Assembly: GCA_902728285.1 (NCBI GenBank)
Contig: CACVBU010000492.1
Coordinates: 1,554,787-1,618,786 of the forward strand
Direction: 5' to 3'
From: Clytia hemisphaerica
Lineage: Eukaryota; Cnidaria; Hydrozoa; Leptothecata; Clytiidae
Length of the DNA stretch: 64,000 nt
Each line of letters opens with the position of its first letter. Positions within the stretch are counted from its first letter, which is position 1. The notes beneath the pieces were generated by a model. The model did not search any database, had not been told where the DNA came from, and worked only from the letters and a program-made list of their open reading frames with translations. Position numbers and translations under genes: made by a program. Below are positions 1-64,000 of this stretch, in pieces.

Positions 1-3000
1 AGTAAATCTTTCACGCGCTTCAAATCCTCAAGTTCTTTGTCAACGTTGGTGTTTTTACCGGCAGATTTTTCCCACTGTTCCACTTCGTGTTGGAGACGCT
101 TTTGATTGGCTAATGCTGCAGAGAGTTCGTCCTGTAACTTCTTATTTCGCTGTTGGCAATCACCTGAAAGTAACAGATAAAACATGCTCCCTTTGTTATA
201 AGCAGATGGAATATATGGGCTTACTTCGGTCGTATTTGACACTCAAGCACGCCATTAATCGAGTATATGAAAGGAAAAATGAAGTTCACGAAAGGCGATG
301 CAAATGGTTGTTTTCTGATTTGTCCACTCCTTAGCCACCGTTCCCATAGCGACATCCTTGAACAGCGTAAATATTTCATGAAATAATATATAAAGTTTGA
401 GGTGAATTCACCTATAACATGCTTACCTAAACGCAATGACACCGTTTTAAAATCATTATTTCTTGGACTCTGCTCAAGTCGTTCGATTTTCAATTGATTG
501 TTTTCGGACGTCAAAGCCAAATTCTCATCTCTAAGTTGTTGCAATTCGGGGGATGTCAAGTTGTGTTGGAGCTCGTTCACTTTGATCAGTTCATCCACCT
601 TTTCTTGTAATCTTTCTTTCTCTTTCTCAAAACTTTTTCGAAATTCTTCCATTTTTGTTGCAGTTTCGTGTTCCATCTCATTTTTCTCTAAATCGAAATT
701 TCGTTGACGCTTCTGGATATCATCTTGAAGTGTTTCAACTGTCTTCAACGCTTTTTGTAGTTCTTCGTGAAGTTTCGATTTCTCATGATCTTTATCTTTC
801 TTTAAGGTCTCATAATTGTTCGTCAAATCTTTCAATTTGGATCTCAAACGATCGTTGATATTGCACAACTCCTTGGCGTCCTTTTTCAAACGTTTTTTCT
901 CTTCAAGAGCGTGACTCAGCTGTTTCTTTTCTGATGACGTCACATCTGGTTGACGCATGCGCTGTAGATTTTCATTCAATGCTTTCAAATCGCTTTCAGT
1001 TTCACTTAGTTTGCTTTCCAGCTCATTTTTCTCGTTCCGAAGATCATCGATTTGTTTCTAAAACATAAGAATGAGAAAAATATTAATGCTGCAAAATTTG
1101 TAGTATTAGCAATAATTGAGCGGCAAATACGAAGTAAATTCAATACACCACTCGATGCTTAACATGCTAAGGAACACTCAAACAAGATTGCATGTTTTTC
1201 TAAACCTATATATGTGATATCATTGAAACAGCGGTCCAAATCTCAAGTAGCTAAGACACTCAAGCACAAGAACTGAATAACAAACCTCTTTCAAATCGAT
1301 GGCAACTTTTTGCTCAGCGATTACATCTTTCCATTCTCCCTGGTCTTCTTCGACTCGTTGATTCAACAATGCAAGTTGTTGGTGACACGAAGCCAAATCG
1401 CTCTTCAATTGATTACGTTGTCGAGTTAACAACTCTTTGTCTTGTTTCAACTCGTTAACTCGGTCCGTTATTTGACTGATCTCTTGGTCTCGATTGTGTA
1501 CGAGTTGCTCGTAATCGAGTTTCATTGTGTCGAGTTGTGTGTTTAGTTGTTTTGCTTCTAACTCACATCGTTTTAAATCTTCTTTCAGTGATCGACTCTC
1601 ACTCTCCGCTTCATCGATGATGGCGCTGATGTCTAGAGACTGAGGTGAAAGAAAAATATCAATATTGTGAGACAAAGAAGACTTTGGGCGCCACTCATGA
1701 AGACACGCTGACGTCAAGACACGCTTTGGGTGTTTGCTACACTGAGAAGGGTCTTCATAAAAAAGCTATTCCCTTTTGAAAACGTTGTAACAAAAGCAAC
1801 AGCCTTACCAGTCTCCTTAGTCCATTCACTGATCTATTAAGGACGATCATCAAAATAAGAGAAGAGGGAAGAAAGGTGGAAAAACCGAACAATTAGTCTC
1901 ACCTTCGGTGGCATTTCTTTTAACTTTAATTTGAGTTCACGATTTTCTTGGATCAGTTGTTCTTTGAAGGATTCCAATTCCGGTTGTTTCTTCATAACGT
2001 TCAACAAAATATTTTGCAAGTTTCTTCGTAAATGCTCCACTTCTGCAATCTCGTTCTTCAAAAGTTTCAAACAACTGTAAAAAGTAAAGCATTATTTTAA
2101 AAGTGAAGCCTTATGTTCAATCAAAATAGCCGGTCGTTGGTCAAATAAATACGAAAAGAATTCACAAAATCAACTAGTTTTTGGCCAATTTTTCTTCCCA
2201 AATATTCTTAAAATGCCCTTTGAGAGAGCAGATTTTCCATTTTTGTGATTTTGTGATGCTTTTACAAAGTAGATTGGTTTTTGAAACTCGTTGAGGGATT
2301 TCTGAGACATTATCACAACGACCAAACACAAAACATACCGTAACCCACTTTGCTCAGGTGCCCCCTTACAACGACATCAAACCTTACCTCTCAGGATGCT
2401 GATTGTTTTTCAGTTTCTCTGACAACGTTTGATACTTCTCTTTCTCTTTTTCAGCAGCATGTACAAGCTCCTCCAGTTCGTGTAGTAGAGTGTCTTTGTA
2501 ATCTGGTGTGCCCTGTGTGAAACAACAAAAATACTCAAACAAAAACAATAAGTCAATGCTTTATCGTTCCTTGAAATTCATTGTTAGATGTAAGCCCTAA
2601 TCATTAGGGATCAAGAAAAACATAACCGAAATTTCAAATAAGCTTTAGCTTTTTGTATACACAAACCCAGCATCATATTTGAAACTATTTTGTCGACCGG
2701 TAAAAAAACAACTTTTTTGTACCTGTCGTGAAAGACGATCGTATGCTCCTTCTAATTGGTTCTGCAACGATTGTTTAGAAAGTTTCAATAAGTCCATTTC
2801 AGCTTGCAGTTGCATCTAAAGAAAGAAGACATTATTAGATAAATAAAAAAAGTTTGACTACCAAATGCTCAGGAAGGGAAAAAAGCAGCAGTATTCAATA
2901 ATGAGATTGGAAGGAAAAATATGTGTGGATTATTTGAGGCAGTTAGGCACCCACCTTTTCATCTTCTAGGCTGTGGCAAATATCTTCCAAGTCATCCATT

Positions 3001-4557
3001 TCTTTCCTAAAGCAAGCAAAATAACCAGGTTATCTGACAGGTTTTGAAGCCCGAGGTAAATAATATTAATCTTTTTTTGCCAAAGAAAACTGGCTAGTAC
3101 TAACATTTTGAAATAAAATCTACAATACACCTGCATTGTCTGAAGATTGCGCCAGCATAAAACACCGTGTAGCAATTGTAAGTTAGTTCTTTGTTTCCTG
3201 ATATTTCGCTAAATTTTTTCGAGCACTCTGTGATTCTATTTGTTTCATAGTACTAACATAGATCTCATTGGAATTTTTTTTAATTACTATATTCAGTCCA
3301 GGTCAGGTTAGGTTACAGCTGAATAAATGATACCTTGTAGATGCTGTGTTCTCTAGCTGCCTCTTTCCCTAAAAAGTTAAGTCAGCAAAATAACCATCTG
3401 GAAATTCATTGAGTTACAGAATCAAAATGACATCATTATTGATGACAAACCAAAGAAAGTATAAAAAAATTCGAATCTTCAACCTTACGCTTTTTAAGTA
3501 CCTGTAAGTCTAAAATGATTCCATCTTTTTCTTTGTTTGAATCGGCCAAGCCCTGCAACAAAAAGAAAGAAACCAGTGAAATTTTCACGCTTTGAAAACT
3601 ACCGCATGAGACATAGTTGATGGTTTTTAATCTTCAGGTCAATTATCACATGAGAAGAATTGCAGAAAGTTTAGAGGTGACAATAACTTAAAGCTTTCCA
3701 TTTGTATAATTCATAAATAACATTCGAAACCTGTATGGATTGATCCTTGATGGTGATTTTCCTCTCATTCGAAATACAATCGATTTCTGATTTCTTTTGT
3801 AGTGCAGTAAGTTGGTCTTTCAAATCCTGTAAAAATGAAATTCAGAAACATTATTCTTGTCATTTGATACAATAAAACACTATTCAATCTATGACCTCCT
3901 AATAAAAAATGGGAAAGTTGTCCAGTGTTCTTCGAAGTGAGTAGGCTTCGATCGAGAAAGACAGGCATAAAAATCGTATCAATACTTTGTGTTCTTGTTT
4001 AGAGGTGACATTCATATCTTCTAGTTGCTGGATGACGTCATTCTTCTTACGTTGACTTTCATGAAGCATTTTGTACAGATCCTATGGTGGAAATACCAAA
4101 GACTGTAAACAACATAACACATTCAGTTTGATCAATCAGTTCAATTTCAAAGTGTGCAGTTCAAACAGGTTCAAAACAAAGGGTATTTGAAACTTCTTTT
4201 ATTTCAAAAATATCTTTCGATTTATCGACGGATGATATCTTACCTTCACAAGATTTTCTTTTTCTTTGAGCAACGACAGCAATTCTTGATTCTTCAATTT
4301 TAGTTCTTCGTGAACATCACTTTCAATCTGAGAGACAAGCCATTAAATAAATAAATAAATACCGAAATTCTTTTACCAATATCAAATATGTTTTTGTATA
4401 TCCTCTATCGGAGCCAAAGAGTTTGGTTTAAAGCATATTGTGATGTAGGTTGGGAAATTTGAATCTACTCAAAGACAAGAATTTAAAAGAAGAATACCTT
4501 TTGTACAATGTCAGGAGTATTGTTTTCTTTGAACAACCCTTCAATGATACTGTTGCA
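1..4557 (-). CDS. CDK5RAP2: Centrosomin-like gene exons 29-41: second coiled-coil block, runs off left edge
   Basis: Exons: 4498-4557, 4244-4327, 3986-4081, 3731-3826, 3502-3552, 3334-3368, 2955-3006, 2723-2815, 2388-2512, 1903-2074, 1286-1639, 427-1057, 1-163. The last complete exon is the largest (631 nt). It ends in the middle of a Gly codon that is completed by the exon at 1-163, which is still open at base 1. Split-codon pairs (3334/2955, 2388/1903, 427/1) all restore the same frame, which is strong support for the model. No enzyme domain is visible; all is Glu/Lys/Gln-rich coiled coil. Confidence 0.82.
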
Positions 4558-7500
4558 CTAAAAAAAGATCAGACTGTTAGTTTGATTTTCAGTGAAAAAA
4601 AGTTGATATTTTGTACATCACCCCCAGAAACCTAAAAACTAAAAGCCGATAAGAAAGTTGTTTTTAATTGTGATAAATAGTTGAACGTGCGCAACGCACT
4701 GGGCTCAACTTCAGTGCCTTCAAACTAATCATAGGCCCAATTGTAGAACCCCAGATATTCACCCAAGGAACAAGTGTGCAAAACTTCAGCCAAATCGAAC
4801 AATTTTTGAAGCCTCCAGGCTGCCCCAAAGTTTTAGCCTCGTTTTGGCGAAAACTCGTCCCCAGGCCCCAAAAATTAAAAATTTTTGAAAAATAAAAGAA
4901 ATACGTCCTCAGATAATCACCTAAGGAACAAGTGTGCAAAATTTCAGCCAAATCGAACAATTTTTGAAGTCTCCAGGCTGCCCCAAAGTTTTAGCCTCGT
5001 TTTGGAGAAAAACTCGTCCCCAGGTCCCAAAAATCAAAATTTTTGAAAAATTAAAAAATCACCCCCAGATATTCACCCAAGGAACAAGTGTGCCAAATTT
5101 CAGCCAAATCCGACCATTTTTGAAGTCTCCAGGCTGCCCCAAAGTTTTAGCCTCGTTTTGACGAAAACTCGTCCTCAGGCCACAAAAATCAAAATTTTTA
5201 AAAAATGAAAAAAACACCCCCAGATATTCACCCAAGGAACAAGTGTGCCAAATTTCAGCCAAATCCAATCATTTTTGAAGTCTCCAGGCTGCCCTAAAGT
5301 TTTTGTGACAGACACACAGACAGACATTGTCAGATTGTAGCTCAACTGAAGTTGAGAATATACCTTCTCTTCAGGTAGCTGACGGGCCAGAGATCTCATA
5401 CTGTTGTGGAAATTCTAAAAAAGAACAAAACCAATGATGAAAATCGAGATAAACGAGAAGTTTAGCTTTAGACACACTACAAAAGCATCTAGATCGTGTC
5501 AGCCAGGGAGCGTAAACAATTCTCAAGTCTGCTCAAGTAAATTTGAATATATTATTTCCACCTGAAAATTATGAAGAGTGGTACACAGCAAAACTAAAGG
5601 TCATTTTATTTGTTGCCAAAAACTTACTTTTGTAGTGTAAAGATCTAAGTTAAAAAGCTCGATTTCGGGCTGTACACTTTTTTAAGGATTTAATTTTTTA
5701 CCTTTAAAAGGAATAACACGAAGAACATTAATACCTCAATACGATTCTTCTGACTTTGTGCGAAGACTGATAATTTTGATATTTCTTCCTCCTTTTCATT
5801 CAGCATTTCAACCAAATCTTGTCTTGAAGCCTGTGAGAGAAATAAATTAAAGATCAAAGATCAAAGCAGTCTCTTAAGTCTCTCCAATCTTGCTGAAAAA
5901 ATTAACGAATGCTTACTAACTTTATTCGTGAAAAGAAGTAGAACTCTACAATTAAACACAAGAGAATTAAAATGAAAAAGAATGACCACAAAATGCTCAT
6001 AAACTTACTCGCTCTTTATCGATTGCATTCTTCAACGAGTTCCTCAATTTGTCTAAAATTTCATTATCTTCGTCAGCGTTTGCGTTCAAGCCCTATAGAA
6101 AAAATATGTAAAGTATAACATGGAAGGAGGATCTGATGTATGACTTACCAATTCAAAAGCAGTCAGAATACAAAATTGCATACAGAATCGCACAAGTACA
6201 AAACCGATTCCGAAAAGATTCAATGAGCACATTGAGCTGATGACTAGACTGCGTGTATCGGTTTGATACAGGTTCAGACGGCGTGTAGCGTGTTTATCTG
6301 AGCGTTTTCTGATAACAAAGCATACTAGAGGATTTTAGCAGCCTAGCTCGTGTACTAAATATCGCTGGTGGAAAGCTTTCAATATAGAAATCAACGATGA
6401 AAGGAAAAACTTACCTTGATTTTAGATTGCAGATTATTAACGAAAGCTTGTGATTTTTGGTTGGTAAGAGATGCTTGTTGTATTTGATTGGTCAAATCCA
6501 GAATGTCATTATCTTTGTTTTGCATTTGATCTAAATACTTCAATTCTTGATCCTATGAAGGAGAAACAATTGGCTTTATCAAACTATCCAAACGGGAGGC
6601 TGGGAGGGAAAAGCAGGGATTTTTGAAAAAAACAGGAGATCGGGTTTGAGGGTATTAGAAGTTCTAAAAGATTTCTTACCTCGGATCGTTTTTGAAGCAT
6701 TTGGAACGAGCTTTGAAGCTTTTTGGTGATAGCTTCTTGATCTTCATTCAAGCCAGATGGTGTTGCCAACAGCTCCTTGAAGTGGAATAGAAAACGAGTT
6801 TTTTGTATAATTTACACTTCTAAAGCCTCGGAAAATATTGCACACTATTTACACATATGAAGTGGTGAAAATTGACACAAAGTGAGGTCATCGCGTGAAA
6901 CGTCAACGAGTAGGCAGCTACCTTCGACTAAGGTTGCAATTTAACTTACGCCATCGCGCAAGCAAAAGTCACTAGTGCGTTTTACGGCGTTTATGTTTTG
7001 TGTATCTGTGGTAGCATCGCGACCTAGGTGCACGTGAAAAGACCATACAGTTATTTACCTTAATCAGGGCATCTTTAAATTTTAAAGCACCAGTTACACT
7101 TTCGATTGTTTTATCTTTCTCATCCATCATCTGATTGAATCTGCCTTGTAAAGACTTAAAAAAAGTGTTAATAAAATATTTTTGTACAATTTTCTAATAA
7201 ATGCTGAATAAGATTCCTCATATGTTATTGGTAACTCTCTCAAGGCATCTCAAGAATTTGAGCGATGAAAACATAAGATTGAAAAAGGCTTTGCTCGTAT
7301 TTCTAAAGCTACTTTACTGTTTTCAAATGATCATAGGAAAATACCTGATAGCTTTTCTGTGACCCATCCAATGCAGCTTGAAGACGGGCGACTTTCTCTT
7401 TGACATCTTGCTTCAAAAGTTCGAGAGATTGGAGTTGCTCATTACGTTCCCTTGTCGATTCCTCTTCTAATTGGAGATTCTTATTCCCAAAATACTGGAA

Positions 7501-10500
7501 AAAAATAGTGTTGAGTTATATGGGACTCTTTACTGAGAATCCTTACAGTAGAAAAAAACTTGAATGTAAAAGACTTTTGAGGAGGAGAAAGCGATTGTCT
7601 CGATACGCTTTTCCTTTGGTCAGATAACGAGCAAAGAAAAACCGAAAGTATTTTACATAAGGGGCTTACGAGCACTTCTTTGTCTTTTTCTTCCAATAAA
7701 TATTTCAATTTCTGAAAAGAAAGATATTTTGAAAAATTAAATGAATTCCCTTAGAGTAAAAATGACTCAAAATAAGCTCAGATCACAAACAGAATCTTAT
7801 CTTTATTTTAAAATTCATTTTTACCTCGATTTCGAACTGCTGTTGCTTCACTTTTACATTCAACTCAATCATTTGCGAATCTTTTTCTTGAGAGGATTGG
7901 AGTTGAAATTGGAGGCGCTATGAAATAATTAGAAGGTTGAATGATCTTCGGTATAATTATACACGAGGAAAAGTGTGTTCGGGTGTTTTTTGAATTATTG
8001 GCGTTTTAAATATTGTCGTTATAAAAGCCAGCCCCACACAATTACAAAAGAAAAAAGTCAAAACCTCTTGATTTGATTTTGCTATAGTTTCTTTCATGGA
8101 TTCCAACGACTCTGACTTTTCTGAATTCTGTTAAAAAAATAAAAATATGAAATTATATAAATGAAAAGGGCTTTATGAAAAGAATTCTTTATTCTAGAGA
8201 GAGATCTAAAATTCTTGTATGCCTCTATCGGGTACCCAAAAAGTATACCTCACTCGTTAAAAATTTTAGAAATTTTCTAAGCTAATTGATTTTGTTCAAA
8301 GTTCCTTTTTTTGCCCTCATTCATTCTTCTGTATTCTTTTAAAATTTCTTCACTCGTGACATTATCAAAATCCCACTCTTCTCATTAAGCTTTGAGATTA
8401 AACATAGCCGAAAATACCAACAAGTAAAATATCAACATCCAGATAGGTATAGGCTTTCAAAGAATAATTGGAGTCAAAAAAAGTTTTCAAAAACTAAAAG
8501 TATCATGGACCAAGTATACTAAGTTCCATGCAGACTAACCTCCTCATCTTTTTGATTCAGCAAGCTTTGATAGTTCTGAAAGAAGAATCCAGAAATATGT
8601 TCGAACTATGAAGCATTGTATTATATGACACATATTTACAGAAATAGATATGAACTTTGGGTATTAACCGTTTTTTCTATTATGGTGGTATTGTATTATC
8701 TGGATTTACAGAAAAAAATTTATAATTTGGGTATTCTCATTAACCTTTAGTTTTTCTTGAAGTTGACTGACGACTCTTTGTTTATCCATTTCTTTTTCAT
8801 GAAGGTTTGAACGCATGACCTGCAAAAGCAGTAAACAAGTTCAATCTTTGACTCCAACTTTGCAAGAGAAAGAGTGTCAAATATTGTGTGGCTATACAAC
8901 TAACAGAAAAAAATTACGTTAAAAAAGTCAAAGGGGTGCGGTTTTTTTAATCACCCTGTATTTTTGAAAACGCATTTCGCAAACCAAAATATTTGCAACA
9001 AATTGATTTAAGACAAAACCCTTTTTAAAAAACCTACCTTCATTGACTTTTCCATTCCATTTATATGATCTTTCAAACCCTGAAAAAATAAAGTTTTAAG
9101 ACCTCATCAGAAACTTTGGGAAGCCCATCTCACGTTATCAAATATCAAAACAATTCATAGCAACATGTAACAAAGTCAGATGCAATTCAATTTTTGATTG
9201 ATACAAGTGTGCAATTTAATATTCTGTTACATCATACAATGGAGTGACCCAAACAGCATATTGCAAACCAGAATCAGAGCATATAGAATACTACATTGTT
9301 TCAACAGTTAGTTTTATAACAAACGATTCAACCAAATTCATTAAATTTTGCTAAACTGGATGGATGAGACGAAAATCCACCTGCTTTGAAAACATGGATA
9401 GGTACCTCAACCAAATTAGTTTTCTTTTCGAAATCTTTAGTAATGTCGTTCAGTTGTTTGGTCTTCACAAGAATCTCACGACCTTGATCTTCATATAATT
9501 TCTAGTAAAACAAAAGATTAGTAAACTGAAATATGCTACAAAATGAACTTCCATCAAAATTTTGCCACACAACCAAAAATAAGATAAAGTGAGAGATGAA
9601 CGTGTAGAAAATGTGAAAATATAATACGGTACATAGTCTACCTTGTAATGTTGATTAGAACGTTCTGGACTTGCAGCCATTTTATCAACATCCCTTTTGA
9701 GAATCTGCACAAAACAAAGAAATTATACAAATAAAGTTCTTGATGAAAAACCGAAAAAAACAACCTTTAACTATGTATACCAAGTTTATCGTTCTACATC
9801 TGCAATTTGACCTTTACTATACTAAGCTCATTTGACGTCAATCGAAACTTCGATTACCAGCCGGATTGAGAGAGAATGATATATGAGTGAATGTAGAGAG
9901 TCTATCACCATAGTGCCTGGGTGGAAGTGTTTGGGATTCTATATCTAACTAATCAGGATGTTGATGTACAAGACAAAATCTTTAACATTCGCGATGGTAT
10001 AATACACCTTCAACCTCTAAGTTGCAAATTCATGAATCAAAAATATCAATAGCGCCTGTAAAGTTATACCATAAGCATAATCTAGAAATCATAGTCTAAG
10101 TTTATTAATCAAGCTACCTTCAAATTGACTTCTTTGGACTCTAATGAAGCCTTTAATTCTTCAACCTAGAAATGGAAGTAATTGGTAAGATAACAAAGCA
10201 CCTTTCGAATCAAAACAAAATCATAAGAATCTGTTCAGCTATTCTAGCTCTCAACAAGTGATACTTTTATGGACCTACCTGGTTATGCATTTAACACATA
10301 TATAATTGATATATACGTGAGCGCAAGCATTAAACAATCATTCAGAGCACAAATAGTGACGATCTATTAAAATTAGTCATTTGTTTCTTATAAAAAAACG
10401 TTTAGAAATCAAAATTTCATGCTCTTGAAATATTCTTTCATATTCAGGACTTCGTGAGCAAAAAAACATCTATCTCATTAAAAAATTGAGTAATTTGGCT

Positions 10501-13500
10501 AAGAACATTGATGTATGCTTATTAATAGTGATTCTTATAGATAAAGACGCGTTTTTTGAGCTGAAAAATTAGTTTTTTACAAATATCTGCTTGAGCCATC
10601 TTTTACCTACTTTCATGCAAAAAAATCAGAAAAAACAATGATCTAATATTTCACAAAGTCCAAAAACCCGTTTTTTAGCCGTTTTTTAGCCCAAATTTGC
10701 CCAAAAACATTTTTTTTCGAAAATCGGGCTCCGTCACATTCGAGGGTTTATAGTTATGCATCTTTGTGCAAAAGATCATAATGAATGAAAGAGCCAATCT
10801 CGAGAAAAGCTAATACCTAAGTAATTGATAATGTGCTTATAAAAAAATGTCGCATTTGGCCATTTTCTATAAAAACACACCAAGCAACCATGTTTCATGT
10901 CTAAACACACATATTCTTCAAAAGTAAGCCCCATGAGCAAAAAAACATCTATATCATAAAAAAATTGAGTAATTTGACTAAGAACATTGATGTATGCTTA
11001 TTAACATTTTTAGCCGTTTTTTAGCCCAAATTTGCCCAAAAACATTTTTTTTCGAAAATCGGGCTCCGTCACATTCGAGGGTTTATAGTTATGCATCTTT
11101 GTGCAAAAGATCATAATGAATGAAAGAGCCAATCTCGAGAAAAGCTAATACCTAAGTAATTGATAATGTGCTTATAAAAAATGTCGCATTGGCCATTTTC
11201 TATAAAAACACACCAAGCAACCATGTTTCATGTCTAAACACACATATTCTTCAAAAGTAAGCCCCATGAGCAAAAAAACATCTATATCATAAAAAAATTG
11301 AGTAATTTGACTAAGAACATTGATGTATGCTTATTAATATTTTTAGCCGTTTTTATGGACCTACCTGGTTATGCATTTAACACATATATAATTGATATAT
11401 ACGTGAGCGCAAGCATTAAACAATCATTCAGAGCACAAATAGTGACGATCTATTAAAATTAGTCATTTGTTTCTTATAAAAAAACGTTTAGAAATCAAAA
11501 TTTCATGCTCTTGAAATATTCTTTCATATTCAGGACTTCGTGAGCAAAAAAACATCTATCTCATTAAAAAATTGAGTAATTTGGCTAAGAACATTGATGT
11601 ATGCTTATTAATAGTGATTCTTATAGATAAACATGCGTTTTTTTGAGCAAACAAAATTTTTTTGCAAAAATCTGCTTGAGCCATCTTTTACCTATGATGG
11701 TACCCTACTTTCATTCAAAAAATCAGAAAAAATTAATGATCCAATTTTTCACAAAGTCCAAAAAACCCGTTTTTTAGCCGTTTTTCGGCTGAAATTTGCC
11801 CCAATAATTTTTTTTTCGAAAATCGGGCTCCGTCACATTTTGGCCACCACCATTTTGCACCTTTCTACCAAAAATCAAAAGATTCCTATGATTCAATCCT
11901 GAGAAAAGTTGGTAACAGACGAACAGACGAACGAACACAGGTTAATTTATAGGACCTCCACCCCACCGGGGTAGGTCCAATAACTTGAGTGTCCCCGTGG
12001 TATTGAAATTTTGGACGGTTTAGTGATTGTTTCTATCAGGGCTTTTAGGCAAAAAAGTGAAGGTGGAGTTTAAAATTTCAATAGAAGTTTGATAAACGAA
12101 AAAGAACAGCAACTTTAGAGAAATTTCCAAAAACTTTACCTCAGCGTTTAGTCTTTCATCATTTTCTTGTTTTGCTTTCTGTAACTTCTATAGAACAAAA
12201 AGATGAAAGGGTCAATGAGCTTTAAAGGGGTGAATTCGATCGAAACGAACAGCAAGAAGCATTTTAATGAGATGATTAACGAACCTCAAACCTTGCATCT
12301 TTGGCTTTCAATTCCTTTGTCAATGCTTGGATTTCACTAAACAAAAGCAGAAAACCAAGAAAATTATCAACTCCTGCGTCAAAATAAAAATAAAAAAGAT
12401 GATTAGTTGTAAGCTTACCAGGATAAACTTTTGCTTGTAAAATATGGGATATATTTTTGTTTTAAAACAAAAGGAATCAAATTCATACCGTTCTTTATCA
12501 TCAATAATTTGGTCCTAAGAGAGAAGAATGAAGATACTTATTAAAGTAATAATCTGCGTAAGATGGCAGTTAAATCTTTCATACAAGCAGTGAAAAAAAC
12601 TTGTTTGCCCTGGATAGAAACATTTTTGAGTGATCTACAATGTGTTTGTTGAGGTGGTTGGAAACAAAGAAACATAATTCATCAAAGTACAAATACCTTT
12701 TTCTCTGTGTTTCCATCAACCGAATCCTAAAAAAAGAAAACATAAACAAAAACACTGTTTGTATTGCAACACTAGAAAAGAATCAAACAATGAGAGAGTA
12801 AAATAATTGATAGCAGTAAAAATTATACCAAATTATTCTTCAATTCATCAAGCTCATCTTCAAGACGACGAATTTCCTGGAATAGAAACAAAAGAAGTGA
12901 ATGACTTGAAGTTAAAATTGAAGAAAAATTGAAAAAAACAATAAATGAGCTTTCTTGACCTCGAAATTTATCGATTTCCTAATTCTATACTGCCCCCCCC
13001 GCTTGTTAATTTTTCGAAAATTTTCCAACCCCCCGGACCTTATTAGGACCCCCCCCCGTTTATTAATATCTAAGAATATTTTCAGCTGTCAAAGTGAAGG
13101 CCCCTTATTTTGCTCTAAATAGCCTGATTATAGCCTATTTTTACCTTATTTTTGGGTTTCAAAAGTACAATTTCCAAACCCCCCCGGCAATTAGGTCCCC
13201 CCCGTTTATTAAAATCTAGAAAATTTTCCAACCCCCCCCCCCCGTTTATTCGAACCCCCCGTTTATTTGGAACCTAAGAGTATTTAATATACCTAATATT
13301 TAATTAAATTAGACAAAAAGATAATAACTACCCCTATATTTACTACCTTTGAGACTAAAACAAATGCTTTTACAATGAATGATACAGAAGAACAACTTGA
13401 AGTTGAAGTTTTATTTGCCATATTAAAACATCTCGATTAAAATGGTGACAATTTCAAAAAAGACCTCAAGAAAATAAGTCTTTTCATGTTACTATGGTGA

Positions 13501-16500
13501 ATAGGGTCTTTTTAAACACCAGACATGTGAACACTTAATTAACATATCTTTACTTGAATCTGAATAACATCGAAGTTGTTATACAACAGGCTGTTAACAA
13601 TCAAGAAATAAAAATAGTTAAAATAACAAACAAAGAATTATCATATGTTACTTTATCTTTAGTGTTCAGTTTCAAATTGCATTCATCCAAGGTCTGTTTT
13701 TTCTCCAAATCATGTTTCTCATTCGACTAAAAAGAATAAAAACATGAAATCAAGTTTTCAGCAAGACCAAAATGCTTAAAACTGACGAAACTGTTACAAT
13801 ACAAGCTTAAAGAATACATCATTCAGTGTCACAAGCGTCAAAAATAGAGATTTCTTTCTTATAGAAGATGAGCAATGGGGGAAAGGTGTCAGATGTGGCA
13901 AGCTATTTATATCATTCCATTTACCTCTTTGATATCTTGTTCTTTCTCAACTGACAGCTGCCCTAACGCTTGCCTAAAATACAATAATGAAATATAGTGT
14001 TAGAAGTTTTGTTTTGATGCAATGAACATACTCTTTAGTATCTAGTAAGATAGAGGTTGCAATAGGAATTTATTTAAAAATTTGTTCTACTTATCAGATA
14101 CCCAAAATTACTCAAAGCTTATATATATCTACATTTTGAGTCTTTTATTAAAAAAGAACCCAATTTTTCATGTTTTAAAGCCTAGCAGCAAATCAACAGG
14201 TTGGGCTAAGGTTACGCTCGTAAAAGATTTTAAGCTGACTTACGATGCTTGCGTCAGAAGGTTACTTTTCTCTTTCAAATCAGTCCTGATTTCTTCAATT
14301 GTCACCTTCAATTCTATATTCTAGAAAATACAAAAGGTAGGCTAAACATCATAACGATCATTGAAAATACTTACTGAGTTGCTTTTGAAAAATGTTATCA
14401 GGAAGGGCAACTACAAAGAATGAAGCATAGTTCATTCACACCACCAAGATCCACCCAGCCGAATGAAATAGTATTCAAATTGATAACACAACTATAAACC
14501 TGTGTAGTGTGTATAGTGAACAAAAGTGGGAGATCGAACCTGTTTGATTGTTCCTTCTGTGTCACCAGCGAAAGCATCGTGCAACTGCTCTTCCATGTAG
14601 TAAATTCGCATTTTTAATCCAAAACATTCTTTCTTTAAGTCACTTATTATCTGAAATGCAAAAGAAATTGAAAATAACTACATCATGTGCACAAAGAGAG
14701 ACAGAATATTCTGAAAGAAAAACAAACATGACATACTTTACCGCTAGGAGTAGGACACTAAGAACCCACACACAGATTGTTCCAAAAATAAGTAAATCCT
14801 TTTTATTGGTTGGGGATAATGATTATATCATAAGATACTGAATGTGTAGACATTACTTTCACAAGACTTTCTGTTTACTTTATCATCATTCTAAAGTCTA
14901 TTCCAAATAAATTGGCAGTCCACATTTCTACATTGATACATTGCTCTTGAAGGAGAAAAGATATAAAACAATATAATTATTATATTATCACTTTAATAAC
15001 GAAATTATGGAAATTACAAAGATACCCAAGTCAGTAATGAATAACCCAAATCATTTTTGTGGACTGCATACGGTCAAACTTTATTGCCCATTAGAAGAAA
15101 TTTCAACAGGCCTTCGAGTTGGTAAATGTTTCACTTTTAATATCACAAACAAAGAAATCCTAAGGTATATTTCATCAAGATCATCCGCAATGAAACGAAT
15201 TAATTATCAAGAGGAATGTATCAAAACGTGTGGACTACAAAGTTTTTGGAATAGACTTTACATTTTTTTCTTGGCACATTCAAAAATAATTAATAGAATG
15301 ACTTAAATCAATATCAATGAGATAACTTACATTTTCTTGTTCTCTTAGAGTGCCACCTCGACTCAATGGTCGTTCTTCAGGTTGATCATTTGCTGATTGA
15401 CTTCTCTGTTTTGCTCTGCTTTTACCTTTGGGTGAGAGTTCTAAGGTCAAGAATAAAAATACAGATAAAAAATCATGAATTGTGAAGTAAAGCATGTAAT
15501 TTTTGTATGCAACTATCCTTTGCTAATTTAGCTTCCATTGAATGGGAATCTTTATGTAAAACAAACAAAATTATCAATCTGATTGCTAATTGTTGCATCA
15601 TAATAAAAAAGCTTTAAGTCCATTTTTGTTGTTTTGAGAAAATGTTCTTTAAATTATTTTTCCTTAAATCCTGAAAAACTATTAACATTTGAAATATTTT
15701 TGTGTTAAAAAAACCTAAAGTCCAAAATTGTTTCCACGCTGGACTTGTGGCTTTTCTACCCTGAAAAAAAAGTAGAAAGTAAAATTCTTATTTTTCTAAA
15801 AGCTTAAAATTAGATCATTTTAGGTTGGTTTTTGATGGATTTAAGCCAAAAAATAAATATCGATAAAGCATCAGTATGGGCATAACTCAATTTCCCAAAA
15901 AAACGACAGTTAAAGCTTTTTTATTTTGATGCCACGTAAGACAAAATATAAAACTTTTTGTAACAAACCCCATACAATTATTTGAATAAAAATTATTATA
16001 AGATTCAATAAAAAACAGGTAAAGAATTCAAAATTCTGACCAGGTTTTGGGATACGACTTGGTGTTAATGTTTTATCTTTCTCGGATTGATCCAAAAAAC
16101 GTGCAAAATTGCTCCTGAAATAAAAAATTGAACATACTGTCATGAGGACATAGTTCCGCAATTTTACTATTCATGTTAGTAGTTATGGTAACCATTGAAT
16201 GGAAGCTCACCTTGAGTACGTTAGATAGAAATTTTATTAGGAGAAAAGACACTTAGCTTTTAGCCTCGGGCGAGGCAAGTCCTCCCGTCGGGGAGTATCA
16301 ACATGAGAGAAGAGATCCAGGTACCAGGAGGAGTAAAGAGTTCGTTCGGAAATGGCACCGGCCAGGCAGAGTTGATCGTGCGCTCCCGTCTTCTCGACGT
16401 GTTGAACTTTATTGAATTTATGCTTTATGGAACTGTATGTTTGGATATTGTATAATGAGTTATCGATTGAAATTAGACTTTAACATTTTGTGTCCCCCCC

Positions 16501-19500
16501 AATGATCTACTCCATGAACTCCGTCTCCTGTCTTCTAACGGCAGTCAGGCCGATATCAGGGGAAAAACTTTTAAATAAAAATGTTGTTGTAGTGGGCCCA
16601 GCCTTAACTGGCATGGCGCACCATGACAATACTTATACAATCTAGTCTCTCTAATTTGAATCTAATTAAATTGAACTTGTGTAATTTAAACGAAAAAATT
16701 TGTCCTTTTAGCATTTGTCTTGTTGTATAAAAAAACACTTTCTGTAATTTGAATCTTTCTATAATTCCAAGAAAATTATTGGTCTCTTCAGGGGGGGTCA
16801 TGCAGTTACTATCCGACACTATCACAATTACTACCGTGGTGGTCTAAATTTTCAAAATTTGAAAAACTGTAGTTGAGGGTGGTACCAAATTCAAGTCTGA
16901 AGAAAAACAGTTACTACCCATAGGCAGTAACTGTAGTTGCGGGTGGTACTCTTTCTCAAATTTGATGAAATTGATTACTACACAAAGTACTTTTTTCACT
17001 CTAAATTGCCTGATTTTAGCCCATATACCCTATTTTGACGTTTTCAGATGTACAATTTCTACCCCCTGGAAATCCCCCACTGTTTATTAGGAGGCAACTG
17101 ACTGTTTCTTTAGGGGAGTATCCATCTTCTGATATTAATTTGTAAACACTTCTCTTTTTGGATTTTAAAATCAAATATTTTCAAAGCATTCGAAATGATT
17201 CAACACTAAAATCGAATGCAGTTTTAGGCTCTATTCAAATCAAGCTTTAACTTTCAAAATGAAAGAAGATTAACTAGGAAGTAAAGGTAAAAATCATTTT
17301 AAAAGAGGCTATTGGTATTTTTAAATTTTGCCTGTAATCTGCTGGGCTGGGCGTGCCCCAAGCTCCAACCTTCCACAGGCAAAAATAAAAAAATATTAAT
17401 TTTTTATCAATATACTTTCTTTATGATTTTGAAACTTTTTCGTAGTAATATTTTTTGTTCCCTGGAAGGTTTTCTCTTGAATGAGCCAAAATTTTTGAAT
17501 TTTGACAATTTTTCATTTTTCGTCATTTATGACGTCATTATGCCTTATTTCCTTAATATCTTGAAATATATGCATTTCCAGATATAGGTTGTGACCTTTT
17601 TCTTTACCAGTTTTTCATGCTCTTTCGAATGGAACAAATTTTTTTTGAATTTGACGACTTTAATTTTTTGTTGCTATGGTAACCAATGACATCATTTTCC
17701 ATGGCAACAGGGGTGTTAGAATTTTGTAACCCAAAATTTTCTTGGTCCTTGAGGGGTCAGGGCATCAGATCAATAGTTAGTTTGCTTGTAACAAACCTGT
17801 GCACGCGAGAATACATAAGCCCCTGCACTACTGTTCTGCCAGATTCCAGATTAGTAACTTTAAAATGGGTAAATTTTGGGGTGGTTATTCATTTTTTATC
17901 AAGAAAATAGTTACTACCTTAGGTAGTAACTGTTAATAAGGGGTGGTAACGTTAAACTTTTTAAGGAAAACAGTTACTACCTAGAGGTAGTAACTGTAAA
18001 GGGTGGTGGTATGAGATTGTTAGCATCAAAAAGACACTTACTACTCATGATGTCTTGTAGTAAGAGCATGACCCCCCCCTCTCTTATGAATTAGAAAGAG
18101 TTAACAGAATAAGTAAATCCCCATTTTCAAAATCTGCAAATTCGAATTGGTGCAAATACAGAATTTCTAGAAAATTTTGGGATTTCAAGTACTTTTAACC
18201 AGAGTGTTAAAAATTGAAGATTAGAACTAGATAATTAGAGTACTTGTCAAATCTTCAACTTGTTATAATTTTTAACAGCATTCGAGTTGGATAAAGATTG
18301 TGAAAATTTTGGTTTGACAATCTTGAGTTGAATATTTTGTATATAGAGTTTTCCAAAATATTCAAACATATCTTTTCTGTAAGGCAGAGATCACAGTCCT
18401 TTGAGCCATTTCTATAAGATGGCGATCATGGGAAATCATCATCCGTGGGAAATCATCAACCGTGCGCCATCTTAAAGGAAATGTCTCAAAGAACTGTGAT
18501 CTATGCCTTATAGAGAAGCTACATTTCATAATTATCTCAAACTGTCACCTAGTCAATAAGCGTTCAGAACTAATTTCTAATGCAGGCACATTAATAAATT
18601 TAATTTGAGCAAAAAAGGTATTTTCTTGTTTTGCTTTTTGTTTACTTTGGCTTCCATCATGTATATTGCGTTATTTTTGTTCTGGTGACATAGGTCATTA
18701 GGACATCAGTTGTTAGGACAACTCCTCTAGGCTAGGATATATGCAAACCTATGCACTGTCCCAACATTTCGACACTACATCACTTGACTTTAAACTTATG
18801 TCACTGATGCCGTTTTTTGGGTCTTTTTAACATGCAAGTGATTATCTTGGGTCATCTTTCCCTTCGGAAGATCCAAGATTTGTGACATCACATGATTTTA
18901 CAGAAACTCCAATTAATGGTGCATTGAGGATTGAGTTTTCGATTTATTTTGTAAAAAAATGGGTAGCTATAAATTCATCTTAAAATACCTCAATTTCATC
19001 CAATTAATAAGAACAGGATAAAAGTTAGCAATAAGAACAGCCGAGCCTAATTACCTACACAGAGAGCGGAGTGCCACTCTTTTGGCAAATGCCTGCACAT
19101 GTAAATTTACAATATGTGGGTCCCAAAAATGATATTCAGTTTTTTTCTTCTTTAGATGCGATTCCGCCTTTTCAATTTCCAATCAATAGTAAAAGTGGTC
19201 AAAAAAAAAGAGTGAAAATTAGCGTTGCAGTGTCAATCTTTTGTAAAATTAAAAACCCACTTTCCCTTGGAAAAAATTTTTGTTTTTTGTTTTTCTTTTT
19301 GGAACCCTTTGGGCAAAAGACCACAAAAAAATCCAAAATTTGCAAATTGACCGTTGAAAACAATAACCCAATGCCAATGTCATGGGTTTGGGAAAAACTT
19401 CAAAATGCAATATCTTGAGTTTGAAGAGTTGGAAGGTTGTTGACCCCTCATTATATCAGGAATTTTATGGGGAATAAGATGGAAGGGTTTATGAAGCTTC

Positions 19501-22500
19501 AGTAGGATTTTCAAATTTGGCTGAATTTTTAGCAATTTTCAGTTGATGATGTCATTGAAACAGAAAAAATGTGATAACTTGAGATTGATATTCTCAAGAA
19601 AATCTATTCAGAATACAATGTTAGGGGTTATGAGGCTTCAGGACAATTTTAAATAAAACTTGGCTAAAATTTTAGGCAATTTGAGATTTATGTACAGTTT
19701 TGTTTTTATATAAATAAGCTTTCATATTCTTTTAACATCCCCTGACAGATGACACATAATACACGTTGACAGAAGTATTCCCCATGCAATGTTTTATTGA
19801 AATCTGCAATAAAAGCAAAAGTGGTCTCTCCTTCTATGTGTCTTTTGTAAGTCGCTCCATTGGAAAGTCTTTTTTGAATTTCAACCAATGAGATTGGCGG
19901 GTATGATGAAGGTTAATATAATATAATAATACTATACAAGTTTGCAAGCACATGGGCCTCTATTTATCGCTCTTTATTCAGTTTACAATTTTCTTAAGAT
20001 AGAGTTTTTTCCTAGGGCTCCCCCTGACTTTAAATTTGAAGTTTATATCCTCTATTGAATTATTCGTTTCTCGGGCTTTCATACACCACTCTTTAATTGT
20101 CTTCCTTTCACTTTTTGTTAGGTCTTCTATTATCCGGAAGGGCAATCTTGCTCCTTTAGTGATCGCTCCCAACACTGCATTTTTGTATTCTTCCTTTGCA
20201 AATCAGACTTTGATCGGTCTATTGCGTTTCGCATCTTCTCTTTCTTTCAAAAATTTTTAATAACTGGTCCTAATTTCTGGAGTTAATGGCTTTTAGGCAC
20301 CTTGGATGACGAGCAGTAATATTACTTTATTTGTTTCAATCATTGATTGTAAAGGTTGAATCTTTAGTTCTCAAACGAAAGAATAACTTGAGACACGCGT
20401 TATTTTTCAAAGAATCCTTTCTTATTGGATGAAAGTGCTTTACCTTCATTTGATTGGATAGTCTTTTTAAACAATTGAATGGCGATTTTTTGATTGGACA
20501 AAATGAAACAATCGATACTGTGGTGATTGGATAACAAAATATTTGGCGCTTTTCAAGAGTGTTTGTGATTGAACAAAATAAAAAAATCTAAATATTCAGC
20601 TCAGGGGGTGAATTTTTAGTTTTTCTATTTTTTCATGTTCGCCAATCCGGGGAGTCTTCATATATATCGTGAAGATATGGTAACATCTGTCATTTTAGAA
20701 AGAGAAAAGTATTGACATATAAATAACTCAATATAGATGATACCATCAAAGAGTGCTTGATGATCAGGACCAGAGCTTCATACAGTGTACAAACAGCTGA
20801 CAATTCGATAAAGATGAAACTTATTACTATCGTAATTCAATATTTCTTTTTTTCTTGTACACTGTATATAAATAACTCAAACTGAAAAAACGAAAAAAGT
20901 GAAGAATATTTTTGTTAATATGTATATTAAGATTTTTTGATATTTTTAATTTTTAAATCATTCCGATACTCAACCATATCAGTATAGCCCAACTCTTCAT
21001 ATAAAATTTATGGGAAACACATGTTTGGACTTTGTACCCAATGTTGCACGCAAGCACTTAACACAAGTCTCGCAAACAAAAGCGAGACAAAAATCAGTAT
21101 TTGAAGTTTGCAACAAATGCCACATAGTTAAGATCTTTCAAATTCAGTATGTGAATAGAGCAGTAAAAAATACAACTTTTCTATTTTTCCTTTTTTTTTG
21201 CAAAAGTTCCAAAAATAAAAAATAAAAGGGATAATGGTATTTGAATACTTTCCACTGATGATCCACAACACTATTGAAAGCTAGAATCGCTTTGCATACT
21301 CTTCGCTTGAGAAAATGATTGACAGATGAAAGTTTTTCACCCTTTGCGAGAGCTCGTGGGCATTCTACGAACTTTCTCGGCTCAATCCTTGGACGGCGCT
21401 TAAATGGCAGAACTTAGCTGTGGTAGATCGTTTCAATGGAAATTTTTGAAATGTTTACAAGGCTGTACAAGGCTCTTGACAGAAAAGCCTTTGTTTGATT
21501 GTCAATGCCCACAGTGCCATTAATAATTTTGTTACATCTATTTTCTATTTCCATAAATTAATCCCAAGGGTACATATGTACACTTTCCTGGATCCGGAGA
21601 TCTGACAAATTGATGTTTGTATATAAGTACACTTTTTATAGTTTTGATTCCCATTGGATGAATCATATTTTGGTTTTCATGTTATTAGACAGTATAGACT
21701 TAAACTTGTATATCAAGATTACAGGATTTCGAGTACGGGCCGATTTTACTTTCGTTTTTTTGAGTGGTTTCATTTTCGATTTCAAGCCAACATCTTAGCA
21801 ACAGGGTGCTCGCCCATAGTTACAGGGGTTTGTGCAAAAAACTAAACATAGAAAATTTTCCAAATCCCCCATTTCAACTAATGCAATGAAAAATGAAACT
21901 TTTCTATGTTTCACTTTTTTGCACCTATTCTTCAAAATGAAAATATTTAAGATTTTAAGTTCTTCTTTTATTCAATGATTTTTTACGGCACTTTGTTGAC
22001 AATCTAACTCTCGCATCAAATTCCCGCTTTCTTCAGTAAATTGAAGATGAGAAAAAACCTAAGCCACGGATCACAGATTGAAACAAATATATGAAGGGTG
22101 GGATTTTACTGAGAGGCCACGGGTGCCAAAAATAAGGGCCGTTTTAAATGCGACAAGCTCGTTGGTGGAGATTTGATAAACAGCTGCAAAGGAGCGCTGG
22201 GAAGCAATCAGTAGAAGAGACCACTTCGTTTTTGTTGCAGATTTCTATATAAACTTCTCTCATGGATTACTTGTCAATGTACATGTACAAATGTGTTGTG
22301 TCAACTTGTCAGCATTGTATTGTTGTAAAGGAAAAGATAAAAGAGGTAAGACTAGCCTAGTTTCTAATCCTGATATAGGAGTTTAAGTTTAGACTGTTAG
22401 ACAGTTAGTCACACTAGCGTCCCGCCAAAATACGTATCAAAGATTAATGCTGCGAAAGCGCTATATCGTTTACTTGACTCTCAAGCAAAAAAATGCGCCG

Positions 22501-25500
22501 CAAAACTTCTAAAGGGATTCATGAAAAAATAACCCGGCGCTTTTTACAGTAATGAAATTAACATTTTCAAAAACTTTGAGAAATTGCCGGTTAGTGTAAA
22601 ACGCAGGTCACAGGTCGCAGGTCGCAGGTCAGTGATGACAGGTTGACTCTCATCAATGACATTGTAGAGGAAAATGTTTGGAAAACACAAAGAATTATCA
22701 AAAACATAATTCTCAAGCAATTTCATCCATATAAAACCATTTCAAATTTTTGAAACCATATTATAAGTATAACAGGTATATTACATATTGTAATGTTTGT
22801 AATGTTATATGATGGTTACATATAATAAAACACATTGCTCTAAAACTACCTTCTCAGAGAACTCACGAGCTTCTGATTGGTGTAATTTTATATCCAGCCA
22901 TATTGTTATCATCACATTCGGTATGCTAAATATTTTTGGTGTTTTTTTCTTGTAAGACATGATATTTTGTGATTCTGTCAAAATTTTTGTCAAAAATTGT
23001 CATTAAGTCATTAAAATAACAATTGAATGATTAATCAGTTTCATCCTTCTAAAACCACTCTCTTAGGAACCTCACAAGCTTCTGATTGGTGCTGTTTTAT
23101 ATCCATTCACACTATCAACATCACATTCTGTATTATAAATATTTTTCGTGTTTTTGTCTTTTCTTGCATCAGATTTTATGATTCTGTTAATATTTTTGTC
23201 AAAAATTGTCATTAAGACATTAAAATAATAACTGAATAATTAATTAGTTCCATCCTTCTAAAACCACTGTCTTAGGGACCTTGCAAGCTTCTGTTTGGTG
23301 CCATTTTTTCAGGGCTCGAAATAACGGTCGGACATCGGACATTGTCCGACCCAATTGCTGAAATGTCCGACCCAAATCGATTCTAGTCGGACATGTCCGA
23401 CCCAATTACTTTCGGTGCCTTCAAAAAATTTGTCAGATACGTTGTGAAATTTCCAAAAGAAATTATAATTTACATAGAATTAGTAACTTCTTTATTTACA
23501 CACAAAAACTCTCAAAGCTGCGAAAAAATCATGGGCTTCTGACCATTAATTGGCATTTGTTTAGCTTCTTCATGATCAATGTAAAATTCTATCAGAAGTT
23601 TGTATTAGTACTACCTTAAAGGAAGAAATTTTAGAGGGAATTTAATTTGGCGGATGGACGAAAAAACTAAATTTGGCGGGAATTTAATTTGGCGTTTGCT
23701 GAAAAATTTATCCTTAAAATGGCGTAAAACAGCAAAAAAAATGCAAAAACACCTTTAAAAGAGATCATATTTTCAAAAAGTTTAATTTGGCGGGAACTTA
23801 ATTTGGCGGATTCTGGCCAAATCTGCCAAATTTACTTTCTGCCAAAATTTCTTCTTTTAAGGTAGTAATAACATGGTTTAGAGGGTGATTTGGGATTAAT
23901 AATGATGGGTTATTAATCCAAAATCACCCGAGAATACCATGTTATTCCGCGTTAATTATATGGTCAAAAAAAGAATTGAAGAACACTCAATCGCTATTCT
24001 TTTCGAAACTTATAAAAACATTCGAAACTATAAAAAACATTCGAAACTATAAAAAAACATTCGACTAACACTCTTATTTTGATTGGTTTAAAAATTTTGT
24101 ACGATATTTTGTTAACCAATCAAAATATCCTACGATACTTTTCTTTCAACCAATAGAAATTTTTGGTTACATCAGGGCGATTACAAAAAAGCGGGGCTAT
24201 TACGGATTTATCACCCCGCTCGTCCTTTACAAATCAAAGCTAAATGTAATCAACCATATAATTATACTTGAAATATACCCCACATAAAAATCAATCGGAC
24301 ATGTCCGACCCATTTTACTTTAAAAGCCTTAGAACACGTCCGACCCAAATCAATTTTTGATCAGACAATGTGTCCGACCACCTAAATATCGTTATTTCGA
24401 GCCCTGTTTTTTATCCATTCACACCATCCACATCACATTTTGTATAATAAATATTTTTCGTGCTTTTGTCTTGTTAGGCATCATATTTTATGATTTTGTC
24501 ATTATTTTTGTAAGTAAGTGTCACTAGGTTGTTATTCTATTCAATTGTCATTTTATAATATGTAAATAACATGTATTACTTTTTTTTAATTTAATGCATT
24601 ATGTATTGATGTTATGTTATGTATATGTTATGATCTTATTATCTTTTTTCCGGTCTGCACTTTGTTGACCTGTGATCTGTGACCTGTAAACTGCGACCTG
24701 TGACCTGTGACCTGCGTTTTACACTAACCGAGAAATTGCCTAAAATTTGAGCCATAGATGAAAAAATTTGAGCCAAGCCAACCTTGAAAACTAATTTGAA
24801 GATCAGCTTCCCAAGAAAAAGATCTACAAGGGGGAGGCGGAGCCCACCTAGATCTGCGCACCAACGATTAGGCTATTTCCCAAAAATTTTGCCGGACCTC
24901 AAACACTGACCCATTTACATGTGCGGAATTATTTTTACTTTAGCGTATAAACAAGGCCTTAAAAATCGAAGCGCTGTCTCGGGAATTGAATGACAAAATT
25001 TGGTTGGTTGATATTCTGGCTGTTGCACGTTCGTAATCAGTCACTTATTCTCATTTTAAGTTTTCAAGTTTTAATTATGTCTTGGGAACTTGAACTTGAT
25101 TCAGGTAACTCTCATCCTTGTTGTTCAATTACATCCTGTAGATGACTGATGTTGTTTTTTCTGAAAGCTTAATTTCCTAGTGTGACTAACTGTTAGATGC
25201 TGTTTTAGGGGTCACTCACATATTGATTTTTCCTGCAACTAACGTCATTGTGACGCTATCTGAAGAAACCCCCCACCCCCCTTTCTTAGCGTCATTTACA
25301 TAAATATTAGCCTGGATATCCAAGCTCAAAATTTTAGAAAAAACAAAATTTACCTCAACATACAAAGTTCTAAAATTATAGAGCTTGGTCTCCCTAGAGA
25401 ATGAAAGTGAAAACCCATGTTTCCTAGCCAACCCAGGGAAGCAAAACAGAAATTAATAAAAAGCAGTCTTACAAGATCTAAAACTATTTGAAACATCCAA

Positions 25501-27808
25501 AGATTACACCAAAGTCCATAAAAAAGTTTGCATGCATTATCATGACCAACCATGTTTTCTTCATGGCTTATAAGCAGGTCCTAGGTCCCCCCTAAGAATT
25601 TAGGTGCCCCCTAGGATTTAGGTGGCCCCTATAGACGATATCGGCTTTACCGAATTCTCCCCGAATGATTACCCATGATGCATTGTGCAAAAAAATTCAC
25701 GGACGATATTGATGACGATACCAATGCATCATGGGTAATCATTCGGGGAGAATTCGGAAAGCCGATATCGTCTATTGGAAAAATATTCTAGGTGGCCCCT
25801 AAAAGTTCAAAAATCGAAAAAACCTAAAAATTGAAATCGTAGATATACTTTTAGAAAAACTTTCTTTTTTGTCAAGTGTAATTAAATACAACAGTTTTAA
25901 AAATAGCTACTTAAAGGCAAACAAAAGAAAATAAAGTTTATCACTAAAGTTTTTTTATGGAAATTAGGTGGAAATTATGAAAAATTAGGTCCCCCCTAGC
26001 TCAGTAGGTGGCCCCTGGCTAAAGACTATTTGTAGGTACCAGTTGCCCTGAGACCTTTTAACCCCCCCCTGCGAGCAGGGGGGGGGGGTGAAGCCATGTT
26101 CTTGGAAAATGAACTTGCCTCTGTTTTCTTCTTTTTCACGTTTTCATGTAACAGAAAGCCCTATCTTCACTAGCAACTGGAGGACTCTCCTATTTTTGCT
26201 TTAGAATTGCTCAACGCCGTGTAGATTGGCCCTTACGGTTTTAGCGAAGTGAGCGCAAGCAAGCGCACTGCATTCTCTTAAAGAGAATGCAAATCGCTCT
26301 AGGGAGACCAGGCTGTAAACCAGAACATAAAATATCAAAAACAAGACTGTGAAATAGTTTACAGCCTGGATATCCAGGCTACATAAATATACCAAATGCA
26401 AAAATCGATGAAAGTAATTTTACTTCTCTATTACAGATATTGATATTTTCCAGCCACATTGATTTTTGTGCTTCGTTTCGCACGGTTTTAAAACAAGTGG
26501 TTTTGACTTATGACTTTCACATTTGTTTGTCCCCAGACAAACGGCTCGTTGTTTTGTCAGCGCAGCCCTTGTATATCAAAATACGGCCCATCTATTTTTT
26601 ATTGCGGTATCTCTGTTTTTATGATTAGGGAGATAATAACATATTCCTACAAACGTAACGGAAGGGTATTGGATATCATCTCTGTTATATTTTATGCGTT
26701 TGAATTAAGATGTCAGGTGTAGCGAAGGATGGAATACAAAATGTTACAGGTTTGAAAATCGATATTCTGTTGAAATTTCTTAGCGTCATAGGCTCTGACC
26801 CCCCCCCACCCCCTCGCGTCACAATGACGTTAGTTGCAGGAAACATCGATATGTGAGTGACCCCTTAAAGCTTTAGTACTAGCCTGCCTATATGCTTAAA
26901 ATAACTAGGTTTGGGGTGTTTATAGAATCCCTTTCACTTTTTAACCACAAGAATCGTTTGTGCGTAACCCCTATTAAATTTGATCAATCTATACTTACTG
27001 GCTCTTTTATAAAAAAAGTGTATTCATCATTCTTCAACTGATGAATAATGCGTAAGCAAGAAACTTAAAGTATTGAGAAGAGCCATGCCATGGAGCATGG
27101 CTCCGAATGGGGTTCTAGGTCCCCCCAACAAATTTAGGTCCCCCCTACGATTTAGGTCCCCCCACTTTTCAGTAAGGTTCAGGTCTCAGTTGAAATATAA
27201 AGGTTCAGGTCCCTGCAAAAATTGCTTTCAAGGTTCAGGTCCCAGCAAAAAAAGCTACTGTCATTTCTGGTAGTATTATTACTAGTTTTTTTACGTATCA
27301 ACATGGGATGTCAATCAACTGAGGAAAAGAAGAAAGAATTCATGTACATCATAAAAATGCGGGGTTAAAAAAAATTGGGGGTCCAAATTGAAAATTTAAA
27401 TAAATGTTGCCCACCATGGTTGGGCAACGAGAAAATTTTGGAATTTTAAGGGTGGAAATCTGCCATTTTAGCCTACATTTTGATAGAATGTAAGAGATAA
27501 TAAATTCAATAGAAAAATCCTTAACTTATTAACCAAAACAATAGTGAGGGGGTATTTTACAGTTTCCTAATTAGCCCCCCAGAACTTAAGTGTAGCCCTT
27601 CAGCTCCCCCCACTTTTTTAGGTCCCCCCTGAGTTTAAAAAATGAGACAGCTCCCACCCACTTTTAAGCCAATTTGAGATTTACACCCCCCCCCCCCCAA
27701 ATAAGTGGGGGGGGGCGGAGCCATGTGGAGGATCATAAAAAATTCTTACGTTTTATCAAGATCAATTGGTAGAGTAGGGTCGTCATCCATCATCATTGAA
27801 TCCATCAT
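1..27808 (-). CDS. CDK5RAP2: CDK5RAP2/myomegalin/centrosomin-like centrosomal scaffold, 41 exons, 3' end outside window
   Basis: Centrosome or MTOC scaffold that recruits gamma-tubulin ring complexes. I joined 41 exons by hand; every junction has GT-AG signals and keeps one open frame (about 4,040 nt, 1,346 codons) to the left edge. Recognition rests on the CM1 domain (residues about 69-140). The core LKKECFGLKMRIYYMEEQL, then NIELKV and the LL-x-QAS run, match the vertebrate and insect family closely. The rest is almost all charged heptad coiled coil, as in the family. The C-terminal CM2 region would lie left of base 1. I cannot tell CDK5RAP2 from PDE4DIP; an invertebrate would have a single ancestor of both. 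Exons are listed in the block entries. The name is firm; individual short exons could be off by a few bases. Confidence 0.88.
4749..5308. repeat. Tandem repeat, about 3.6 copies of a ~156-bp unit, in intron 28
   Basis: The phrase AAGGAACAAGTGTGC recurs at 4765, 4923, 5079 and 5234, with near-identical sequence between (CCAAATTTCAGCCAAAT, CTGCCCCAAAGTTTTAGCC). A short inverted repeat flanks the array: CTCAACTTCAGT at about 4704 and its complement at about 5342-5356. The array therefore probably forms the body of a small DNA transposon. CACAGACAGACA-type sequence lies beside the right end. No coding function is seen. Confidence 0.75.
5364..12876 (-). CDS. CDK5RAP2: Centrosomin-like gene exons 8-28: first coiled-coil block
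   Basis: Exons: 12829-12876, 12697-12726, 12489-12514, 12285-12336, 12140-12187, 10118-10165, 9642-9704, 9406-9501, 9038-9079, 8745-8819, 8540-8575, 8065-8127, 7825-7917, 7670-7711, 7345-7494, 7059-7154, 6680-6775, 6415-6552, 6009-6092, 5735-5830, 5364-5414. All encode charged, heptad-like coiled coil. Apart from the 12489/12285 pair, each is a multiple of three in phase 0, so exons can be skipped or duplicated without a frameshift. A K-E-K-D type motif recurs near the middle of many exons (for example LEEKDKEV, MDEKDKTI, LNEKEEEI). Introns hold repeat elements at 10270-11979. Confidence 0.82.
10270..11979. mobile_element. DNA-transposon-like element with internal duplication, in intron 12
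   Basis: The ends are TGGACCTACC (10270-10279) and its reverse complement GGTAGGTCCA (11970-11979). Inside, a segment starting TATGGACCTACCTGG occurs at about 10268 and again at about 11354, and a second segment (GGGCTCCGTCACATT and following sequence) occurs at about 10725 and 11062. The layout is A-B-B-A in direct orientation, with near-perfect identity between copies, so the duplication is recent. No long open frame is present. The transposon superfamily is not determined. Confidence 0.6.
12988..13275. repeat. C-rich dispersed repeat, copy 1
   Basis: Runs of C are separated by GTTTATT or GCTTGTTAATTTTTCGAA, with a core GCCTGATTATAGCCTATTT. The same core occurs at about 16990-17095 and, reversed, at 62597-62705, so this is a dispersed family. 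It lies in intron 7 of the centrosomin-like gene. No coding capacity. Confidence 0.55.
13652..15440 (-). CDS. CDK5RAP2: Centrosomin-like gene exons 3-7: CM1 gamma-tubulin-complex-binding domain
   Basis: Exons: 15331-15440, 14540-14650, 14244-14320, 13925-13973, 13652-13726. Exon 3 supplies a basic linker ending LSRGGTLREQEN. Exon 4 (37 residues) holds the heart of CM1. Exon 5 begins NIELKV and exon 6 continues SQALGQLSVEKEQD. The Phe in KKECF (residue 91) aligns with the human CDK5RAP2 phenylalanine (F75) known to be needed for gamma-tubulin complex binding; it is kept here. The order and spacing of LKKE-x-F-x-LK, RIYYMEE and NIELKV are diagnostic of the Cnn_1N family. A Cys replaces the more usual Asn before that Phe. 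Confidence 0.92.
16041..27808 (-). CDS. CDK5RAP2: Centrosomin-like gene exons 1-2: start codon, acidic N-terminus and SxIP motif
   Basis: Exon 1 is 27750-27808 and exon 2 is 16041-16114. Exon 1 starts at the ATG at 27808, has an in-frame TAA nine bases upstream, encodes a Met/Asp-rich start (MMDSMMMDDDP), and ends at a good GTAAGA donor. Its phase fits exon 2, which encodes FLDQSEKDKTLTPSRIPKP. Residues 39-42, SRIP, in a Ser/Thr/Pro and Lys/Arg-rich setting, fit the S-x-I-P motif bound by EB1 at microtubule plus ends. The 11.6-kb intron is the weak point: exon 1 rests on phase, an open frame and position beside a divergent promoter. Transcription could instead start close to exon 2, where other in-frame ATGs exist. 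Confidence 0.6.
16203..16580. other. GC-richer island in intron 1, unidentified
   Basis: This stretch (AGCCTCGGGCGAGGCAAG, CCCGTCGGGGAG and following) is clearly richer in G+C than its surroundings and has short internal complementarity. It may be a 3' or terminal fragment of a retroelement. No open frame or terminal repeat could be established. Confidence 0.3.
16790..18080. mobile_element. TIR element with nested GTTACTACC palindromes
   Basis: The ends are AGGGGGGGTCATGC and the perfect complement GCATGACCCCCCCT. The flanks share CTCTT, a possible target duplication. Just inside both ends are short palindromes built from CAGTTACTACC and GGTAGTAACTG, three copies in all, giving cruciform-like termini. 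A copy of the C-rich repeat core lies at about 16990-17095. The element includes GTTGCTATGGTAAC, which matches the RFX X-box consensus. No transposase was seen, so it is non-autonomous. Confidence 0.65.
18380..18510. repeat. Foldback (hairpin) repeat
   Basis: TAAGGCAGAGATCACAGTCC at the left is answered by GAACTGTGATCTATGCCTTA at the right, with further inner complementarity around ATAAGATGGCG and CGCCATCTTA. The result is an imperfect 131-bp hairpin, probably a miniature transposon. A precursor-microRNA reading was considered but not supported. Confidence 0.6.
18511..22587. other. Intron 1 stretch without recognisable genes apart from one pseudogene fragment
   Basis: AT-rich intronic DNA. 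Only short open frames are present. Minor inverted repeats were seen at about 20782-20870 (ACAGTGTAC and GTACACTGT) and 21831-21923 (GTGCAAAAAACTAAACATAG and its near complement). Apart from the fragment at 19978-20238, nothing coding could be supported. Confidence 0.5.
19978..20238 (-). pseudogene. Fragment of a transposon-like open reading frame
   Basis: The minus strand reads a coherent, charged protein (for example LPFRIIEDLTKSERKTIKEW, then KFKVRGSPRKKLYLKKI). It is interrupted by one in-frame TGA after RNRPIKV and ends at a TGA at 19978. Codon use looks protein-like, but no splice sites join it to a gene. The basic C-terminus resembles transposon-encoded proteins in general. I do not recognise the family. 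Confidence 0.35.
23310..24406. mobile_element. hAT-like non-autonomous element inserted in the Mutator-like element
   Basis: The ends are CAGGGCTCGAAATAACG and the complement CGTTATTTCGAGCCCTG, a typical hAT terminus. Subterminal words TCGGACATGTCCGACCC are repeated several times at both ends, as binding sites for a transposase would be. T-rich sequence flanks both sides; the exact target duplication is ambiguous. A further hairpin element sits inside at 23609-23868. Confidence 0.72.
23609..23868. mobile_element. Miniature inverted-repeat element nested in the hAT-like element
   Basis: TACTACCTTAAAGGAAGAAA at the left and TTTCTTCTTTTAAGGTAGTA at the right form terminal inverted repeats beginning with TA. 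The body repeats AATTTAATTTGGCGG-like words four times. This is the third level of insertion here (hairpin in hAT-like in Mutator-like). A separate palindrome of GTGATTTGGGATTAATAA follows at about 23885. Confidence 0.6.
25208..26864. mobile_element. PIF/Harbinger-like non-autonomous element with TTA duplication
   Basis: The ends are GGGGTCACTCACATAT and a matching complement; similarity continues inward through CCTGCAACTAACGTCATTGT for about 50 bp. TTA flanks both sides, the usual Harbinger target duplication. The interior carries other insertions: a poly-G-ended repeat (about 25563-26099), a TA-flanked hairpin (25632-25774), and two foldbacks built from GCCTGGATATCCA. No transposase frame is seen. 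Confidence 0.65.
25632..25774. mobile_element. TA-flanked hairpin MITE
   Basis: About 55 bp at each end are complementary (TAGACGATATCGGCTTTACC at the left, GCCGATATCGTCTA at the right; inner arms CCCGAATGATTACCCATGAT and complement). The loop is about 35 bp. This is a classic miniature element with TA ends, inserted in a larger repeat. Confidence 0.7.
27095..27726. repeat. TTAGGTCCCCCC-rich repeat with ATGGCTCCG inverted ends, second family copy
   Basis: CATGGCTCCG near 27096 and CGGAGCCATG near 27716 bracket a stretch rich in AGGTCCCCCC and TTTAGGTCCCCCC. A related stretch at about 25563-26099 has CATGGCTT and AAGCCATG ends and the same internal words. They look like two members of one non-coding element family close to the 5' exon of the centrosomin-like gene. 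Confidence 0.5.
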
Positions 27809-28094
27809 TGTGTATTAGGCATGTGAAATAAAAACTAGTTCACTCAAAAATTATTCATATTTGTCAACGAATCAACCTGTCAACTGTCCATTTTTTGTTT
27901 TCAAATTTTTTGCCGCTTTTCAAAAAAATCAAAACACTCTTTGACCTATGTCTAACTCTATCTCTGTATGTCGTGCGCGGCGAAATAAATTTATTTACAT
28001 TTTAGAGAGAAATTATTCACGCTTCTTACGTACAGTTTAAATAGTATATGATTTAGGTAATCACATGTCATGGAAATTACGAAAACAAAAAAAC
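27809..28094. promoter_or_regulatory. Divergent promoter between the centrosomin-like gene and LRRC72
   Basis: The start codons of the two genes are 286 bp apart and point away from each other, so both promoters and 5' untranslated regions must share this stretch. No TATA box is obvious. A GC-rich patch, GTCGTGCGCGGCGAAAT, near 27970, resembles an E2F-type site on the reverse strand. No RFX X-box was found here, although both genes could belong to a centrosome or cilium programme. Confidence 0.5.
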
Positions 28095-31000
28095 ATGGCT
28101 GGTCTCGGCGATGGTACAGATTTTCCTAGGTTTTTGAGGTATTTTATTCTCTAATTTGTTATTGTCTATTTTTGAACGATAACAGAATGACATTATGCTG
28201 GGATAAAATCAAGAATGAAGAAAAAAAGATTGTAACTGATAAAGATGTGGATGAGATCTTTCTTACAGAAAGGTAACTTGACTGTTGTCTACACACTAGC
28301 TAGTTAATTTTTTTTTGAATTTACAATTTTAAGATTAGTACCGTCAACTGCTCTAACTTGGGACGGATAGTCGAAACATGGGATTGTTGATATATGGACT
28401 GTATTTTTACTTACTGTTAAATCACTTTGAAAATAAATTTGTTTTGATACTTTCATCACCAACCAGTATGGATTTCGTGTAACTAACGTCGCGGGAAGAT
28501 CCTCGGCGTACAACTGAAACGTTTTTGGCGCATTGGCGTAAGGGTACTCACAAAGATTGTTTGATTTTCAGTTGGCGTAAAGTAATAATTCCAGCTCGGC
28601 GTGAATGACTCCTAATCCATTGATTTTTAGCTTTCATTTGGCTAAATTTTCTTTCGCTCGCTTACGCTCGCTTCAATTTATTAATCATGTTGGCGCATGC
28701 GCCTCTTTTCCCTTCTTGCACCCTTATTGAAAAATTGAATGTTGGTACAAAAGAAATTTTTCTTGGCGTGAGGCTTGCTGTACGGGAAAATATCTTCGGC
28801 GCGAGATTTCGTGGAATCCATCTACTGCCAGACGATCTCAATCAAACAGAATCGACAATCGAACCAGTCGAACCAAATCGAACGCAATCGACCGATTGAA
28901 ATATGATTGTCGAGCGCAATCGAATCTCAATCGAATATTACCGCAATTTTCAGATTCGATTGATATTCGATTGCATTAAAGCCAGACGATCTCAATCGAA
29001 CGGAATTGACGATCGAACCAGTCGAACAACAATCGAACCAATCGAATATTACCCAGAATTTTGACGTTCGATTGAGATTCGATTGCGTTCGACAATCGAA
29101 TTTCAATCGGTCGATTGCGTTCGATTTGGTTCGACTGGTTCGATCGTCGATTCCGTTCGATTGAGATCGTCTGGATACTGGATCACCAAGTTTATCAACC
29201 ACACTTCTTCTGTCATTCATATGTATTATTTTCAAATTGTAAAATTGTTTGTTTTTTTTTGTTTTTTTTTTTGTTTTTTTTTGTTTTTTTTTTAATTATT
29301 ATGACTGAGGAATTAGCATCATTTTCTGTTTTTCTTTTCCCCGTGCGGCCGTCCCGTTGCGGGAGGCCAAACCGGGTTCTCGTCCAACTTCTGATTCTGT
29401 ATTAGACAGTCTTTTGTGTTTTTTTCTGTTTTTGTGTGATTTTTTCTATTTTTCTGTGAGATGTTGTTTGCTAAAATGTTTGTTTCACGTGTAGTGTATG
29501 TGGGATAGTTGGTACAGTGTGTCTTTTTGCCCTTTTGTACTGTATTTTGTTGTAGTGTCTGTTAATTGTTTGGAAGCTGCTGGTCGGTTCTGTTATGTTT
29601 TCTGAAGGCGACTGAGTGTGGGCCCTTAAACACGTGGAAAGTCACTATGCCAGTCACAAGTCTGGGACTTTGGGTTGTGTTTTGTGTTTGTATGTTTTTT
29701 TATGTATTTGCTTTTGTATTTGTCCCCATTTTGTATGTATTTTGATGAACTTGTGTAAATGATTGAACGGAAGTGTGTTTATCAAAAAAGTTTTTTGCAA
29801 TTCATTGTTTCTCCACTATTACTTTTCTTCTATCTTCATTTGGATTAGGTTTTTCTTTCACATACCACTATTTAAATTCCCTTTAACTTTTTTCTAAATT
29901 ACCGCCTTTCCCTTTTTCATTGTGAGAATGCCACATAAATTATTATTATTATTATTAACGAATATTTATTCAGGATGATTACTTTTCAGTTCTAAAAATG
30001 TACAATATTTACATAAATATATACAATAAAACTGTTTTCCGTTGCAGTCCTGATAAAATATAAAAACCCAAATCAAAAAATATAATTAATAAATTAGCTA
30101 AAATATTGAAAAAATCTAAAAGGCTAAAGGCACTGGAGAAAAAAGGAAAGAGAAAATTAAACGTAGGGCTAAATGCAAAGACCAGAAGTAAATCAAATAG
30201 TAATAAACTTCGAAGACTACGGGAAAGTAGTAATGGAGTTAGAAAAAAATTTGATCAGACTACACAGTGCCAGGGTAAAATAATTAATCTGAACCTAAAA
30301 ATTCTCTGTTTGATATACCTAAACTATTGACAATTTTTGCAGCACCAAAGTAAAAACTTGGCCTCGATGCTTGCAGTTTGATACTAGGTAGTTGTAATAA
30401 TTTGTTATTATTCCTTGTACCACGATCGTGTTTTATCACTTTAAAATAATTATCAAAAATATCATGTTGGTACATTTTCTTTACACAATTTTTCACCATT
30501 GTGCAAAGTTCTTTCTCCATCAAAGATTCAGTCTTTTTAACTGAAGGGATACCAATGATCTTAGCTGCACGATTTTCAAGAGAAGCAAGCTTTGATTTTT
30601 GCCCCTCATTGAAGGTGGTTTTGATCGAGCAACTATAAGTCAACAGTGGGACAATCATCAGTTCATAAATTGATTGTGCAGCACTGGCTGTCAAAAATTT
30701 TCGAACACCAAATAACAAACGTAATCGACCTGAGGCAGTTTTGTAGGATTTGTCAAAATTAGTGGAAAGGTTGAGGTGGTGATCGATGACATTTCCAAGA
30801 TAACAATATTGGGTCACGGAGTTAACGATGGTGTTGTTGTACTTTATCGTAACTGTTTTTCCATACCTTGCCATTCGTTGAGCAGTACCTAGCAACATTA
30901 CCTCAGTTTTACCTTTCTTGAAATTTAGTAAAAGTTCATTCTCCTCACAATATTTGACAATGGTTGATAAATCTTTATTGAGGGCAGTTTCGATTTCATT

Positions 31001-34000
31001 TGTTGTTTTGGCACCAAAGTAGATAACAGTGTCATCGGCATATTGGATGATTGAAGAGTGTTGGATAGAATCACAAAGGTCGTTAAAAAAGACAATGAAG
31101 AGGAGTGGCCCAAGAATTGACCCCTGTGGGACTCCTGATGTGATAGCCTCTTTTTCCAAAAAGATGCTATTGATTTCAACACATTGGGTACGATTGAATA
31201 GATAGTCGGTGATCCAGGCTAGTTCTGGCCAAGAAACACCATGTAATAAAAGTTTTTCAATGATCAAACTGTGCCCCATTGTATCAAAGGCTTTAGAAAG
31301 ATCTAAAAACAGACATCCAACAAGAAGTCCATCTTCAAAGCCTCTCCGCACAGAATCACACAGGAGGGTAGCAGCAAGTTTGGTGGATCGTCTTTTTCGA
31401 AAGCCAAACTGACAGTCTGAAAGAAGTTTATTGTCTTCCAAGAAAGAATATAACTGCTCATGTACTGTTCTTTCAAGCAGTTTTGACAAAATCGGTAATA
31501 TTGAAATAGGTCTATAGTTTTCGACAAGATCTACGTTTCCGGACTTGAAGACTGGGTTAACTTTTGCAGTTTTCCAAATGGTGGGCACTGTACTGGTCAT
31601 TAACGATAGGTTGATGATGTGAGATATCGGATCAGCAATCTTCTCAGCGCAGTCTTTTAACATATTCGGCGGGAGTGAATCCATACCAGTTGCTTTGTTA
31701 CGTTTTAATTTGTTTAAATGTTTTAAGATATAGCCAGGAGTGATGAACGAGAACTTGAAGATACTTCTAGTTCGCAAGGGACGTTTCCGGCCGTAGCCCC
31801 ACGTACAGTTTCTGAGTGGAAAGCTAATTGACTTCATCTTTTTCACGATTGTAGAAAAGTAGTTTGAAAATTTATTAGCACGGTCAGTGGGGAATGGTGC
31901 CAGATGAAGCAGAGTGTTTGGACTTTGCTGGAAAAATTGATTTAATTGTTTTCCAGAACTTTTTCGGGGATACACGGTCATGTTCATTCAAGGTATTTCG
32001 ATAATGAGCCGACTTTGCTCGACGAATAAGATTGATGCAGCGATTCTTTTGACGTTTGTATTCTGCCCAGTGAGCGTTTGATTTAGAGCCTCTTGCTTTA
32101 CGCTCGAGTTTGTCGCGAATGTTCATCTCTGATTTTATATTATCGTTTAACCATTCACATGGTTTTCCTTTGATACGTTTTTCGACGAGAGGTGCATGTC
32201 GGTCGAAAGTACATTTCAGTTCAGATCATAAATATTCAGCAGCTTTGTTCGAATCAGAGACGTTACTGTAGATTGGCAACCAGTCGATTGATTGAACGTC
32301 ATTGCGTAGATTAACTGGATTATATGCTCTGTAGTCTCTGCATTTGATAGTGCGGTAACTGTATTTAAAAGAATTGATCTTACGACAACAATAAACGAAA
32401 TCATGATCACTGAGAGATGTAGCAACAACACATGAAGTTGTGAATGACGATGGTTTTGTAACAAAAATATGATCGATTAAAGTTGCTGTGTCTTTTGTGA
32501 TACGGGTTGGTGTTGAGATAATTTGTTTGAAACCATGCAAAGACATAATGTTTTTAAAATCGAAGTGTGAACGAGAGTCATTATCATTATCATAATTGAC
32601 ATTGAAATCGCCCATCAAAATAATTTCTTTGTTCTCTTTTGAAACGAGCTCGATGTTTTCATTTAAACGGTCATTAAAGTCATCACAGAGATATTTTGAA
32701 TCATCAGGCGGTCGATAGAAAAAACCAACAATAAAGGATTTTGTTTTTTTGACAAAAATTTCGATGTAGATATTTTCTATAGAAGCACTATGTAAGTCTT
32801 TGCGTTCTTTATAGATGATGATGCCGTTTTTGATGTAAATTGCGACACCCCCTCCTTTATTTTTCCGATTGAAAATGTGTAGCCTTCGATTTCAAACTGG
32901 CTCATATTACCACTGTCGTTCAAATGGGTCTCTGATAAACCAATAATATCTAGCTCCCTATTTAACTCGAGAAAAGTTTGAAAAGAGTCAAACTTTCTAG
33001 GTGACTCTGGGTCCTTAGGGTCAAGGTGTGCTTCCAAGCCTCTGATATTCTGGTGTCCCATTTTCAATCCTTTTCCTACTAGCCTTCTCTTGAATTGCTC
33101 TCCTGTTAAACTAGCAGTCTTTGATTGAGGTCCAGGGCAAGTTTCAACATCTCCAGCGATCAAAAGTAGTAAATACAAAGCAAGTTTTGGTTTCAAACAA
33201 ATCTCTTTGCCATTTTGAAATAAAAACAAAGTCTCGTAAACATAAGTAACACCACTCTCTTTAACAATTCCATGAGAGTAATCATAACAAACTGAATCAC
33301 AATCAACAAAAGGTTTCTTGATGTTAAAAGTTATGAAAATTGATAGCACGAGCATGACCGCTCTCAACGCCGCCATTTTCAAAAAGATAATAATTTACGG
33401 GGCTCCCCCAGGGGCTGGCGTGACGCGTGAATGACCCTTTTTTCTGTCGTGAATACGTGAATTGGACTTTTTCAACGCGTGAATACGTGAATTGAGATAT
33501 CCGCGTGAACGTGAAAATAAGATTTTACCAGCGTGAATTCGTGAATCGAGATTTTGAGCGTGAACGTGAAAAGCAAATTAATGTCTAAAACAAAACTGAA
33601 AAACCTAAATATGTAAAATTTTCTTGCTCGCTTCGCTCGCATAATCCTTGATATCATATTGACCTATTGCCATTGTAAAGTTATTCAGAATAATCAAAAA
33701 TTGAAACAGAAACAAATATTTTTTCCTTATTTTTCTAAGGGCGCATTTTGTGATGCAAATATTGCATCCAGCGAAAGTGTTTTGAGTCAAAACAAAAAAG
33801 TCTAAATGAGAAAATTTTCTTCGTCGGCGCTAATGATGGTCGTCTTTCTGTAATCGCTTATATTGTTACTAAATGCAGTATACACAAAAAGATACCGCAT
33901 GAACTTGGAGACAATGAAGGGTATTTGATTCTTCGATAATTTACAAAAGTAGGTAGATAGTTCTAAAAAAATTTATATGATTGCATCATCGAACATTCAG

Positions 34001-37000
34001 AAAAAAACTCTTGTGACGCCGTACCGTGTAAGGCAGGTACGTCACTCGCCGTACCAGATTTGTACCAGTAAATGGTCAGTGTTGAAAATAATCAAAGATT
34101 CTGAATGAATTGTTTGACCAAACAAGGCATACTAGGGTAACAATAGTGTGTTAAGGCCAAAAAATTTTCGCGCTCGCTTCGCTCGCTTTTTCCTTTCCAC
34201 AGCTTTTCTTCAATGAGACAGGGTGTCAAACTTTGGAATTTGCGTCCTCTGGTTGTACCACCTCTTTGAACCTCGCGACTTTCCAGACCATGAATTTGGG
34301 CCAAACCTCGATTTAAATTTATTCTCAAAATAAAATATATTTAGGGCCTGCGACGAAGAAATTTCGGGGGGAAACCTTAAAGCTAAGGCTTAACTTTGCA
34401 CTTACCTCCCTTAGAAAGCAAATTCAGGCAGGGTTTATACCACCGTACGCCAGAGAGGTAGTTTTTTGTAACTTTGGCGTAATAGACGGGATAGACAGGC
34501 ATTAAACATTGCCCTATGAAAGCTCCAATAGTTGCAGAGGTCTTAAAGGGTCGACGATGTCGAGAATAAGGTCAAAAAACTGCAGAAAACTTTATGTTGG
34601 CCATAAAAAGGTCAAATTTAGCCCAATAAGGTCACAATCGTTTAACAAAAGAATTAAAAACAAAATCAGCGCGTGAACGTGAAAATGGTTTTTTTTCGCG
34701 CGTGAATACGTGAATTGGCAAAAGATTTTGCGTGAATACGTGAATTGAGGGTCGCCTGGGGGGGCCTCATTTACCATCAATCATCTTTTACAGTTCTATA
34801 TATTCTGAGGCCCTACGCATTGCTAGATGCACTCTACTTTTTGAAGATGTTCTGCCCAGAATTTTAGAACTTTTCAAACGCATGCTCAATCAGGGAGCTG
34901 AAAGATCTTTCTTGCGAAAACAAATTGTAAAGTGTTTTAATAGATTTCCAGAGACTTTTATGAAATTTGGAGAATCTTTAAATGATTTTTTAGCGCAACT
35001 GCATTTTTGAAAAATTGAAACATTTTTATATGATTTATTGTATGTTAGTTTTCTCAGTCATATAGCATTAAAATAAAAGTGGCAAAGATTCTTGCCCTGG
35101 GATCAAGAAACTCGTCCCGATCGTCCCCGAAACTTTTGAAAATTGAAAATATTGGTATGGATATAGATATTGGGTACTTTTTTCCAAAAATTTGGGTTTG
35201 TATATTTTATAATCCTTGTGTAGAAATACTTAAATGAATAAATGACAAATCATTCGATCCTAATCTTATCAATCTTAATCTCATCAATCTACAAGAAACA
35301 AACAATATTTTGTTATACACTTTGTTTACTTTTAGAGGACTAGACAGTCTTCAAGATTTTTCAAGCTACAAATACCTGAAGAGGCTTTATCTCAACAAAA
35401 ACAAGGTAATCGTCAGCAATATTGCTTTATAAATGAAGTACAAAATTTTGAGGCAGATTTTAGATTATCTTATTTTGAGCATTATCTTTACACACTGTAT
35501 ACGGGAAATTGTTTAAGTAATACTTTTGATATATGACTGAATGGTATTTATATGAAATAATTTGAATATAAAAATATTTTGCTAAATAATGGCTATATGT
35601 ACATCTTTCTGTTTAGATTTTCCATTTGAGTGATGGATTAAAGTCCAACTATGCGTTAAATGAATTATATCTGCAGAACAACAAACTGATTGACATCACT
35701 GGTTGTTTAAATCACTTAACATGTCTTGAAACACTTCTTCTGCATGCAAATCAATTGACAAACTTGTCTGATGTCATTCACGAATTCCGAAATATGAAGA
35801 ACCTCAAAATACTAAGTAAGGATTACTTTTCTAAATTAAATCATCGGTTATAGTACTTCTATCGTGAATTCTCAATAATGACTTTTTACGAAAGAACAAA
35901 CTAAATAAGAGCATAAGGAGGCCTAGAGGCCAAAAATTTAAGAACAAAAATTTTTTAGACAAAAATACTCACAAAATGGTGAAAATAAGAACACAATACA
36001 TTTTAGGTTTAAAACCCGAAAAGTTAAGAAAGTCCTAAGAATTAAAAATGAATGAAAATTGATTTTACTTAGTTCAAACCAATCAACGTTTGTCTAATTA
36101 ACCCTTCAGATCTATTCAACAATCCACTTGCCCAAGAATATGACTATCGAAGTTTTGTCATTCAAAATATCACATCTCTCAAGTTATTCGACAGGAAAGG
36201 TACAAGATTTTAAAATAATCAAATTCTTAACTATTTTGACACCTTTTTTAGAAATCTAGTCTTGATACAACTTAAAGAAGAATCTAAACTGCAATGTGTT
36301 TTTATAAGATTTTAAATTATATCTCTAACAGTCACGTCCACCATCAGTGAAAAAGTAAAAGCTTCATGTAAAAAAAAACTTTTTGTTGTAAAAGTCTAAA
36401 AGTCTCACCTTAGAAATAATCGTTTTTATCTTCGTTAAGATGTGGAGAAAGAACGTGACAAAATATCAAAACAGGATAGTCTAGACAAAAAACAGAACAT
36501 AGCGTTTGGAACTCGTGTCCCTAAACCAAAAAAGATCACTGGGAATGAACTACCGCAAGACAGAACTATTAAAGGTATGATATGATGTCTTTAATCTTCA
36601 ATACTAAAAAGTTGACGATGGACGCGCGAAATTACAATGGCATTCACTTTGTCTAATACACTTCCTCTCTAACTCAAATTTATTTTGTACTTTCGAATGG
36701 AACCAGCTTGATTTTACAAGCTTTACCTACTTTAAGACTGTTTTTATCTCCGTCTACAGAATTCAGTGAATATGATTACGAGCTGGCTAAACTGGAATCC
36801 ACGACCACCAAAGAGCAGTAAGTTTTTTTCAATTTTTTGAAAGAAACCTCATGGTCAAGATATCTATAAAACTACTTGTTACTTACATATCTGAAGACTG
36901 CAGCGAGCAAAAATCGAAAATAAAAAACACGATAAAATATCAACAAAATGAATCTACACCCATACAATTCTGTTTTATATGAAGTATCTCACTTGTCTTT

Positions 37001-37658
37001 AAAGCAGATTTTGCTTTTTTTGGAAGATCATTTTGAGTTCGGGATTCATAACGATTACAAAGAGAAACAAACTTCTCACGTTTTAACACTAATTTCAAAA
37101 ACTTGGCAATACTTTTTATTGTGAAGTAAAAATTAACAAGGATGTTGGATCTCGAAACTTTCATCTACAACTTTCGTCGCGAGCCTTCCTACAGTTTGGT
37201 TAAAGCTGCCCCCTTTATCCTGATTATTCCTAAAGTTGTCAGGAATAACCTTCTAGGACAGGGTTTAAGGTATTTTAGAAATCCTTGCTATTAATTCATC
37301 CCAATCCTGATCGACCCTCAGGTATAGCATTAGCTTTTTCAGTAAATTTTGCAATGAAGACTTTTTAAACACCTAGTTAGTGTAAAGGTTAGATTGGTAA
37401 TTCTTTTTGCGGATGTGTTGGGGTCCGTATATTGAAGTGGTGATCAAATTATTTAGATACAGAAGTACCTTGACAAGAGAAGAAATTCTTAATTATGAAA
37501 CGAATAGGCGTTTACATAACTGTGCAACCATGCAATATCGAACGTTGAACTGGGAACAAGTTATGAAGTCACGTGACAAAACATTCGAATCAACTTCATC
37601 ATCTTCTGGTGAACAAGATAATAATCCTGAAGTCATTGTCTGTAATATATCGAAATGA
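28095..37658 (+). CDS. LRRC72: LRRC72, leucine-rich repeat-containing protein 72, 8 exons
   Basis: Exons: 28095-28138, 28186-28272, 35336-35405, 35617-35815, 36110-36199, 36440-36574, 36760-36817, 37457-37658. Phases agree throughout and give 294 residues; human LRRC72 is of about the same size. Landmarks match the family in order: VDEIFLTERGL, YLKRLYLNKNK, ALNELYLQNNKLIDI, LETLLLHANQLTNL, LKILNLFNNPLAQEYDYR, LKLFDRK and NIAFG, then a C-terminal TMQYRTLNWEQV. There are three to four LRRs (residues about 45-140) with an LRR-cap-like end and a charged tail. The function is little known; family expression points to ciliated cells, which is background knowledge. Exon 1 uses the better donor GTATTT; exon 8 has a second in-frame acceptor at 37463. 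Intron 2 (7 kb) carries the LINE. Confidence 0.85.
28827..29175. repeat. ATCGA-word foldback element
   Basis: An arm starting CCAGACGATCTCAATC (28827) is repeated as its reverse complement ending GATTGAGATCGTCTGG (about 29175); about 110 bp of each arm pair. A third partial copy of the arm start (CCAGACGATCTCAATCGAAC) lies at about 28981. The whole 350 bp is built of AATCGA and TTCGAT words, giving an exceptional density of TCGA. It has no coding potential and lies in LRRC72 intron 2. Confidence 0.75.
29247..29293. repeat. T-rich (T8-10 G) microsatellite
   Basis: Runs of 8-10 T separated by single G repeat four to five times. This is simple-sequence DNA in LRRC72 intron 2. Confidence 0.8.
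29298..29957 (+). mobile_element. Possible 3' end of a second, truncated LINE
   Basis: A GC-richer stretch with self-complementary GGCCGTCCCGTTGCGGGAGGCC is followed by about 500 bp of T/G-rich DNA ending GAATGCCACATAAATTATTATT and an (ATT)n tail. Structured 3' untranslated DNA with a microsatellite tail is typical of non-LTR elements. The tail abuts the tail of the minus-strand LINE, so the two would be tail to tail. No coding part remains. This is an inference. Confidence 0.4.
30284..31987 (-). pseudogene. LINE reverse transcriptase domain
   Basis: A 567-codon open frame carries reverse-transcriptase blocks in order: ENYRPISILPILSKLLER, QFGFRKRRST, FLDLSKAFDTMGHS, GVPQGSILGPLLF and the catalytic IIQYADDTVIYFG, then the thumb and C-terminal region. 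All core residues are kept, so this part is the best preserved of the element. The true upstream frame continues in another frame from about 31900, showing a frameshift, so the first residues of this open frame are not native. Confidence 0.9.
31884..33382 (-). pseudogene. LINE N-terminus and APE endonuclease, broken
   Basis: The frame from ATG 33382 gives a hydrophobic signal-like start (MKMAALRAVMLVLS), a second hydrophobic run LALYLLLLIAGDVETCPGP ending in a 2A-like motif (residues 77-85), then endonuclease blocks NIRGL and SETHL. After a frameshift near 32860 the chain continues with ENIYIEIFVKKTKSF, MGDFNVNYDN and LSDHDF (catalytic Asp/His box). An in-frame TGA at 32226 interrupts it, and coding sense resumes as MNIRDKLERKARGSK. 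No product is expected from this copy. Confidence 0.8.
33399..34768. mobile_element. TIR element with GCGTGAATACGTGAAT subterminal repeats
   Basis: The ends are GGGGCTCCCCCAGG and CCTGGGGGGGCCTC, with a 6-bp target duplication ATTTAC at 33393-33398 and 34769-34774. Subterminal words GCGTGAATACGTGAATTG and GCGTGAACGTGAAAA occur several times near each end in inverted orientation. No transposase frame is visible. It sits at the 5' end of the LINE, in LRRC72 intron 2. Confidence 0.65.
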
Positions 37659-38451
37659 ATTTGTATTTTATTGTACAGTACATAATTTAAAAAGAGCGAT
37701 GTGGATATTTTTGTAATTTGTGAGGTATTCTTTGATTTCCCCTTTCATTAATAACTGAGTAATACAACCTCGCCATGGCGTTCTACTTTATGACGTCATT
37801 GTCCCTACATGTTTCTTGATTGCCATACAGAGTATAGCTTAGAAACATTCGGGTGTAAGGGACGCATATCGAAAATCGATAAACCGACAAGAATGAGGCC
37901 AGAACAAATCAGCCCAAGCCTAATCTCGTGATTTCTAAAACTCATAAGCGTGAAAAATTTTCCCAAACTATCGGATTTTGCTGAAATTTGGCACATATCA
38001 AGAATCTCTTCCTAAAAATTAGTAGGGGTTTTAGAATAATTTGAAAGATACGAGCCAGTAGTACGGTTAGCAATTTGGTGATATCGTTTGCTTACTCATC
38101 AATTTTAATTTACAAGCTTTTTCACATTGGATTGACACGGATGTGGAACAAGATTGGTCAGAAAGAAGAAAAGAAAAACACTTCTTTGTTTATATCAGCA
38201 TAATATAACAATAGGCAGACACTGAAATATGTGTCTGATATGAAACGGGAACACTTATGTAAAAATAAAACTTTTAGATTAAAAGATTTATATCTTGTGC
38301 ATGGCAAATGTAAAAATACAGTATATATAAAACACTTAATGGGGTGCAATTAACACAGTCAAGTTAAGAGTGTAAGCAAATCAAGATGCGGTGAATTTCA
38401 TTTTTTACCAATGGTACATTCTAAGGTGCAACCACTGGGTCCACAAATGCA

Positions 38452-39465
38452 TCATGTACTTGATCTTCTTCGTCTTCGTCCCCACCATGCTTTAGCTTTA
38501 GCATCTCTTTTAATGGATAACTCTTCGTCATTTTCATCAAAGTCATCCAAATCTTCATCCTCGACTTCTTTGTCCATCCCTGAATAATTAAGTGGTAAAC
38601 TTATTTCTCTTTCATACAGTCAATCCCATTAGACTAGAAAAGATCATCGCATATACTTTCAATAGCCGTAGCTCAAGAAGAGAGAAAGAGTTGAAATACC
38701 TTACTAATGATATACATAAAACTATCTTGCAAATAGACTGCAGCTCATTGGCATTTTATGGTATAAAGTTTTAACAAGTCTTTCTTTTCAATATTGACAT
38801 TTTTCTCTTTGCTTCTTGCAAACTCGACTCCGCAATCAAGAAAATTTACCATACCTTTTAAAACATCTCTGACAGTTTCTTTTATAACTTCTTTAAGTTC
38901 TCTTTTCTTTTCATCTTTTCTGTTAGGATGGTGATAGCCTAAAAAAATATAGTTTATTAAGTTTGGCTGTGAGATAAACCATGCTAAATAGGGAGCCCTT
39001 CCCAATGGAAAAATATATTGTCCCCGGTGCAAAATTATCCCCCAATTTTTGTCCCCGCACTGAAAATAATCAAATAAACCAATCCTCGCTGCAAAATATT
39101 TTAAATTTTTCCCATCCCTAATGAATTTTCTGACTTTAAAACAAAAGAATTGAAATCCCCATTCATAAAAAATATGTGAATATTATCCCCATCGAGTTTC
39201 AGTCTGTTATTTCTATCCCCACTGGCTGAAAAAATCCTACCGGGTCTGTGAGCAAGATGTATAGGTGTATAGAGCAGAGATCACTATATCCGAAACTGAT
39301 TTCCAGACAAATTTTAGATTTAATTATCTGTCGAAATTTGATCAAATTTTCAAGAAAATAAAATCGTGCGATCAACACTGGCAAAAGAACAAACAAAAAA
39401 TCCTCACCAAGAACAGTACAGCAAATCAAAGTCAGCAACAACAGATTTGCCAAAATGACCTTCAT
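38452..39465 (-). CDS. Putative secreted peptide precursor: signal, basic and acidic segments, KR site, WWG-poly-Arg
   Basis: Exons: 39408-39465, 38855-38938, 38452-38579; phases agree and give 89 residues. Residues 1-20, MKVILANLLLLTLICCTVLG, form a clear signal peptide. Residues 21-48 are basic and helical (YHHPNRKDEKKRELKEVIK and on). Residues 49-69 are strongly acidic (about 14 Asp/Glu). Then comes a KR convertase site followed by DAKAKAWWG and five Arg. The layout fits an antimicrobial precursor with an acidic pro-part, as in Hydra arminins, or a neuropeptide precursor: Gly before Arg is an amidation signal, so a peptide ending Trp-Trp-amide is possible. I recognise no homologue. Exon 2 could instead read through its weak donor to a stop at 38742. 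The start codon lies about 100 bp from the TTAA element at 39569. Confidence 0.6.
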
Positions 39466-39568
39466 CTTATCCTATTTTAGGACGTTGCTACTATTTTTTG
39501 CTTTTAACTTTGTTTTGATCAATCCTTCGAATAGTAATCCTTTCGACTTTTTGCCAGAGATGATTTAA

Positions 39569-40279
39569 GGGCTCTGACCATAGTCAGAAAATACATTTTA
39601 GTATCTGAATATAAAAGTTATGTTTTAGATTCTTTAACACTTTTAACAAAGAATTGCCTTTATAAATTGCTTTTTAATCAAACCCCTTAAGAGTAATTAA
39701 GAACTTAATTGCAAAAATGACGTTATGAACTTTAAAAAGACGTTAATAATATGTTGCATCACCTTCTTTTATAAAAAGTGCTAAGTTTTAATGGGTAATT
39801 AAGCTTTTTGTTTCGAACTTTTTTCAAATTTTCCGCAAAGAATTGAACTATTTTAAATTTTGCGGAAAATGTTTCTAAAAAGATGTGTCAAAAGTTATGA
39901 ATGTGTTTTTAAGCAAAATCCAGATGGAAAATTGATGAAAAACCACTATTTTGAAGATTTCGAGACAAAGAAGCATTTACAAAAATTTTCCGCAAAAATT
40001 TTTATTGTTCGGTAAAAGATACACCATCTACTACGAAAATTTTTTCAAAATGTTTTTTCTTCGCCGAAACTAAGCTCTTCAAAGTTGAAACAATCTTCCT
40101 CGCAAAAGTCTTCATTTTCTTCTTCATCAAATTTTTTCAATGAAATTTTTGAATTTTCAGATTCAGGAATAGTTTGTCTAACAGAAAATATAAAATATGC
40201 CATATTTTTGTTGGTTACATCAGTCAGAAAACACATTTTAAACACGGCAATTATGAAAAATTCACTATGGTCAGAGCCC
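39569..40279. mobile_element. piggyBac-type (TTAA) miniature element
   Basis: The ends are GGGCTCTGACCATAGT and its perfect complement, each flanked by TTAA (39565-39568 and 40280-40283), the piggyBac target signature. Short inner similarity follows (TCAGAAAATACATTTTA against TCAGAAAACACATTTTA, both reading forward). The minus strand holds an acidic open stretch (FDEEENEDFCEEDCFNFEEL, ending at 40045) preceded by a possible acceptor. I cannot say whether that is a transposase remnant or chance. Confidence 0.65.
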
Positions 40280-40283
40280 TTAA

Positions 40284-41956
40284 ACACGGTACTTTCACAT
40301 CACCACTTTTATACTAAACAAAATCTTCCTCTTTCACAAAGAAACCCCCGTGCTGGAGAAGATACAAAAATAACCACAATAGTTTAGATTTTTAATTGAC
40401 GGTTCCTGATAACTTTATTAAGGCTTAATTTGTTTTTCGATAAGTACTAGCTGCCGGTTTATGCCACCGCATGGAGTCGGAGGATAATATTCAAAAGCCT
40501 GAAATGCTAATTTCTTAAAATCAGTGTTTTTCATTTGTAATTGTGCGTAAATTCGATTAATGGTGATAGTCGGGTTCGATTTCCTGATCTTTCCGGTTCG
40601 ATTTCCCGATTTGGTTTGCGCTCGCACTTACTAGAAGATATACTCTTTTAAATTTTATGTTACATTTATTAAGAAAGGCTGACCACGATAAAGATAATAA
40701 TGGTTTGCTATTCAAAAATGACAATTACCGGAGTTTGCAGCCGTCATTACGGCTGTTTTATTTGTTTTAAAATTACATATGGCACGGATTGATAGGAGTA
40801 AGGCAAAAGAAAAAAAATAAGATGGGAACGTGTTTTCGCTTTCCATAAAAAAAATTATCTTAGATTTTAACGTTTTTCTAATAAATGTCAACGATTCACT
40901 TCATCGTTCCGTTGCGGTGGCATTTTAATGAGACATACATCTTACCTTATAATTAAATCGGTTCATTTGTGCGGAGGAGCAACAATTAGTCAGTATAATT
41001 GTTTGTGCAAATCGTTTGAGTACTCGAGTTGTATTAGTATAAATGCTTGCAATGCTACCAAAAAATGATTTTTTATTGTTACCAAAAAGAAAAGCTACTT
41101 TACTGAATTCCTCTCGAAATTTTGAGATTTGCAGGAAAAACTTAAATTTCCGTCTTGTTCTGGTAGAACCACAATTCGCTAGCGTCAAAGTCGAAATTTC
41201 TTTTTTTTTATGATTTATTTTTAAGGTGTTGGGGATTTTTTAATCAGGGAAATAGGGCCACTGTAAACATCACTGGACTATACAATTTTACTTATTTTCA
41301 AAGGACTGAAAAATATTGATGAAGTTGTCTTTTGAAAAAAAAATTAATAAAAAATCAAACAAATCTTTATAAAATATATAATTTGCTATAATTTGAGAGT
41401 GTTTTCAAATTTAACCGACATATTGGGGCAAATACTGTTAATCGGAGCTTAACTCTTTCGCTTTCACTTCTAAAGTAATCCTACTCCGAACTCTCAATTC
41501 GATTACCATGCGTTCATGTGTGCGTGTTTTTTTCTGCAACGGAGACGGTTGAGACGACGATAAACAAGCATTTTAATTTGGCGGGTCAAAAATCCAAATC
41601 GCTCCAATCAATTTGCAATCCTCAAAAGTGTAAAATAAACTCGTTAGTATCTGCGACGCTCTAAGTACTATACACAAGACTGTTCTAGCACTGATATCAA
41701 AGATTGAAAAAATTTATTCATGGTTGTAAAAAAGTGGTTTAAACTGTCATCTAAAACGAAATTTTCGACCTGACGTTTTCTTAATTTTATATATTTGTAT
41801 TAAGAAGATATAAGCAACTTAAGAAGATATTTACAAAATTACAAACTCGATGAAGAAAACACTTTACAGGACAGTAACTTTATTTTGTCAGCCTTTAGGT
41901 CCAAATTATTACCAGATTTCCCCAAACATTACATTTTTTAGATGCTTTTCCATTTC
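40284..41956. other. Intergenic stretch without recognisable features
   Basis: AT-rich DNA between the TTAA element and the stop codon of the first p67phox-like gene. Part is probably that gene's 3' untranslated region. Only short, uninformative open frames are present. Confidence 0.5.
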
Positions 41957-44900
41957 TTAAGAGTCAGGAAAACATAAGAGCTTCTTGGGTTTGGAGACAT
42001 CTTTATCAAAGAATTTGTTCAATCGTTTGTCCGTCAACGTTTGTTGTCTACCGAGGTCATCGTTGAAGCTTCAGAGAAGAAGGAGAAAATAATAATTATT
42101 ATTATTAACAAATTTGATAGATGGGCCCTAGAAGAATAATTTTTTCAGAGCACTTCTTATATAGAGGCTGTACAACCTTAATCAAACGCTCAATTTTCTA
42201 TAAATTTCATGTATTACTCAGAGTTATTCTTAATTTTTGAAATTTGTCAAAAAATTTTAATAATGAAAATTAGTCATCATTTTGAGAATATCTTTCCAAC
42301 GGTTGTTTGTTTCTCGTTGTACAGTCAGTGTAGAAAATAGTTTATTATGACCCTTTAAGTATAATTGTTATTAATAACCATCTTACCACAACTCGATATC
42401 ATCAGGAACACTTTGAGATTTGACCAACTCGGTCACTTCGTTCAACGTTAATCCATCAGGGATTTTGATCTTCTTGACAAATGTGTATTGTATTTCAACA
42501 TCATATTCTAATGAATTGCCACCGTTCATTGTTGGTGAAGTGACTTTCGCTGAAGGTTGAACCGTTTTCTAAAAGAAATTAATTTTTGTAGAGTGCATGG
42601 TGTTGGATAAGATAATTTACCAATTGTTACTGAGCGTTTTTTAAAGTTTTATTTTTTAAGTAATATGGTTCATCAAAATATTCCCAACGTTGTGCACTAG
42701 CTGAGTTCTCATGAATAAATGGAGTTAAAGGATTAGATGATTGAATTTCAAAAAACAACGTCAGAAAAACACAGGTCACATAATAGCTATATCTTACCTT
42801 TGGAAGTTGAATATCTACAAATCCAGGAGGGAGCGTGGCTGATTGCCTCTTCAATACTGCACTTAACTCCTTCTTCAAATCTTTCTCCTGCATTGAGCTT
42901 TCTGGTGATTTAGGAAAAAATTTTCGTGGTGGAGCCGAAACCACACCGGGTGGATCAAGTGTTGGTGACGGTGGCAAATCTGCGTTGGCTGGTGGTGGTG
43001 GTGGTTTACGGGCGGGTTTTTGGGCGTTACTTCCACGCCTTTGGCGCGGTGGAGATTGGTTTATATTGTTTAATGGCGATGATTCTTCTTCTTTGCTTTC
43101 ACTGTTTCGTTTAGGAAGAATGGGCGGCGGGCGGGGCGGTCTGTATTTGTAATCAGAGCTATCAATGTCTTCATAAAGTTCACCGCCATCGTCTCCATCC
43201 ATTATCAGATCATTGTAATTCTCATCGGGTTCACGTGGAAGACTTCTTTGAGGAGCTTGAAACTCTCCTTGTTGCCATGGTGGTAAAACTCCAGGTGGTT
43301 TCTTGTGCGGCGGTTTGGCGGGAGGGCTGTCTTCTTGAGGCGGGGGTGGAGGAGGCTTGCTTTTGTTCGATCGTGAGTATGTCGGTGGAGGGTCCTCTAT
43401 AGACATTGATCGACGTTGTCCAGGTCTCGGTGATGGTTGTTTTTCGTTGGGTTGTTCGTCTGTTATGGAGGGTAGTCTTGGTAGACCACTGCGTGCAGGC
43501 GGGACTGGATTTGTCGGCATGCTTGGGAGGATTTTAGGTGGAGGTAAGTTAAATTTACGATCATTCTGCATTGTTGGAAGACTCTTTGGAGGAGGAAGAC
43601 TTGCTTTTCTTTGTGGCTCTTCATCAGCCTGTACATTTGAAGAGTTGAAATTTCTTGGCAATGAGCTCGGAGGGCGTGGTGATTTCTGTGGAATATTTGG
43701 GGTGGAGCTCGTATCATCGGTTCTTGATGTAGAACGGGGTGGAGGGCGTTTGGGTGTAAAATCAACATCATTTTGCTGTATAGGACTTTTTGGTAACATT
43801 TTTGGAGGTCGCGGGGTTGGACGGAGTGAAGATTTCCTTTCGATATCTTTCAAATCTGTCATGAGTTTCTTTCGAGTCTCTGACGGTTTCTTGAACTGAA
43901 AGCAAAAGAATTATACATTGATAGAACCAAGTTTCTCAGGTGATACACAGAAAACATACTGGAAACGATGAAGTGTTGTTCGTACTTACGTCGTCTCTCC
44001 TGTTTTTGACACCAGAAAAACATGCGTATATCTCATCGTTGTTTTGCGTTGATATGACCTGCAAGACAAATATTGAAAGTTGAGAATCAAAGGATTTGTG
44101 AAAATATAAGAATCGACGGGAAGGGCACGTTGTTTCAGGTCTGTATGAATATTATAACACTCCTCTTCCCACAGATCCGAAAGGATTTTTGTGGGTGTGA
44201 AAATAATAACGGACCAAAACTCGATGGGGGATTGGTATTCCCATGTTTTTACTGACTGGAGATTTGAATTCCATCGCTTTCGAGTCAGAAATTTCAGTGC
44301 GGATGGAGAAAATACCACACTATTTTGCAGTGAGGATTTGCTTATCTGATTATTTTCAGCGGGAACAAAATTAGAGTATATTTTTCCACTGGAGACGATA
44401 TTTTAGCCAATTTTTTCAGAGAGAAGGGTTTCCCAGTGGTTCTTCGAGAAGGGGGTGTATTATAAAAATTCGATTTTAGAAACTCTCGAGAGGCTCCAAA
44501 GTTTTTAGATGAAATAAGTTGATAACGTTCAAATAGTATTCATTGAAGCATTTTTAATACGTTATATGGACGTTGTGAACGTTAGACGTTGAAACAACGT
44601 TGTGTGCCAGCTGGGAAGCATTTTTAATAGAATTTCTTGTTATAAGAAAGAGTCGAGACACACTTACCTGAGCTGTGCCCAGATAATCTTTGCGCTTGAG
44701 ATTTTTGACGGCTGCTTTTGGTGGACGAAAGATTTCACTTTGTGGAGGAATGAATGGATTGATGGGATAACCAGACTGGTGAAGAAGAAATTGAAAAAGG
44801 TTCAATGTTTTCAGAAGATCAAATAAAACATTTATGTCAAGGCTTTACAGTAAAGAAAACACATTTTACGCTACATCATACAACTTTCGACTCTAACACT

Positions 44901-47711
44901 ATGAAGATAGTAGGGTTAAGTTTGATTTTACCACTGCCAAGGGCCCAAATGCCTACTTTACCATAAACTTTGGAAAGCCAGTTCCATACTTGCTCGAAAA
45001 TTCCTTTCAATTGGACCACAGTAGTAGGGTTTACAAACAAAGAAGCGTATTTTTTTTCAATATTACCTGTAGAAGAGATAAACTTTCCTCTATATTCTCG
45101 TGCTTTCGTTCCGCTTTGCATCCGACCGCTTCTAAGAGAAGTGTTTTCGCTTTTCGAATCTTTTTTTGGCGGTAAGCCACAACTGCTTGATTGGTTAGAA
45201 TCTTAAATGAAAATAATTTGAAAATCAAACCGCAAAAAGAACTGTAAAGTCTTAGGCAAGCTATCGTAAGCTGATTTATTTATATAATGAATCACAAGGG
45301 TGGATTTAACGCAGTTTTAACATTGATTCCATTCGATGGGCAAGTAAGCTCTTTGGTTGTTTTGCGGTCTCAAATTATCCAAGAACAAGAGAGAGGAGGG
45401 CTGAAAATTGTCATTTCCTTCAGATTATGAGCAAACATTCCCACCTCACAGGAGTAGAGTTTGTATTTGAAACCAAGTTGTTGATAATCGACGTATCGAT
45501 TACCGCGAAGTTTTTCGTGTGCTTGCACGAAACGATCGAATGAATAATCGAACCTAAATCAGATAAAAGTAATTAGCATTGTATCTCATAGTAAATTCTT
45601 TGAAACGAAGAAAATTGTGGAATAGTGTCTCGTTGTCGGAAACATGTTGCGTGCTATAAGGTATGGAAAAACAGTATCAAAACAGGAAACCGGAAACCTC
45701 CCGTTCCAAATTTAACAGGCTTACTCTTCAGCCAGATAGTAGATAAGACCAAGCATAAAATATGCGATCGCCATATGGCTGTCCAGCTCCAAGGCTTTCA
45801 AATAATGCTGAAATTCAAAATATGAAAATGGAAACAAATATAATTCAGTATAGATTCAAAACCTGTCTCTTCAATTCTTAGTCATCCTAATGTTACCCAC
45901 ACAGAACCCACACCCTTTAGTTAACATATTATTATAATATACCATATAGCTATAGAGCCTGAAAGGAGGAATCTAAAAACCCAGCTTCCCCACAACGTTG
46001 GTTCAACATCTATCTTATTTTATATGAATAAAGGAGCGATGGTCCAAAGATCTTGAAAGAGAAAGAGTCACAGACCAGGAGTTCCAAGTTCGAATCCTAG
46101 CTCCTTAGGGAGTGGTCAGAAAGTATCTACTAGGGGGGAGTGGAGGATATTTTGAAAAATCCCAAAATACTTTCGCACCCCCTCCCCTAGCCTGGAAAAA
46201 AATTTTGAACCCCCCCCCTCATAAGGCCAATATTTTTTCGCACCCCCCCCCCCCAACTAGAAAAATTTTTACGCAAAAAAAGAATTCATACAGATGCGGT
46301 ACAAAGAGTATTATTTGTTTGTATGACAGTTTTTTATGTCAAAATTAGGTAAGGGAGATAGTTTAGCCCTGTAAAGTTGAGTATATAGTCCTTTAGGAGA
46401 TCTACCATTTTGATTGACGTTTTACACCACGGGATTTATTCCGTCGATTTCCATGGTTACGACGGAATTTCTCTGAGGTAAACAAAAGAAAAAAACCCGT
46501 GGTGTAAACGTCAATCAAAATGGTAGATCTCCTATAGGAATAGTCCAGGGTTAAAATAAGAATCAACGAGTTATTTTCTCTGAGTTTCCTGAAAATTACG
46601 GCTTATTTTCCCTGATACATAATCTCCCTACATTACAGAGGCATTACTCAATTAATCAAAATATCCTGAGGGGCCACCATGGTTGGCCCCGAAGGGAGAA
46701 AATTTTGAAGATCAGGTACTGGAGACCCTAAAATAAATGCTATTCTGTTGTTAAAAGGAGTCTGAAAAATAAAATTCTCTGAGTTTGAAATTTCCCTATA
46801 AACCTATATTTTCAGGTTTTCAAGGGTCTGTCAAAGCTCTGTGTATATAATTTATAAGATATTAAAAGAGACTAAGGAGGCACAACCATGGTTTGCGCCG
46901 ACGGGAGAAAATGTCGATGTTTTTCACCACCATTTTAGCTAAAAGACACTTTGTTTTGACAAATTTCTTTCTAAAAAGTACTTTTTCAAACCACTCTGAT
47001 GAGCTGTGAAAGCCACTAATCTACTTCCCTCATTTAGCTCAATGCTACAAACCAAAAGGGCAAGGCGATGATGCCCAAATAATGTTAGTATGACATGTAC
47101 ATATATCAAATAAAATAAATTCTGAGTTGTCGGCCGTCAGGCCGAAAAATTTTTGAAATTTTGAAATCTTGAAACGTAAAACTATGAAATTAGACTTCCT
47201 ACATTTTCTCTTGAGTTGCCCAAAAGATTTGGAACCCCCCCTAAACCCTCAAAAAAAATTTGAACCCCCCCTAAACCCTCGAAAAAATTTTGGAACCCCC
47301 CCCCCAGAATCCTCCACCCTCCCTAGTAGATACTTTCTGACCACTCCCTTAGATTGCTCCATTCAGTTCATAGATAGACGAGCTGTGAACCCTGGTTTGG
47401 GAATCTATTTTCTTCTATCTGCCGAGAGTACTCGATGATATCAGAGTTTGTTCAAATTAAAAATCTATGAGTGTTATGAACGTTAGCAGGAAGTCACTAG
47501 AAGGACGTTTTGCGGCAGCTAGGAAAGAAACCAAACTCACAGCTTCTGCGTTATCCAAGTCGTCTTTCTTCAGATAACAACATCCTATATTAAACAACAT
47601 TTTGGCAGTTTGTTTGGCTGATTGAAACATCTCAATGGAAATATCTATGTCACCATTATCGTAAAGTTGGACTGCATCAAACCAGATCTGTAGATCGTTG
47701 GCGTTTGCCAT
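41957..47711 (-). CDS. NCF2: p67phox (NCF2)-like NADPH oxidase activator A: TPR, activation domain, proline-rich region, PB1
   Basis: Exons: 47541-47711, 45725-45807, 45445-45553, 45067-45201, 44668-44775, 43990-44058, 42798-43895, 42387-42568, 41957-42068; phases agree, 688 residues. TPRs fill residues 1-166 (MLFNIGCCYLKKDD, MAIAYFMLGLIYY, LGFKYKLYSCE). The Rac-binding residues of human p67phox D67, H69, R102, N104 and D108 are matched by D66, H68, R101, N103 and D107. The activation segment RKDYLGTAQVIST (about 192-206) keeps the key Val. One large exon (residues 226-591) is proline-rich with many PxxP and poly-Pro runs. A PB1 domain (about 610-688: YDVEIQYTFVKKIKIPDG, ELWCFNDD) ends the protein. 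Both SH3 domains of vertebrate p67phox are absent. It would activate a Rac-dependent NOX at the membrane. Confidence 0.85.
42798..43895 (-). CDS. NCF2: Proline-rich exon of p67phox-like gene A
   Basis: A single 366-codon exon, about one-fifth to one-quarter Pro by eye, with basic class-I/II SH3-ligand-like runs (RPTPRPPKMLPKSP, SKPPPPPPQEDSPP, KPARKPPPPPANADLPP) and Tyr motifs in acidic context (GGELYEDIDSSDY). It replaces the SH3-containing middle of vertebrate p67phox. Long open frames on the opposite strand are mirror images of this Pro/Gly coding and are not genes. Confidence 0.8.
46030..46107 (+). repeat. tRNA-like fragment, possible SINE head
   Basis: GGAGCGATGGTCCAAAG (A-box-like) and AGTTCGAATCCTAGCTCC (a good B box) are the right distance apart, and the ends GGAGC/GCTCC pair as an acceptor stem. 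The T-stem and anticodon stem do not pair well, so it is not a working tRNA gene. It lies in intron 1 of p67phox-like gene A, next to a transposon. Confidence 0.35.
46108..47348. mobile_element. PIF/Harbinger-like element, TTA duplication
   Basis: The ends are GGGAGTGGTCAGAAAGTATC and the perfect complement, continuing for about 40 bp (CTACTAGGG and on). TTA flanks each side. Subterminal C-runs alternate with TTTTGAACCCCCC words. A hairpin MITE sits inside at 46394-46534. No transposase frame is seen. It lies in intron 1 of p67phox-like gene A. Confidence 0.7.
46394..46534. mobile_element. TA-flanked hairpin MITE nested in the Harbinger-like element
   Basis: TAGGAGATCTACCATTTTGA at the left is complementary to TCAAAATGGTAGATCTCCTA at the right. 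Pairing continues through GATTGACGTTTTACACCACG, with a single-base slip. The element is about 140 bp with a loop of about 60 bp. Confidence 0.75.
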
Positions 47712-49008
47712 GGCTGTGTTCTATGTCTGAAGATTGCAATTAAAGAAATTGAAAGTTCATACAGTAGCAAGCAAGAGGATCCGGCTGGACTACCTGACCC
47801 TCTTAAAATACTGTCCATCATTAATAGCTTAGTGCCATGGACCTCAAAATTTGTGAAGAGAAGTCATAATTTTAAAACTTACTCAGATATTCCATTGCTT
47901 CACTGTTGATATTCAAATATCATATAAATCATAAAGACACTCTCAACTTACCACACTTCGAAAGCTACCCTCAATTATTTGCTTTGTCAACTCCAAACTA
48001 CATTTTATTTCTACAGTTTGATTTCATTAGCATAGGATTCACATCTCAAGCATACATACGTAAAATTAACAAAAAATTAAACGAGAGATGGACAAAATCA
48101 AGAAAATAAAGTCTATACATTGTTTTGCCATTTAACTCCTCCTCCATTTTAAAAGCGTGTCATAAGAGAATATCTCCTTTTGAAGGCTAATTATATGCAA
48201 TGGATTAAATACTATTATCCTAATGAGTATTTTCTTCAGTAATAGATGGTCTTTTTGATGTGAGAGATTTGTTTAGCTCAGATTTCAGTGAATATATGGA
48301 AAATATCATGGTCATTGTTCGACCACAGTAGAGACGATTGAAGATATTTCTAACCAGGAAAAACTTTCCATGGCCCACAAGTGATTAAGTGGGGAAAGTG
48401 AGATTTGCAACGAGCAATATTGAATAGAGAGTTTAAAACATTGGAATATTTCTTATAAATCATTATGTACAGTAATAAACAATTTGTATGTTTTAAAAAT
48501 CGATAATTTGCGGTTTGAAAATTGATCTATAAATAACTACAAATATTAAAAAGTTACTAAAATTTCGCAACATTCAGAATTTGGAAATATCTCTTTTGCA
48601 AAACAAATGACAAACAAATCAACGGCTATCTAAAATTACTGTTGATTTTCTCTAATTCGAACTTTAAGAGACTAAAAACATTCTTCAAATTAGAGAAAAA
48701 TTCGAATTAGAAAAAGATTTTATACGACTATCAAGCTGAGGAGGCAAATGTGTTCGTTCGAATAGACCTTTTCATAAATTACGTAATGAACATCATTGCC
48801 TCGTTTTAAAACAATTACCATGGTGATTATGTCCCTTGAGACATTAAATCATTTTTTCATGAAAAGAAAGTAGTTCTAATGAAATCCGCTGGGAGTTAAT
48901 CACCTTGGCAATAATTTCAAAACGAGGCAAGTGATGTTCGTGACGTAATTTATGAAAAGGTCTATTTGAAGATTTCATAGCTTTTTAATTTCCATGGTAA
49001 AGAACTTT
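47712..49008. other. Spacer between the two p67phox-like genes
   Basis: AT-rich spacer, probably holding the 3' untranslated region of gene B and the promoter of gene A. Apart from the hairpin element at 48763-48964, nothing is recognised. In particular no PB1- or SH3-like exon for gene B could be found here. Confidence 0.5.
48763..48964. mobile_element. TA-flanked hairpin MITE
   Basis: TAGACCTTTTCATAAATTAC at the left pairs with GTAATTTATGAAAAGGTCTA at the right. The arms extend about 70 bp (TTGCCTCGTTTT, CCATGGTGATT against complements). The TA ends fit a mariner-type miniature element. It lies about 45 bp from the stop codon of p67phox-like gene B, probably in its 3' untranslated region. 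Confidence 0.72.
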
Positions 49009-52000
49009 TCACAAGGTCAATTTAGGTAAGGGCTTCTTTGGAGGAGCAGTGCGTTTGTTTTGAGACACCGGCATGAAAAGATTACCATAAATTGCATCTT
49101 CAGTAACGCTTGGCTGCTCAATGCTGACTGGAAGCGGTTTAGGCGGCGCCTTTTTAGCGGTATTATTGTTGTTATCATTGTAAGAATTTGTTGGATTTTC
49201 ATCTATAGTGGCGTATAGTTCTTCAGCCTCTGGAGAATGTTTTTGAGGTACTGGTGGTCTAATTGGTGGTTTAGTCTCGCTTGGCTTATTGTTGGGTAGT
49301 TTGAACGGTTTTGGTGATTGTGGTTGGTTATTGTTGATTGCTTGTCGGAAAACTTTTGGTGGAGATGACGAAGACTTGTTGCTGTTTGTAGATGGTCTGT
49401 TGAACGGTTTTGGTTGAGTTGAATTCTGGTTAAGTTGATCAAGGATAGCGTTGAATGAGTTAGGTTTATTGTCGTTGTTTTGAAGCTTTGGATTGAAAGG
49501 TTTCGGTTGATTGTTGTTTATAGGTTTCTTGGTAGGCTTTGGCGGTGATGATGGGGTGTTATTGTTTTCGTTGTTGGTATTGAATTTATTGAGTACAGGT
49601 GGTTTTGGTTTTGTTTGCGTCGGTGGAGAAGGCTTCCCTGGTGGCCCTGGTGGCACTTTGGTTGGTTTCCCTGACAACGACATTTGTATATTTGTTGTTG
49701 GCTTGTTGTTAGAGAGAGACGAAGGGTGCATACTGATCGGTCTTGGTTTAGCTGGGGGAGCTTTTGGTGTTTCTTTTTCCAGTGGTGCAAGGTAAGTATC
49801 CTCACAAGATGTTTTCCTCGTCGGACCACTGCCCATACCACCCATCATCGAGCCACCGCCCATACCGCCCATTAGAACTCTCATCAACTGTTTTTCTTTG
49901 ATCGAAAAATTACGTTCTAACATGTTCGCTTTTGAATTATCATTTGTGGTGTCTAAGCTTTGGGCTTTGTTGATTGGTTTAGGAGGCGGTGGATTTCTTG
50001 GTAACCTCGGTGATGAGATGTCGTCTTGTTTTGGAATGGAAGGTCTGGGTGGTTTTGCAGGCGTTGAGAAAGTAGGTTGTAGAGGTTTCTTTGGAGGACT
50101 ACCAATCATTGAGATTCTGTTTGGAAGATCAGCTTCGACAGATCTGGATGTTTTACGATCTGATGGTTTAACAGGTCTCATAGGAGGTGTTTTTGGCGCT
50201 GGTTTTTGATCCAGATTCTCCATCGATTTGGCTGGTCGTATCGGGAAGGCCTTCTTTGTTAAAGGTGGTGTTTGAGAAAAGGAAGGCCTAAATGAAGGAT
50301 TTGGTGGAGAGCCTTTTATAGAATTAAATGAATCAGGATGCTTTGAGATGCGTCTAGGGCGTGGTGATGGCGTTCGATTGGGTGCTGTTTGAGTAGGGCG
50401 GCGATCAGGGGCGGCTTGTGTAGGGCGTCGAGCTGCAATGGGTGGAGTTGATGGTCCCTTCTCTAGCATCTAAAGGAGAAAATACAGAAACATCGTTAAC
50501 AAAAACCTAAAGTTTACAGAAAAATATCCATTTGTCAATATCCATTTGTCATTTGTCAATTTCTACTTCACTAATGAGCTTATTATCTTACCTTATCAGT
50601 TATTTATTGACTGAATAGGTGCTAACCCCTAAAAGATTAAAACAAACCAATACAGTTGTTGGATTTAGTTTAGAGGAATAAAACTTTAAGCGTGGTCATC
50701 ATTGTGGGTTATCACGGATAGATGTAAATAAATCAAACCTTTTTCCCAGAGAATGTAGAATATATTTCTTCGGTGTTTTCAGTCGATACAACCTGTTCAA
50801 AAAGATATAAAATAATACTTAATAGGTCATTAAGCTCTATAAATAGTTAAAGTCTGTCTCAAAAATATGTGGATACTTTAGTTTTGGAGCCCTTTTTCAG
50901 CAACCATTGATGCTATGTTAGAAAGTTGTACACCGTTGGAAAGATATTTCCAAGGAAATTAACTGTGAAGTTGGTAATTTTTGCTATTTTCGGTCAATTT
51001 TGGCCGCTTAAGGCCTACTTCAAAGGACTATAACTTTTTATCTAAGAAAGATACGCAAAATCTGAACACAGATTGGAAATCAGCAAGGTTCAAATAATCT
51101 AAAAACTTTCACATCCTGATTTTTAAAACAATACAAAAAATCTTCATTTTTCCAACTTCATTTTTCTTCTTCGTTTTTCAATCTTTTATCTTTCCCACGT
51201 TGTAAAACTTTCTAACATACCATGAACGGGTGCATAGAAAAGGTAAAAAAACCAAAATGTCCACACTTTTGAGACTTTAGCCGAGTACAGATTCTTTATA
51301 GTTAATCTTCTCTCGTCATCTAACTTTGGAAGAAATTATACAAAAGCTAAATGTTGAACAATACCTTAGCTTGTCCAAGATAGTTCTTTTTGTTGACATT
51401 CTGAATGCTTGCTTTGTTTGGTTTGAACAAGGTGATTGGTAGAAATTTGACGATACTGACTGATGCACCAGACTGAAAAACATCAAAAGTTTGAAAAATA
51501 TGTTGAAATATGCGAAGTTGTTATATACACACGCCCGGGGGAGTGGGCACCTAGGCAAATGGAATACAAGGGTGTGTTACGCCTGTCGTTCCACCAAGCT
51601 AGTATCCCTGGGTATACACGCTATATTAGAAACTGGAAATATCTGTGACTAAAGTCTTCTTCGTGCTTGCAAAAAATTCATTCCACAGCCGTTGTACTCT
51701 TTTGAGATGTTTAAGTCTGTTACCGCAGTTGGAGGCGACCCGAAGATTATTCCTATTTCGAAAGCTATCTACCCGAAGGTAGGGGAGGGAGCCTCTCTTT
51801 CTCCCTTTGGTTGCTCAACTCACCCTTGATCCTTCTCTTAATTGCTGAGCATCAAGCAGAGAGGCTTCAAGTACCATATTGGAAATCTTTGGTATGACCC
51901 GGCTGAGGATTGAACTCACGACCTTGCGCACCGTAGCCGGATGCTCTACTACTGCACTACGGTCGCTTCTTGCGATGAGAAAAAGTCTTAATACGAAAGA

Positions 52001-53608
52001 AATTAAAGAAATTGAAAGTACAAACCCTGATAGAATTCATAGTATGTTGAATATGTTCATTGTTTTGAAGTTGCTCATTCATATGAACGATCCCATCTCC
52101 AATCCCGTACTTTCTTGCCAGTATCAACATATTACCTATCACCTGTGAGTGGGAATAGTATTAACAAAGTCAATATGACACTGTAGAAAAGATTAACGTG
52201 TTGTCAGACATGATTTGAGTCATTTCAAACATTCTGATCTCAATCCGAGTAAGTAGTTTTTCAGCCCCTTCAAACCCCACAGCTTACATTGAATCCTTTT
52301 GTGTTTAGGGTCGATATAGGTATTGTTTTATTCTATGAACCCCTCTCAAATTGAGATATTCGCCCAAAAAGCGACTTCCTCGCCCGAAAATAACGAGAAT
52401 TCTCATAATATTTAGACGCAGATTGTACCTGGTACTCGTGCATGATATGTTGCAAACCCAGTGGTCGATAATCGATGAACGTTTTCCCTCTCATCGCCTG
52501 GTGTGCGTTGTCATAACTTTTATATGAAGCCGCATATCTAAAGGGAGAAAAGAAAGGTTGCAATATTTGAAAACTTTTGATCGAAAAGGTAGTGAGAGAC
52601 AGTAAAGAGGCAGTAAAGAGGCAAGTAATTGCAGCTGACACTACCTTAGTGTGAATCGAAGACCTCTACAAAAATGTAAATATAGGAAATATAAGGAAGA
52701 AGTAAGAAGTAAGAAGGAGAATTCGTTAAAGGATGTTGGTAGCCTAAACACTCTGGAATTCTGAATCATTTTCCCTTTTTGAAGGAAACAGAATCCTTTA
52801 AATATCTTTTAAAATAACGTCTTCTTACTTTTTCTCTTCGAAGTTGAGTTCTCCTTGTAAGAAATATGCGATGGCCATGTGATTGTCCATTGTCAATGCA
52901 TGGTTTAATTTCTAAAGTAAAATTTTCTCTCAGTTATTTTTGAGTTAATTTGGTTGTATTTCTCTATCTGACTACTATGTAATCAGAAACTGGGCAAAAA
53001 CATCACCAGTAGCTTCTTGGCAAAACCACTATGGATAACAACCTTATGTTCAAATGATGATTTTTGTCTTGGTGTTCAATTGGGGTAATTCTGGCATATT
53101 GAGACAGGGATAAAATCAGCTAAAAAAGTCAAGCAAATCTACTCAACAAGCATCAAAACTACAAATACAGTAAATACACGTAGTTTTTTTTAAAAAGAAC
53201 ATCCAAAATCTTTGAAGCCTTCAGATGTTCTTAACTTTTTGAGTTTTTAAGCCTAAAAATGTTCTTAACATGTTCTTATTTTCGCCATTTTTTGAGTATT
53301 TTTGTCCATTTTCCTAAGAAATTGGGTGTTTCAGAGTCCACAAAGCCTTAAAATTTTCTTAACTTTTTCTTAACATTTTCGCCATCGAAGCCTTATGTTC
53401 TTATATAGTTTGTTCTTATAAAAAAACGTGTACTTACTTGCAGTGCCCTTGTACAATCATTTGAACTCAAGAAGCAACAACCAATGTTGAACATGACTTT
53501 AGCAGTAGGTGTCAAACTCTGAAATTTCAAGATGGCATCCTCATGTTGATTCTGTTCGAAAGATTCGATAGCTTCTAACCAGTTGGTCACATCCTCAGCA
53601 TTGGCCAT
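49009..53608 (-). CDS. NCF2: p67phox (NCF2)-like activator B: TPR, activation domain, long proline-rich tail, no PB1
   Basis: Exons: 53438-53608, 52829-52911, 52429-52537, 52026-52142, 51365-51472, 50739-50792, 49009-50469; phases agree, 700 residues. The first three exons match gene A exactly in length (171, 83, 109 nt), so the two are tandem duplicates. TPRs: FNIGCCFLSSND, MAIAYFLQGELNF. In the Rac hairpin D66, H68, R101 and D107 are kept, but the position of human N104 is Lys (K103). The activation segment KNYLGQAKVVST (about 189-200) is intact. The 486-codon last exon is proline-rich (KPPRPSIPKQ, PPPPKPINKA) with a Met/Gly patch (LMGGMGGGSMMGGMGSG) and two Tyr motifs (ELYATI, AIYGNL). It ends PPKKPLPKLTL with no PB1 and no SH3. 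Confidence 0.83.
51640..51967 (-). mobile_element. tRNA-derived SINE
   Basis: Read on the minus strand, it starts with a tRNA-like head: CGTAGTGCAGTAGTAGAGCA (A-box region), then GGTCGTGAGTTCAATCC (B-box region), closing with CCGGGTC. About 250 bp of non-tRNA body follow, including GCTCAGCAATTAAGAGAAGG. The anticodon stem is degraded, so it is not a functional tRNA. It lies in an intron of p67phox-like gene B between the fourth and fifth exons. Confidence 0.55.
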
Positions 53609-56600
53609 GGTGATGGTGCTTATTTACTTTTCATTGAACCTTGTAGTTAGAAGAAAGAGGAAAAAGATTAGAACAGAAAAAGACTTTGCACCACTCACCA
53701 ATTGATTTTGAGTTCCTTGGGCATTATGTACATCTGCCAAGGAAGTTATTGCAAACTCAGTGTTAAATACTATTGAGGTCCGTCTAAAAAGTGTAAAATC
53801 TTATGCCAACAGAATATCCAGTTGATTTTCTACATTTTTACTGCATTATAGGACCATGTTTTGAAGTGAATGTCGAATACAGTTTTCCAAGTAGGAGTAA
53901 ATAGATTCAATACACAAACAACTCAATTCATAAATATAAGTTTGCATCCAACCACACTGTGGACATCTAAACATACTTTCGTTTTCAACCACGACATTCA
54001 TAATAAACAGCAACACACGCACTATAATGAGAAGCATTTGAAATTGGAAAGCATGCTTAATTGGAATCTCATGATCATCTGACTTACAAGCCAATTAACT
54101 ATAATTCAGACCCGTCATTTAGTTAAAAGAATTTCTTCAATGCACATAGCAAGACAAACCAAGACGTCACATATCATTTACGAATAAAACTCTTTCACAA
54201 AAACTTTTTCTAATAGAACTCAGTTATAAGTCATATGATATTACGTCACAAGTTATGAATCATAACATTATAACATATTGTAAGAAATGTCCGAAGAGAG
54301 GAGAGGTAAAACCGTTCAAGGTTTCGTTACCAATACATAAGGCCTTATATGGAAACAAATGGACCCTTATCTTTTTTAAGCTGCTGATGAAATATTGAAT
54401 TAGCAATGACTTAGCAACGACGTATAGAAATACCAAAATGGGGCCAAATGATAGGATCGTTATAATTTCAAGTTTAAAAGGATAAAAGCAAGCCTCCAAA
54501 TTCAACAAGTTCCTGTGGTCATTCCCCTTTAAAATCATTCAGTAAATTCTACTCAAACGTCTACATCGTTGAGAATTCCTTCCCGAACCTCACCAACACT
54601 TTTCTATGAATTGAAAGGAAGAGAAATCCACTGACACTGTTCTATATCAGAACTCCAGAATAAGAATGAGAAATAGAGAATAATTCAGAGTGGAGAAGGT
54701 GTGTAAATCCTAAAACCATTTACTGCTTCATTCCACCGATAAACCACTCCTATGCAACTCTACCAGACAGAAAAATATTTTCCTCTGATAAACAGAATGA
54801 CAAACTTTATCTGATGTGTGTTTTGACATTGATAAGTCAACCCGCAAAATAAAGTTATTAGCCACATACATTTTTGATTTATAAAGTTTCCTCAAACAAA
54901 TAAAACTCGTATCGAATTTCAATTCATGTTCTTAGCAACGCAAGCAAGTAGAAGGATTATTGAGAAATCGAGATGTTACGAAGACTTATGTCACGAAGGA
55001 GCATGACGATATCCATTTCTCTATGGACAATTTGTCTTAATGATCAGGACAATCTTATAAGAAAAACGAGACTCGATTACGCGATAAATGAAGAATAAAC
55101 TTGAACCTGAAAAGGCTGAATTTTAAGCAAGTTTCAGAATCAGCAATAAAAGTAGGGTTTATGGCCTAGAATACATCGGTTTGGCCCTAAAAACAAGAAA
55201 TTGATAAAACAATTTGAAGCTCGGAATATCAAGCGAAAAAAAAACATGATTTACTGCTTCTAATAATAAGAGAGTTCTAAATCTGTAATCAAAATTCGAT
55301 TGTTGACGATGATAAATGGTATTTAATGTGAAAACTGTCAGATCAAGGTAAAAAAATAAAAGGAATTGAACATGGATATTCAGCAGGCTTGCCAAGAATC
55401 TATGAAGATAGAAATGCTTTTGCTAATTCGAGCTTCATTCACCGGATCATTATAGTAACGATATTTCACAATTTTCTTAGGATGTATCAAATGCTGGGGT
55501 TTGGGATGTACGTAGAAAAAAATATAGAAAAACAGAGATATTATTAATCACACTCACGAAACACATTTCCAACCATATGGCTGTTGTCAAAATACTTGAA
55601 AGTTCATCTCTTTGTTTCCCAAATGAGATATGTTATTTCGAAATCTGAAGTTGACTCATTATTCCCAAGTGAGCCAGAAGAAAAATTTTTTCACCTTTAA
55701 ACACAAGAACAACAAGATCCAACACTGCCCAAACCTTTACGATTTATTGTTCCAATATCATATTTTTTAAGTTTATTTTTCTCTGGAAAGGAAAATATAA
55801 ATCTGAATCATAATTTTAAGGGATTTCAAAAATATACGTACTTTGGTAAAAACAAGGCTCAATTTTGGCAATTATCTATTGATAAATTATAAAAATCTTA
55901 AGATAGTCCTAGCTTTTAAGTATAAAAAATGGCCATAAAATAAGCATATTTAAGACCATTTCAGTCTCAACCAAAATCAACTGGTTCTTATAAAAATACA
56001 TGTAAGACTTTGTCCACTTGGGCAAACAAGTAGCATTACGTAGCATTAAGCCAAATTTCAGTTTTAGTCAATATAATTCTTTTACAACATCAAATTTACA
56101 AGTACTCTTAATCAAAATATAAAAAGTTTTTTCGTATTTTACTTTCATGGGTATATTACAAAAGATCACATCAGGAAACCATCACTCAAAAAAATGTCTC
56201 TGTTTTTTGGCTCAAAATACAAACAGGATTTCTATATTCTCAGCCTTGTATTGATATTATCGTACTAAAGTTAATTTGGAGTGGATTGATATGGTTTTCT
56301 TCCTCAAATGATTCCTATGTTAGGAGGGTATGGACCAAATCAATTCTGAAATGATCTAAGCTTTTGAATTGCTTTTATCTTTGAATTTTTACTTTGGATT
56401 CTAAAATCATGAAAGCGACATCTTCCCCTAACGATAGAGAAACATTTCACGACAATAGACTCAATAATAATAGGCAAGAGAAGAATTGTTCTAATCTATT
56501 CTGATCTATTGTTATTGAGCAAAAAACACCAAACTTCTTTTGGATAACTTACCAATAATAGTAGCAAAAATTACTGCAATATTTCATTTAAGATAGAAAA

Positions 56601-56944
56601 CCTCCACTATGCACACCAGCAATATCACATTCGAATTATTTTTAATTTTGGGCGCTAACATTTTTGTTTAGACTTTCAGAGCCTAGCGTAAAGTTCCAGT
56701 CCCTTATAATAGAATATTTTATCAAAATATATCACGCAAAATCATCGACCATACGAGACAACACCAAGAAAGGAATTAACTTTCGCGATCGTAAATTCTA
56801 AGAAAGGTTTCACTCTTTACAGACGAAAGAAAAATCATATTTTACAGTGGACCGCGGAAGTGAATTCCTTCAAAAAAATTATTAGTTTCATTTGAATGTA
56901 GAAAAACAGTAAATAAACAGAAGAAAAATAACGAGAACTCAACA
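53609..56944. other. Intergenic region between p67phox-like gene B and the K+ channel
   Basis: AT-rich DNA. It must hold the promoter of gene B at the left and the 3' untranslated region of the channel at the right. Open frames are short and not gene-like. No repeat with clear ends was recognised. Confidence 0.5.
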
Positions 56945-58775
56945 TCACTGTTCGATCTCCGGTAAAGTCGGGATGGTGGGAAGCAACGAACGCCGTTTGC
57001 TCATCGCATACGTATTATTCCGGCTTTTATGGATGACCGCTATATCACCATTCCGTAAACTTTGCGGTGATGGGTTAGGATTGGAGCCGAACATATTACT
57101 GTCTCTACGAGAAAAGCGTTTCATCCGTAGCTGGAACTTATCCGCGCCTTCAGTGTCCGATTTATCACTGCCGTCCTCCGGATCTTGATTCAAAGACGAC
57201 TCACTTGAAGAATGTTCCGGTCGCCGATTCATATCGTCAACTTTGAGGGCGTTAGCAGCGCCCACAAGCACCCGCCTCTTTTTCTTGGGTAGTTTTAAAC
57301 GTGCTTGGGCGTGTGAATAGTAAAGGTTGAAATTATTGACGATGACGGGGACGGGGAGAGCGATCATGAGAACTCCACATACAGAGCAAATGGTACCCAC
57401 ACACTGAAAAAGAGAAGAGAACGAAATATGGTCAATGAAAAGGTTTTGGTGCAACGCATTTGTGATTGTATTTCTACCCAGTAGAATGAGTCCTTATGAA
57501 AGCAATCCCAATATTTTTGACTAATTACCTTAAAATTTCAGGGCATTGAAAAACAAGTGTTTACTTTATTATATTGGAGACGATGTGCATCATATGTCTT
57601 TTATAAGCATCGGATATTTCGAGCTGAATCAGGTTGGGTCTAGTTGTATGCTTAAAGTATGAAAAGAATAGGAGTAACACTCACCTTTCCTAATGTTGTC
57701 ATGGGTACCATATCTCCATAACCCACGGTTGTCATGGTAATCACCGCCCACCAAAATGTGGCGGGAATTGAGGAAAATTTCGTATTCGGTTCGCCATGTT
57801 CACAATAAAACGCCAAACTCGAAAAGATCACTACACCAATAGCCAAGAAGAAAATCAAGAGTAAGAGTTCTCTGAACGAAGCTTTCAGGGTGTGTCCCAG
57901 AATTTGTAGACCGACGGAATGTTTTGATAGTTTGATGATACGGAAGACGCGAATGACACGGATGCTTTGAATGAAAAATGAGAACTGTGAATGACTATGG
58001 AGTCCGTACTGCATGATCACTTGTACAAAAAACGGTAGAATCGCCATAAAGTCTATCCAATTTAAAATCCCTTTCAGAAATGCGATTTTATCGGGGCAGA
58101 ATATGAAACGAATGGAAAGTTCGATAGTGAAATAGAAAACGCAGCATCCTTCGAAAGCGAGGAGTATGGTTTTTCGTTGATCGTTGCTTTTGAAGTAGTC
58201 GACGGTTTCGAGACAGGAGAGGACGACAGAAACCATGATGAGAATCATACTGATGTAAGCCACCACCTGAAATACGAAAAATTATTATGAAAAAAACGAT
58301 CAGAAAAATGAAGATAAAAAAAAACTATTTCTTGTAGAATTGTCCTATTATCTTCATTTTCATATTGGAAGATCTTCTTAGGTTAGAGGGCCATCACTGT
58401 TACAGTTTTTTTGTCTCCGATGCGGATAATATTGAGGTAGCAGAGCCTTTTGTCGGATTGAGTTGATGAAACAGACAAATTGGATACTAAAAGTGATTTG
58501 CATTAAAAACTCCAAAAATAAAATGTTTTTAGGATTTTTCTGCTTCTCAATAATTAATTTTCTCTCTTTAAAAGGCTTTCTGAGGACAGTGAAAGAAGTA
58601 CAAACTTTAGCTTTTTTGGAGGAGTAAGGATCTTCCATCAGTTTCCACATGACTGGTTGCCATTTTCGATAACACGTGACCTTTTCTTCCTCATCATCTC
58701 CTCCACTGACATCAAAACCATATTTGGAGAGGTCTGGTTCCGAGTCATCGTCATAATTCTTCTCCAGTTCGATTC
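56945..58775 (-). CDS. Shaker-superfamily voltage-gated K+ channel, last three exons; T1 exon not in window
   Basis: Exons: 58606-58775, 57685-58266, 56945-57403; phases agree, about 404 residues. The first visible exon is the T1-S1 linker (acidic, then [15 protein letters not shown]). The middle exon holds S1 ([20 protein letters not shown]), S2, S3, S4 ([16 protein letters not shown]), S5 and the filter [10 protein letters not shown]. The last holds S6 with the PVPVIVNN gate, then a basic KLPKKKRR stretch and a Ser-rich tail ending PEIEQ. The S4-S5 and pore regions look Shab/Shaker-like; the post-S6 KLPKKK is Shaw (Kv3)-like, so the subfamily is left open. It would be a tetrameric plasma-membrane delayed-rectifier-type channel. 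The first exon here starts in mid-codon, so at least one upstream exon with T1 is missing. Confidence 0.88.
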
Positions 58776-58821
58776 CTGTGTTCAAAAAAGTAAATGTCAA
58801 TGTTGTTGTGGAACACACTTT

Positions 58822-58915
58822 TATAGAAGAATGTTTTTCCATTTTATAGAAGAATGTTTTTCCATTTTATAGAAGAATGTTTTTCCATTTTATAGAAGAA
58901 TGTTTTTCCATTTTA
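58822..58915. repeat. 23-bp minisatellite, about 4 copies
   Basis: The unit TATAGAAGAATGTTTTTCCATTT repeats head to tail with almost no change. It lies in the K+ channel intron just upstream of the T1-S1 linker exon. No function is inferred. Confidence 0.85.
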
Positions 58916-59169
58916 TTATGGATATCATTATATACCTGTAGGCAAAAACAGCCATTGAATAATTCCTGATATACCATGGCTATTATACCACGGTAGAATT
59001 TTTTTTTCAAATTTTGCTTTCAAAGTTTGATTTTTTTTGTCGCTCTTGTTGTATCAAAGAAATTCATTAAAATAAATCTATTGTCAATTTCATGAACAAA
59101 TTTTATGATTCAAAGTAATTAAGAAAATCATTAAAAAAAAAACAAAAAACATTCGAACGTTTCACTTAA

Positions 59170-60629
59170 CCTTTCCAGCGCGCAACTTTTTAAATTTTCA
59201 CGCTGTCAGCGCGCAACATTTTTTCAGAAAATAGACATGTTCAGTTATTTGATCATAACTCAAGAACTAGGAATCTTTAGAAAAAAAGTAAGGTATCCCT
59301 GAAAAGCTACATAAATTCTACAACTTTTAGACCAAGTACCAATCCAAATAAAATATTCCAAAAAAAATGGTAGCATCACGTAAACCACAGTTTTTTTTCA
59401 CGTTTTGCGGTAATGTCACTTTTTTTGCATTTTTCACTTCTAGAGCAAAAAAAAGTGGGGGGAAGTTAATTAAAAAATCTGTCTTTGGCTATTTATCAAT
59501 CTATACATCATTTTGAAGTAATATACCAAAAATCAGCATCCAGAAAAATCTGTATGTGTCACACCAGCCTCCCAAATATCGGTCACTTTTGCCAAAAATC
59601 ACGATTTTCGGCTAAAAAAATCCAATATATACAATTTTGAAGTATTTTGATGATAATGTGTTTCCAGAAGCAGCTACAACATCAAAAATGGTGTAAAAGT
59701 ATTCCCCAACTATCTAAACAACACTTTCAGTCAGTATTCTTAGCTCCTGAAGCTTTTGAAGGGTATCGGCTACCGTGAAACTAGATGGCATAGTCGGCGA
59801 CAGTTGTGCAAAGTTTCCAAAAACCGTAAGCCTTTTGAGGCAAACTCATTGCTATCAAATCTGGTCTCTCTTGCCCATAAGGAATGCTAAATGTCATCAT
59901 AATAATTCCATGTGGCTGTTATGTGGTTCCTGCCATCATTTTGATCCATATAAGCTGTAATCAGGACATCGTTATGAGCCAAGAATTTCGGGAATCGATC
60001 GACCGTTGCTGGTGAAGCGGAAGAAGTAGTGCAATTCAACATAAATCCAGGCTTTTCAAATTCTTTGGTGCTCCTTTGAAATAAATGAGGTGTAGAAAAC
60101 ACTTTTGCATTGAATTTGTCCACTTTCCATGCTCCAACCTGAATAAAAAGTAAAAAGTACTGTAAGTTTGGGTCGACTCCGATGGTTTGTCGAGAAAAGT
60201 GGTCAAAATGACAAATAAATGGAATTTTTATGCTAAAAACAAAACACAAAATATAAGATATACTTACTGGATGTTTTGCCATTATAAAAACAATGTTTCC
60301 ATGAAGAAAAGTGGCCTAAACCAGTCAAAAAATCCAAGAACTTTAGCAGTAAGTTTGAAAAACCCATTTCTTGGTCGCCATCTTGATTCAGTGTTTTTCT
60401 CTACCTTTTCTCCGAAATCTGCTGCCTCACCACGTGATCAAAACATTACATCACCATATATCAAAAGAAAGCTTAGAACCTCTACTTTCCGTTTCTCTTT
60501 ACTTCTACGGCTAGCAAAGAAGCCAATGGGAGAAATATAGCTTAGAAGATCACAATGTCAAAAAGACGACTATACTCGTCCGCCGGAACGTATGCTCGAC
60601 GACTATACTCGTCCGCCGGGCTGAAAAGG
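59170..60629. mobile_element. piggyBac-type (TTAA-flanked) element
   Basis: TTAA lies at 59166-59169 and 60630-60633. The termini are CCTTTCCAGC and, reversed, CCTTTTCAGC. Near the right end CGACTATACTCGTCCGCCGG is repeated twice. A two-exon open frame lies inside (59887-60282, minus). No DDD transposase could be recognised. Confidence 0.55.
59887..60282 (-). CDS. Unrecognised two-exon reading frame inside the TTAA element
   Basis: Exon 60268-60282 (MAKHP) ends at a perfect GTAAGT donor. Exon 59887-60138 begins after a good acceptor in the same phase (VGAWKVDKFNAKVFSTPH and on) and ends with a TAG. The product would be 88 residues and looks protein-like. Whether it is part of a captured host gene, a transposase remnant or chance is unknown. 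There is no signal peptide or known motif. Confidence 0.3.
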   Translation of the reverse strand: MAKHPVSISYILCFVFSIKIPFICHFDHFSRQTIGVDPNLQYFLLFIQVGAWKVDKFNAKVFSTPHLFQRSTKEFEKPGFMLNCTTSSASPATVDRFPKFLAHNDVLITAYMDQNDGRNHITATWNYYDDI

Positions 60630-60692
60630 TTAAAACACTCCCATAATCGAACGTTCGAATGTTATTTTTTATTTTTAATGATTTTCTTAATT

Positions 60693-63600
60693 ACTATTAA
60701 CATAATTAATCTTTTGTTTTTGCCTTAGGTATATATAATAAAACATATATTCAATAGGTTTTCGTTGGTTATTGGATTTATTAACCCTCGGTGATGTATA
60801 TTCTGCTTATTATTAAAGGGATAATAAGATGGCTTGCAATATTCGGCATGTGAGATCCTTCTATTGTCCTGAGCAAAATCGCATAATATTTTTGTATAAC
60901 CATTTTCCAAAGTCGAGATATTTAAGTTACAAGTTTTGGGCTTTTCTACAGGATGATTTTCAAAAATTCCAAATTTTGATATCTCGATTTTGGAATAGTT
61001 GTTACACAAAAATACTTTGAGGTTTTGCAAAGGACCAGAGAAGGTTTCTGTAATCTAAATATCTCAAACCATCTGATTACCCCTTTAACTTTAACTAAAT
61101 CATCGTAATATATTTTTGACGGCATTTATAAAGCTTTGCGTTGAGGATAATTGGCAATTCAAAGGTAAAAAGCCCTTAAAATGGCAATCTTCAAGTCAAT
61201 CTCCATGGTAACAAAAGTTTCCATGACTTATATGATTAGTTCTCGGATGTTTAAAGTTTTGCTGACTCGGCTAGAATATCGTAAAAGTGTGTTAAAGTCC
61301 TTGACCTTAAAACCTAAACACCTAGTGATCTAGCCATTGGAACTTTATAAACCATTTTCAGTTCACACGTTTGAAGACCAATCCTTTGAGCTTGGTTTGA
61401 AAATGTGAATCTTACTGGCCTTACTGATGACTTCACCAGGAAATGTGCCGGATGGGTCACTTCGGACCATTTTAACAGTCCTAATTGACGTCATCATAAA
61501 ATGCCCCAAAAAGGAAAAGGGTTCCAAAACTTTTCAAATCAATTGCGGGTTTTTCTGTGCCAAATTTCACTCATATAATTATTCTTTTCAAGAATACGGC
61601 GTATTTTGAGCTAATTCTTTCAGACTATTATGAAAAATGGTGATACTAAAAACGCTGCTGGTCCTTTACGCGACTCACTCTTGTGATCAGGTTGGATTAA
61701 TTTCAAAAGTGAAGCGGACAGACTATTTTTAGTAGATGGATTATTTTTCCAGGAAAACTGAAAATTTGACGAGCTTTCAACATGGTAATGGTCCCATGAA
61801 GTCATTCAAAAGAAATCCAGGCCAATTTCTGCAAAGTTGAACATTTTTGGCACGCCCTGAACTGTATTTTTTGTTTTATAAGAGTTTGTAATAAAAAGTA
61901 CATCTGGGAACTTCAAAAAACACGTACTTTTAAAGTTAATGTCTCCTCTATTGTGTTTATTTACAATAAAAATGAAAATTTGGGCCTAAAAAATTATCCT
62001 TGATGACTAAGAACCATGGAAAACTCTTCTGGAGATTGAATTAATGTTTTAGGAAGAGGCCCGAGTGTAATAAATCAAGAAGCAGCAGCTAATGACAAAC
62101 GACAAGACTTCTTTTTCTGATAAGGGCTGAAATTTCTAAATTGTTTTATTAAACAAATCTCGAGACTGGTAACCGAGGGGAAATTTTTCATATTCGAAAA
62201 ACATGGAAATAGTAACACGTACACGAAGAAGTACAAAAATTTCACAACGAAAAAAAAAAGGTTTTGAGAAACATGAAATGTGGACTGATGAAAACTTCAT
62301 CATTTTGGGATAAAAAGAAAGAAGAGAAAAAACATTAAAAAAGCCCGTTGGAGCCTTTCAGAAACCACAACATCAGCTTGAGATTCGATGAGAAGGACTT
62401 TTTGGTCCTCAAAGACGACGGAAATCTACCATCATCACATTTCGGGATCAGATATCTAAACTTTCCTAAAAAACTCCTCCCCTTATAACTTCTCTTTGTC
62501 TCTCACTCGCCTTTTTGTAGTCAATGTTCGTGCATGTTTCACCTCTACTTTATAAAGATCCCTGCTGGTAAAAAGTTCACTTTCCCATGCGTGAAAAATC
62601 CGGGGGGGGGGGGGTTGGAAATTTTACTTCTGAAAACCCAGAAAAAAGGTAAATATAGGCTAAAATCAGGCTTCGAAAAATTAACAAGCGGGAGAGGGGT
62701 GTTTATTTGAGTAAAGGAATACGTGACGCTACGTCAACTAACAAGATGTAAGCTATTTTGCAATAAACTTTGTTTTAAAGAAAATCCCAAAAATTTCTGA
62801 ACTTGATGGTCTGCGGTACTTCGATCATGTTGTGTTGTGTCATAATTTCATTCTTATTCAAGGGTATCAATTAAATACCGATTAATCTTCCGTAGAGATT
62901 ACAGAGCTCAAAAGATGACATCAAAAGGTTTTCAGCTTACAGAGATCAAAAGGTTTTCAGGTAAAAAGTGCAGCAAAACCTTTCAGCTTCAAGTTTTTAA
63001 ATTGGAGTAGGCAAAAAGTTAGATCTTTATGAGCTTTTTAGGAGCTAACAAAAGATTAGGATGGAGAAATAGTAAGACGTCATAACGTTTGCCTTCCGAA
63101 GTACCTTGAAAAACAACCAAACTAATTTTCGCGGTTTTTATCTTATATCGCAAAATTAGTTCCGCGAAATACAAATTTGCTCTACTATTTCCCTTAGGAA
63201 GATGAAAGAATTTCGGCTAAAAGTGGACGTAAACCGCGGAAAGAAGTTCCCCCATTTGGTATAGGTCACTGAAAAAATATTGAACTGGATAATCCAAGGA
63301 AAGGTAGCCCAAAAAGCGAATATAAGCGGCGAAGGAAAGATATATCAGAAAGTCCAATACGACCAATGAAGAACTTGGGCTGCAGGTGCAGGAGAAAGGA
63401 GTAAAAGAGAAAGTGCAAATAAATGGAAAAAAAGGTGGAAAAATAAATCTAAAGTCTGAAGTGAATATTGAATATCGAAGAAATAAGATACAATGAAATC
63501 GAAGAAGAAAATAATAATAATAATGAAAAATGAAGAAAGGAAAAGTGATTTTTAATCAAAAAATATTGACTAAACTTAATCAGAAAGCCACTGAAATATT

Positions 63601-64000
63601 AAAATTCATATTACATGGTGTCCTTTCCCTCTCCAGGCTGCAATAAAGCCCCACAAATGTAAAAGTACAAAGAGTCAAACTTATCAGCGCAAAAATCTGT
63701 AAGTACTATAGATGTTTTCAAAAAAACCATTGAAATACAAGTTTTAGCAAGGGATCATGGGAAAGCTGAAAAATGATAGAGGGTTAATGAAAACTATTTA
63801 AAAGGATTTTGCCACTTTTATAATAGTGCCTTAATCCTTATGCATTAGCCTGTGCTTTAAGGACAGAGGCTTAATAAAAATCAACTTAAAAGGATTTTGC
63901 CAGCTTTTAAAAAGTGCTATATATTTCTGCAAAAGCCTGTGTTTTTTAAGAGCTTTGCACCCAGGTCATCCTCATTCCAAACCCTCACTCGTTAGGTTTT
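60693..64000. other. Right-hand region without recognisable exons
   Basis: AT-rich DNA, presumably the intron or upstream flank of the K+ channel gene. I looked for a T1 tetramerisation exon on the minus strand and found none. A third copy of the C-rich dispersed repeat lies at 62597-62705 (reverse orientation). Near the right edge two similar stretches (AAAAGGATTTTGCCA at about 63800 and 63888) repeat. Confidence 0.5.
62597..62705. repeat. C-rich dispersed repeat, reversed copy
   Basis: The reverse complement reads CCGCTTGTTAATTTTTCGAA, then GCCTGATTTTAGCCTATATT, then TTTCCAACCCCCC, matching the copy at 12988-13275. It has G-runs of 12 or more and no coding capacity. Confidence 0.6.

Follow-up and report, generated by a model that had tools for sequence, protein, structure and literature searches.

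A candidate orphan gene for a secreted, charge-balanced precursor of a cationic peptide in Clytia hemisphaerica

Results and Discussion

The minus strand of the window (the whole 64-kb stretch of DNA analysed here) carries a three-exon model that is likely to be a real orphan animal gene. We read its product as a secreted prepropeptide from which a cationic Trp/Arg host-defence peptide would be released, an explanation to which we give about an even chance. In its favour are four good splice sites, a full combination of features that was seen in 0 of 1000 null windows and the charge balance of the product, and against it are codon usage (P = 0.18), a short C-terminal 17-mer that is non-amphipathic as a helix and the lack of a paralogue in the window.

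Gene model and splicing

Exon 1 (39408..39465, minus strand, 58 nt) opens with the ATG, encodes MKVILANLLLLTLICCTVL and the first base of the Gly20 codon, and ends in phase 1. It is followed by intron 1 (38939..39407, minus strand; GTGAGG...TTTTTTTAG; phase 1), by exon 2 (38855..38938, minus strand, 84 nt), which encodes (G)YHHPNRKDEKKRELKEVIKETVRDVLK and the first base of the Gly48 codon, by intron 2 (38580..38854, minus strand; GTATGG...AATTATTCAG; phase 1) and by exon 3 (38452..38579, minus strand), whose 128 nt including the TGA stop complete Gly48 and then encode MDKEVEDEDLDDFDENDEELSIKRDAKAKAWWGRRRRRSST. When joined (39465-39408 + 38938-38855 + 38579-38452), the exons amount to 270 nt and translate into 89 aa and a stop; the GT-AG borders, the two phase-1 introns and this joined translation bear out the first-pass annotation, which had proposed three phase-compatible exons giving 89 residues. 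With approximate animal splice matrices applied to every site of the window on both strands (6371 GT and 6862 AG), the donors GTGAGG and GTATGG fell within the top-scoring 0.9% and 0.7%, respectively, and the acceptors ending TTTTTTTAG and AATTATTCAG within the top 2.4% and 6.7%. A possible weak poly(A) signal, TATAAA, was located by pattern match at 38287..38292 (minus strand), ~160 nt 3' of the stop, with further candidates of the same kind at 38194 (TATAAA) and 38109 (ATTAAA), and a pattern scan between 38452 and 37800 found no AATAAA.

Organization of the predicted precursor

The translation runs in the order signal peptide, amphipathic helical segment, acidic propiece, KR and DAKAKAWWGRRRRRSST, and the architecture described earlier for this locus (a secreted precursor with an acidic pro-part, KR, a cationic C-terminus and G-R after WW) is present in the sequence. 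The exon 1 signal peptide MKVILANLLLLTLICCTVL has an uncharged hydrophobic core that passes the filter used in the model enumeration and is predicted to end in ...CCTVLG, where the V-L-G preceding the putative cleavage site fits the (-3,-1) rule. Downstream of it the 89-aa translation is devoid of cysteine. The acidic propiece (G)MDKEVEDEDLDDFDENDEELSI lies within exon 3 (38452..38579, minus strand) and precedes the KR site; in its most acidic stretch of 21 residues 13 are D/E, which corrects the earlier count of about 14 in 21. These residues are encoded by a mixture of GAT, GAC, GAA and GAG and the tandem repeat search reported none in the exons, so that repetition alone does not account for the acidic block. 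After the KR, the translation of exon 3 continues as had been claimed with DAKAKAWWG and five Arg, and the arginines that follow the Gly of WWG are themselves followed by SST.

The predicted C-terminal product is DAKAKAWWGRRRRRSST (38455..38505, minus strand; net +6) or, with cleavage and amidation, the trimmed DAKAKAWW-amide. The computed [M+H]+ values are 2088.1434 for DAKAKAWWGRRRRRSST, 1032.5261 for DAKAKAWWG, 974.5206 for DAKAKAWW-amide and 859.4937 for AKAKAWW-amide. The charges of the segments are +3 for the exon 2 segment, -12 for the acidic segment, +2 for KR and +6 for the C-terminal 17-mer, and the secreted part as a whole is near neutral (net -1, pI 6.17). Modelled as a helix, the 17-mer is not amphipathic (moment 0.137; mean of the shuffles 0.301), and any membrane action would therefore be that of a short Trp/Arg peptide and not of an amphipathic helix.

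Proposed release and role of the C-terminal peptide

As a defence peptide precursor, the gene product would be kept near neutral and harmless during secretion by the acidic propiece, and a prohormone convertase would cleave after KR, freeing a membrane-active host-defence peptide in the form of DAKAKAWWGRRRRRSST or of a trimmed and possibly amidated version. Short anionic propieces neutralising cationic peptides are described in marine invertebrates (PMC10608444). The G-R after WW could alternatively serve amidation with loss of the arginines, and the same signals might then belong to a neuropeptide precursor, in which cuts after KR and inside the Arg run, trimming of the arginines and conversion of the Gly would yield DAKAKAWW-amide or a shorter peptide acting on a receptor. 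We consider this unlikely, the best placed of the alternatives though it is. KR upstream and G-R downstream of the peptide are classical processing signals, and single-copy precursors of a Trp-amide (RWamide) are described for anthozoans (PMC7523074). Against this, the precursors of Wamides are repetitive and each contain a number of short peptides according to PMC7270403, and there is one here; the anthozoan RWamide peptide stands directly after the signal (PMC7523074), and here the peptide is at the far end. Five arginines also appear to exceed what amidation would require, and neither AKAWWG nor KAKAWW had a match in the full-text papers searched, which is a weak test. Defence is the more likely of the two proposed functions, as it accords better with a peptide that is present once and at the very C-terminus, with the charge balance and with the five arginines.

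A more far-reaching proposal, which we regard as speculative and rather improbable, is that this is a lineage-restricted gene without relatives in which each exon contributes one functional module, exon 1 for export, exon 2 an amphipathic helix and exon 3 an acidic mask with the Trp/Arg peptide; the helix and the acidic block would fold back on the cationic tail and stay there until cleavage at KR. Alternatively, the gene would encode a new-family peptide hormone ending in two tryptophans and an amide.

Chance expectation and coding potential

The enumeration covered both strands and admitted models whose first exon is signal-peptide-like, with two introns of 60-600 nt each and 50-150 residues in the product; the 64-kb window itself was the only animal DNA behind the chance controls. 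At strict thresholds, placed near the observed scores, one model was obtained from the real window, namely the described gene, against a null mean, whatever the charge, of 0.04 in order-3 Markov and 0 in block-shuffled windows (100 each), and the acidic block occurred in 0/100 windows of either kind. At loose thresholds the real window yielded 11 models, all sharing one ATG, and the nulls were 500 windows from an order-4 Markov model and 500 made by shuffling 150-nt blocks with the gene left out. At least 13 acidic residues in 21 were reached in 0/500 Markov and 0/500 block-shuffled windows, at least 11 with a basic tail likewise in 0/500 and 0/500, and at least 11 with no tail required in 0/500 and 2/500, counts that overstate the surprise because the enumeration criteria were fixed after the gene had been seen. 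With any charge allowed, the loose nulls held on average 0.48 (Markov) and 0.68 (block) model-bearing start codons per window, where the real window has 1; hence at these thresholds signal peptide and splice sites alone are not decisive, and it is the charge pattern that carries weight.

Codon usage placed the frame of the gene at -9.0 bits, the top of six readings, the others being penalised for stop codons. Compared with open noncoding stretches the gene was not clearly above (P = 0.18), with a small, transcript-unverified training set of 1694 codons from six neighbouring open frames that are partly proline-rich; by exon, P was 0.06 for exon 3, 0.29 for exon 2 and 0.89 for exon 1.

These results bear on whether the exons are open by chance, or are the remains of a decayed gene, with no protein being made, which we judge improbable. 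Such an origin would agree with a codon usage that does not separate the gene from noncoding open frames, with the roughly 0.5-0.7 start codons per window that signal peptide and splice sites alone give at loose thresholds, with poly(A) signals that are weak only, with the transposon-like element ending 100 nt upstream of the ATG and with the failure to find a homologue in Pfam, PDB, viral contigs and prokaryote genomes. It is opposed by the null windows, in none of which (0/1000) the full combination arose, by the near-absence of strict-threshold models from the nulls and by the good scores at all four splice sites.

Search for relatives

At a relaxed threshold Pfam returned four matches and no family at the cut-off; the best of them, FANCI_HD2 (E 0.0042, 16.8 bits vs 25), runs through the signal peptide and was judged compositional. 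PDB likewise gave four matches (best E 0.6) and no accepted relative, and no locus was confirmed among 20 pattern matches in viral contigs and 117 in prokaryote genomes, all four sets being poor places to look for an orphan, rapidly evolving animal peptide. The earlier statement that the precursor can be placed in no named family stands within the scope of these searches. Within the 64-kb window tblastn recovered only its own three exons, the next best match having E 0.49, and a resemblance of the acidic block to 40069-40140 (E 7.6) was rejected as compositional. Six peptide strings of the precursor, AKAWWG and KAKAWW among them, were without a match in the full-text papers searched, again a weak test.

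Genomic surroundings

The peptide gene is situated between a LINE reverse transcriptase and two TPR genes on the same strand. The LINE occupies 30284-33382, with its reverse transcriptase at 30284-31987, and its upstream ORF has a hydrophobic signal-like start and contains GDVETCPGP, which we take to be a 2A-like motif and for which the full-text papers searched gave no match. The two minus-strand genes stand in tandem at 42383-53623, with TPR first exons at 47457-47720 and 53393-53623; the former matched NCF2 (p67phox) in PDB at E 0.00025, with designed TPR proteins ranking higher, and the latter weakly matched neutrophil cytosol factor 2 (p67phox) in PDB (E 0.0091). Neither the long proline-rich exons of these genes (42627-43907 and 49012-50469) nor the possible PB1 stretch at 42386-42568 had a Pfam match at E 0.01, and the label "p67phox-like" thus rests on the TPR parts. 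Exons of a voltage-gated potassium channel were found at 56945-58842, with Kv1.3 and Kv2.1 as the best PDB chains, followed by other Kv1, Shaker and Kv3 chains. The Kv and p67phox-like genes both bear introns and mark the surrounding DNA as probably animal.

Intron 1 harbours an interspersed repeat (39012-39250), of which a copy in opposite orientation lies at 44170-44404 (73% identity). The element upstream of the ATG spans 39565-40283 (~720 bp), is bounded by a perfect 21-nt inverted repeat including TTAA (TTAAGGGCTCTGACCATAGT) and is presumably piggyBac-like. It has an acidic open stretch on the minus strand. When the window was translated in six frames and scanned for 21-residue stretches containing 11 or more acidic residues, just two places came up, one in the precursor and the other (40075-40137) inside this element. 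Scans of the window for tRNA and Rfam families were empty.

The helical segment of exon 2

The exon 2 helix RELKEVIKETVRDVLK, a 16-mer picked by eye, has a hydrophobic moment of 0.753 (P 0.002 vs shuffles), and longer choices gave P 0.02 (19 residues) and P 0.05 (27 residues). It is conceivable, at a low probability, that this helix and not the C-terminus is the active peptide, YHHPNRKDEKKRELKEVIKETVRDVLK being possibly amidated at the next Gly and exon 3 serving as an anionic extension of the ascidian type. The order of signal, cationic helix and anionic region is typical of Ciona precursors, and a cut before acidic residues is proposed for ascidians (both in PMC7387483); besides its strong hydrophobic moment the helix is a module isolated by exon borders. 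However, the segment has just +3 net charge with six acidic residues, a basic cleavage site is absent between helix and acidic block, and the KR site and R5 tail would be left unexplained. Least probable is an unprocessed secreted structural or matrix protein whose opposite charges would bind chains together, which accords with the oppositely charged blocks and the lack of cysteine past the signal peptide but hardly with a short product that has a KR site and G-R and is without internal repeats.

Comparison with known precursors

The architecture of the precursor is known in kind, and its sequence had no accepted match among the sources searched. The comparisons that follow are of descriptions, as given in the cited papers. 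The frog dermaseptin superfamily has as its signature a signal, an acidic piece ending in KR and a single C-terminal peptide (PMC3742671); this layout, also that of the phylloseptins, is found here, as a likeness of architecture only. Both the dermaseptin-type peptide and the candidate have a Gly able to donate an amide (PMC3742671), whereas the candidate has an extra amphipathic helical segment before the acidic piece, and R5 and SST follow its Gly. The dermaseptin superfamily signal ends in Cys (PMC3742671), while the predicted signal of the candidate ends in Gly.

With the arminins of Hydra and the arminin-like precursors of Trichoplax the candidate has in common a signal, a highly acidic N-terminal part, a cationic C-terminal part and possible amidation (PMC10945409, PMC12013895), and its segment charges show the acidic part followed by the cationic C-terminal part. 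According to PMC10945409, arminins are restricted to Hydra and form multigene families, and the defence-peptide genes of Hydra are clustered. The 64-kb window holds no paralogue of the candidate; the Trichoplax arminin-like precursors are ~150-250 aa long against 89 aa here (PMC10945409, PMC12013895).

The Ciona peptides Ci-MAM and Ci-PAP derive, as here, from a precursor of 50-100 residues with a signal and a cationic helix followed by an anionic region, and the candidate Ci-MAM-D of Ciona also carries a G-R5 run (PMC7387483). Most Ciona precursors end with the anionic region, to which the present one adds KR and a second cationic stretch of +6 (PMC7387483). The myticalins of mussels share a linear cationic peptide, an acidic region, Lys-Arg, a frequent Gly-Arg serving amidation and a phase-1 intron, but in reversed order, with the cationic peptide first and the acidic extension last (PMC5577615). 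A C-terminal tryptophan amide as in the Wamide neuropeptides is also possible for the candidate, which nevertheless has one WWG-R site in its 89 residues in place of a repetitive precursor, and differs further in its two terminal tryptophans and Arg-rich tail (PMC7270403).

Genes of this type are probably readily overlooked by annotation, being short, multi-exon and without homologues. If real, the gene supplies a checkable splice model and exact peptide masses, and it would add an orphan case to the charge-balanced precursors already described from frogs, Hydra, placozoans (arminin-like), mussels and ascidians.
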